DNA of 35,925 nt, taken from NCBI GenBank assembly GCA_016212885.1, contig JACRDO010000174.1, positions 1 to 35,925 on the forward strand. The letters are read 5' to 3'. This document shows, one piece after another, positions 1 to 35,925 of this stretch; positions within the stretch are counted from its first letter, which is position 1, and each line of letters begins with the position of its first letter. Below the pieces are notes generated by a model. The model did no database searches, was not told where the DNA came from, and saw only the letters and a list, made by a program, of their open reading frames with translations. The translations under genes were made by a program, and so were the position numbers. This DNA comes from Elusimicrobiota bacterium (lineage in GTDB: Bacteria > Elusimicrobiota > Elusimicrobia > UBA1565).

Positions 1-230
1 ACGTGCTCGTTGTGCATGAACGTGGCCTCATGCTCGTCCACCAGGCCCAATCCGGCCGGATTGTACAGAAGCGCGTTCGAGTCCCTGGCCAGCGCCGTGT
101 ACGCCCCGCCCATCCCCACCGCCCTGGCGTTCGCGTCCAGGAACAGGAAGTTGAACGGCTCGGCCCCGGCCGCGGCATGCGACAGCCGCGGCCAACTCAG
201 CAAAACCAGAGCCAGAAGCCTCGCCTTCAT
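1..230 (-). CDS. PorV/UPF0164-like outer-membrane protein, N-terminal part (cut by window edge)
   Basis: Reading leftward from an ATG at 230-228 gives 76 codons without a stop. The product opens with a signal peptide (MKARLLALVLLSWPRLSHA). It continues with the hallmark start of PorV/PorQ/UPF0164 beta-barrel proteins: a FLFLDANARAVGMGGAYTAL segment followed by an NALLYNPAGL segment. In that family the glycine-rich AVGMGGA stretch and the NPAGL motif lie in the first barrel strands. The ATG overlaps the stop of the giant protein gene as ATGA, so the two are probably translationally coupled. PorV in Bacteroidetes is the type IX secretion shuttle that hands cargo to the surface; a partner role for the upstream giant protein is inference. 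Only the N-terminus is visible, so the length and subfamily cannot be judged. Confidence 0.8.
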   Translation of the reverse strand, partial: MKARLLALVLLSWPRLSHAAAGAEPFNFLFLDANARAVGMGGAYTALARDSNALLYNPAGLGLVDEHEATFMHNEH

Positions 231-3200
231 CGGATCACCGCGATCTTCCTCACTACGGCCTTCTGACCCGGGCTTTTGATCACAGCCAGGTACACCCCGC
301 TCGCCGCGTCCTGCCCACCTTCATTCGTCACGTCCCACGGCACCGTCACCGCCCCGCGCGAGTCCAGATGCTTGACCTTCTGCCCTGTCACCGTGTAGAT
401 CGTGATCGTGGCCCGATCAGGCAGATTGTTGAAGATGATCCCTGAATTGGCGATCCCGGAGTCATAGGGGACCCCGTCGTCCGCTATGGCGTTGTTCGGC
501 TTGAAGGGAACAGGGTACACCGTCAGGGAGCTTAAGTCCGCGAACATCGGCGCGACCACGGCGAACAGGCTGAAATGCGGCGTGTATCCGGTGATCTTCT
601 TGTTCGTCCGGTCCACCGTGGACGCGAATTCCTTCCTCCATTCCCCCGTGGCCGGGTCATGTGTGCGCAGCTCCAGGTTCTCAACCCGCACGCCCTTGCC
701 GTCCACGATCCCGTCGTCGTCTTCGTCCGGATAGTACAGTTCCAGCGCAGCTGTCCGCCCCCCGGCCAGCCGGCTCTGTCCGTTCGAGAGCGTGATCTCG
801 ACCGATACCCCTATGGCGTTGATCCCGGGCTGGCTCACCAGCCCCCCGGCCGAGTTGTTCACCACCGATACCGTCACCGTGCCCGCGTCCAGGGCTTCGG
901 CCGGGATCACCACCTTCGTCACCTGCTTAGACCCCTCGTCAGCTGCCGCGATCGAGTTCTCAACGGAGTTGTGGACCACCTGCTGCTTCAGCACCATCCC
1001 AGCGCCCAGGCTCGTCTCGTTGATGTCGCAGTCAGCCGGGTTCGCGCTCACGCTCACCACGATGCTGGGCGGCGAGGTGTCCGCGGCGCCGAAGATGTCT
1101 GTGGCCGCGGCCATCAACTGGTAGTCCCCGGTTGACACGGCCGTCACGTCCCAGTGCACCAGGTACGGGAAGTCCGTCGCAGGATTGGGGTGGTTGATAT
1201 CCTGGACCGGGACAACGATGTCGTGCCAGTCCGCCTCGGCCACGCCCTTGTATTGGAACCGGATGCGCTTCGTCTGCCCGGCGTCGCCCCGGATGAGCTC
1301 GGCCAGCACCGTCACCCGGTTGCCCATGATCTTCTTTCCGCCCTGCGGGACCTTGATCGCAGCCTGGACCCCGGTGAGGCTTTCAACGGCCGTGGCCGCG
1401 GCCAGCAGGCGAGCGTTCTGCTCTTCGACGCCGCAGCGGTTGATTGCCCTCAGGGCGAACTTATACGAAACTCCCGAGCTTAAGGGCTCTGTCAGGTAGC
1501 TTGTAACCGTTGAGCTGAACACCGCCAGCGCAGCGGTGTCGAGGGTTCCAGTGCCTGAATCGTAATAGAGCCTGTATCCTACGATCCCTTCGGAAGGCGA
1601 CGGCTCCCAGGATACTCGTATCCGCCTTCCAGCCAGGCTTTCCGCGGATAAGCCGCCGGGCGGCAGGGGCGTCGAACCCTTGGTCGTGAAATCGGCTGCG
1701 TGGCCGTACGCGCTCGGGATGCCGTCGCCGTTCCTGTTCCTCACCCGGTAGGTGTACGTCGTGCAGCCCAGCAAATAGTAGTCCGTATAAGCTGTGGCGG
1801 AGCCCTTGAACACGCTGATGAACGCGGCCCCGGTTACGGAGCGCTCCACCTCAGCGATGGTCCATGCGGGGTTGGTGTTCAAGGACCAGCTCAGCGTCGC
1901 GCTGGCGCCTTCCACCGATGAAACCGCGGCGCCGGAGGGCGGGGCCGCCAGGGTGTAGGCCGTGGCCGAAGGCGAGAGCGGGCCCAGGCCGGAGGGGTTC
2001 GTCGCTCCCGCCACGATCCCATAGGCCGTGTTCGTGGCCAGGGCAATCTGCTCGAAGTGGGGCACAGCGGATGTGCCGAGCTGAGCCCCAAGGTTTGAAG
2101 CCTGGAGGATGCGGTAGCCCACTGCGTCTGAAGCCGCTGACCAGGTCCAAGCGATGGAAGAGACGCCCAAAGCCGTGCCGGATGGCGCGCCTGGAGGCCC
2201 GGGCAGCAAGGCCGGCATGGCCGTTCCAAGGATCGTGAACGGCCCGCTCGGCGAGTACGAGGCGCGGGCGTAATAGGGCACGTTGGGGCTCAGCCCGGTG
2301 AACGTCGCGGCGAGACCATAGGTCGCAGAGGAGAGCACGGCCCCGGTGAAGTCGGATGCGGTTGAGAGCTGGGCGTAGTAGCGGGTCCCGCTTGGGAAGG
2401 AGGAGCTCCAGAGGACGCTCAGGCTGCTCGTGAACACGTCCGTGAAGCCTTCGGCGTAGATCTCGTAGTTGAAGTCCGACCAGTCCACCAGGCTGTTCGG
2501 GTCGTTCTCGTAGAGGGGCCCGGCCCTGGAACCAAAAGCGGAGATCATCATCACGTGCGAGCCGGGCTCCAAAAAGCCGGCGTCCACGTTGACAGCGATG
2601 CCGGGGTCCGCGAAGTTCAAGCGCGAGAACGTCAGGATCCGGCGGCCGGGAGCGAGGACGAGGGCCGCAGCGCCGGGCGCGAGGCTCTGGAAGGTGATGG
2701 TGGAGATGGTGAGGTTCGCCGTCTGCGAGGCGATGAGAATGCCGTAGCGCCCCCCCGCGACCACATCTGCCAGCAAGGCCAGCTCGCCGGTGTTCCCGCC
2801 GCTGAGATAGATTCCAGCGCCCTGGCGGCCGCCCGCGACGGTGCTCGAAATCAGCGTGAAGTTGACGTTGCCGCCGCCCAGGCCTAAGCCGCTGCCGGCC
2901 GTATGCGTCGCCATGAGGATGTCGCCGGAGAAGACGGTCCCCGTCGAGTCGCGCACGTAGACCGCGGTCGAGGCCTGGAGATAGGAGCCTTGGATGGAGT
3001 TGGAGGAATTGCCCTCGATGTAGAGAGCATTGGAAGATTCCCCGCTGCTCGTCAAAGTGCTCAGAGTAACGGAGTTGAGGTCCGAGCCTGGGCCCAGGAC
3101 CGCGGCATGGCCGGATGGGTTCAGGACGAAGCTCTGGGTGATGGTATTGGACGCGGATGCGGCAAGATGGAGGGCCGCCTCGCTGCTGGAATTGCCGGCC

Positions 3201-6200
3201 GCGGTGCTGCGCAATATCGTGTTGCGGTCGGAATTCGCGGACAGATACGCCCCGTATCCGAAGGGATTGTAGAGGAAGCTGTCGGAAATCGTATTCCGGG
3301 AGGCGCCATTGAGATAGAGGGCTCTGTAAGCCATCCAATTGCTCGTTATCGCGCTCCGCTCGATCGCGTTGTAGCGGGCCGCGGACAAATACGCGCCGTC
3401 CCCCCTCCGATTGAGGAGGGCGCAATCGCTGACGGTGTTCGAGGAGGAGTTGACGATGCTCAGCGCGTAGTAGCCCTGGGCGTTGGCCGTCATCGTGCTC
3501 CGCAGGATCGCGTTGTAGCTCACGTTTCCATCGATGCGGGCCGCGCTCCCGCCGGAGTTCCAAATAGCGCTGTCGGAGATGGTGCTCGAAGAAGTATCCG
3601 CAAGCCAGAGCCCCGCGCCTGCCGGGTCCCCGCTGGTCATGGTGCTGCGCAAAATCGAGATGTTCCGGGCCGAGCGCAGATAGGCCGCGCTCCCCTGCGC
3701 GCTCGATAGGATGCTGTCTTGGACCGTGATCGAGGATGCGCCGGCCGCGTAGAGCGCCCTGGCCCCCGCGGCGCCGCACGTGATCGTGCTGAGGCTGATC
3801 CGGTCCCAGCTGCTGAGCGCGACCGCGGCCAAACCGATCTTCGATCCTCCGTCCACGCTTACGCTGTTCAGGACCACATAAGGCGAGGATATCTGGATGC
3901 CGTAGGAAACCGCGTCGGCTGGAGCGATAGAGATGTGCCCCAGGGTCACGCTGGCGTTCTGGATCAGGAAAGCCGCGGTAGACAGCGCCGGCGGGCTCAC
4001 GACGGGCGCGGAGCTGACGAAGCCCGGGTCCGCCATGATCTTGAGCTGGTAGCCGTTGTTGGCGAATCCCATCACCGTCACCTGTTCGCCGTAGGTTGAG
4101 GCGTCCCGGATCACCACGCAGGAGTCCCCCGTCAGGGCCTTGGGCGATCCGTCGACTGCGGTCTGGATCGAGGCGTAATCCGCATCGCCGTCCTTCCTTA
4201 CGCCGACGGCCGTCGCGCAGCCCGGCGGAAAATCCCCGATATAGCCCAGCCAGAACACCCGGTTGTATGGGTCGTTTTCGAAAACCCGGCCCGCTTTGGG
4301 GCCGGAGGCCGAACGCATGGAGATGCGCGCGCCGGCCCCGAGACCGCTTCCGTCCACGTTGACTGCAAGGCCTTGGCCCGCGAAACTGACGTTAGAGAAC
4401 GTGGAGACGAACACTCCGCTCAAGAATTGGATGGCCGTGGCCCCGGCCGAGAGATCCTGGAAGGTCATGGTGGCGATGGAGAGGCTCGCGCCGGAGGACG
4501 GACCCGCGACGATGAGGCCCCAGCGGCCGCCCCTGACCGTGCTGCTCGACAGGACCAAGTCCCCCCCGGCGCCGTCCTCCACGCGCGCCCCGGCTCCCTG
4601 GGAGCCGCCGATGAGGGTATTCGAGGACAGAGACAGATTGACGGCGCTGCCCGAGAGCCACAGGCCGCTGCAGGCCGGATGGGTGGTGGCGAGGACGCTG
4701 GATTGTATCTGCGTGCCGGCGGCCCCTCCGGTGACCCAGGCGGCCGTTGCGCCTTGGATGTACGAATCGGCGATGGTGTTCGATGAGCCGCCGCTGATGA
4801 ACAGCGCGCTGGTCAGCGGGAGGCCTCCCGGCGCGCGGCTCGTGATGGTGCTGTTCGCGATCGTGTTGTAGTTGGCGGCCCAATGGAGGTACGCGCCATA
4901 GGTCGTCTCGGAGCGCATCAGGCTGCTTGTGATGGCGTTGGATGCGGAATAAGCCAGATACAGCGGGACCGCGGCCGACGCCAGCGTGCTCCGGCTTACG
5001 ACGTTATGGTTCGCGTTGTCGCCGTAGAGGCCGTACACGGCGCCTGAAATGGCGCAGCCCGCGATCGTGTTGGTCGACGAGGAGGCGAGGGACAGGGCCG
5101 TCGCGGACGCAGTCGCCGTGGTGAGGCTGAGGGTGTTGGCGTTCGAGGACTCGAACCGCACGGCCTTGTCCCCCGAGAAGAAGCTGCGGGTGATCGTGTT
5201 GCCGGAGGCGTTGGAGAGCCGCAGGGCGAAGTGCCAGAGGGAGGTTTGGATCGCCGCGGTGGTGTCGGACACGGAGCTTCCGGCGCCTTCAATACGGAGT
5301 CCCGTCGCCGACGGGACCGAGATGCTGGAATTGGACACCGCGCTCCAACTGCTCACGGCCAATCCCGCTTCCCCGATGAAGCCGCCGGCGTCGTCTACGA
5401 CGAGCCTGTCGGCGGTGAAATAGGCGGAGGAGGCCTTGACGCCGTAGGAGACCGCGCCCGCGGGAACGATCCGCAAATTCTGCAGGGTCGCGCTGTCGTT
5501 CTGGATCAGGAATGCGGCGGTCGATAGGGCCGGGGGACTGATGACCGGCGCGGAGCTTATGAAGCTCGGGTCCGCCAGGATATTGAGCCGGAATCCGCTG
5601 GTGTCGAATCCCTGGATAGTGACCTGTTCGTTGTAGGTCTGAGTGTCGCGGATGACCACGCAGGTCTTGGTGCTCAAGCCGGGGTCCAGGGAGTCGAGGG
5701 CGGCTTGGATGGTCGTGAAGTGCTGGCTGCCGTCCTGCTTGACATTGCGCCCCTCTCCGCAGCCGGCAGGCAGGCCGGCTGAGCCCGGCGTGATGTATTC
5801 GGGCTGGGTGATGACGGGCATGGCGAAGCCGTCCTGGCGCACCACCGAAGCCTGCAGGGTGGCCGTGCCCAGCCTCGTATCCCAGATATAGAACCGCGCG
5901 CGGGTGAAGCCGATGTCGATGTTGACCGGCAGCGCGGAATAGCCAGGGCCGATCGGCCGCCAATCAACGCCGTCTTTGACCGGTTTTGTCGGGTCCGTCC
6001 CCGCGCGGGTTGTCGTCGAATCCAGCGACTTGACGGACACGGTGTGGTACGCCCAAGTCGAGGGGGTGGGGTCTCCCCAGAAACTGAAGAGCTCCACGTC
6101 GATCGGAGTCGGGATGGGCTGCTGGGTGGCCGTGCTGATGGACACCGTCGTGCCCGCGATGAGGTAGCGGTTCGGGGTCGTGAAACGCGCCAAAAGGGGC

Positions 6201-9200
6201 TCGGCAAGGAAGCCGGGCCAGTCCACGTAGCCGTTGGGGTCGTTCTCGAACGGAGGCCCGGCCTTGGAGCCCAGGAAGGAATCCATCGTGATCCGAGAGC
6301 CTCCGCCCAGGGCCGCGGCATTCACGTTGACCGCGATGCCGGCATCGCTGAAGTCGATGCGGGAGAAGGTGGAGACCATGGTCGCGCTCAAGAAGCTGAT
6401 CGCCGTGGCCCCGGCAGGGAGGGAGCGGAAGGTCATGGACGCTATGGAAAGGCTTGCGCCCGCGGCTTGCTGGGCTATGAGGACGCCGGTCCCGGCCCCC
6501 TGTACCGTGATGCTGGAGAGAATCAGTTCGCCCGAGTTGGCGGCGTCGAGGTAGACGGCGGCGCCTTGGGTGCCGCCGCTGATGACACTGGAGGAGACGC
6601 TCAGATTGACGCTGGAGTTATACATCCAGAGGCCGCTTCCGGACGTCAGCATCCCCACCAGGACGCTGGAGCTGATGACCGTTCCGGTGGAGCCGCGGAC
6701 ATAAACGGCGGTGGAGCCCTGGATGTAGGAAGACGCGATGGTGTTGGAGGAGGACTGGTAGAGGTAGAGGCCGTAGTAGCCGGTCATGGTGCTGTCCGAG
6801 ATGGTGTTGTAGTCCGCGCCGTCATACAGGTAGGCGCCGGTACCGGCTGGATTTGACATGAAGGAGCGTGTCACCGTGTTTGAATCGCTATTACCGATGT
6901 ACAGGGGGGAGTAGCTGGCGGCATTGCTGGTCATGGTGCTGTCCGAGATGGTGTTGTGGTCAGCGCCCCCGCTCAGGGCGGCGCCGTAGCCGGCCGGGTT
7001 GGACATGAAGGAACGCGTCACCATGTTCGAGTCGCTGTCATCGATGTACAGAGCGGGGTAGCCGCCGCTGGTCATGGTGCTGTCCGAGATGGTGTTGTAC
7101 ACCGCGCCGCCGTCGAGGCGGGCGCCATAGCCGGTTGGGTTTGACATGAATGAGCGCCTTACCGTGTTTGAGGCGTTAGCCCAGATGCGCAGGGCGGAGT
7201 AGAGGAAACCGCCGCCGCTCATAGTGCTATCCAAGATGGTGTTGTAGTCCGCGCCGGTATAAAGGACGGCGCCGTAGCCGGCCGGGTTGGACATAAACGA
7301 ACGCGCCACTGTGTTCGAGTCGCTGCTCCAAATGTATAGGGCGTTGGATCCGTCGGCATTGCTGATCATGGTACTGTCGGAGATAGTGTTGTTGTCTGCG
7401 CCGCCCCCCAGAGAAGCGCCGGTGCCGGCCGAGTTTGACATGAAGGAACGCGTCACCGTGTTCGAGTCGCTGTTAGCGATGTACAGCGCAACGTTACCAA
7501 GGCTGTTGCTGGTCACGGTGCTGTCTGAGATGGTGTTGTTGTCTGCGCCATCATTTAGATAGGCACCATGGCCGGCCGGGTTGGACATGAATGAGCGCGT
7601 CACCGTGTTTGAGTCGCTGTTGGCGATGTATAGGGCGGAGTAGGTGCTGTCGCTGGTCATGGTGCTGTCTGAAATAGTGTTATAGTCCGCGCCGTTATAC
7701 AGATAGGCACCGTAGCCGGCCGGGGTTGTGATGTATGAACGCGTCACCGTGTTCAAGTCGCTATTACTGATGTACAGGGCTTGAACGCCGCCGGTCATGG
7801 TGCTGTCTGAAATAGTGTTATAGTCCGCGCCGGACTCCAGGCGGGCGCCTTTGTCGGCGGGGTTGGAGATGAATGAGCGCGTCACAGTGTTTGAATCGCT
7901 GTCATAAATGTACAGGGCGACGTAAGTTGCGGCATTGCTGGTCATGGTGCTGTCCGAGATGGTGTTGTAGTCCGCGCCGCCATCCAGGAGGGCGCTGTGG
8001 CCGGCCGGGTTGGACATGAATGAGCGCGTCACCGTGTTCGAATCGCTGTTATTGATGTATAGGGCGACGGAAGCTGCGGCATTGCTGGTCATGGTGCTGT
8101 CTGAGATAGTGTTGTAGTCCGCGCCGCCAGCCAGGACGGCGCTGTAGCCAGCCAAGTTGCTTGCAGAAAACACCGAAATCGTATTGGACGACGCCCCCTG
8201 GAGAAAGAGGGCGGAATATGAGCTGTTGTTCGTCGTCGCCGAGCTGTAAGCCGCCGTCGTCATCCTGCTTCCGGCCAGCCAGATACCGTGGGCGTTCTGA
8301 ACCGTGACGCTGGAGTAAGACACCGCGCTCCAGCTCGAAAGGCTGATGCCCGCGCTGTAAATGGCGCTCCCGCCGCTCACGCTCACGCTGCTCAGCGTCA
8401 CGTAGGCCGAGGAGGCCTGCACGCCGTAGGGCATGGGATTGGCAGCGAGGACACTGAGGTTCTGCAGGGTCACGCTGGCGTTCTGGATGAGGAATCCCGC
8501 GGTCGAAAGCGCCGGAGGCGAGACCGCCGGCGCCGAGCTCGCGAAGCTCGGGTCCGACATGATCTTGAGCTGAAAGCCGTTGTTGGCGAACCCCTGGACC
8601 GTCACCTGCTCGCTGTAGGTCCCAGTATCCAGGATGACCACGCAGGCGGTCGTGCCCAGGCTCTTCGGCAAGGCGTCGAGGGCGGCTTGGATGGAGGCGA
8701 AGTCCCCGGAGCCGTCCTGCCTTACGTTGAAGCCCATGCCGCAGCCTGGGGGCAGGTAGCGCGGGACAGTTGAGCCCAGCACGAGCCAGCTGAAATCCGT
8801 GCCACCGGTGGAGCTGTAGGCCTGCACGCGGAAGTAATAGATCGTGTTTGGAAGCAGCCATGTGAGGCTCGCGAACGTATTGGCGGTCAAGGATGAGGCG
8901 GCCGTTGGGATGAACGTCGGCATCGTGGAGGCTTCGACCAGGTAGGTCGCGCCGGAACCGTTGAACCAGGTCCCCGCGGTCCCCGACGACCAGTTCACGG
9001 TCAGGCTCGAGGCGAGCACGTTCGGGAACATCGGCGTCCCGGGCAGAGGCAAGCTGGCGACGGCCAGGGTATAGGTCGAGACCATCGGCGACTCCGCGGT
9101 CTCCATGCCGGCCGCGTTGCGCGCCTTGGCTTTGAAAGAATACTGCTTATTGGGAAGAAGTCCGGCGAACGTCTGGGAGCGGCCGGGGTCGTACTCCTCG

Positions 9201-12200
9201 TTTGCGGCCTCGTAGCCCCCGGACTGCGACCCCACGGCGCATATCCGGCCGCGGACGGCCGCCGCGGCGAACCCGTAGCGCGGCGAGGGTATCGCGGCCC
9301 GGCTTGTCCACGTGTTGCCGGCCACATCGTACTCCTGGTTGGCGTACAGGCTGCCGCTCCCGCCCAAGGCGTAGAGCCTGCCTCCGACAGCCGCGGCCGC
9401 CAAGGCGGTCGCCGGGGTCGGCATCGCGGCTTTGCCCGTCCAGTTGTTCGCGCCGGGGTCGTACTCCTCGTTCGCCGATACCGCGACTCCGTTGGAGCCC
9501 CCCACGGCGTAGAGCTTGCCCCCGACCGCGGCCGCGGCCAGGCTGTTGCGCGCGGTGGGCATCGAGGCCTTGCTTGACCAAGTGTTGGAGACCGGGTCGT
9601 ACTCCTCGTTGTTTGCGGCAGGGCTGCCGCCGCTGTCCGAGCCCCCCACGGCATAGAGCCTGCCGCTGATGGAGGCGGCGGCCAGGTAGTAGCGCGGGGT
9701 GGGCAGGAACGCTTTGCCAGTCCAGGCATTGGCGGCCGGGTCGTACTCCTCGTTGGCCGGCATGGCGGCCCCGTTGTAGCCCCCGACGGCGTAGAACCTG
9801 CCCCCGATCGCGGCGGCGGCCACGCCATGCCGCCCCGTGGGCATCGAGGCTTTGCTCGACCAGGAGTTGGCGGCCGGGTCGTACTCCTCGTTGGCCGACA
9901 AGACGAGGCCGTTGGACCCGCCGACGGCGTAGAGCTTGGCTCCGATCGCGGCGACGGCCGAGAGGTAGCGCCAGGTGAGCATTGAAGCCTTGGCCGTCCA
10001 GACGTCGCCCGTGGAATGCCAGCTCCCGTAGGCCCCGGTGGTCAGATTGATCCCGGAGAGGCCTTTGCTGAGGTTCGAGAACGCGGGCTCCGGCGCGTAG
10101 GCCGAGGCCGTGATCGAGCAGGTGGATATCTCGTCGAACACGACGCTCGCCGGGGCCTCGATGGCCGTGACGGTCGAGCCGGCCGCCAGAGTGTTCGGGA
10201 CCCCGTTCCAGTTTAGGGTGGCGACGCGGAAATAGCAGGTCGTGTTCACGCTCAGGCCCGTTAAGGTCAAGGTGCTCAAAGAGATGTTCGCGGTGGCCGA
10301 GGAGTAGAGGACCCCGGAAAAATTCGCGGCCGTGGACCCCTGGAGCACATAGCCCTCGGCCGTGCTCGAGGAGCCGGCCTGGGCTGCGGTCGGGAGGGGA
10401 TTCCAATTGACGGTCGCGCTCGTTGCGAAGACCCTGTAGAAGGCGGGGTTGGCGATGGGATTCGAGATCGTCGACGTGGCTCCGAGGGACCCTGACCACG
10501 GCCCCGCGCCCGCGCAGTTCTCGGCCGCGGCTCGGAAGTAGTAGGTGGAATTGGGCCAAAGCCCCGTGAACGTGAATGAGGAGCCCGTGAGCTTTATGGC
10601 CAAGCCGTAGGCCGGATTCCCGCTGAAATCGGAGGCGGTGGAAGCGTGGATCAGAGAGTTCGCGACCCCGGGCTCGGCGCTGGGCGTCCACTTGGCGGTG
10701 AAGCTGGAAACATAGACGTTGGTGAAAGCCGGCGAGGCCGCGGTCGGGGAAACGGCCAATGCCGGGGGGAGAATCTGCACCGACACGAAGTCGGAGGGAA
10801 TGGCGTTGGCCATGACGAAAAGCTGGTAGTAGCCGCACTGCAGGCCCGAGGGGACAGTGAAGGCCAGGTTGGTGGAGGATTGGTAGTTCTGGTAGTTGGT
10901 CTGCTCAACGGCGCCGTAGATCGAGGTGGAGAGGTCGATTAGACGGCCGCCGCCGGCCATGGTCCCGTAATTGCCGGAGTCGTTCGGCATGAGATAGACT
11001 CTGGGGAGATTGGCGGAAGAATCCGCACAGCCGCCGCCTGAGCCCCCGTTCAGGCCGGTGAAGGTGGTCCCGGTCACGGCATAGGTGTCGCCCTGGGTCA
11101 AGGCGGCCGGAAACACCGCCGACCCATTGACCGTATTGATCTTGGGCTGGACAGAAGAGCTGATCGCGGAGTAGCTGTACTCCGTGTAGGACGCCGTTTC
11201 GGCCGACGAAAGCACCCCGCCGTCATAGCCTCCGGCCGCCAGGACTTTCCCATTCGGAAGAAGCGTGGCCGTATGATCCTCTCGCGCCGCCCCCATGGGG
11301 CCGGCCGAGGACCAAGCTCCGGCGGTGGGATCGTAGAGCTCTGCCGCGGAAGTCGCCGCGCCGTTATAGCCTCCTGCGACCAGAACCCTGCCGCTGGGCA
11401 GCAGAGTAGCCGTGTGATCCCTGCGCGCCGCGCTCATGGAGCCGGTCGCGGCCCATGTCCCAGCCGATGGATCGTAGAGCTCCGCCGCGGAGAGATATGC
11501 GAAACCGATGTCGCTGGCGCCTCCCGCGGCCAGGACATTGCCGTTGGGTAGTAGCGTGGCCGTATGGTAGCGGCGCCGAGAAGCCATCGAGCCGGTCGCG
11601 GCCCATGTCCCGGCCGCAGGGTCGTAGATCTCCGCCGTAAAAAGGGTTTCCCCGCCGCTCCAGCCTCCTGCGACCAGGACATTGCCGTTGGGCAGCAGCA
11701 CGGCCGTGTGCCCATCGCGCGCGGAACTCATGGGGCCGGTCTCTGACCAAGTCCCGGTAACGGAGTCGTAGAGTTCCGCCGTGGAAAGATTCGAGGCGCC
11801 CGCTCCGCTGCCTCCTGCGACCAGGACTTTCCCGTTGGGCAAGAGCGTAGCGGTGTGGTTCTGGCGGGCCGTAGTCATGGAGCCGGTCACGGACCAAGTC
11901 CCCGCAGAGGGGTCGTAGAGTTCGGCCGCAGCCATGGCATCGCCATCATATCCTCCTGCGGCCAGGACCTTGCCGCTGGGCAGCAGGGTGGCCGTGTGCC
12001 AGTTGGTGTGGAGCGAATTCATGGAGCCGGTCCCGGACCATGTCCCGGCGATGGGGTCGTAGAGCTCCGCCGTGATGAGCCAGCCCGCGGCCAGGACTTT
12101 TCCATTGGGGAGAAGCGTGGCCGTGTGATATCTCCGTGCCGAACCCATCCCCCCGGTCCCCTCCCACGCCCCAGCCGACGGCCTGAACACCTCCGCGCTG

Positions 12201-13270
12201 GAGAGATACCCGTCTCCAGTGGTCCTGCCGCCCACCATCAGCACCCGGCCGTCCGGCAGGAGCGTAGCGGTGTAGAGCTCGCGCGCCGCGCTCATGGGCC
12301 CGGTCGATGTCCAGGCCCCGGCCGAGGGGTCGAAGACCTCCGCGCTGGAGAGATAGCCCCCGAGGTTCCCTCCCCCCGCGGCCAGGACGCGGCCATTGGG
12401 GAGTAGCGTCGCGGCGTGGAGCCCCCGTGCCGCGGCCAGAGCCCCGGTCGATGACCATGTCCCAAAGGCCGGATTGTAGAGATCCGCGCTGGAGAGATAA
12501 AAATCGCCGTTGTTGTATCCCCCCGCCGCCAGCACCAGCCCATTGGGAAGGAGCGTGGAGGCATGATACTCGCGCGCGGCCGACATGGGCCCGGTCGCGG
12601 ACCATGTCCCAGCCGACGGATCGTAGACCTCAGCCGCGGCGATGATTGCCCCTCCCGTGCTCTCCCCGCCCGCGGCCAGGACCTTGCCGCTCGGAAGAAG
12701 CGTCGCGGTGTGCCAGTGGCGCGCGGCCGACATGGACCCGGTCCCGGACCATGTCCCGACAGAGGGGTCGTAAAGCTCCGCGCTCGAGAGATAGTTCGTC
12801 CCGTCGTATCCCCCGGCCGCCAGCACCTTCCCGTTGGCCAGCAGGGTCAGGGTGTGGGTGCGGCGGGCGGCCGAGAGGGCTCCGGTCCCGGCCCAGGTCC
12901 CGGACGCGGGATCATAGAGCTCCGCGATCGAGAGCGCGGTCCCGCCCGTGGTCTCTCCGCCAACGACCAGGACCTTGCCGTTGGGCAGAAGCACGGCGGT
13001 GTGGTAGCCCCGCGCGGCGGCCATGGGCCCGGTCGCGGCCCAGGTCCCGGAGGCCGGATCGTAGAGCTCTGCGCTGGAAAGATATGTTCCGCCTCCGGAA
13101 GACCCGCCGGCCACCAGCACCTTCCCGCTCGGCAGGAGCGTCGCGGTATGAAGTCCTCGCGCCGCGGACATGCCGGATGCGCCCAAGAAGCCGGAGTACG
13201 CATCGCCGGGGAATAAGGATATGAGGCCGGCAGCCAAGAAGAATCGGCGAGCGCTCGGGCGGATGGACAT
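227..13270 (-). CDS. Giant secreted multi-domain repeat protein (kelch, FnIII, beta-helix, T9SS/FlgD-like C-terminus)
   Basis: 4347 residues in one open frame. The start is followed by a signal peptide (RPSARR n-region, FFLAAGLISLF core). Approximate domain order: 14 kelch-like repeats of about 47 residues with HTATLLPNGKVLAAGG and AELYDPSAGTW motifs (27-693); an IPT-like segment (693-843); two fibronectin-III modules (846-1046); six kelch repeats of another type with KLYAVGG and NEEYDP motifs (1086-1360); one FnIII (1363-1503); three pectinesterase-like beta-helix modules, each opening with a V-x-x-DG-x-x-x-[FY]-x-[ST]-IQ segment (near 1505, 2503 and 3017, the last ending near 3597); FnIII modules (3600-3870); Ig-like domains; and a FlgD/T9SS type A-like end (about 4246-4347) with YPVPFKPN, ITIYTVTGQKV and ASGVYLAVIKS. 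The likely role is a surface or extracellular carbohydrate- or adhesion-related protein. No catalytic triad was identified. The stop overlaps the PorV-like gene as ATGA. Confidence 0.93.
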   Translation of the reverse strand: MSIRPSARRFFLAAGLISLFPGDAYSGFLGASGMSAARGLHTATLLPSGKVLVAGGSSGGGTYLSSAELYDPASGTWAATGPMAAARGYHTAVLLPNGKVLVVGGETTGGTALSIAELYDPASGTWAGTGALSAARRTHTLTLLANGKVLAAGGYDGTNYLSSAELYDPSVGTWSGTGSMSAARHWHTATLLPSGKVLAAGGESTGGAIIAAAEVYDPSAGTWSATGPMSAAREYHASTLLPNGLVLAAGGYNNGDFYLSSADLYNPAFGTWSSTGALAAARGLHAATLLPNGRVLAAGGGNLGGYLSSAEVFDPSAGAWTSTGPMSAARELYTATLLPDGRVLMVGGRTTGDGYLSSAEVFRPSAGAWEGTGGMGSARRYHTATLLPNGKVLAAGWLITAELYDPIAGTWSGTGSMNSLHTNWHTATLLPSGKVLAAGGYDGDAMAAAELYDPSAGTWSVTGSMTTARQNHTATLLPNGKVLVAGGSGAGASNLSTAELYDSVTGTWSETGPMSSARDGHTAVLLPNGNVLVAGGWSGGETLFTAEIYDPAAGTWAATGSMASRRRYHTATLLPNGNVLAAGGASDIGFAYLSAAELYDPSAGTWAATGSMSAARRDHTATLLPSGRVLVAGGYNGAATSAAELYDPTAGAWSSAGPMGAAREDHTATLLPNGKVLAAGGYDGGVLSSAETASYTEYSYSAISSSVQPKINTVNGSAVFPAALTQGDTYAVTGTTFTGLNGGSGGGCADSSANLPRVYLMPNDSGNYGTMAGGGRLIDLSTSIYGAVEQTNYQNYQSSTNLAFTVPSGLQCGYYQLFVMANAIPSDFVSVQILPPALAVSPTAASPAFTNVYVSSFTAKWTPSAEPGVANSLIHASTASDFSGNPAYGLAIKLTGSSFTFTGLWPNSTYYFRAAAENCAGAGPWSGSLGATSTISNPIANPAFYRVFATSATVNWNPLPTAAQAGSSSTAEGYVLQGSTAANFSGVLYSSATANISLSTLTLTGLSVNTTCYFRVATLNWNGVPNTLAAGSTVTAIEAPASVVFDEISTCSITASAYAPEPAFSNLSKGLSGINLTTGAYGSWHSTGDVWTAKASMLTWRYLSAVAAIGAKLYAVGGSNGLVLSANEEYDPAANSWSSKASMPTGRHGVAAAAIGGRFYAVGGYNGAAMPANEEYDPAANAWTGKAFLPTPRYYLAAASISGRLYAVGGSDSGGSPAANNEEYDPVSNTWSSKASMPTARNSLAAAAVGGKLYAVGGSNGVAVSANEEYDPGANNWTGKAAMPTPATALAAAAVGGRLYALGGSGSLYANQEYDVAGNTWTSRAAIPSPRYGFAAAAVRGRICAVGSQSGGYEAANEEYDPGRSQTFAGLLPNKQYSFKAKARNAAGMETAESPMVSTYTLAVASLPLPGTPMFPNVLASSLTVNWSSGTAGTWFNGSGATYLVEASTMPTFIPTAASSLTANTFASLTWLLPNTIYYFRVQAYSSTGGTDFSWLVLGSTVPRYLPPGCGMGFNVRQDGSGDFASIQAALDALPKSLGTTACVVILDTGTYSEQVTVQGFANNGFQLKIMSDPSFASSAPAVSPPALSTAGFLIQNASVTLQNLSVLAANPMPYGVQASSAYVTLSSVSVSGGSAIYSAGISLSSWSAVSYSSVTVQNAHGIWLAGSRMTTAAYSSATTNNSSYSALFLQGASSNTISVFSASNLAGYSAVLAGGADYNTISDSTMTSNAAASVALYINNSDSNTVTRSFMSNPAGHSALLDGGADYNTISDSTMTSNAATYVALYIYDSDSNTVTRSFISNPADKGARLESGADYNTISDSTMTGGVQALYISNSDLNTVTRSYITTPAGYGAYLYNGADYNTISDSTMTSDSTYSALYIANSDSNTVTRSFMSNPAGHGAYLNDGADNNTISDSTVTSNSLGNVALYIANSDSNTVTRSFMSNSAGTGASLGGGADNNTISDSTMISNADGSNALYIWSSDSNTVARSFMSNPAGYGAVLYTGADYNTILDSTMSGGGFLYSALRIWANASNTVRRSFMSNPTGYGARLDGGAVYNTISDSTMTSGGYPALYIDDSDSNMVTRSFMSNPAGYGAALSGGADHNTISDSTMTSNAASYSPLYIGNSDSNTVTRSFMSNPAGTGAYLYDGADYNTISDSTMTGYYGLYLYQSSSNTIASSYIQGSTAVYVRGSTGTVISSSVLVGMLTSGSGLWMYNSSVNLSVSSSVISGGTQGAAVYLDAANSGELILSSITVQGAGTGVLIAQQAAGASLSIASMTFRSLPAGATAISFLSATMVSTFSRIDFSDAGIAVNVNAAALGGGSRITMDSFLGSKAGPPFENDPNGYVDWPGFLAEPLLARFTTPNRYLIAGTTVSISTATQQPIPTPIDVELFSFWGDPTPSTWAYHTVSVKSLDSTTTRAGTDPTKPVKDGVDWRPIGPGYSALPVNIDIGFTRARFYIWDTRLGTATLQASVVRQDGFAMPVITQPEYITPGSAGLPAGCGEGRNVKQDGSQHFTTIQAALDSLDPGLSTKTCVVIRDTQTYNEQVTIQGFDTSGFRLNILADPSFISSAPVISPPALSTAAFLIQNDSATLQNLRIVPAGAVSYGVKASSAYFTADRLVVDDAGGFIGEAGLAVSSWSAVSNSSISVPSATGLRIEGAGSSVSDTTAAIQTSLWHFALRLSNASGNTITRSFFSGDKAVRFESSNANTLSLTTATASATALSLASSSTNTIAGCAISGAVYGLYGDNANHNVVSRSTLASAAVPLYLAYSASNAITSSLMRSETTYGAYLHWAANYNTIANSTITSRAPGGLPLTSALFISGGSSNTIADSYIQGATAAWVTGGAAGTQIQSSVLATTHPACSGLWLSGSAVNLSLSSNTLIGGSQGAGARVEDGAGGDLVLSSSTVRGGRWGLIVAGPSSGASLSIATMTFQDLSAGATAIQFLSGVFVSTFSNVSFAGQGLAVNVDGSGLGAGARISMRSASGPKAGRVFENDPYNRVFWLGYIGDFPPGCATAVGVRKDGDADYASIQTAVDGSPKALTGDSCVVIRDASTYGEQVTVMGFANNGYQLKIMADPGFVSSAPVVSPPALSTAAFLIQNASVTLGHISIAPADAVSYGIQISSPYVVLNSVSVDGGSKIGLAAVALSSWDRISLSTITCGAAGARALYAAGASSITVQDSILSSAQGSAAYLRSARNISILRSTMTSGDPAGAGLWLADTSSSTISDSAIWNSGGSAARIDGNVSYNAILRSTMTANAQGYYALSIVNSSSNTVSDCALLNRRGDGAYLSAARYNAIERSAITSNWMAYRALYLNGASRNTISDSFLYNPFGYGAYLSANSDRNTILRSTAAGNSSSEAALHLAASASNTITQSFVLNPSGHAAVLGPGSDLNSVTLSTLTSSGESSNALYIEGNSSNSIQGSYLQASTAVYVRDSTGTVFSGDILMATHTAGSGLGLGGGNVNFTLISSTVAGGRQGAGIYLSGGNTGELALLADVVAGGRYGILIASQTANLTISTITFQSLAPGAAALVLAPGRRILTFSRLNFADPGIAVNVDAGFLEPGSHVMMISAFGSRAGPLYENDPNSLVDWSDFNYEIYAEGFTDVFTSSLSVLWSSSFPSGTRYYAQLSTASDFTGAVLSSATYGLAATFTGLSPNVPYYARASYSPSGPFTILGTAMPALLPGPPGAPSGTALGVSSIAWTWSAASDAVGYRILQASNLGAQLGTSAVPHFEQIALATNTAYGIVAGATNPSGLGPLSPSATAYTLAAPPSGAAVSSVEGASATLSWSLNTNPAWTIAEVERSVTGAAFISVFKGSATAYTDYYLLGCTTYTYRVRNRNGDGIPSAYGHAADFTTKGSTPLPPGGLSAESLAGRRIRVSWEPSPSEGIVGYRLYYDSGTGTLDTAALAVFSSTVTSYLTEPLSSGVSYKFALRAINRCGVEEQNARLLAAATAVESLTGVQAAIKVPQGGKKIMGNRVTVLAELIRGDAGQTKRIRFQYKGVAEADWHDIVVPVQDINHPNPATDFPYLVHWDVTAVSTGDYQLMAAATDIFGAADTSPPSIVVSVSANPADCDINETSLGAGMVLKQQVVHNSVENSIAAADEGSKQVTKVVIPAEALDAGTVTVSVVNNSAGGLVSQPGINAIGVSVEITLSNGQSRLAGGRTAALELYYPDEDDDGIVDGKGVRVENLELRTHDPATGEWRKEFASTVDRTNKKITGYTPHFSLFAVVAPMFADLSSLTVYPVPFKPNNAIADDGVPYDSGIANSGIIFNNLPDRATITIYTVTGQKVKHLDSRGAVTVPWDVTNEGGQDAASGVYLAVIKSPGQKAVVRKIAVIR
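6770..8130 (-). repeat. Ten tandem ~138-150 bp coding repeats in the first beta-helix
   Basis: Ten near-identical units begin at about 6782, 6931, 7070, 7218, 7366, 7510, 7657, 7795, 7939 and 8088, each marked on the plus strand by a close variant of ggtcatggtgctgtccgag. Each encodes 46-50 residues with the pattern ADYNTISDSTMTSNA, ALYI-x-NSDSNTVTRSF and MSNPAGYGA, which is two or more coils of a right-handed beta-helix. Unit lengths are all multiples of three within small changes, so the frame is kept. DNA-level similarity well beyond what the protein needs suggests recent duplication or gene conversion. Residues are roughly 1713-2167 of the giant protein. Confidence 0.9.
9190..10015 (-). 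repeat. Six-unit second kelch propeller in the giant protein
   Basis: Six units share W-(T/S)-x-KA-x-(M/L)PT-x-R at the start, then a hydrophobic AAAA stretch, GG-(K/R)-LYAVGG and NEEYDP-x-x-N. This is a classical kelch pattern distinct from the N-terminal block, so the two propellers have different origins. Six units fit a single six-bladed propeller. Confidence 0.8.
11190..13190 (-). repeat. Fourteen kelch-like coding repeats at the N-terminus of the giant protein
   Basis: Fourteen units of about 141-150 bp encode the consensus (S/P)M-x-x-AR-x-x-HTATLLP(N/S)GKVL-x-AGG followed by AELYDPSAGTW-x-x-TG. Fourteen units would fit two seven-bladed propellers, which is inference. The unit starting near 12100 is shortened, missing several residues after AAGW. 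DNA similarity between units is visible but lower than in the beta-helix block. Confidence 0.85.
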
Positions 13271-13283
13271 CCGATGTCCGGAC
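13265..13283. promoter_or_regulatory. Inverted repeat holding the giant gene's start codon
   Basis: GGACAT-CCG-ATGTCC (13265-13279) is a perfect 6-bp inverted repeat with a 3-base loop, and it overlaps the palindrome GTCCGGAC (13276-13283). The ATG of the giant gene (13270-13268) is in one arm, so in mRNA the start codon could be base-paired. No good Shine-Dalgarno sequence is visible before it, only an A-rich run. Read on the plus strand, the hairpin plus GGAC and eight T also resembles an intrinsic terminator. Confidence 0.5.
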
Positions 13284-13323
13284 TTTTTTTTAAGGCATTT
13301 GTTATTTAAAGACTTCTCTTAGG

Positions 13324-13352
13324 GTTATAACAGCCGGATGTGGTTATGTCAA
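13324..13352 (-). promoter_or_regulatory. Sigma-70-type promoter of the giant protein gene
   Basis: On the minus strand TTGACA (13352-13347) is followed by exactly 17 bases and TATAAC (13329-13324). The -35 matches consensus perfectly and the -10 matches five of six bases. Transcription would start about 45 bases before the ATG at 13270. The -35 lies inside one of the 16-bp direct repeats that flank the ATPase gene. Confidence 0.7.
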
Positions 13353-13357
13353 TACAA
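13342..13357. repeat. Left copy of a 16-bp direct repeat flanking the ATPase gene
   Basis: GGTTATGTCAATACAA here matches GGTTGTGTCAATACAA at 14593-14608 in 15 of 16 positions, in the same orientation. The copies lie 1251 bp apart and enclose the AAA+ ATPase gene with its own promoter. This copy includes the -35 box of the giant gene promoter. Confidence 0.75.
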
Positions 13358-13362
13358 TCCGT

Positions 13363-13406
13363 GGTCGAGGTTTACCCGGACAGGGTCGTCTGGAACGACC
13401 TCGACC
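13363..13406. terminator. Nested hairpin just after the ATPase gene
   Basis: GGTCGAGG (13363-13370) pairs perfectly with CCTCGACC (13399-13406). Inside the same stretch GGTCGT (13384-13389) pairs with ACGACC (13395-13400) around a 5-base loop. The structure starts three bases beyond the ATPase stop. There is no T-run, so if it ends transcription it is not a classical intrinsic terminator. It could instead be part of the boundary of the inserted segment. Confidence 0.4.
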
Positions 13407-13408
13407 GC

Positions 13409-14521
13409 TCAGTAGTTCTTCCAAATCAACCAAGACTTGAGGAAGGGGTTGACGAACTTGTACTCGCCCTGATGCCGGTAAATGATTTTCAGTTGAACCA
13501 GTCGGTTGAGCGCCTTCTTTACAGAGGCCGGCAAGGTGAGGCCAATTCCATGAACAAAGGCGGACGATTGGGGCGCCTTGCCTCCCATACGCGCCAAACC
13601 TGCCAGACACTTCAACTGCTGACCGGTCAGCTGGACAAGCACGGATTCATACCCCTTCGACTCGCGAGCGTAGATCAGTTCAAGCGCTGCGCCGATATTC
13701 GCTTCGCGCATCGCGTCCTTGTAGGAAGTCGTTTCCCACAGCGCGCCGCAAAGCTCTTGGACATCGCCAGGCACGGACTCCGCAATTTCGACCACCCTCT
13801 TCATGAGTCCGCTGTCCACAGACCTTTTTCCCAGTGTAAACTTGTCTGCCAGAAACCGCGCGAACGCGTCCGTATCGAGAGGACCGACGTCCACCGAGAC
13901 TGCGGACTTGAAGAAAGCGCTTTCTGGGTCGGTGAATATTTCGCTCATCTGATTGCGCACGCTGCCCGCGAAGATGTAAGCCATGTCCTTGTGAAACTGA
14001 ATCCTGCTCCTGAGAATGGACAGGGTCGCTTTGGCGTCCGGCAGGTTCAGGATGTCCTGAAACTCGTCAAACACGACCACAAGCGGCGTCTTCTTGTGAA
14101 CGCTATGGATTAAATCGAGCAGACCGTCAATCGAGTCTGGCCGCATCCGAACGGCAGCGTCCAGTGATACGGACGGCTGCCCGGTCACGGGATCGACAGA
14201 AACAACCGGTCTGAGTTGTGAAACCGACTTGAGCACCCTCTCAAGGAATCCCGCCTGCTGTTCCATCGAAATCAAGGCCTTGACCATGCGTTTGCAGAGA
14301 TCGTCGGCGGTCTTGATTTCCAGCATATCCACATACAACATGCGCAGTCGCTTCATTTGTCTGACGGATTCATAGATGAGCGATGTCTTGCCCATCCGTC
14401 TTTCCCCTTGGATCTCCACATTCTGGCCGGACCTGATGAATCCTGTTAGTTGCTTCAGTAGTGCGGGCCTGGGGCAGAAATCGTCTGCGCTGACCACGCG
14501 TCCATACTTGAATGGGTTCAT
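13409..14521 (-). CDS. AAA+ ATPase of the ATPase_2 (archaeal-type/STAND-like) family
   Basis: 370 residues. The N-terminus NPFKYGRVV and the P-loop GERRMGKTSL (about residues 39-48) followed by Walker B VVVFDEFQD are typical of the ATPase_2 family, also annotated as archaeal ATPase or ORC1-like. A later FAGSVRNQM stretch resembles sensor 1. The C-terminal ~80 residues (LTGQQLKCLAGLAR through YRHQGEYKFVNPFLKSWL) look like a winged helix, a usual arrangement in this family. AGGAG lies 6 bases before the ATG. The gene stands alone, is less GC-rich than its neighbours, has its own operator-like promoter, and is enclosed by 16-bp direct repeats. Cellular role unknown; such ATPases often act in signalling, defence or mobile contexts, but nothing here shows which. 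Confidence 0.85.
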   Translation of the reverse strand: MNPFKYGRVVSADDFCPRPALLKQLTGFIRSGQNVEIQGERRMGKTSLIYESVRQMKRLRMLYVDMLEIKTADDLCKRMVKALISMEQQAGFLERVLKSVSQLRPVVSVDPVTGQPSVSLDAAVRMRPDSIDGLLDLIHSVHKKTPLVVVFDEFQDILNLPDAKATLSILRSRIQFHKDMAYIFAGSVRNQMSEIFTDPESAFFKSAVSVDVGPLDTDAFARFLADKFTLGKRSVDSGLMKRVVEIAESVPGDVQELCGALWETTSYKDAMREANIGAALELIYARESKGYESVLVQLTGQQLKCLAGLARMGGKAPQSSAFVHGIGLTLPASVKKALNRLVQLKIIYRHQGEYKFVNPFLKSWLIWKNY

Positions 14522-14544
14522 ATCCGTCTCCTTTATCGTCCCAT

Positions 14545-14574
14545 ATAGTATGATACTAAACAGTATGATATCAA
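14545..14574 (-). promoter_or_regulatory. ATPase promoter with two operator-like motifs
   Basis: On the minus strand TTGATA (14574-14569) and TACTAT (14550-14545) are 18 bases apart. The plus strand shows AGTATGATACT (14547-14557), a perfect palindrome around a central G, and a second AGTATGATA at 14562-14570, 15 bases on. Two such sites overlapping a promoter are what an autoregulator or dimeric repressor would use; the regulator is unknown. Confidence 0.55.
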
Positions 14575-14592
14575 ATGAGGTTTTCCGGAGCC

Positions 14593-14608
14593 GGTTGTGT
14601 CAATACAA
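14593..14608. repeat. Right copy of the 16-bp direct repeat flanking the ATPase gene
   Basis: GGTTGTGTCAATACAA. This copy covers the last two codons and the stop of the glycosyltransferase gene (stop at 14602-14600), so any insertion event used the 3' end of that gene as target. Confidence 0.75.
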
Positions 14609-15727
14609 CTCCAGATACCGCGCGGCGACGCGGTCTATGGAGTACCGCGCTTCGGCATCAGCCCTGGCTGAGCGGCCGAGCCGGAAGGCCAGGCCGGACT
14701 CCGTGAGCAGTTTGACGATCTGCCGGCGCTCTTCCGCGGGGTCGTTGGGATCGAAGAGCAGGCCGGTTCTGCCCTCCGAGACCGCCTCTCGGGTCCCTCC
14801 GACGCGGCTGGCCAGCACCGCCAGGCCCGTGGCCATGGCTTCGAGCAGGGCGTTGGAGAGCCCTTCCGACACGGAGGGCAGGACGAAGATGTCGGCTGCC
14901 GCGTAGAGCTTCGCGATGTCGTGCGTGGGCTCCAGCACCTTGGCGCGGCCCTCCAGGCCCAGCCGGGAGATTTCCTCGCGGATGGCGCCTTCCTCGGGCC
15001 CGGAGCCCGCCATGAAGAAACTGGCTTCCGTCTTCGCCTCGCCAAGCGCCTCGGCGAAGGATCTCAGAAAACCGCATAGGCGCTTCTCCGGGGCGAGCCT
15101 GCCCACGTAGAGGAACAAGAGCCCCGGCCGGCAGAGGCCGCGGCGCAGGGCGATCTTCTCCTCCGCCTCCGGAGGCCGGTAGGTCTTCAAGTCCACGCCG
15201 TTGGGGATGAGGGCCGCCTCCGCGCCGATCCCCTCGCGCAGCTCATCGAGCAGATCGCGCGCGACGCAGACGAACCGGGGCTTGAGCCTCTTGAGCAGCC
15301 AGAGCTTCAGCCGGCCGGGACGGGTCTTTGAGGACGCCGCGATCTCTCCGATCCCCCGCCCCCCGCCGATCTTGACGACGGCGCGCTTCTTAAGCAGGCG
15401 CGCCGCCAGGGCCGCGGCGATGGCCGGTGAGCCGGCCAGATGCACGTGGACCGCGTCGTAGCCGATGGCATTCGCCATGAGGAAGGCGAAGCTCGACAGG
15501 AGGAAGACGGCCGAATCGATGAGCGGCCCGGCCCCGCTGAAGGCGGCCAGGCGCCTGACCAGGATACCGGAAACGAATTCCCGCGGGGCAAGCCCGTCGA
15601 GCCGCCGGGTCAGGATCATGACCTGCGCGCCCTGCGCCTTGAGGGCCTTGGAGAGCTCCAGGGCCTGCTTCTCCGCCCCGCCGATGTGCGGATAGAAGTT
15701 CGGGGTGAGCATCACGACCCGCTTCAT
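14600..15727 (-). CDS. GT4-family glycosyltransferase
   Basis: 375 residues. The N-terminal Rossmann part has PNFYPHIGGAEKQALELSKA, the acceptor-side signature of GT4 enzymes. The C-terminal half has LFLYVGRLAPEKR, then FVLPSVSEGLSNALLEAMA with the E-x7-E motif, and VGGTREAVSEGRTGLLFDP, which contact the nucleotide-sugar. It would transfer a sugar from an NDP- or GDP-donor to a lipid-linked or surface acceptor at the cytoplasmic face; donor and acceptor cannot be read from the sequence. The start at 15727 was chosen because GGAGGGGG lies just before the ATG and the ATG overlaps the methyltransferase stop as ATGA. Last gene of the flippase-methyltransferase-glycosyltransferase set. Confidence 0.9.
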   Translation of the reverse strand: MKRVVMLTPNFYPHIGGAEKQALELSKALKAQGAQVMILTRRLDGLAPREFVSGILVRRLAAFSGAGPLIDSAVFLLSSFAFLMANAIGYDAVHVHLAGSPAIAAALAARLLKKRAVVKIGGGRGIGEIAASSKTRPGRLKLWLLKRLKPRFVCVARDLLDELREGIGAEAALIPNGVDLKTYRPPEAEEKIALRRGLCRPGLLFLYVGRLAPEKRLCGFLRSFAEALGEAKTEASFFMAGSGPEEGAIREEISRLGLEGRAKVLEPTHDIAKLYAAADIFVLPSVSEGLSNALLEAMATGLAVLASRVGGTREAVSEGRTGLLFDPNDPAEERRQIVKLLTESGLAFRLGRSARADAEARYSIDRVAARYLELY

Positions 15728-16746
15728 TTCCCCCTCCTTCCCAGGAATCCGACCTTCGGGACCATGCCGTGGGCGAGCTGGCCGAGGATCTCGAAGCCGG
15801 CGGCCGCGAACCAGGCGCTCACCTCCTCCTTGGTGTGCTTGCTCTGATACGGCGGGGCGAGCCAGTCGAAGTTCTCCTGGAGGCGGACCCGGTAATCCGG
15901 ATGCGCGGAAAACGTGGCGTATTTGAGCAGAGGCAGGGCCCCGAGCGCGGCGAGCGGGTGGCAGAGCGCATAGAGCAGAGGCACCGGGAGGCGGGTCGTG
16001 AAGGCACGCAGGAGGTCGCTCAGGACCATGCGCGTCCAGACAACGAACCACGCCAAGGGCAGGACCTCCTTGAGCCACTCGCGGCCGCCCCGCAAGGGAT
16101 TCGTCGAAAAGCTGCGCCAGGACCCCGGCCGTCCGTACACCCAGAGGGTCAGAAGCCCCTTCGGCTTCACCAGGGCTCCGAGCCGCTTGAGCGCAGCCTC
16201 CGCGCTCTTCGTGTGATGGATCACGCCGAGGCTGTAGACCACGTCGAAGACCTTGGGCCTGAAAGGGGGATTGAGAATGTCGCCCTGCACCAGGTGCAGC
16301 CTGGGGGAGCGTCGCGCATCCCCGACGAGCCTCTGCAGGCTCTCCGAAAGGTCGAAAGCCACGACTTCGGCCCCGAGCTCGAGCGCGATCCGGGCATAGC
16401 GTCCCATGCCGCAGCCGCCGTCCAGGACCAAGCGGCCCTCCCAGGCGTTTTCTGGCAGCTGCGTCTCCGTGAGGAAGACGGAGCGGTCCTCGGGCATGGC
16501 CCCGGGATAGCGCAGCCACTCCCAGCCGAAGCTCTCCCCTGTCCTGCGCACGCGCGCCTCCGGGGAGGCGTCCGCGAACATCTGCGCAATGCCTTGGGCG
16601 ATCGGATACTCCTTGGAGCATAGCCTGCAGGCCAGGGCCCCGTCCTGCATGTCCTCGCCCTCCCTTGGCATGGATTCCAGGCGCGAGAACGAGAGCTCGC
16701 CGCGGCACGCCGGACAGACCAAGAACGGCAGAAGAGAGAGCTTCAT
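15724..16746 (-). CDS. Class I SAM methyltransferase with N-terminal Trm112-like zinc ribbon
   Basis: 340 residues. The N-terminal ~55 residues carry CPACRG and CRLCSKEYPI, a four-cysteine Trm112-like ribbon. The catalytic domain has the SAM-binding motif I VLDGGCGMGRYA, an acidic residue after AEVVAFD, and FDVVYSLGVIHHTKS as motif IV/post-IV. The C-terminal ~130 residues are unassigned and partly hydrophobic. Similar ribbon-methyltransferase proteins are common in surface polysaccharide clusters, where they methylate sugars or lipid carriers; the substrate here is unknown. The ATG overlaps the upstream stop as ATGA, and its own stop overlaps the glycosyltransferase ATG. Confidence 0.87.
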   Translation of the reverse strand: MKLSLLPFLVCPACRGELSFSRLESMPREGEDMQDGALACRLCSKEYPIAQGIAQMFADASPEARVRRTGESFGWEWLRYPGAMPEDRSVFLTETQLPENAWEGRLVLDGGCGMGRYARIALELGAEVVAFDLSESLQRLVGDARRSPRLHLVQGDILNPPFRPKVFDVVYSLGVIHHTKSAEAALKRLGALVKPKGLLTLWVYGRPGSWRSFSTNPLRGGREWLKEVLPLAWFVVWTRMVLSDLLRAFTTRLPVPLLYALCHPLAALGALPLLKYATFSAHPDYRVRLQENFDWLAPPYQSKHTKEEVSAWFAAAGFEILGQLAHGMVPKVGFLGRRGK

Positions 16747-17741
16747 AATCTGTTCGTTTCCGCGCGCGCCTCGCCGAGCTTGCGCCCCAGGCCGGCCAGG
16801 CTGTAGCCGAACCGGTGCAGGAACAGGATCCCCAGGCTCGTCACTACGGCGTACATCACCAGGTGGATCAGCGCCGCGTACCCGATGGACGACTCGGCGG
16901 AGTAGCCGAAATGGACCAGGAGAGCCTTCACCCCCGCCTCGAAGTTGCCGAAAGCCCCCGGCATGGCCGGAAGGGCGCAGGCGCCCGCCGCTGCCGTCAA
17001 AACGGCGACGCTTCGCAGGTAGCTCAGCGCGGGGTCGAAACCCAGGGCTTGGGCCGTAGCCCAGTAGAGGCACGCGTCGCAGAGCCAGAGCGTGAAGCTC
17101 AAGCCCGCCACGGCCGCGGCCCGGCCGGGCGAGCGCAGGGCCCGGGTGCCCAGGATCAGCTCCTCGATGAGCCGGTGCAGGCGCGGATGGCGGGTCTGAA
17201 GGCGCCGCCAAACCTCGAAGTGATCGAGCGCATGCTCGATCGTCGTCACGCCGAAAAGCACGAACACGGCGCAGGCAACTGCCAGGAGCACGCTGCGGCG
17301 CAGGGCCTGGGAGATGACGTCGCTGAGCCAGGCCGAGCCGACGCCGAAGAGGATGAGCAGGGCCGTGGCGTCGCAGAGCCTCTCCACCAGGATCGTCGAG
17401 AGGGCGCTCCAGACCGGGATGTCGAGGGCGATCCCCGTGAAGTAGCCCCGCGCGAACTCCCCCAGGCGCAGGAACAGCAGGTTGTTGAGGCCGAGCCCGA
17501 CCGATTCCAGCTTGAACAAGGTCCAGGCGCTCGTCTTTACGACCGGCTTAAGCAGGAGCTTCCAGCGGACGGCGCGCACCCAAAGGTCGAAGACCGGCAG
17601 AGCGAAGAGAGCCGGAAGCCACTCGATCCTCGTGCCGCGGAGGATGCGAAGGACCTCGGTGAAATCGACGTTGCGGAACGCGAAGAAGAGCAGCGCGAAG
17701 CTGATGGCGGCCGCGGCAACGACCGGGACCGCGCGCTTCAC
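16743..17741 (-). CDS. Flippase-like integral membrane protein (LPG synthase TM/AglD2, UPF0104 family)
   Basis: 332 residues with several hydrophobic segments, from AVPVVAAAAISFALLFFAF at the N-terminus through the C-terminal YAALIHLVMYAVVTSLGIL. The family signature is visible as NNLLFLRLGEFARGY (N-x-x-x-P/L-x-R-x-GE-x-x-R), followed by a conserved ERLCD segment. Members include the membrane half of lysylphosphatidylglycerol synthase and AglD-like proteins of dolichol or lipid-linked sugar metabolism. The initiation codon is GTG; GGAG lies 5 bases upstream and belongs to the terminal inverted repeat of the intergenic element. It heads the set with the methyltransferase and glycosyltransferase and is separated from the YfhO pair by 199 bases. 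Confidence 0.85.
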   Translation of the reverse strand: MKRAVPVVAAAAISFALLFFAFRNVDFTEVLRILRGTRIEWLPALFALPVFDLWVRAVRWKLLLKPVVKTSAWTLFKLESVGLGLNNLLFLRLGEFARGYFTGIALDIPVWSALSTILVERLCDATALLILFGVGSAWLSDVISQALRRSVLLAVACAVFVLFGVTTIEHALDHFEVWRRLQTRHPRLHRLIEELILGTRALRSPGRAAAVAGLSFTLWLCDACLYWATAQALGFDPALSYLRSVAVLTAAAGACALPAMPGAFGNFEAGVKALLVHFGYSAESSIGYAALIHLVMYAVVTSLGILFLHRFGYSLAGLGRKLGEARAETNRL

Positions 17742-17890
17742 CAGTGCTCCGACCGCGCCATAATCGCCCTTTTGGAGGCCCAGATTCGAGCCGGATGCAA
17801 GGAGCGACGAGCGAGGATAGTTTGAGCTATCTGAGCGAGGAGCGACGCAGTAGCCGGCCGAAGATGGGCCTCCCCGCTCATAAGGAAAAT

Positions 17891-17919
17891 TTTATATAGA
17901 CTCCGATGGGTTTCCGCAA
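17891..17919 (-). promoter_or_regulatory. Possible promoter inside the 200-bp element, facing the flippase gene
   Basis: TTGCGG (17919-17914) is followed after 17 bases by TATAAA (17896-17891) on the minus strand. This stretch is clearly AT-rich in a GC-rich region. It would give the flippase-methyltransferase-glycosyltransferase genes their own transcript with a leader of roughly 145 bases. Confidence 0.35.
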
Positions 17920-17938
17920 TAGCGGGGCGCGGTCGGAG
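17901..17938 (-). terminator. Hairpin directly after the second YfhO-like gene
   Basis: CTCCGA (17901-17906) pairs with TCGGAG (17933-17938), and an inner CCGC-AATA-GCGG stem sits in between. On the minus strand the hairpin is followed by TCTATATAAAATTTT, so it could act as an intrinsic terminator for the pil-yfhO transcript. It competes with pairing of the longer 17-bp terminal repeats. Confidence 0.4.
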
Positions 17939-17940
17939 CA

Positions 17941-19773
17941 CTAAAACATCCTCCGGGCCCGAGCCAGCCACAGAGCCGCCGCGGCCGCGTTGGCCAGGAC
18001 GAGCCACGGCCAGAGCGTGGGGCCGAAGCGGAAGTCGGCCGTCCAAGAGCGTCCTCCGGAGGGCAGCTCCACGGCCTGGAAGAGCCCCTCCTCCCGGGAA
18101 ATCTCGGCTCTGCGTCCGTTCAGCCAGACCTTCCATCCGGGGAAGAACGGCATCGCGAATATCATCCGAGTGCCGCTGGAGCCGCTGATCCTCCATCGAT
18201 CGGGCGAGAGCGCCGAGACTTGCGCGGGGCGGCCGTCCGAGAGCCGCGCAAGGGGCAATGCGCCCGGATTGGGGCTCAAGGCGCCGTCTGGACCCAGCAG
18301 CCAGCGGACTCCAAGCGCGCGCAGGGCCCCGCGGTCCGAAGGCCACATCAAGACCCGGCTTGGGTCAACTGCCCCTGGATGGGCCGCGCGCAGGATGAAT
18401 TCCGTGTAGTTCTTCAGGTAGAACGCCTCGTAGCCGTTCGCGTTCATGGCCCGGTAGAGCATGGCCTTGTTCGGATTGGCCAGATCCGGGTCCGTGATGA
18501 ACCGGACCGCTTGGCCCGCGAGCCGGCGGGCGAAGGCCTCGTTGCGCGACAGGAAGGGCCGGGGATCCTCCGCATAGACGAATCTCGCGGCCCAAGGCCC
18601 GAGGTCCGCGAAAACGACGGCGAGCGCCGCGGCCTTGGCCCAGCGGGGCAGGATGCGCTTAGACCGCAGCTTCAATGCAGCGGCAGCTGCGGCAAGCAGC
18701 AATCCCCAGAAGAGCAGCAAGCCGAACCGGGCCGGCGCCCTCAGCAGGCCGAAGATGGGCCAGTTCGCGAGCCGCGGGAGCAGGGGATTATGATCTCCTA
18801 ATGCCGCAAAGACACCGAGCCCCGCAATCAGCCATGGAGCGGCTCCGAAAAGGCTTCCGGCCGGGGTTCCGGACCTGAGGAAGAGGCCGGCTGCGGCGAG
18901 AATGGCCGCGGCCCAGCCCACCGTCGCGGCCTGGAATTCGAAGAATGTCGAGGGCAGGCCCGGGTAGCTTCCATCCAGAGGGTTTCCGAAGGCGCCCGGC
19001 AGGACGAGCGCTGCAAGGGACCTGGGGGGGAGCGAGTAGGCTCCGGCCAGCGCCGGAGGCCAGCCGACCCGGTTGGAGGCCCCGAGGAACTGGGCTGTCA
19101 GCACGAGCTGGACGCAGGCCAAGCCCGCGGCCAGCCCCGCGGCTTTCGCGAACACGGGAGCGCGCGCGCGAAGATCGAAAAGGGCGAAGACCGCCAGGCC
19201 GACGGCGTTGACCGCGGCGTACTGCGCATGCCCGGCCAGCAGCTGCAGCGCCCACGCACCCGCCAGCATGGCCGGCCGCCCGGAAAGGAGGGCGAGCCAC
19301 GTCCAGGGCACCCAGCTCAGCGCGGCGAGCTGGGTCGGGATCCCCTGCGGGATGCGGTAGACCAGCATCGGGGAAAGCGTAAAGGAAGCCGTAAAGAGGA
19401 ACGCCCAAGCGGCGTCGAGCCGCGCCCGCCGCAGGAAGAGCTGCATCCCCAGGGCCGCCAGCGCGAGGTGGAAGGCCGCGTGCAGAGTGAACGCGCAGCC
19501 CGCGGGCAGCACATCGAAGAGCACGGAAGGCGGATAGAACAGCGCCGCCTGCGGATTGGCCAGGAACGGCAGGCCCGAGAAGACGTAGGGGTTCCAGAAC
19601 GGCATCTGCCCGGCCATAAGGCGCGAAGCGGCGAAGTGCCTCAGCGGCAGGTGGTAGGCGTAGAGATCCCCGAAGTTCCCGAGGATGAGCGATGTCGACG
19701 AGAGCGCCGGAGCGAGCAGAGCCGCCAGCAGGGCGGCGAGCAGGCCGAGCAGAACGGCGTCCTTGTTCCTCAT
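17941..19773 (-). CDS. YfhO-like polytopic membrane protein (second copy)
   Basis: 610 residues with about ten or more hydrophobic segments and a C-terminal ~150-residue soluble part ending in one more membrane helix (LWPWLVLANAAAAALWL). The N-terminal pattern, a first helix followed by GNFGDLYAYHLPLRHF, FWNPYVFSGLPFLANPQA and LFYPPSVLF, matches the first extracytoplasmic loop of YfhO/GT-C-fold proteins, where aspartates near the first helix are usually catalytic. The gene overlaps the related upstream gene as ATGA. GT-C enzymes use polyprenyl-phosphate sugars, so a role in glycosylating pilin or a surface polymer is plausible but inferred. Its TAG stop abuts the 17-bp terminal repeat of the 200-bp element. 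Confidence 0.8.
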   Translation of the reverse strand: MRNKDAVLLGLLAALLAALLAPALSSTSLILGNFGDLYAYHLPLRHFAASRLMAGQMPFWNPYVFSGLPFLANPQAALFYPPSVLFDVLPAGCAFTLHAAFHLALAALGMQLFLRRARLDAAWAFLFTASFTLSPMLVYRIPQGIPTQLAALSWVPWTWLALLSGRPAMLAGAWALQLLAGHAQYAAVNAVGLAVFALFDLRARAPVFAKAAGLAAGLACVQLVLTAQFLGASNRVGWPPALAGAYSLPPRSLAALVLPGAFGNPLDGSYPGLPSTFFEFQAATVGWAAAILAAAGLFLRSGTPAGSLFGAAPWLIAGLGVFAALGDHNPLLPRLANWPIFGLLRAPARFGLLLFWGLLLAAAAAALKLRSKRILPRWAKAAALAVVFADLGPWAARFVYAEDPRPFLSRNEAFARRLAGQAVRFITDPDLANPNKAMLYRAMNANGYEAFYLKNYTEFILRAAHPGAVDPSRVLMWPSDRGALRALGVRWLLGPDGALSPNPGALPLARLSDGRPAQVSALSPDRWRISGSSGTRMIFAMPFFPGWKVWLNGRRAEISREEGLFQAVELPSGGRSWTADFRFGPTLWPWLVLANAAAAALWLARARRMF

Positions 19774-21746
19774 CTAGCGGTTGCCGGCCCCTGGAATTCT
19801 TCGAAGCGACGCTTCCATCGATTATACCAATATGCCGCCAAAGCACACAGAAACAGCAATGTGACGGACATCCCGAAGCGCCAGGAACCCGGACGGTACA
19901 CGAAGTCGACGCTCGATCGGCCGGCTGGAAGGCGGAGCTTCGCAAAGGCCGTCAGGGCGGGCACGGGACTCAGAGGCTCAAGCCCGGCTCGGACCTGCCA
20001 GCCGGGCCCCAGCGGCTCGGCCACGTAAAGCCAGCCGGGGCGCTCCGAATCGACCTCCACGCGGAAGGCGTCCTCCTTGCGCCAGAGGAGCTCCAGCGGC
20101 CTCGCCGCGCGGGAATCCGGCGCCTGCGCCCCGGCTTGCGTGGGCAGATCTCCCCCAGCCTTCTCATCGAGCCAATAGGCTCGGGAGGACTCGCCGGACC
20201 GGTAGATTTGCCAGAGGCTCTCTCCCAGGCGCTTGAGGCGGCGGGAGGGGAGCCTTTCGCGGGTCAGCACGATCCGGGCGTCGGCCCAGGGAAGCCAGGG
20301 CGCCAGGTCGTCGAGGCCGGAGCGCCGGTAGAGGAAATCCATAAAGTCGTACTGGGGCCCGGGAACGAGAGGCTCGCCGAAATTGCCGACGGACTCGAGG
20401 CGGTAGGGCATGTTCGCGAGCCCGTAGAGCCGCTGCTTGAGGTCGGACAGGGCCTGCTCCGCCTCCCCCCCATGGCCGCGCTGCCAATGCAGGGCCTGAG
20501 GGGACATCAGGTAGCGGTGCCCTCCGAGGTTTCTGCGCAGGGCTTCGACCAGCGGGCCCGCCTGCGCATAGTAGCTTCGCTCGATGGTCGGCTGGGCGGA
20601 AGACGCGTAGAACAAGAGCTCCCCGGCGATCAGAAACGACGCCAACCAAGCCCCCCGCCTGCGGTCCAGGCCCTTGGCAACGAGCCATATCACGAGAGGG
20701 ATCAGCAGATAGGCCATGTTGCCAGGATAACGGATGTAGTGGAGCGGAGGCAGGCGGTTCCAAAGCCAAAGAGAGAGCGGGTTCGAGCCGCCGAGCATCA
20801 GCAAGGCGGCGCCGGCGGAATAGAGGCCCGCGAAGCTGGCCCCGCGCCATCCGCAGGCGAAGAGCCCGGCCAAAGCCGCCCCCCACGCAAGGAACCCGAA
20901 ATACGCCGTCTTCCACCAGAAGATCGCCGGGGAGAATTCCTCCGCCGGCACGGCCGCGGGGGATAGAAGCTGCAGGAAGTCCGCGGGCCTGAAGCTCCAA
21001 AGGAGGGATTCCCCCGACGCAATCCCTCCGCTCCGGCGCGACCCGGCCGCCAGCTCAAGGCCCGGAATCAGCAGACAGGCGGCGAGAGCCGCGGCCAGCC
21101 CAGCTGCCGCCCCCCAAACCGCCAGATGCCGCGCACATGAGGCGGAGCCGCAGGCTCTGGTACGCCAAGCAGCCGATAGAACCGCAGCACAAGCCGCGGC
21201 CCCGGCCAGCATCGGCGGATAGCCGCTGAGGATCGCCGCGGCCAGCGCCAAAGCGAGCGGAAAGGGCCTATGGGCGAAGAGGAGAAAGGCCGGCAGCCAG
21301 GCGAGGGTCGAGAGATGGTTGAGGAACGAGAGGCGGCTGACCATGCCCCCGCAGAGCGCAAGCGCCGCGGCCCCTGCGAAGGAGGCCGCCCGAGCGAGCG
21401 CGCAGCGGCGGAGCCAGAGGTAGGCGAAGAAGCCCGCCAGGAAGCAGTGGGCCGCGTGGAAGATCCCCAGCCCTGTGGGGAAGGAGAAGATATAGAACTG
21501 AATCGTCAGCGGGTACCAGGCCGCGCATTGCATCTGCGCGGCCAGCGGCATCCCGAGGTAGGCGTAGCGGTTCCAGAGCGGCAGCTCTCCGGACTGCAGC
21601 AGCTGCGCGGACAGGGCGCGCCAGGGATGATTCAGGTAGGTCAGGTCGCCCCAGAAGAAGCACCTGCCCGCAAGCAAGGAGGGCCCTAGCAGGAGGCCGG
21701 CGAGCAGGGCAAGACCGAGAAAAGCCTCCCGATCGCGCAAACCCAA
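19770..21746 (-). CDS. YfhO-like polytopic membrane protein (first copy)
   Basis: 658 residues, strongly hydrophobic over the first ~450, then a soluble C-terminal part rich in aromatic residues, and a last membrane helix (FGMSVTLLFLCALAAYWY). The segment FFWGDLTYLNHPWRAL, LPLWNRYAYLGMPLAAQMQ and AWYPLTIQFYIF parallels the second copy and fits the YfhO/GT-C fold, with Asp in WGD as the likely active-site acid. Identity between the copies appears low apart from these motifs, so the duplication is old. The start is TTG at 21746, 6 bases after the pilQ stop; no strong ribosome-binding site is visible, which suggests translational coupling to pilQ. Confidence 0.8.
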   Translation of the reverse strand: MGLRDREAFLGLALLAGLLLGPSLLAGRCFFWGDLTYLNHPWRALSAQLLQSGELPLWNRYAYLGMPLAAQMQCAAWYPLTIQFYIFSFPTGLGIFHAAHCFLAGFFAYLWLRRCALARAASFAGAAALALCGGMVSRLSFLNHLSTLAWLPAFLLFAHRPFPLALALAAAILSGYPPMLAGAAACAAVLSAAWRTRACGSASCARHLAVWGAAAGLAAALAACLLIPGLELAAGSRRSGGIASGESLLWSFRPADFLQLLSPAAVPAEEFSPAIFWWKTAYFGFLAWGAALAGLFACGWRGASFAGLYSAGAALLMLGGSNPLSLWLWNRLPPLHYIRYPGNMAYLLIPLVIWLVAKGLDRRRGAWLASFLIAGELLFYASSAQPTIERSYYAQAGPLVEALRRNLGGHRYLMSPQALHWQRGHGGEAEQALSDLKQRLYGLANMPYRLESVGNFGEPLVPGPQYDFMDFLYRRSGLDDLAPWLPWADARIVLTRERLPSRRLKRLGESLWQIYRSGESSRAYWLDEKAGGDLPTQAGAQAPDSRAARPLELLWRKEDAFRVEVDSERPGWLYVAEPLGPGWQVRAGLEPLSPVPALTAFAKLRLPAGRSSVDFVYRPGSWRFGMSVTLLFLCALAAYWYNRWKRRFEEFQGPATAR

Positions 21747-21752
21747 GCGGCC

Positions 21753-23798
21753 TTACGACGGCAGGACGCGCGGCGTCACGAAGATCAGAAGCTCCACGCG
21801 CGAGCGCTCGACGGTCTTCTTCTTGAACAGCCAGCCGATCAGCGGGATGTCTCCCAAGAGCGGGACCTTCGCCACCGTATTGAGGACCGAGTCGGTGATG
21901 AGTCCGCCGATGACGATCGTCTCGCCGTCCTGCACCAGCACGGTCGTCTTGGCGGTGCGCATGTCCACGGCCGGGACCCCGACCACGGCGGAGGCGACCG
22001 TGCCGGAGGGCTGGCTGACGGTCGGGTTGACTTCGATGGTGATCCGGCCGTCCGCGTTGATCGTCGGCGTCACGTCGAGCTGGATGCCCGTCGTGATGTT
22101 GCTGACGGACTGGGACGTCACGCCGGTCGAAGCCACGTTCGACGTGGCGTAGGGGATCTGGGTCGTGATGTTGATGCTCGCCTTTTTCCCGTTGAGCGTG
22201 GCGATCTTCGGGTCCGAGAGGACCTTGACCTTCCCTTGGGAGGCGGCCGCGGTCAGGGTGGCCGACAGGAAGTAGTTGTTCGTCACGCGGCCGAAAGTGA
22301 AGGCGCCGAAGACCTTCGAGGCCGGCAGGAACACGCCGGTCCCGCGGCCCCCCGCGCCGATGGCTCCTCCGCTAGAGCTGACGCCGGGAACCTTCATCTC
22401 GTTCTGGTCGAGAGGGAGGCCGAAGGGATCTTTGCTGGGGAATATGGGCGACCCTATAGTGTGAAGCCCCTGCTTTCCCAGCGCCTGGCCTGAGTCGATT
22501 CCGAAATAGTCCCACTGGATGCCGAAGTTGAGGTCCTTGGTCAGCTTGACCTCCACGAGCTTCGCCTCGATCATCACCTGCTGGGGCCTCACGTCGAGCT
22601 TCGCCAGAAGGCGCTCGACCTTCGCGATGCCTTCGAGCGTGTCGGTCACGATCAGCGAGTTCGTGTTGTCGTCGCTGTTCAACGCCCCGCCGCGGTTTTC
22701 GGCCGCGCGGACGGCCGCCACGGCCGCCTTGATCTCAGACGCTTTGCTGTATTTCAGCTTGATGACCCGGGTTTCATTGACTGCCACCGCGCGCTCCTTC
22801 GCCAGAGTCGCCGGCGACATGACGCGCAGGATGTTTTCTCCGGCCTGGTCCGCGACCAGGCCGTTGATCTGCAGGACCGTCAGGAATATCTCATTGAAGG
22901 GGACTTCCGTCAGGCGCAGCGTCACCGGGCCGGAAACGTCGGCGCCGTAGATGATGTTGACTTTCGCCTTCTCGGAAAGGTAATGGAGCACGTCCCGGAT
23001 GTCGGTGCCCGGCCAGTCCACCGTGGTCGGTTCCGTGGGGAGCGAAGTCATGATGTCGCGCCGCGCGCGGCGCTCGAAGCCGGCGGACGACGCCGCGGCC
23101 GCGGCCTGGCGCGCGGGCTCGGATTCCCTCCCCCTATCCTTGGCCGCCGCATCCGAGGCCTCGGCCATGTCGGAGAGCTCCGAAGAATAGCCGGGGGACG
23201 CGGCGGCCTTCGCGGGCTTGGGCGGCGCAGGCGCTTGGACATTGGCCGGCTTTGCCGGCGGAGGAACCGGCGCCGGCTCTTCTTTCTCGACCGCCGGGGC
23301 CTTTGCGGCGGCGGGCCGCGCCGGCTCCGCTTTCTCGACGGCCGGAGCGGTCATTGCCGCGGGTTTCTCGGTTTCGGAGCCGGGCGCGCCGGCCAACTGG
23401 AGGCTGACGACCAGGTTGCGCCCTTCCCAGCGCGCTTGATACCCGACGGATCTGACCAGGTCCAGCACGATGCGGGAGATCATCGGCGGCTCCTTCTGGT
23501 ACTGCCCGGAGCGCACCTTCTTCAGATACCGTCCTTGGCCGGCCTGCGTCTTCGTCTCGGGCCGGTACTCGGTGTTCAACAGCTCCACCACGAGCCGCGG
23601 AGGATCCGCCGTGACGAAAGTGTTGTACTTGACGCCCGGCCGGCTCAGAAGCAGGGTGACCCGATCCGGCCCCACTTCCACGCCGTCGAGTGTCGCGCTG
23701 TCCGGGGATGGTTCCGCGGCCCAAAGCCAGGCGGTCCCCCCCGGAGAGCTCAACAGAAGCGACGCGGCAAGCCAGAGAGCGAAGAGACGCTTCAGCAT
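21753..23798 (-). CDS. pilQ: Type IV pilus secretin PilQ
   Basis: 681 residues from this start. A signal peptide (MLKRLFALWLAASLLLSS) leads into an AMIN domain (about 33-135) that binds peptidoglycan. A Pro/Ala/Lys-rich linker follows (140-250), then the N0/STN domain (about 258-330), an N1 secretin_N domain (343-405, with DDNTNSLIVTDT) and the secretin barrel (405 to the end, with VPLLGDIPLIGWLFKKK and VELLIFVTPRVL). It forms the outer-membrane gated channel of the pilus. The start at 23798 is preferred because GGAGGGG lies 2 bases before it and the signal peptide begins there; an ATG at 23825 overlapping the pilP stop is the alternative. Extra length against short secretins comes from the linker. 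Confidence 0.95.
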   Translation of the reverse strand: MLKRLFALWLAASLLLSSPGGTAWLWAAEPSPDSATLDGVEVGPDRVTLLLSRPGVKYNTFVTADPPRLVVELLNTEYRPETKTQAGQGRYLKKVRSGQYQKEPPMISRIVLDLVRSVGYQARWEGRNLVVSLQLAGAPGSETEKPAAMTAPAVEKAEPARPAAAKAPAVEKEEPAPVPPPAKPANVQAPAPPKPAKAAASPGYSSELSDMAEASDAAAKDRGRESEPARQAAAAASSAGFERRARRDIMTSLPTEPTTVDWPGTDIRDVLHYLSEKAKVNIIYGADVSGPVTLRLTEVPFNEIFLTVLQINGLVADQAGENILRVMSPATLAKERAVAVNETRVIKLKYSKASEIKAAVAAVRAAENRGGALNSDDNTNSLIVTDTLEGIAKVERLLAKLDVRPQQVMIEAKLVEVKLTKDLNFGIQWDYFGIDSGQALGKQGLHTIGSPIFPSKDPFGLPLDQNEMKVPGVSSSGGAIGAGGRGTGVFLPASKVFGAFTFGRVTNNYFLSATLTAAASQGKVKVLSDPKIATLNGKKASINITTQIPYATSNVASTGVTSQSVSNITTGIQLDVTPTINADGRITIEVNPTVSQPSGTVASAVVGVPAVDMRTAKTTVLVQDGETIVIGGLITDSVLNTVAKVPLLGDIPLIGWLFKKKTVERSRVELLIFVTPRVLPS

Positions 23799-23821
23799 TT
23801 CCCCTCCAAACCCGCGAAAGA

Positions 23822-24403
23822 TCATGGCGATTTCTTCACGGCTTCCCCGCCCTCATCCTCGCCGAGGATGAGGATCTGGACGTCCTTGTCCGGAGTCATC
23901 AGGGTCACCGACGAAACGGCCGGTTTCTGCTTGAGCTGGATGGAGCCGGCGACACCCTCGACGCGCTTGTTCTTGTAGTCGTAAAGCCGGCCGTTGCGAA
24001 GGACGAATCCTTCCCCCGTCTTGACGTGCACGAGGATCGCGGCCGCGCCCCTGGGATCCTTCATGACGCCTTTCAGGTTGAGCGAATGGATCGAGAACGC
24101 CGGCTCATCCTCCTCGCCTCCATCCTCCACTTCCTCTCCCTTGGCCGCGGAGGCCCGCAGGGTCTCGATCTGCGCGGCCGCGGGGCTCTCGCCTGTGACC
24201 GCGGCGAACGGATCGCGGTATTTCGCGCCGTTGTAGAGGTCGCTGACCGTCACCTGGCGCTCGGCGCTGGTCGAAGCCTCGACGCTGGGCAAGGTCGACG
24301 TGGACCTGGCCATTTGGGCCTGAGCGCCCTGCGCCGCAGACGCAGCCCGGGCGGGCGCCGGCGCAAGCGCCCACAGCAGCAGGATGGCGGCGATGGTTCT
24401 CAT
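23822..24403 (-). CDS. pilP: PilP-like type IV pilus alignment protein
   Basis: 193 residues. A signal peptide (MRTIAAILLLWALAPAPARA) carries no lipobox cysteine, so unlike many PilP proteins it is probably not a lipoprotein. An acidic disordered middle (EEVEDGGEEDE) is followed by a small beta-domain from about 105 to 180, with SLNLKGVMKDPRGAAAILV, GEGFVLRNGRLYD and VSSVTLM. This matches the PilP pattern of an L-x-L-x-G strand, a G-x-x-x-x-x-x-G turn and a final I/V strand. PilP links the PilN-PilO inner-membrane complex to the N0 domain of PilQ. It lies between pilO and pilQ, the usual place, and sequence similarity is modest, so the call leans on position. Confidence 0.8.
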   Translation of the reverse strand: MRTIAAILLLWALAPAPARAASAAQGAQAQMARSTSTLPSVEASTSAERQVTVSDLYNGAKYRDPFAAVTGESPAAAQIETLRASAAKGEEVEDGGEEDEPAFSIHSLNLKGVMKDPRGAAAILVHVKTGEGFVLRNGRLYDYKNKRVEGVAGSIQLKQKPAVSSVTLMTPDKDVQILILGEDEGGEAVKKSP

Positions 24404-24419
24404 CCTCGTCTCACCCCAA

Positions 24420-24968
24420 TCATAATTGTTTGTACGAGATCAGCGTAAAGTTCACCGACATCCTCCCCTCCGACTCGGGCGTATAGACGACGCTCCGCAC
24501 ATTATAGATGCGCTCCTCGAGGGCGATGGCCGCCAGAAAGCGGCCGATGTCGTGGAAGCGGCCCCGCACCGAGATCGAGTATGGGACCTCGATGAAATAG
24601 GGCCGGTTCGTCATGCCCGCCGGCGCGAACGACCTCAGCTCCACGCTGTTCTTGCGCGCGAGGACGCTGATGGCCGTGATGACCGCGGGCAGATCCCTGG
24701 CCTTCGGCAGGCGCTTCTCGGCCTCGGCGGCCTGCTCGTTGAGGGTTTCGATCTCCTTCTGGATCTTCGGCAGGCGCACGGCCTGGCTCTTGGCCTTGTT
24801 GATCTTGCCCTCGGTCTCCGTGATCTGCTTCTGCGTGTCCTGGATCTTCTTCGATGTGGGCAGCCAGAAATATTTGATGTAGGCGAAGCCTCCGCCGAAG
24901 ACGATCAGCGCGCCCAAGCCGATCGCCTGCTGCTGCTGCTTCGTGAGCTGGATGTTCAGCTTCGCCAT
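24420..24968 (-). CDS. pilO: Type IV pilus inner-membrane alignment protein PilO
   Basis: 182 residues. A short cytoplasmic N-terminus precedes a single membrane helix (about 16-34, IGLGALIVFGGGFAYIKYF). A coiled-coil segment follows (about 40-90, SKKIQDTQKQITETEGKINK and onward), then a ferredoxin-like periplasmic domain (about 95-182, ending with IYNVRSVVYTPESEGRMSVN). This is the normal PilO plan and length. PilO pairs with PilN and connects the cytoplasmic PilM to PilP and the secretin. It starts 6 bases after the pilN stop, in a continuous operon. Confidence 0.92.
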   Translation of the reverse strand: MAKLNIQLTKQQQQAIGLGALIVFGGGFAYIKYFWLPTSKKIQDTQKQITETEGKINKAKSQAVRLPKIQKEIETLNEQAAEAEKRLPKARDLPAVITAISVLARKNSVELRSFAPAGMTNRPYFIEVPYSISVRGRFHDIGRFLAAIALEERIYNVRSVVYTPESEGRMSVNFTLISYKQL

Positions 24969-24974
24969 GGCTCA

Positions 24975-25532
24975 TTACCCCGCAGGGGGCACGTACTTGA
25001 CCGTCAGATTGAACACGCTCTCCCTGGATGTCACCCCGCCGACGGTGATGGGCCCGGCGAGGACCGGGTCCTTGAAGCGGTCGGAGCCCTCGAATATCTT
25101 CAATACCGCGGCCGCGTCCTCGCTGGACACCCCCTTGCAGGCCATGACGAGCGCCAAGCCCTTCTCGTCGCCGGTGGTCGACAAGCTCGTGAGCCAGACC
25201 CCGGGAGGCAGGGTCTTCACCAGATCCTCCATGAAGCGTGGGTAGAGGGCCCGGTACCTCATGAGGCCCCCGACCACCTCCAGCCGGGCCTTGACCGTCT
25301 TGGCGATCTCCTCGAGCGCGGTGACCTGATCCACGATCTTCTTGAGCCGGTCGAGCTCGACGATGTCCGCGGCCAGCGTCTTCTGCAGAGAAACGCTGCG
25401 CCAGTAGTGATGGGCGGAGACCGAAGCGAGTATGACGGCCACGACCGCGGCCCCGGCCGCGCCCTGGATGGCCCGCTGGCGCGAGACCTCCTTGTCGAGG
25501 ATTTCCTGGGGGACGAGATTGATCTTGATCAT
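24975..25532 (-). CDS. pilN: Type IV pilus inner-membrane alignment protein PilN
   Basis: 185 residues. It begins MIKINLVPQEILDKE, the conserved cytoplasmic tail of PilN (IN-L-x-P) that inserts into a groove of PilM. A membrane helix follows at about 25-43 (AAGAAVVAVILASVSAHHY), then a coiled coil and a periplasmic ferredoxin-like domain with MEDLVKTLPPGVWLTSLST, which is a family signature. Gaps to pilM and pilO are 7 and 6 bases. Confidence 0.94.
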   Translation of the reverse strand: MIKINLVPQEILDKEVSRQRAIQGAAGAAVVAVILASVSAHHYWRSVSLQKTLAADIVELDRLKKIVDQVTALEEIAKTVKARLEVVGGLMRYRALYPRFMEDLVKTLPPGVWLTSLSTTGDEKGLALVMACKGVSSEDAAAVLKIFEGSDRFKDPVLAGPITVGGVTSRESVFNLTVKYVPPAG

Positions 25533-25539
25533 AGGCGCA

Positions 25540-26691
25540 TCACACCCAGTCTTTGGGCCTGCGCAGAGCGAGCCCGGCCGCCACGCCGAAACTCGGCAGG
25601 ATCTCGGCCGGGATCTCCGCGGGCTGGCCGAGGAAGCCCAGCGGATTGAGCTGGCTGACGGGAACCTTGAGCTCCCCGGTCAGGTGCTTGGCCAGGTTCT
25701 TCATCCGGGCGGAGCCTCCCGCCAGCACGATGCGCGCGACCGAGCGCTCAGGCCCCTGCGAAAGGTAGAAATCGACCGACCGATGGACCTCGGCGACGAG
25801 GTCCTTCATGACGCCCGTGACCGCCTGGGAGACCGCCAGCGCGTCGCGGTTGCCCTCCGCGAGGGCCTTCTCCTTCTCCCCCTGGTCGAGCAGAAGCCCG
25901 AAGGATTTCTTCGCCTCCTCGGCTTTCGCGGCGTCGCACTGCAAGGCCTTCATGGCCGCCTTCGTGAAAGTGGCGCCGGCGATGAAGATGTCGCGGACCA
26001 CGCGCGTGACGCCCGCCTCGATGATCGAGAGGTTGGTCGTCGTGTGGCCGATATTCAAATAGAGCGTCGAACCCCCCCGCTCCTGTCCGGAATCCGTCCG
26101 CTCGTGCACCCCCTCGAGGGCGAACGAGTCCACGTCGATGATCGCCGGCCGCAGCCCCACGGCCTCCAGCACCTCCACGCGCGCCTGCACCATGTCCTTC
26201 TTGGAGGCGACCAGGACCGTCTCCATCTTCTTCTGGCCTTCCTCCATGACCTCGCTGAGGATGTGGAAGCTGAGCTGGACGTCCTTGATGTCGAACGGGA
26301 TGAACGGCTCGGCCTCCGAGGCGAGCGTCTCGCGCAGCTCGCTCTTCGTCAGGAGCGGGAACTTGACGTAGCGGACGATGACGGAGTTGCCAGAGATCGC
26401 GGTCGCGGCGCGCTTGACCGGGAGAGCCTTCTGGATCAGGAAAGCGCGAAGCTGGTTGATCGACTGCTGCCTGCGCTCGTCCGGAGCCGCGTCCGCCTTC
26501 GATTCGATGGGCAGATGCCCCCAGGTCTTCAACCGCATCTGGCCCCCTTCTTCTTTGAGCCAGACGACCTTGATGGCGTAGCTGCCGATGTCGATGCCGA
26601 GGATGTCCTGCGGCCCGAGGAACATCGAACCGAGTTTTTCCTTGACCTGCTTGAGGTCAAAGGCCTTCAGCTTGTCTGTGATCCCTGCCAT
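25540..26691 (-). CDS. pilM: Type IV pilus actin-like ATPase PilM
   Basis: 383 residues. The actin/FtsA-like fold is shown by a phosphate-1 loop DILGIDIGSYAIKVVWL near the N-terminus, a GSTLYLNIGHTTTNLSII phosphate-2 segment, and an ARIVLAGGSARMKNLA adenosine motif near the C-terminus. The family-typical LRETLASEAEPFIPF stretch follows the first lobe. Cytoplasmic PilM binds ATP and the PilN tail, forming the inner ring of the pilus machine. First gene of the pilMNOPQ operon; pilA, pilB, pilC and pilT are not in the window. AGAGG precedes the ATG by 2 bases. Confidence 0.95.
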   Translation of the reverse strand: MAGITDKLKAFDLKQVKEKLGSMFLGPQDILGIDIGSYAIKVVWLKEEGGQMRLKTWGHLPIESKADAAPDERRQQSINQLRAFLIQKALPVKRAATAISGNSVIVRYVKFPLLTKSELRETLASEAEPFIPFDIKDVQLSFHILSEVMEEGQKKMETVLVASKKDMVQARVEVLEAVGLRPAIIDVDSFALEGVHERTDSGQERGGSTLYLNIGHTTTNLSIIEAGVTRVVRDIFIAGATFTKAAMKALQCDAAKAEEAKKSFGLLLDQGEKEKALAEGNRDALAVSQAVTGVMKDLVAEVHRSVDFYLSQGPERSVARIVLAGGSARMKNLAKHLTGELKVPVSQLNPLGFLGQPAEIPAEILPSFGVAAGLALRRPKDWV

Positions 26692-26780
26692 TCCTCTTTA
26701 ATAACCGCCCGCGTAGGGACAATTCATCCCACGTTCCCCGCGCATCGAGGCCGCATTCTCGCTGTCCGCCGTTATGCAAG

Positions 26781-26821
26781 AAAAGCGCCGCGCCCTATCT
26801 GCTTGGGCGCTCGGCGCTTTT
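26781..26821. promoter_or_regulatory. Long hairpin in the pilM leader, possible attenuator
   Basis: AAAAGCGCCG (26781-26790) pairs perfectly with CGGCGCTTTT (26812-26821), extended inward by CGCCC/GGGCG with a 2-base bulge. On the minus strand the stem is followed by TTTTCTTG-like sequence. It lies in the ~160-base leader between the predicted pil promoter and pilM, together with two smaller hairpins (ACGG-TTCAG-CCGT and GGGA-x7-TCCC). It could be a transcription attenuator or a stable leader structure; no known riboswitch consensus was recognised. Confidence 0.55.
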
Positions 26822-26860
26822 CCCGCGTCAGCATCGAAGAAACGGCTGAACCGTCTAGTA

Positions 26861-26889
26861 TTTTTAACAGGATTATGCGCGTTTGTCAA
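26861..26889 (-). promoter_or_regulatory. Predicted promoter of the pil operon
   Basis: On the minus strand TTGACA (26889-26884) is followed after 17 bases by TAAAAA (26866-26861), a weak -10. The complementary strand has TTGTCA at 26883-26888, so the -35 hexamers of the divergent pil and inositol operons overlap back to back. Confidence 0.45.
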
Positions 26890-26909
26890 GGGCTTTTTTA
26901 TGTTATACC
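26883..26909 (+). promoter_or_regulatory. Possible promoter of the inositol-type operon
   Basis: TTGTCA (26883-26888) and TATACC (26904-26909) are 15 bases apart, a short spacer, so this is tentative. Transcription would begin about 7-10 bases later, almost at the GTG start codon (26919), and there is no Shine-Dalgarno sequence. A leaderless transcript is therefore possible. Confidence 0.35.
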
Positions 26910-26918
26910 ATTTCTTCC

Positions 26919-27596
26919 GTGCTGAAGGCCGTGCTCTTTGACTACGGCGGCACGCTGGATTCGGACGGAATTCCCTGGCTCGACCGCTTCTATCCGATCT
27001 ATCAGGGAGCGGGTCTAAGAGCCTCCTGGGAGGACTTCCGGACAGCGTTTTATGACTCGGATGACCGCCTTCCGGAACGTTTCCGGCTGGACGGCTTGGA
27101 CCTCGAGCGGACGGTCCAGCGCCAGGTCGGCTGCGTGGCGCAGCGCCTGGCTCCGGGCCGAGCCGACCTGCCCCAAGCCGTAGTTCGCCGGTTCGTGGAC
27201 TCCTCCCGCGAGCAGCTCAGGCGCAACCGCCCTCTGCTGGAGCGCCTGCGCCGCCGCTTCCTCCTCGGAATCGTCTCCAACTTCTACGGGAATCTCGAAG
27301 CGATCCTCGAAGCCGAAGGCTGGCTGGAGCTTTTCGGCGTCGTGGCCGACTCCGCGCGGGTCGGCTGCGCGAAGCCCGACAGGGAGATATTCGCCTATGC
27401 CGCACGAAAGCTCGGAACCCCGCTGGAGGAGACCTTGATGGTGGGAGACTCTCTTGAGCGCGATATGCGCGGGGCCGAGGCAGTTGGGATGCCGCACGCG
27501 TGGCTCGCAGGCGGCCGCGCGCACGCGCGGCCCTGCTGCCCCGGGACACCTATGCTGCGCACGCTTCTTGACTTGGAGGCCGCGCTCCCGCCATGA
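26919..27596 (+). CDS. HAD-superfamily phosphatase
   Basis: 225 residues from GTG. Motif I is FDYGGTL (nucleophile Asp at residue 8; the second acid of the usual DxD is replaced by Gly, as in several HAD subgroups). Motif II is GIVSNFYG, motif III the Lys in GCAKPDREIF, and motif IV VGDSLERDM. The helical cap between motifs I and II marks subclass C1. It would remove phosphate from a small phosphoester. In this operon, with inositol-phosphate synthase and a CDP-alcohol phosphotransferase, an inositol-phosphate or phosphatidyl-inositol-phosphate type substrate is plausible but not shown. The GTG was chosen because the conserved motif follows seven residues later; no ribosome-binding site precedes it. 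Its stop overlaps the next ATG as ATGA. Confidence 0.88.
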   Translation: MLKAVLFDYGGTLDSDGIPWLDRFYPIYQGAGLRASWEDFRTAFYDSDDRLPERFRLDGLDLERTVQRQVGCVAQRLAPGRADLPQAVVRRFVDSSREQLRRNRPLLERLRRRFLLGIVSNFYGNLEAILEAEGWLELFGVVADSARVGCAKPDREIFAYAARKLGTPLEETLMVGDSLERDMRGAEAVGMPHAWLAGGRAHARPCCPGTPMLRTLLDLEAALPP

Positions 27597-28327
27597 CCTC
27601 CCTGCGCCATGGCGGCATCATCGCGGCCGGCGAAGGCTCCCGGATGGCTTCGCGCTATCCGGGCATGCCCAAGCCCCTGGTGCGTGTGGGCGGGAAGCCT
27701 CTCATCGGCTGGGTGGCGCTTGCGCTGCGGGCCGCCGGGATCCGCCGGCTGCTCGTGCTCCTGAACTCGCGCGGAGGCGCGGTGAGGGACTACCTGCGCA
27801 GCTCCGCGGGCCGCGTGCCGGGCTTGGAAGTATCGTTTTTAAGGCGGGATACGGACTCCTCCTGGGAGAGCTTCCGGCTCCTCAGCCGGACCCTCGCCCG
27901 CAGGTCGAGCCGATTCCTGCTGAGCGCCGCGGACACGGTCGTTTCGCCGGCGGACGCAGCCCGGTTCGCCAAAGAGGCCTTCCGGCCGCTTCGGGGAGCC
28001 CCCCCGGCAGCGGCGCTCGGCCTGACGCGCTTCGTCGACGACGAGAAGCCTCTTTGGGCCCAGCTCGGGCCCGGCGGCCTCGTCACGGCATTGGGCCCCG
28101 GCGCCCGGCGCGGGGAGGCGGTCACCTGCGGCCTCTATGCCCTGAGCGCGAAGACCGCGGCCAGGATGCCGCCGGAGCGCGCCTACGGGCGCCTGCGGGA
28201 TTTCTGGACGAGCCTCGTCCGGTCAGGCGAAGCCGTGCGCGGCGTCCTGCTGGCCGACGCCGTGGACGTGGACCGTCCCGAAGACGTGGCTGTCGCGGAA
28301 AGGAAACTAGGATGCTCCGCTGCTTAG
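27593..28327 (+). CDS. Sugar-phosphate-type nucleotidyltransferase
   Basis: 244 residues. The N-terminal GGIIAAGEGSRM and KPLVRVGGKPLIGW are the intact nucleotide-binding signature (G-x-x-x-AAG-x-G-x-R and P-K-P-L) of the NTP_transferase/IspD/MobA-like fold. SRFLLSAADTVV gives the metal-binding Asp, and the C-terminal VLLADAVDVDRPEDVAVAE matches the end of sugar-1-phosphate cytidylyl- or uridylyltransferases. It would activate a phosphorylated alcohol with CTP or another NTP. Because the fusion protein later in the operon has lost these motifs, this protein probably provides the activated precursor, for instance a CDP-inositol type compound (inference). ATG overlaps the HAD stop as ATGA. Confidence 0.87.
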   Translation: MTSLRHGGIIAAGEGSRMASRYPGMPKPLVRVGGKPLIGWVALALRAAGIRRLLVLLNSRGGAVRDYLRSSAGRVPGLEVSFLRRDTDSSWESFRLLSRTLARRSSRFLLSAADTVVSPADAARFAKEAFRPLRGAPPAAALGLTRFVDDEKPLWAQLGPGGLVTALGPGARRGEAVTCGLYALSAKTAARMPPERAYGRLRDFWTSLVRSGEAVRGVLLADAVDVDRPEDVAVAERKLGCSAA

Positions 28328-29157
28328 GCATTTTGCGCGAAGTGCAGAACTCCCCCAGCCGGGAGACGGACGACGCGATGATACTCGACGCGGTCCTCGA
28401 ACAGCTCCGCAACCTCGGCGTGCGGACCGAGCGAATCACGCCGGAAGAGGCGGACCGCGGCGATCTCTCCGGCTTCGACCTGGTGCTGGCGATGTGCGAG
28501 ACCTGTCCCCGGATCAAGCGGCTCTCGGCCCTGGCCGAGCGCTCCCGGGCGATCTGGGCCAATGCGCCGCAATCCGTGCTCAATTGCTATCGGCTGAATA
28601 TGATCGAGGCCCTGGCCGGAAGGGACGGCATCCGCTTCCCGCGCTCGGAGCTGCGCCGGGTCCAAGACGGGGCCGGCCGCGCGCCTTTCGAGGCCGGCGG
28701 CTATTGGGTCAAGCGGGGCGACGTCCACAACACCTGCGACCATGACGTCGTCTTCCTGAGCTCCTGGTCTAAGGCCGCCCGGGTCATCAAGGACTTCGAC
28801 GAGCGCGAGATCGGGCATTATGTGGTCCAGCCGCATATCGACGGGGACATCATCAAGTTCTACGGCGTGGGCCCGGGCCGCTGGTTCACCTGGTTCCACC
28901 ATGACCCGACGCGCGCTCGCCGCACCCCCTTCCTCGTCGGCGAGCTCGCCCGGACGGCCGCCTGCGGCGCCGGCGCGCTCGGCCTCGAGATCTTCGGAGG
29001 GGACGCGATCGTGTCGCCGGACGGGGCCCTCACGCTCCTGGACATGAACTCCTGGCCGAGCTTCGCGCGCGTCCGGCGCGAGGCCGCCCTCCAGATCGCC
29101 TGGCACCTTCAGACGCGGTGGGCCGCGAGACGGCCCGCCGCACGGAGAAAAAGATGA
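28312..29157 (+). CDS. ATP-grasp enzyme (RimK- or inositol-kinase-like)
   Basis: 281 residues. After an N-terminal pre-ATP-grasp domain (ILDAVLEQLRNLG, LAMCETCPRI, ANAPQSVLNCY), the ATP-grasp core shows YWVKRGDVH (ATP-binding Lys), HYVVQPHIDGDIIKFYGVG, and a metal/phosphate end DAIVSPDGALTLLDMNSWP (D-x-x-x-D-x-N). The Q-x-x-I-x-G-x-x-x-K-x-Y-x-V-G run is shared by RimK-type ligases and by inositol-tris/tetrakisphosphate kinases. Possible reactions are ligation of an amino acid to an amine or phosphorylation of an inositol; the sequence alone cannot decide. The start at 28312 has AGGA just before it and overlaps the nucleotidyltransferase end by 16 bases. The stop overlaps the aminotransferase ATG. 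Confidence 0.8.
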   Translation: MLRCLGILREVQNSPSRETDDAMILDAVLEQLRNLGVRTERITPEEADRGDLSGFDLVLAMCETCPRIKRLSALAERSRAIWANAPQSVLNCYRLNMIEALAGRDGIRFPRSELRRVQDGAGRAPFEAGGYWVKRGDVHNTCDHDVVFLSSWSKAARVIKDFDEREIGHYVVQPHIDGDIIKFYGVGPGRWFTWFHHDPTRARRTPFLVGELARTAACGAGALGLEIFGGDAIVSPDGALTLLDMNSWPSFARVRREAALQIAWHLQTRWAARRPAARRKR

Positions 29158-30500
29158 AAACAGCCGCCGAAATCCCGGCCGCCTGGCGCTCAGGCCCGAT
29201 CTCGCGCAAGCTCTTCCTGGAGGAGCAGGCCACCATGACGCCCGGCCTCCAGCAGATCGCCGTCTTCTCCGAGCTCGTCATGGAGCGCGGCGAGCGCGCC
29301 ACGCTCTATGACGCAGACGGCCGCTCCTATCTCGACTTCGTGGCGGGCGTCTGCGTGGCCTCCATCGGGCACGGCCACCCGGAGTACGCCCGGGCCCTCT
29401 CGGAGCAGGCGGCCAGGCTCTGCGTCGGCAGCTTCACGACGAAGAACCGCGTCGAGTTCCTCAGGCGCCTCGTGAAGCTCACCCCCAAGGGCTTAGACCG
29501 CGTCCAGCTCTACTCCAGCGGCGCCGAGGCGGTGGAGGCCGCGATCCGGCTCGCCAAGAGCCACACCAAGAACTTCGAGGTCATTTCCTTCTGGGGCGGC
29601 TTCCACGGCAAGACGGGCGGGGTGCTGGGCCTGCTCGGCAGCGACTTCAAGCACCAGCTCGGGCCCATCCACCCGGGCCTCTACCTGACGCCCTATCCCA
29701 ACCCCTACCGCAACCCCTTCGGGATCTCGGACCCGGCCGAGCTCAGCGCGCGCTGCCTCCAGTTCCTGCGCGAGAAGATCAAGGTGGAGACCTCCGGCAG
29801 TCTCGCCGCGATCATCCTCGAGCCCATCCAGGGCACGGCCGGCAACGTCATCCCGCCGCCGGGGTTCTTGAAGGGCGCGCTGGACATCGCGCACGAGCAT
29901 GGGGCGATCCTCATCTCCGACGAGATGATCACCGCCTTCGGACGGACGGGCTATTGGTTCGGGGTCCAGCACGATGGCGTGATCCCCGACATCATGACCA
30001 TCGGCAAGGGAGTGGCCGGGGGCTTTCCGGTCAGCGGCATCGTCACGACGTCCGAGATCGCCAAAGCCAAGCCTTTCGCCAATCCGAGCGGCTCTTCCTC
30101 CAGCTACGGCGGCAACCCCCTCGCGGCCGCGGCCTGCAACGCGGCCCTGCGCATCGTGGAGAGCGAGAACCTCCTCGAGAACTCCAAGCGGGTCGGCTCC
30201 GCGATGCTGGAGCGCCTCCGGAAAATCCAGGAGCGCTTCCGCTTCATCGGCGACGTGCGCGGCCGCGGCCTCATGATCGGGGTGGAATTCGTCGAGGACC
30301 GCGCGAGCAGGAAGCCTCTGCGCAAGGAAGCCTGCAGGGCCATATTCGACGAAGCGCTCAAGCGGGGCCTGCTCACCATGTCCTACTCGCCGGCCCTGCG
30401 CATCAATCCGCCGCTGAACATCACCCAGGCCGAAGCCCTGCGCGGACTCGACATCCTCGCGGAAGCGCTGGAAGCCGTTTCCCGGAGGTTCGGGCTCTGA
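29154..30500 (+). CDS. Class III PLP-dependent aminotransferase
   Basis: 448 residues, normal for the family. SGAEAVEAAIRLAK forms the phosphate-binding part, ISDEMITAFGRTG contains Asp256 that pairs with the pyridine nitrogen, and TIGKGVAGGFPVSG contains Lys285, the Schiff-base lysine. The C-terminal domain includes GDVRGRGLMIGVEF and LRINPPLNIT. Family members move amino groups to aldehydes or ketones, as in 4-aminobutyrate, ornithine or dialkylglycine metabolism. Next to a sugar/cyclitol-type dehydrogenase it may aminate an oxidised product, but this is inference. The start at 29154 was chosen for the ATGA overlap with the ATP-grasp gene and the GGAG 7 bases upstream. Confidence 0.92.
   Translation: MKTAAEIPAAWRSGPISRKLFLEEQATMTPGLQQIAVFSELVMERGERATLYDADGRSYLDFVAGVCVASIGHGHPEYARALSEQAARLCVGSFTTKNRVEFLRRLVKLTPKGLDRVQLYSSGAEAVEAAIRLAKSHTKNFEVISFWGGFHGKTGGVLGLLGSDFKHQLGPIHPGLYLTPYPNPYRNPFGISDPAELSARCLQFLREKIKVETSGSLAAIILEPIQGTAGNVIPPPGFLKGALDIAHEHGAILISDEMITAFGRTGYWFGVQHDGVIPDIMTIGKGVAGGFPVSGIVTTSEIAKAKPFANPSGSSSSYGGNPLAAAACNAALRIVESENLLENSKRVGSAMLERLRKIQERFRFIGDVRGRGLMIGVEFVEDRASRKPLRKEACRAIFDEALKRGLLTMSYSPALRINPPLNITQAEALRGLDILAEALEAVSRRFGL
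30484..30499 (+). promoter_or_regulatory. Ribosome-binding site supporting a CTG start
   Basis: GGAGG at 30484-30488 lies inside the aminotransferase 3' end, 8 bases before CTG (30497-30499). No common start codon is in frame near the beginning of the oxidoreductase domain, so this site argues for initiation at CTG coupled to termination at the overlapping TGA. Confidence 0.6.
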
Positions 30501-31522
30501 GCAAAGCTCTGCAGGGCGCCATCATCGGCTTCGGGGTTGTCGCGCAGGACGCGCATGCGCCGGCCTTCGCCCGCGCGGAGGGCTTCGAGATCGCCGCGGT
30601 CGCGGACTCTAGCTCCAAGCGCCTGGCGGCCGCGCGCAAGATTTTCCCCAACGCCCGGATCTATCCCTCCGCCCGGAAGCTCTACGCCGCCGAAAAGCTC
30701 GATTTCGTTGACATCGCAACGCCGCCCCACCTGCACGCCGAGCTGTGCCTGGAGGCGCTTCGCAGACGCCTGCACGTGCTCTGCGAAAAGCCCCTCGTCT
30801 TCACGCGGGGAGAATTCGAGGCTCTCCGGGCGCAAGCCCAGCGGCAGAAGCGGGCCCTGTTCCCGGTCCACAACTGGAAGTACGCCCCGGCCCTTTCCAA
30901 GCTGCACGCGCTCCTGCGCGCCGGCTCAATCGGCGAGCTCCGCCACATCGAACTGCACGTGCTGAGGTCGAAGCCCGCGGCCGCCTCCGGCCTCGGGAGC
31001 GGCTCCAATTGGCGCTTGGACCGGAGCCGGGCCGGAGGCGGCATCCTGGTGGACCACGGCTGGCACAACATCTACCTGCTCATGTGGCTCTCGGGCGCCG
31101 CTCCCGTTGACATGCAGGCGGTCCTTCAGACCGCCTCCAACGGCCTGTGCGACGAGGAAGCGGCCTGCCTGCTGCGCTTCCCACGCGCCAGCGCCTTGAT
31201 GTATCTGAGCTGGCGCTCCCCACGGCGCGCCCAATGGGGAGTGGCCTACGGGCGCTGCGGCTCCATCGAGCTCTTAGACGACCGGCTCATCCTCTCCCGC
31301 AACAGCGGCGCCCAGACCTTCCGGTTCCCGCAGAAGCTCTCCGCGGGGTCCGCCCACCCCGAGTGGTTCGCGGCGATGCTGCCGGACTTCCGGGCCGCCA
31401 TCGCCCGTCCGGCCTCCGGCCTGGAGTTCCTGGAGGAGGCCGGGGCCTGCGCCGCGCTCATCGAGCGGGCCTACCGCGCCGCGGAAGCTCCCCGCGCGAA
31501 ATGCGCGCAATGGGCAACGTGA
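30497..31522 (+). CDS. Gfo/Idh/MocA-family NAD(P)-dependent oxidoreductase
   Basis: 341 residues. An N-terminal Rossmann domain has GAIIGFGVVAQDAH (GxGxxA variant), then AVADSSSKRL, and the family signature CEKPL with catalytic Lys98. The C-terminal domain carries ILVDHGWHNIYLL, the conserved D-x-x-x-H. Enzymes of this family oxidise a hydroxyl of sugars or inositols to a ketone (for example inositol 2-dehydrogenase). No ATG, GTG or TTG lies near the domain start. The most likely start is CTG at 30497, overlapping the aminotransferase stop as CTGA and with GGAGG (30484-30488) 8 bases upstream. Its own stop overlaps the next gene's GTG. Confidence 0.88.
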   Translation: MSKALQGAIIGFGVVAQDAHAPAFARAEGFEIAAVADSSSKRLAAARKIFPNARIYPSARKLYAAEKLDFVDIATPPHLHAELCLEALRRRLHVLCEKPLVFTRGEFEALRAQAQRQKRALFPVHNWKYAPALSKLHALLRAGSIGELRHIELHVLRSKPAAASGLGSGSNWRLDRSRAGGGILVDHGWHNIYLLMWLSGAAPVDMQAVLQTASNGLCDEEAACLLRFPRASALMYLSWRSPRRAQWGVAYGRCGSIELLDDRLILSRNSGAQTFRFPQKLSAGSAHPEWFAAMLPDFRAAIARPASGLEFLEEAGACAALIERAYRAAEAPRAKCAQWAT

Positions 31523-32670
31523 GCATGGACGGCGTCCTGCTGGTCAACCATCCCGCCTACATGATGGAGCGCCTCGCCGGCCTCACGCTCATCGAGCGCC
31601 AGGTATTCACCCTGGCGCGCGCGGGCCTCAGGCGGGTCTGGATCGCGGCCCACAAGCCCTCAGGCGCCCGCTTCAAGGCTCTGCGCTGGCCGCAGGACAT
31701 CGAGGTTGTCTGGACATCCGAGACGAGATCTTTCCCCGCGGCGCCGCATGTCTCCATATCCGCCGATTACCTCATCCGGCCCGCGGCGCTGCGCGAGGTC
31801 CTCGCCACCCGGCACGAGCAGCCGACGGCCTACCACGACTCCGCCGGGCGCGGCGTGATCCAGATTATGCTCTCCCGCGGCGAGGAGGCGCCTTCCTTCG
31901 AGAAGCGCGCCCTGCCCGATGGCTCCTGCCTCTTGATCCAGACGCCCTTGGAGAGCGGGCCCGCCCTGCCGTGGGTCCTGCGCGAGGCCGTAAAATCCCA
32001 CGACAGCTTCATGGCGCGCCACTTCGACCGGCGCATCTCCCTGGCCATCACCCGCCGCCTGCTCGACACCCGCCTCACCCCCAACCAGATGACGGCGCTC
32101 AGCACGCTTGTCGGCGTGGCCGGGGCCCTCCTGACCCTGGGGGGGCCCGCGGCCATGACCGCGGGCGTCCTGCTCGTCTGGGCCCACACGGTCCTCGACG
32201 GCTGCGACGGCGAGATGGCGCGGCTGCGCTTCGAGTCGAGCCGCATCGGCGGCATCCTCGATTTTTGGGGCGACAACGTGGTCCACGCGGCCCTGTTCCT
32301 GTGCCTCGGCATCGGCGCCTGGCGCCAGGGCCGCTCGGCCGTCTATCCCCTGCTGGGCCTGCTGGCGGCGACCGGCGCGGCCTTAGCGGCCCTGTCGGTC
32401 TACCGCCATTCGCAGATGCGCCGCACGCGCCACGGCCCGCTCTTCAACGGCTTGGGGGGCCTGGCGTCCGAGAAGTCCTCCCGGGCCGTCCGCAACCTGG
32501 CCCTCATCGAGGACGCGCTCTCGCGCAGGGACTTCGTCTACCTGCTGGTGGCCCTGGTCCTGATCGGCCATCCGGAGATATTCCTGTGGGCCGCGGGGAT
32601 CGGCATGCCATTGTTTTTATCCGCGCTGCTGTACCTTCGGAACCTGGAGAATAGGAGTCTTCCCCAATGA
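31519..32670 (+). CDS. Degenerate nucleotidyltransferase fused to CDP-alcohol phosphatidyltransferase
   Basis: About 383 residues. The N-terminal ~190 residues align in plan with sugar-phosphate nucleotidyltransferases (LAGLTLIERQVFTLARAGLR resembles the PLIERTL-x-x-LARAG segment), but the glycine-rich AAG-x-G-x-R motif is missing. The C-terminal half is a membrane CDP-alcohol phosphatidyltransferase with the full signature D-x2-DG-x2-AR-x8-G-x3-D-x3-D (about residues 227-249) and several membrane helices. This layout resembles the archaeal fusion making CDP-inositol and di-inositol-phosphate phosphate. Here the first half is probably inactive. The start is uncertain: GTG at 31519 overlaps the previous stop as GTGA; ATGs at 31501, 31510 and 31525 are alternatives with no clear ribosome-binding site. 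Confidence 0.87.
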   Translation: MSMDGVLLVNHPAYMMERLAGLTLIERQVFTLARAGLRRVWIAAHKPSGARFKALRWPQDIEVVWTSETRSFPAAPHVSISADYLIRPAALREVLATRHEQPTAYHDSAGRGVIQIMLSRGEEAPSFEKRALPDGSCLLIQTPLESGPALPWVLREAVKSHDSFMARHFDRRISLAITRRLLDTRLTPNQMTALSTLVGVAGALLTLGGPAAMTAGVLLVWAHTVLDGCDGEMARLRFESSRIGGILDFWGDNVVHAALFLCLGIGAWRQGRSAVYPLLGLLAATGAALAALSVYRHSQMRRTRHGPLFNGLGGLASEKSSRAVRNLALIEDALSRRDFVYLLVALVLIGHPEIFLWAAGIGMPLFLSALLYLRNLENRSLPQ

Positions 32671-34058
32671 ACGCAGCCCGAACGATCGCACCCTGCCGCG
32701 GCCGGCTGGGCGTTCTCCTGCCGGGCATGGGGGCCGTGACAAGCACCTTCATCGCCGGCGTGGAGCTCCACAAGAAGCGCTTGGGCTCGCTCATCGGCTC
32801 CTTGACGCAGCTGCAGACCATCCGCCTCGGCAAGCGCTACGAGCGCCGCCGGCCCCTGATCCGGGACTTCGTCCCGCTCGCGAAGGTCTCGGACCTCGTC
32901 TTCGGAGGCTGGGACATCTTCCCGGATTCCATCTACCAGACGGCGCTCAAAGCCGCGGTCCTGCCCGAGGAGCGCCTGCGCCCGGTGAGGCGCGAGCTCG
33001 AAGGCATCGTCCCGATGCCGGCTGTCTTCGACCGCGCCTTCGTGCGCAACCTCGACGGGCCCAACGTCAAGAAGGCCAAGACGAAATGGGACCTCGCCCA
33101 GAAGCTCGTTGGCGACATCGAAGCCTTCAAGGACCGCGGCAGCCTCGACCGCGCCGTCATGATCTGGTGCGGCTCGACCGAGATCCTGCCCAAGCGCTCC
33201 AATGTCCACGAGAGCCTCGCCGAGTTCGAGAAAGGCCTCAAGAGGAACTCGCCCGACATCCCGCCGTCCATGATCTACGCCTACGCGGCCCTGCGCCTCG
33301 GGCTGCCCTACGCCAACGGGGCCCCGAACCTCTCCGCCGACGTGCCGGCGCTCGTCGAGCTCGCCCAGCGGACCGGCTCCCCCATCGCCGGCAAGGACTT
33401 CAAGACCGGGCAGACCTTCATGAAGACCGTCGTCGCTCCCGCCCTGCAGGCCCGCATGCTCGGCCTGATCGGGTGGTACTCCACGAACATCCTGGGCAAC
33501 CGCGACGGCGAGGTCTTAGACGATCCCGGCTCTTTCAAGACGAAGGAGAAGAGCAAGATGTCGGTGCTGGACTCGATCCTCGAGCCGGAGATCTACCCGG
33601 CCCTTTACGGGAAATACTCCCACAAGGTCCGCATCGACTACTACCCGCCCCGGGGCGACAACAAGGAGGGCTGGGACAACATCGACATCGCCGGCTGGCT
33701 CGGCATGCCGATGCAGATCAAGATCAACTTCCTCTGCCGCGATTCGATCCTGGCCGCCCCCATGGTCCTGGACCTCGCCTTGTTCCTGGATTTCGCCAAG
33801 CGCGCGGGCCTCAAGGGCATCCAGGAGTGGCTCTCCTTCTACTTCAAGTCCCCGATGTGCCGCGAGGACCTGACCCCGGAGCACAACCTGTTCCTCCAGC
33901 ACCTGAAGCTCAAGAACACCCTGCGCATCCTCCTGGGCGCGGAGGTCTTAGACCACTCCGGGCTGGACTACTACGACCCCCTCCGCGGCGCCCCCTCCCC
34001 GGCGCCGCCGCCCAAGCCATCGAAGGCCGCGAGAGCCCTCGCTTCCTCAAAAGCCTGA
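32667..34058 (+). CDS. ino1: Inositol-phosphate synthase (Ino1 family)
   Basis: 463 residues. Family signatures visible are an N-terminal nucleotide-binding LGVLLPGMGAVTSTF, FGGWDIFPDS, SMIYAYAALRLGLPYANGAPN, the catalytic GKDFKTGQTFMKT (Lys243 and Lys246), GWYSTNILGNRDG with DDP-x-SFKTKEKSK after it, and SHKVRIDYYPPRGDNKEGWDNI. These are the NAD- and glucose-6-phosphate-binding motifs of 1L-myo-inositol-1-phosphate synthase, which converts glucose 6-phosphate to inositol phosphate. The C-terminal ~25 residues (PAPPPKPSKAARALASSKA) are low complexity. AGGAG lies about 11 bases upstream, and the ATG overlaps the previous stop as ATGA. It sets the chemistry of the operon: an inositol phosphate is made here. 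Confidence 0.95.
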   Translation: MNAARTIAPCRGRLGVLLPGMGAVTSTFIAGVELHKKRLGSLIGSLTQLQTIRLGKRYERRRPLIRDFVPLAKVSDLVFGGWDIFPDSIYQTALKAAVLPEERLRPVRRELEGIVPMPAVFDRAFVRNLDGPNVKKAKTKWDLAQKLVGDIEAFKDRGSLDRAVMIWCGSTEILPKRSNVHESLAEFEKGLKRNSPDIPPSMIYAYAALRLGLPYANGAPNLSADVPALVELAQRTGSPIAGKDFKTGQTFMKTVVAPALQARMLGLIGWYSTNILGNRDGEVLDDPGSFKTKEKSKMSVLDSILEPEIYPALYGKYSHKVRIDYYPPRGDNKEGWDNIDIAGWLGMPMQIKINFLCRDSILAAPMVLDLALFLDFAKRAGLKGIQEWLSFYFKSPMCREDLTPEHNLFLQHLKLKNTLRILLGAEVLDHSGLDYYDPLRGAPSPAPPPKPSKAARALASSKA

Positions 34059-34059
34059 G

Positions 34060-34575
34060 ATGGCCATCGTCCGGGGCGAGAAGCCCGAGGAAGAGCAAGC
34101 GGTCGGAGACCTGCTCCGGCGCGTATACGGCCGCGACGACGAGGCCCTGCTGGTCGCTTCGCTGAGGAAGTCGCCGGAATTCCTGCCCCAGATGTCCGTC
34201 GTGGCCGAAGACAACGATACGCTGGCCGGCTACGCCCTATTCTTGAAGGTCGCCATCGTGGCGGGAGAAGCCAAGCACCCCGCGCTCGCCCTGGTCCTTA
34301 TGGCCATTACGCCGGAATTCAAGAGCGCCGGCGTGGCGGAGCGGCTGATCCGGACCAGCGTGGAGCGCTGCCGGGGCCTGGGCCTCAAATTCATCTTCGT
34401 CGTCGGGAAGCCCCGGCAGTTCGCGAAATTCGGGTTCGAGGAAGCCTCCGGCCTGGGGCTGGAGCCGGAGTTTCCACTGGCAAGCGGCTCCCTCCAGGTC
34501 CTGGACATGAGGCAGGGCCAGAAAGCCATGGTCAAAGCCAAGGTGCGCTACCCGGAGAGCGTGAGGCCGCAGTAA
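34060..34575 (+). CDS. GNAT-family N-acetyltransferase (YhbS-like)
   Basis: 171 residues. The pattern is that of YhbS-type GNAT proteins: an N-terminal DLLRRVYGRDDEALLVASLR helix pair, a central beta-sheet LVLMAITPEF, a degenerate acetyl-CoA pyrophosphate loop KSAGVAERLIR in place of the usual Q/R-x-x-G-x-G/A, and VVGKPRQFAKFGFEEASG near the end. It would acetylate an amine. One base separates its ATG from the ino1 stop, so it is the last gene of the coupled operon; with an aminotransferase upstream, an amino-sugar or amino-cyclitol substrate is plausible (inference). YhbS-like proteins also occur alone, so a bystander role is possible. Confidence 0.8.
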   Translation: MAIVRGEKPEEEQAVGDLLRRVYGRDDEALLVASLRKSPEFLPQMSVVAEDNDTLAGYALFLKVAIVAGEAKHPALALVLMAITPEFKSAGVAERLIRTSVERCRGLGLKFIFVVGKPRQFAKFGFEEASGLGLEPEFPLASGSLQVLDMRQGQKAMVKAKVRYPESVRPQ

Positions 34576-34577
34576 GG

Positions 34578-34601
34578 GGAGTCTTTACAGGGGCGGACTC
34601 C
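34578..34601. terminator. Weak hairpin after the GNAT gene
   Basis: GGAGTC (34578-34583) pairs with GACTCC (34596-34601) around a 12-base loop, directly after the operon's last stop. No T-run follows, so terminator function is uncertain. Confidence 0.3.
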
Positions 34602-34658
34602 TGCGGGATGATATATGTTACCGAACCCAAACACGCTTTATCCAGCCTGCCTTGTTGC

Positions 34659-34976
34659 CTACGCGTGCTTCAACCGCAAGCCTTTAGGCCTGTAATCGAT
34701 GCGGAGCTCCATGCCCAAAGCGCGCCCGATCTTCTGCAGGATGGCGACAGTCGTATTCTGTTCTCCGGCTTCGATCCTGGATATGGCTTGCTGACTTGAA
34801 TGGATCATCCGGGCGAGTTCCGCCTGGGTCAGCTTGGCCGCGATCCTGGCCTTCATGACTGCCTGGGCCGCCATCCATTCGGCCCGGGCCTCATGATAAT
34901 GTCCTCTGATCTCGGAATCCCGAAGCTCTTCTCTGAGGAATTCCTTCAAGCGGATGCCTTTCACTTTCGCCCTCAT
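34659..34976 (-). CDS. XRE-type HTH antitoxin of a HigBA-like pair
   Basis: 105 residues. A basic N-terminal segment (MRAKVKGIRLKEFLREELRD) precedes a helix-turn-helix XRE domain (about 45-100): KLTQAELARMIHSSQQAISRIEAG, then ILQKIGRALGMELRI. Such antitoxins bind both the toxin and the operator. The start at 34976 was chosen because its ATG overlaps the toxin stop as ATGA, with GGGGA 5 bases upstream. A longer form from 35000 would overlap the toxin gene by 28 bases and looks unlikely. Toxin-first order is typical of HigBA. Confidence 0.87.
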   Translation of the reverse strand: MRAKVKGIRLKEFLREELRDSEIRGHYHEARAEWMAAQAVMKARIAAKLTQAELARMIHSSQQAISRIEAGEQNTTVAILQKIGRALGMELRIDYRPKGLRLKHA

Positions 34977-35341
34977 CGATTTCCCCTCTGATTTCCCCAT
35001 TCAAGCCTCGCCTTCTTGGCTTCAATTATCTCCGCTTCAGGAACCCTGTCCGATTTCTTGAGGAAAGCGTTTGTCGCCACAATGAACTCATGATCGAAGA
35101 AGAACAGGATCCGATGCTGCTGCCTATCCACAATGACCCGCAGCTCATAGATCCCATCGCCAAGATGGCCTACGGTCGGCCGACCCAGCTTAACTCCCTG
35201 CTCATCGAGCACTTCGAGCAGCCAGCCGGCATGGCCCCGGACTTTCTTGCTCTGGCCTCGAAGATAGTCACGGACCGGGCAATCCCCCCTGCGGCCCTCA
35301 AAGAAGACAAGCCCATGCTCTTCGAAGATAGGATACATCAT
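34973..35341 (-). CDS. RelE/HigB (Gp49)-family toxin
   Basis: 122 residues. The pattern is that of the phage Gp49/HigB group: GDCPVRDYLRG near the N-terminus, LLEVLDEQGVKLGRPTVGHL, then GIYELRVIVDRQQHRILFFF and NAFLKKSDRVPEAEIIEAKK with the C-terminal A-x-x-R helix. These toxins cleave mRNA on the ribosome, the basic residues of the last strands being involved. It is paired with the XRE antitoxin gene by an ATGA overlap. Start: two ATG codons in a row at the 5' end; a TTGACA hexamer lies 12 bases upstream, so the true start may be slightly further in. Confidence 0.87.
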   Translation of the reverse strand: MMYPIFEEHGLVFFEGRRGDCPVRDYLRGQSKKVRGHAGWLLEVLDEQGVKLGRPTVGHLGDGIYELRVIVDRQQHRILFFFDHEFIVATNAFLKKSDRVPEAEIIEAKKARLEWGNQRGNR

Positions 35342-35352
35342 ATACGATGTTC

Positions 35353-35400
35353 TGTCAAGAACTCCGGATGGGTCGCCATACTATGTAATACGAGTATGGC
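35353..35400. promoter_or_regulatory. Upstream region of the toxin-antitoxin pair: -35-like hexamer and perfect inverted repeat
   Basis: On the minus strand TTGACA (35358-35353) precedes the toxin gene. Further upstream GCCATACT (35375-35382) and AGTATGGC (35393-35400) are exact 8-bp inverted copies with a 10-base spacer. An operator for the XRE antitoxin would be expected here. No good -10 at the right distance lies before the annotated start. Confidence 0.4.
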
Positions 35401-35550
35401 CCGATTTAGTTCCCTTCCCCTATTATTGGCCTGCGGATCGGATTTCCGCATCACTGCCGCGGAAATTGTCATTCGACGAGGCGGCGGCTGGGCAACAACC
35501 ATTTTTTGCTAACATATCGCAATTGCGACGGGAAAAATCGCGGGGAAGTT
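35401..35550. other. Intergenic stretch with two perfect palindromes
   Basis: ATTTCCGC (35442-35449) and GCGGAAAT (35459-35466) form a perfect 8-bp stem with a 9-base loop. TCGCAATTGCGA (35517-35528) is a perfect 12-bp palindrome about 22 bases before the DUF2442 start and is a candidate operator. No gene is visible in the stretch; it is much less GC-rich than the core of the window. Confidence 0.45.
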
Positions 35551-35826
35551 ATGGGGACGGCGGAAAAAGTTCTGAAAATCATCAAAGCCGAGCATCTGGG
35601 CGATCACGTGTTGAAACTTTTATTCTCAGATGGAACGGAGCGCGAAATCGATTTCAAACCGTTCCTTGAACGCTCGCGTCATCCGGAAATCAGGAAATTT
35701 CTAAGCCTGCGACGCTTCAAGCGAATCTCCCTTCAAAACGGCGAGCTTATGTGGGGAGACTTCGACTTGATTTTTCCTATTATCGACCTCTATTATAACC
35801 TACATTTCGGGGCTTTTAGTCACTAG
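35551..35826 (+). CDS. DUF2442-domain protein
   Basis: 91 residues from ATG at 35551. The pattern HVLKLLFSDGTEREIDFKPFL, then SLRRFKRISLQNGELMWG, then DLIFPIIDLYYN matches DUF2442, a small domain of unknown function (V-x-x-x-x-L-x-F-DG-x-x-x-x-D, then W, then a short L-Y end). The start at 35551 has GGGGA 5 bases upstream; a longer form from 35506 would add 15 residues without a ribosome-binding site. DUF2442 genes often follow a DUF4160 gene in a proposed toxin-antitoxin-like arrangement; that partner is absent upstream. Confidence 0.75.
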   Translation: MGTAEKVLKIIKAEHLGDHVLKLLFSDGTEREIDFKPFLERSRHPEIRKFLSLRRFKRISLQNGELMWGDFDLIFPIIDLYYNLHFGAFSH

Positions 35827-35877
35827 GTCGGTGTCGTAACTCTATTTCTCGACGAGGAATCCAATAGGTCTTAGCTG

Positions 35878-35920
35878 TTGACAATCCTGTGCATAGTGTG
35901 ATATTATACTATATCGGAGG
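35878..35920 (+). promoter_or_regulatory. Promoter and ribosome-binding site of a gene beyond the right edge
   Basis: TTGACA (35878-35883) and TATTAT (35902-35907) are 18 bases apart, both near consensus. A Shine-Dalgarno GGAGG lies at 35916-35920, five bases before the end of the window. A 20-bp imperfect inverted repeat (35893-35912, arms ATAGTGTGAT and ATTATACTAT, 8 of 10 matching) covers the -10, so the gene is probably repressed by a dimeric regulator, perhaps itself. Confidence 0.6.
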
Positions 35921-35925
35921 TACCT

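Follow-up and report, generated by a model that had tools for sequence, protein, structure and literature searches.

The known bacterial MITEs (non-autonomous DNA transposons), such as Correia and ERIC/RU, are short, gene-less, multi-copy, intergenic sequences bounded by inverted repeats, which form a stable stem in transcripts and lie near coding ends (PMC10969869). Within the IS1182 family of insertion sequences, a 4-bp target repeat has been recorded for ISPse1 (PMC3281130), and IS1272 is known to replace stem-loops without any target duplication (PMC5678879). Here we analyze a candidate element of this kind in a contig of an Elusimicrobiota bacterium (GCA_016212885.1, JACRDO010000174.1; the whole analyzed stretch of 35,925 nt is referred to as the window). 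Overall, we estimate at about 90% the probability that it is a degenerate MITE of an Elusimicrobiota family, which was mobilized in trans, inserted between two genes and then decayed. No Elusimicrobiota MITE family was described in the open papers searched, so that the family (as opposed to the MITE kind itself, which is known) is apparently undescribed. Its unusual traits are a branched covarying core and the presence of two end types on one core.

The element and its insertion site

The features of the locus are as follows (coordinates of the window).

17743..17942, plus strand (left arm first): probable degenerate MITE with type A ends and 17-bp terminal inverted repeats; copies elsewhere start at exactly 17743
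17743..17759, plus: left terminal repeat AGTGCTCCGACCGCGCC, the conserved end being formed by its outer 13 bp
17926..17942, minus: right terminal repeat, a perfect complement of the left one
17760..17774, plus: inner left end ATAATCGCCCTTTTG, its right-side partner being lost here (from alignment with full-length copies)
17774..17873, plus: left arm GGAGGCCC...GGGCCTCC, which contains an internal hairpin and is the segment most widely common to genomes
17874..17925, plus: middle arm CCGCT...AGCGG (from the alignment), not followed by the right arm that intact copies have
17741..17744, plus: decayed target copy CCAG, corresponding to CTAG in the majority of copies
17941..17944, plus: decayed target copy CTAA, which holds the reverse complement of the YfhO-like stop TAG
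17747..17750, minus: Shine-Dalgarno-like GGAG within the element end, 5 nt before a GTG start
16743..17741, minus: downstream gene, flippase-like membrane protein of 332 aa (PF03706, LPG_synthase_TM), GTG start at 17741
17941..19773, minus: upstream gene, YfhO-like membrane protein of 610 aa (weak Pfam match that falls short of the curated cut-off)

The original prediction of a 200-bp gene-less element with perfect 17-bp terminal repeats was exact in its coordinates: the two ends (17743-17759 and 17926-17942) are complementary at 17 of 17 positions with 166 nt between them, and the list of open reading frames places no gene inside. A chance inverted repeat could be ruled out, since first-order Markov simulations of the window (n=200) gave only 6 such arm pairs, that is ∼0.03 expected per window against one observed. 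As a single strand, the element folds far better than its dinucleotide shuffles (z of -5.7 for DNA and -6.2 for RNA), and the two sides of the left arm (17774-17788 and 17859-17873) are 87% complementary. No intrinsic terminator was found within the element. A sigma-70-like promoter match (TTCACC-16-CATAAT, window positions 17737-17764, plus strand; 0.1 expected in shuffles) spans the element's left boundary in antisense orientation relative to the operon.

The insertion separates two genes that are contiguous in relatives. In the minus-strand series from pilM (25540-26691) to the glycosyltransferase gene (14600-16708), the 199-nt spacer is, as had been claimed, the only large gap, all others being below ∼40 bp. 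The claim that the element touches the stop codon of the YfhO-like gene also holds: this gene ends in TTTTAG at the element boundary, and its TAG (17943-17941) has two bases in common with the element. YfhO-like homologues adjoin the flippase-like gene in relatives, and the predicted coupling of the two genes was borne out by comparison of the syntenic locus, where in seven relatives (G002, G004, G005, G013, G014, G017 and, if the upstream of two possible starts is used, G016) the genes overlap by 4 nt (ATGA) with no element between them. Since the same two genes overlap without an insert in all seven, the junction appears to be occupied only in the window lineage among the genomes compared, and its pre-insertion sequence was probably TTTTAGTG or TTTTAGGTG. 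In the same-genus genome G001, a secretin gene directly precedes the flippase-like gene, and no YfhO-like match occurs in the stretch compared. Elsewhere in the window (227-13270, minus strand), an open frame of 4347 aa, which contains long tandem repeats within the gene (period ∼138-147 bp), would encode a giant repeat protein and adjoins an AAA ATPase gene (13409-14521).

Distribution of copies

BLAST analysis of the own genome (a fragmented assembly, 91.6% complete) yielded 26 matches to the element at ∼22 loci, several of them beginning at its exact first base. Approximately half of these matches are located no more than 250 bp from a contig end, in keeping with the tendency of repeats to break assembly. 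Relatives of the element were detected in 21 of the 57 genomes searched (the own genome and 20 others), in agreement with the anticipated existence of further copies with the same ends. Their presence is patchy, as no copies were found in G001 of the same genus and many in G004 (same family) and in G027, G028 and G041 (same order). The named genomes that match the end pattern are groundwater MAGs of Elusimicrobia, and a search for this pattern in viral contigs gave no match. The MITE-type reading of the original prediction is thus upheld by multiple copies, common ends and a syntenic site that is empty in seven relatives; the opposite pattern, a single-copy sequence conserved at this locus, was not what we found. 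One amendment is required: copies elsewhere are mostly ∼260-400 bp long, and the 200-bp element is an internally deleted derivative of an element of ∼300-400 bp.

End types and target sites

A single interior is combined with two types of ends. The left arm of the window copy is also present in copies with type B ends, with ∼84% identity to those in the same genome. Type A ends, carried by the window copy, consist of a CTAG flank followed by TGCTCCGACC. CTAG flanks both sides in 8 of 15 type A copies and, being palindromic, makes a 2-bp (TA) duplication indistinguishable from a 4-bp one; the target flanks of the window copy differ (CCAG and CTAA). Type B ends start with GGGCTCG, GGCCCTG or similar. 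Their flanking trinucleotides are identical in 26 of 31 copies (TAA, TTA and, once, TCA) and inverted in none, and therefore type B generates a true 3-bp TNA target duplication.

Type A ends are preferentially located at stop codons: in 29 of 42 cases, their own TAG terminates a reading frame that runs for 88 codons or more, compared to 157 of 591 other CTAG sites, which were taken from the same loci (p 4e-8).

A palindrome of 23 bp, AGGGCTCGTAAAGTACGAGCCCT, flanked on either side by TAA (L310:1501-1529; C115:54221 of the own genome), represents a type B element reduced to a remnant by loss of its entire interior. Similar arrangements, in which type B ends face inward at close spacing, occur in G027 (C22:40087-40138) and G028 (C35:104663-104723).

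One could tentatively view the cloverleaf core (see below) as a selfish module that has been re-ended, once for CTAG and once for TNA targets, each end exploiting a different transposase, with the fold, kept by template switching, itself needed for movement; we regard this extended scenario as doubtful.

Search for a cognate transposase

The original prediction called for a transposase with matching terminal repeats, and here the outcome was negative for the window element and positive only for a sister element. Searches for type A ends (TGCTCCGACCG), both exact and near, covered the own genome as well as 54 relatives and 235 class members and returned only MITE copies or chance matches, none of them associated with a transposase. 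Such a partner is not part of the definition of a MITE, because it can be lost. An IS630/Tc1-type partner was considered and dropped, as Pfam DDE_3 was not found in the own genome. At the loci of PF01609, IS1182 and DUF4096 transposases, a scan for paired ends recovered only ends resembling type C (L139, L149 and L212) and one resembling type B (L144). The former belong to three IS1182-type insertion sequences of Elusimicrobiota:

L139:596-2131 (G010), transposase above the NCBIfam cut-off for IS1182
L149:1371-2809 (G041), transposase above the NCBIfam cut-off for IS1182
L212:1376-3219 (G025), covering an IS1182 match above cut-off at G025:C16

Their ends, CTAGGAGCCTG(TCCGAGTAAT / AGCAATTAG), match those of the small type C elements L073 and L074 with 83-95% identity over 17-30 bp. 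IS1182-matching ends are thus present for type C and absent for type A, and for this reason the window element was not classified as IS1182-derived. CTAG-flanked insertion sequences with DDE_Tnp_1 transposases also occur (L199:1304-2415 in G041 and L204:1196-2912 in G010); their ends (GCCTGAA...CAGTTGG) are unrelated to those of the window element.

Based on these observations, the history of the locus may be outlined as follows. The element would have been mobilized in trans by a DDE transposase (probably of IS1182 or IS5 type) that recognized the outermost ∼13 bp on each side and inserted it at a CTAG-like site, formed by the YfhO-like stop codon TAG at its junction with the flippase-like start codon GTG. 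The element end and the target copy would leave both frames intact, the genes passing from overlapping to 199 nt apart. Loss of the right arm and decay of the target copies would have followed, and on account of these two changes the window copy is probably immobile.

Fold and covariation of the family

Intact copies (∼300-400 bp) fold as a cloverleaf in which a terminal stem and left, middle and right arms meet at a four-way junction. The complete form is seen in L016:498-806 (fold of -199.5 kcal/mol, z -14.7) and L009:499-880, with a terminal stem of 32 bp; terminal repeats of full-length copies span 32-36 bp. The outermost 13 bp are largely conserved in sequence, and the next 19 are kept mainly as pairing. 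The window copy retains the left and middle arms and has lost the right arm as well as the right end's inner half; for this reason, its perfect repeat is limited to 17 bp.

In an alignment of 13 copies, two-sided changes affect 68 of 107 pairs, compared to 34 in shuffles and 12-29 in slid controls, the latter contrast being inflated because the structure was derived from the same 13 copies. A selected RNA should favor G·U pairs on the transcribed strand. Of the 383 terminal stem cells, 371 are Watson-Crick, one is G·U and two are A·C and, counted by column, G·U is not favored over A·C in any arm, although few columns are available. RNA-level selection on the arms was rejected: cell counts do favor G·U in the inner arms, but they stem from few inherited columns and the preference is gone by column. 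Because of this lack of G·U preference, the covariation points, if weakly, to what is probably a DNA-level homogenization of the arms rather than a selected RNA. Template switching is reported to create and maintain hairpins (PMC8794818), and the arm pattern fits such a process, in which copying between matching arms at the DNA level would keep them alike. Symmetric protein-binding ends could contribute to the pattern in the terminal stem.

Alternative explanations

A structured regulatory RNA or operon leader native to the locus and controlling the flippase-like gene would account for the strong fold (already evident in the RNA z-score), for the position directly before a start codon and for the strong covariation across the family. 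We consider it very improbable, as the element is multi-copy, is missing from the locus in seven relatives, lacks one arm in the window copy and covaries without a by-column preference for G·U; a single-copy regulatory RNA was rejected on the basis of the copies and the empty sites. No Rfam match was obtained in the window at gathering scores, and for five copies examined at E≤1 the only match was a sub-threshold sX14 (L059:2333-2427) outside the element. Spread of a REP-like palindrome by a Y1 (RAYT) transposase via single-stranded DNA would explain the folded arms, whose perfect pairing is kept while the sequence changes, as well as the CTAG tetranucleotide at the foot of the stem. However, REPs are 20-40 bp long with a tag at one end (PMC3733652), compared to 270-400 bp and symmetric ends here, the true target duplications of type B are expected of DDE rather than Y1 transposition, and type C ends match DDE insertion sequences, which makes this mode of spread extremely improbable.

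A different question is whether the MITE has been domesticated, so that translation of the flippase-like gene now relies on its GGAG as ribosome-binding site. The part of this earlier claim concerning the origin of the motif stands: GGAG is contributed by the element end (minus strand, 17750-17747) 5 nt before the GTG at 17741. Moreover, the ancestral start overlapped the upstream stop, so that at the present distance of 199 nt some new signal is needed. The claim that the insertion was thereby recruited into expression of the downstream gene fared less well, as GGAG is paired with a probability of 1.0 in the 17-bp stem of the predicted co-transcript and is part of the conserved end in all type A copies. 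Its release by a terminating ribosome was also not supported, since a constrained fold with the first arm held open did not free it. Domestication is therefore unlikely in our judgment, and any effect on the downstream gene (through GGAG in the element end or the long stable stem predicted in the mRNA) would be a by-product of the MITE insertion.

Significance and comparison with known systems

A MITE family that is widespread in one order, easily scored by its ends and preferentially located at stop-codon CTAG sites may provide markers of transposition in uncultured genomes, and is a likely cause of contig breaks in such assemblies. With strong arm covariation and no G·U preference, the compensatory changes are probably due to copying from arm to arm at the DNA level and not to RNA function, and covariation in MITE arms should serve as a warning for covariation-based RNA discovery. 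A core common to two end and target types makes end-switching of MITEs directly testable.

Among the known systems, Correia and ERIC/RU are among the closest, with the same set of traits (short, gene-less, multi-copy, intergenic, inverted repeats). The elements described here differ from them in the host phylum, in a four-way branched core of 270-400 bp with covarying arms, in the CTAG or TNA target and in a single core that is combined with two or more types of ends. With respect to the IS1182 family, the ends of the sister MITEs (L073/L074) match IS1182-type ends in the same order; in contrast, type A ends were not found on any IS1182 element, the MITE interior has no real similarity to insertion sequence interiors, and the target duplications of type B differ from the mode of IS1272. 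The layout of type B corresponds to that of a 951-bp IS5 family element with a DUF4096 transposase (L144, G024; ends AGAGCCTATCCCAGTAA, TAA on both sides), but the ends are only loosely similar and this element is absent from the genome of the window. Finally, REP/BIME sequences (GTAG- or CGTC-tagged) are alike in their palindromic structure, intergenic position and stem-foot tetranucleotide, whereas the present elements are ∼10 times longer, carry the tag at both ends and, in type B, duplicate their target.

Follow-up and report, generated by a model that had tools for sequence, protein, structure and literature searches.

A conserved operon of Elusimicrobiota and other phyla predicted to make a phosphodiester-linked amino-inositol, possibly a lipid head group

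What is made by an operon that combines a myo-inositol-1-phosphate synthase (Ino1) with an oxidoreductase, an aminotransferase and a CDP-alcohol phosphotransferase, in bacteria, where inositol lipids are rare? Such an operon occupies positions 26919-34575 on the plus strand of the window analysed here, that is the whole stretch of 35,925 nucleotides from an Elusimicrobiota bacterium. Its eight coupled genes (Table 1) encode, in this order, an HAD phosphatase, a nucleotidyltransferase (NTase), an ATP-grasp enzyme, a class III aminotransferase (AT3), a Gfo/Idh/MocA oxidoreductase (Gfo), a CDP-alcohol phosphotransferase (CDP-AP), Ino1 and a GNAT acetyltransferase. With a probability of roughly 0.55, the operon makes an amino-inositol (inosamine) and couples it by a phosphodiester bond to an acceptor, for which a membrane lipid is the likeliest candidate.

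Table 1. Genes of the operon, with positions in the window and supporting matches
Product	Position	Strand	Remarks
HAD-IA family phosphatase (P0001)	26919..27596	+	GTG start; PF00702 5e-19
Nucleotidyltransferase (P0002), proposed CTP:cyclitol-phosphate cytidylyltransferase	27593..28327	+	PF12804 2.5e-11; NF041135 1.3e-5
ATP-grasp enzyme (P0003), proposed inosamine kinase; rival assignment amino-acid ligase	28312..29157	+	AlphaFold fold
Class III PLP aminotransferase (P0004)	29154..30500	+	PF00202 4.5e-100
Gfo/Idh/MocA oxidoreductase (P0005), proposed inositol dehydrogenase	30497..31522	+	PF01408 1.3e-20; PF22725 8e-21
CDP-alcohol phosphotransferase (P0006), fused to cytidylyltransferase-like domain	31519..32670	+	GTG start at 31519; PF01066 1.4e-10; best model NF041135
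Ino1, myo-inositol-1-phosphate synthase (P0007)	32667..34058	+	PF07994 2e-91; PF01658 2e-32
GNAT acetyltransferase (P0008), lineage-specific accessory	34060..34575	+	PF13527 2.5e-9

An earlier note on this DNA had described eight coupled genes of these families at these positions, and all of them are present on the plus strand with short overlaps or a 1-base gap at their junctions. Four bases are shared at HAD/NTase, ATP-grasp/AT3, AT3/Gfo, Gfo/CDP-AP and CDP-AP/Ino1 and 16 at NTase/ATP-grasp, while the single-base gap lies between Ino1 and GNAT. ATG, GTG and TTG are absent near the start of the Gfo gene, which appears to begin with CTG at 30497, 8 bases downstream of GGAGG; an identical CTG is found in a sister genome. 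A site search of the operon DNA returned no terminator-like sites on the plus strand, and on the same strand one promoter-like site alone was seen in the operon and the DNA preceding it, namely upstream of the HAD gene.

A gene order lost beyond this genome had been named beforehand as one observation that would refute the proposal; the order persists. Among 53 loci with enough flank to judge order, the first five genes follow each other in the same order in 46, and CDP-AP joins them in 44. This synteny rules out chance clustering. The ordered operon spans Elusimicrobiota, Methylomirabilota (Rokubacteria, Methylomirabilis) and Deltaproteobacteria, and L132 and L145 are carriers related to Candidatus Methylomirabilis; in Hydrogenedentota the order is retained with the NTase gene not adjacent. 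The conserved unit is the first seven genes, without GNAT. The latter lies near the operon in the host family alone and is thus ruled out as a core gene, so that seven genes of the postulated eight-gene unit stand and GNAT becomes a lineage-specific extra. In genera g2-g4 of the host family Ino1 is present, not adjacent to the operon, and a close CDP-AP is missing in two Elusimicrobiota families that retain the other operon genes, an observation that counts against the inosamine pathway. Across 147 genomes, ATP-grasp and Ino1 occur together in 58, singly in 4 and 6 and not at all in 79 (by genus 32, 1, 4 and 23, respectively). PF07994 was detected in only 14 of 23 further genomes, assemblies of unstated completeness, which likewise counts against the pathway. 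At L138 and L150, which represent two other lineages, the cluster holds a non-orthologous, mycothiol-type Ino1 (TIGR03450, 8e-130), and such an exchange between analogues suggests that inositol phosphate is what the pathway starts from.

Ino1, CDP-AP and a phosphatase would by themselves suffice for phosphatidylinositol (PI), and an ordinary PI cluster with unrelated neighbours has therefore to be considered. Yet no genes of the synteny set are retained more constantly than those for AT3, Gfo and ATP-grasp. In addition, another family of the same class carries PI-like clusters that lack AT3, Gfo and ATP-grasp, one with a CDP-AP of about 200 aa, Ino1, PgpA and MMPL (L073) and one with CDP-AP, Ino1 and MMPL (L075). 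Because CDP-AP/Ino1 clusters exist there without the amination genes, we regard ordinary PI synthesis as extremely improbable.

The sequences themselves establish the gene families, the conservation of most catalytic residues, the synteny across phyla, the co-occurrence with Ino1 and, outside Elusimicrobiota, neighbours of lipid-trafficking type. All substrates and products, the sequence of reactions, the assignment of a kinase and the choice of a lipid as acceptor are inferred, as follows. Ino1 would convert glucose 6-phosphate to inositol phosphate, from which the HAD enzyme would take off the phosphate; Gfo would then oxidize inositol to inosose and AT3 would turn the ketone of the inosose into an amine, yielding inosamine. 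The ATP-grasp enzyme, as an inositol-kinase-like phosphotransferase, would phosphorylate inosamine, the NTase would form CDP-inosamine and the six-helix CDP-AP would pass phospho-inosamine to the acceptor. N-acetylation of this amine by GNAT is a possible extra step in the host family. The underlying idea that a cyclitol derived from Ino1 would be oxidized and transaminated and would then enter CDP-alcohol chemistry had already been put forward from the DNA alone, and it survives every test run.

As judged from 85 aligned loci, most of the predicted catalytic residues are conserved across the operon enzymes. Ino1 contains the NAD_binding_5 and Inos-1-P_synth domains, keeps the conserved lysines and motif residues and has its closest solved structure in 7nwr, a 449-aa inositol-3-phosphate synthase (2.5e-152), which we take to be BT_1526 of B. 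thetaiotaomicron. The HAD enzyme conserves D8, S120, N121, K152, D177 and D182; its motif I reads D-x-G-G-T-L, the second Asp being replaced by Gly in 85/85 loci, which is a point against the inosamine pathway. AT3 has an invariant PLP Lys285 and Asp256, and in Gfo Lys98 of the EKP motif, Asp186 and His190 are invariant. Aminotransferases of known aminocyclitol pathways mostly belong to the DegT family, which counts against the role proposed for AT3. At the family level, the set of Ino1, phosphatase, Gfo/Idh and aminotransferase expected for an inosamine is complete. The same four families account for the proposed first steps towards the aminocyclitol of hygromycin A (PMC10949010), and an inositol dehydrogenase (IolG/IdhA) together with MosB generates scyllo-inosamine in vitro (PMC6668481). 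Both routes resemble the operon in that inositol dehydrogenation precedes transamination to an inosamine; however, they feed an antibiotic or rhizopines and involve no CDP-activated phosphodiester.

Alternatively, Gfo and AT3 could form an amino sugar attached to a different carrier, with inositol serving merely as acceptor or anchor for CDP-AP. The synthesis of amino sugars commonly pairs a Gfo/Idh enzyme with an aminotransferase, and Gfo scores alike against UDP-GlcNAc 3-dehydrogenase and inositol dehydrogenase models, its match to the IolG model TIGR04380 (3e-19) being under that model's cut-off. However, no glycosyltransferase was identified within the conserved unit, and at L150 ATP-grasp, Ino1 and Gfo lie directly side by side, making this alternative highly unlikely. 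The AT3 and CDP-AP orthologues of L150 sit together on a different contig.

The enzymes predicted to activate and transfer the inosamine bear on the nature of the acceptor. The NTase matches the IPCT/DIPPS model NF041135 over residues 9-236 (1.3e-5), has an intact nucleotide loop and conserves G13, G15, R17, K27, D114, D225 and D227. The AAGxGxR loop is absent from the N-terminal cytidylyltransferase-like domain of CDP-AP, and this fused domain is, judged by its sequence, dead. The signature of CDP-AP, DxxDGxxAR-x8-Gx3Dx3D (here DGCDGEMAR...G...D...D), is conserved in 85/85 loci. By profile, CDP-AP is nearer to Af2299 (1.5e-37) and AfDIPPS (1.6e-21) than to PIPS, and the structure nearest to its AlphaFold (AF2) model is Af2299 as well. 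Af2299 and AfDIPP synthase use polar CDP-alcohols, which fits the presence of a separate NTase gene, and are said not to process lipids (PMC4634129). The AF2 model of CDP-AP has six long membrane-type helices. CDP-APs with six helices take soluble acceptors, whereas those acting on lipids carry additional C-terminal helices (PMC4634129); the six-helix form also counts against the pathway proposed here and would suit a soluble acceptor equally well. In that case, CDP-inosamine or CDP-inositol would react with a soluble cyclitol phosphate and HAD would remove the terminal phosphate, giving amino di-myo-inositol phosphate, a compatible solute. Against such a product stand the neighbours of the operon in other phyla: among 23 loci outside Elusimicrobiota, HpnL-like PF03706 genes are found at 15, HpnN genes at 7 and MlaC genes at 5. 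Moreover, many carriers are, by their record titles, groundwater or soil bacteria, for which a solute of the thermophile type would be unexpected. We consider the solute unlikely. Where the earlier note left lipid head group and compatible solute side by side, the neighbours in other phyla thus favour the lipid over the solute. Beside the operon in close relatives of the host, HpnL-, HpnN- and MlaC-type neighbours were not found, a point against the proposed pathway, and a search of relatives for the HpnN family gave weak matches, all under the cut-off. Hopanoid cyclase was rejected as a partner, as it is present also in genomes without the operon and is hence not tied to it.

The ATP-grasp enzyme had been predicted to acylate or to phosphorylate. 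It reached no Pfam or NCBIfam cut-off, and its AF2 model (pLDDT 89) shows an ATP-grasp fold whose structural neighbours include both inositol kinases and many ligases. Against PDB chains, a profile of the Elusimicrobiota sequences placed inositol phosphate kinases on top, namely plant ITPK4 and human ITPK1 (0.0025 and 0.008), whereas an independent second profile from other phyla, which counts against the inosamine pathway, ranked ligases first (7drm, 9e-6; RimK, 1e-4 to 2e-3; ITPK, 0.012). Single sequences side partly with the Pfam model for ITPK and partly with that for RimK. None reached the gathering score of the ITPK model PF05770, which left P0003 unmatched and gave weak matches in 10/25 and 6/20 relatives (best 0.0008). 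The D-x-N metal motif is invariant in both alignments (A2 and A4); ITPKs have D-x-N, and the ligases matched by the second profile have E-x-N. By motif and first profile, a kinase appears more likely than an acylating ligase. A ligase is central to a scheme in which the phosphate is retained: Gfo and AT3 would act on inositol phosphate, the NTase would form the CDP derivative, ATP-grasp would ligate an amino acid to the amine and HAD would finally take off a phosphate. This scheme draws on 7drm, an ATP-grasp-domain protein, and the RimK-type ligases heading the second profile, on the ligases among the structural neighbours and on PI synthesis of the B. thetaiotaomicron type, which ends with a phosphatase. 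With D-x-N in place of E-x-N and ITPK4 and ITPK1 heading the first profile, we judge it decidedly unlikely.

How does the inosamine pathway compare with known systems? The inositol-lipid cluster BT_1522-1526 of B. thetaiotaomicron likewise contains a CDP-AP that forms a phosphodiester and, if 7nwr is BT_1526, the closest solved counterpart of this Ino1. There, a CDP-DAG-dependent PIP synthase yields PIP-DAG, a PgpA-type phosphatase removes the phosphate and neither an NTase nor amination is involved, whereas in the operon CDP-AP is nearer to Af2299/DIPPS and the phosphatase is HAD. The di-inositol-phosphate pathway of archaea and thermophiles (IPS, IPCT-DIPPS; Af2299) shares Ino1, a CDP-AP fused to a cytidylyltransferase-like domain and CDP-polar-alcohol chemistry. 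It differs in that the catalytic cytidylyltransferase fused to CDP-AP in DIPP synthase is missing from the operon, whose fused domain has no nucleotide loop, whose active NTase is separate and to which an amination module is added. Caulobacter CpgD, a cytidylyltransferase structurally similar to inositol-1-phosphate cytidylyltransferase, produces a polar CDP donor that is proposed to supply a lipid head group, but this is CDP-glycerate for ceramide diphosphoglycerate, without Ino1, Gfo/Idh or aminotransferase (PMC12275187). The core of the operon resembles the putative alternative inositol-lipid cluster of the B. vulgatus type, where NTP transferase, CDP-AP, HAD and MIPS lie nearby and a CDP-inositol route is predicted, the functions being likewise putative (PMC9246714, available part). 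All four families are present in the operon, a likeness at family level only. The available part of that source names no aminotransferase, Gfo/Idh or ATP-grasp for this cluster and mentions a lysylphosphatidylglycerol synthase homologue flanking Bacteroides inositol-lipid clusters (PMC9246714). Consistent with the same part, Gfo, AT3 and ATP-grasp are, as supposed earlier, additions beyond the known PI-like core (PMC9246714), and the amination module appears new relative to the literature searched. No matching description came up in the literature searched on lipids with aminocyclitols, on inositol lipids in Elusimicrobia or on the polar lipids of Methylomirabilis. Somewhat short of even odds, we tentatively propose that the seven-gene operon, with its inositol-kinase-like ATP-grasp enzyme, makes a class of phospholipids (or hopanoids) whose head group is a CDP-activated aminocyclitol, in several phyla that are mostly uncultured, Methylomirabilota among them. 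If true, this would link an orphan lipid to organisms. From the conserved operon follows a defined head-group mass to look for in environmental lipidomes and Methylomirabilis enrichments; an ATP-grasp enzyme akin to inositol kinases may also come to light in bacteria.

Two loci, L103 and L105, have no adjacent AT3 or Gfo; by eye, the ORFs that come after ATP-grasp there are one of universal-stress type and one of dienelactone-hydrolase type, and both variants were treated as rearranged copies.

All eight operon genes lie at the positions assigned to them in the earlier note and are as tightly joined as it had claimed, neighbours overlapping by 4 or 16 bases or being separated by a single base. 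Pfam and NCBIfam also bore out the families of seven of the eight proteins; the 281-aa ATP-grasp protein falls below every cut-off of both collections, and its fold was confirmed by an AlphaFold model (pLDDT 89) matching ATP-grasp enzymes in the PDB. The Gfo/Idh/MocA oxidoreductase (Gfo) appears to start at a CTG codon eight bases after GGAGG, a good Shine-Dalgarno sequence; the sister genome, a second species of the genus, has the identical CTG. The host genome comprises 3.83 Mb in 174 contigs.

Tblastn searches of relatives' loci with the eight proteins revealed the order HAD, nucleotidyltransferase (NTase), ATP-grasp, class III PLP aminotransferase (AT3), Gfo, CDP-alcohol phosphotransferase (CDP-AP) and Ino1 in many genera and, with variations, throughout the class, and scanning genome contigs for the ATP-grasp family added Rokubacteria, Methylomirabilis, Hydrogenedentota, Deltaproteobacteria and a Nitrospirae-labelled bin. 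Of the 53 loci whose flanks are long enough, 46 keep genes one to five in this order, and in 44 of them CDP-AP is in place too. The operon is a real, conserved biosynthetic operon, and of the eight-family order proposed previously seven genes are widely kept, whereas GNAT was seen near them in the host family only. In host-family genera g2-g4, Ino1 is encoded elsewhere in the genome. In two loci, L103 and L105, other ORFs replace AT3 and Gfo, which may reflect rearranged copies or assembly effects. The operons of L056, L057, L121 and the f15 genomes lack a close CDP-AP orthologue, and those of these genomes that were checked gave only weak CDP-AP matches elsewhere. In Rokubacteria loci L134, L135, L137, L139, L141, L143, L144, L146, L148 and L154, a CopD-family protein follows CDP-AP.

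Coordinates of features in the window and in loci of other genomes
Feature	Location	Strand
4347-aa ORF; Kelch, right-handed beta-helix/NosD and fibronectin type III repeats	227-13270	-
Glycosyltransferase	14600-16708	
PF03706 (flippase-like/LPG synthase membrane region)	16743-17741	-
Type-IV-pilus-type secretin and PilM genes	21753-26691	-
Eight-gene operon	26919-34575	+
Apparent Gfo start codon, CTG	30497-30499	+
Helix-turn-helix and Gp49-like genes (HigBA toxin-antitoxin-like pair); DUF2442 protein	34659-35826	
CTG, sister genome	L032:9799-9801	
ATP-grasp, then universal-stress-type and dienelactone-hydrolase-type ORFs, ahead of CDP-AP	L103:2525-6775; L105:8001-11032	
Mycothiol-type Ino1, Rokubacteria	L138:4239-5294	
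Mycothiol-type Ino1, Deltaproteobacteria	L150:8845-9945	

Alignments showed that nearly all loci keep the presumed catalytic residues: Lys285 of AT3, which binds PLP, Lys98/Asp186/His190 of Gfo, the nucleotide loop and Lys27 of NTase, as well as the signature of CDP-AP and the motifs of Ino1. The nucleotide loop is absent from the domain fused to CDP-AP and present in the separate NTase. HAD retains its nucleophile, Ser/Asn, Lys and Asp, and is likely an active phosphatase, albeit not with certainty, because motif I reads D-x-G.

ATP-grasp was found in 62 of 147 genomes (omitting one borderline match) and Ino1 in 64, with both in 58 and neither in 79. Their presence and absence vary together (Fisher p = 7e-29 by genome and 1.6e-11 by genus, values inflated by relatedness). 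Ino1-family proteins also occur in 14 of 23 further genomes searched. The strongest evidence for inositol phosphate as the substrate is that an analogue replaces Ino1 in two clusters: the Ino1 of both L150 and L138 is mycothiol-type (TIGR03450, 8e-130, for L150; that of L138 is 53% identical to it), an apparent non-orthologous replacement of the eukaryote-like enzyme. Orthologues of AT3 and CDP-AP sit together on a separate contig of the L150 genome.

The ATP-grasp protein could be a kinase or a ligase, and the Pfam matches of its family are divided between models of both. The Elusimicrobiota-family profile ranked plant ITPK4 and human ITPK1, inositol phosphate kinases, first among PDB chains (0.0025 and 0.008), the aligned segment covering D-x-N; with the other-phyla profile, ligases came top and ITPK followed at 0.012. 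D-x-N, shared by ITPK alignments, is invariant in both ATP-grasp alignments, while two ligase-type proteins aligned with the other-phyla profile have E-x-N instead. ITPKs are known from archaea (PMC8024741). With modest confidence, we regard the operon protein as a kinase.

The operon is best read as a new version of the bacterial routes to inositol phosphodiesters, with an inosamine head group as its most likely product. Ino1, phosphatase, Gfo/Idh dehydrogenase and aminotransferase would perform the first steps, as proposed for the hygromycin A aminocyclitol (PMC10949010); inositol dehydrogenase and the aminotransferase MosB convert inositol to scyllo-inosamine in vitro (PMC6668481). Adding kinase, cytidylyltransferase and CDP-AP would give every gene one role and yield a phospho-inosamine diester, each step being inferred from family and context. 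By sequence profile, CDP-AP is nearest to Af2299, followed by AfDIPP synthase, and its structure model is likewise nearest to Af2299; the substrates of both enzymes are polar CDP-alcohols, and neither processes lipids (PMC4634129). Work under way in Caulobacter (CpgD) concerns a lipid head group supplied by a polar CDP donor (PMC12275187). The Ino1/NTase/CDP-AP/HAD set equals, at family level, that proposed for B. vulgatus and Prevotella, whose functions are likewise unconfirmed (PMC9246714). The papers searched describe no module of aminotransferase, Gfo/Idh and ATP-grasp joined to this core. L073 and L075, from a different family within the class, carry clusters of CDP-AP, Ino1 and MMPL, with PgpA close by in the former.

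Whether the product is a lipid or a solute was judged from neighbouring genes. The 23 non-Elusimicrobiota loci include HpnL-like PF03706 proteins (15), HpnN-type RND transporters (7), MlaC/HpnM-like proteins (5) and squalene-hopene cyclase (2), in orders such as cyclase, HpnL, HAD (L132) or HpnN, HpnL, HAD (L130). These neighbours, a lysylphosphatidylglycerol synthase homologue near Bacteroides inositol-lipid clusters (PMC9246714), and the PF03706 gene within the window favour a lipid. Against this, six-helix CDP-APs, of which the modelled operon enzyme is one, are said to use soluble acceptors (PMC4634129). Hopene cyclase is encoded in 50 of 57 relatives; hopanoids would hence be available as acceptors, yet are not tied to the operon, since some of these relatives lack it.

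In the window, the PF03706 gene adjoins the glycosyltransferase gene and the toxin-antitoxin-like pair and the DUF2442 gene lie downstream of the operon. The secretin/PilM genes diverge from the operon, and this group lies upstream of it in many relatives too.
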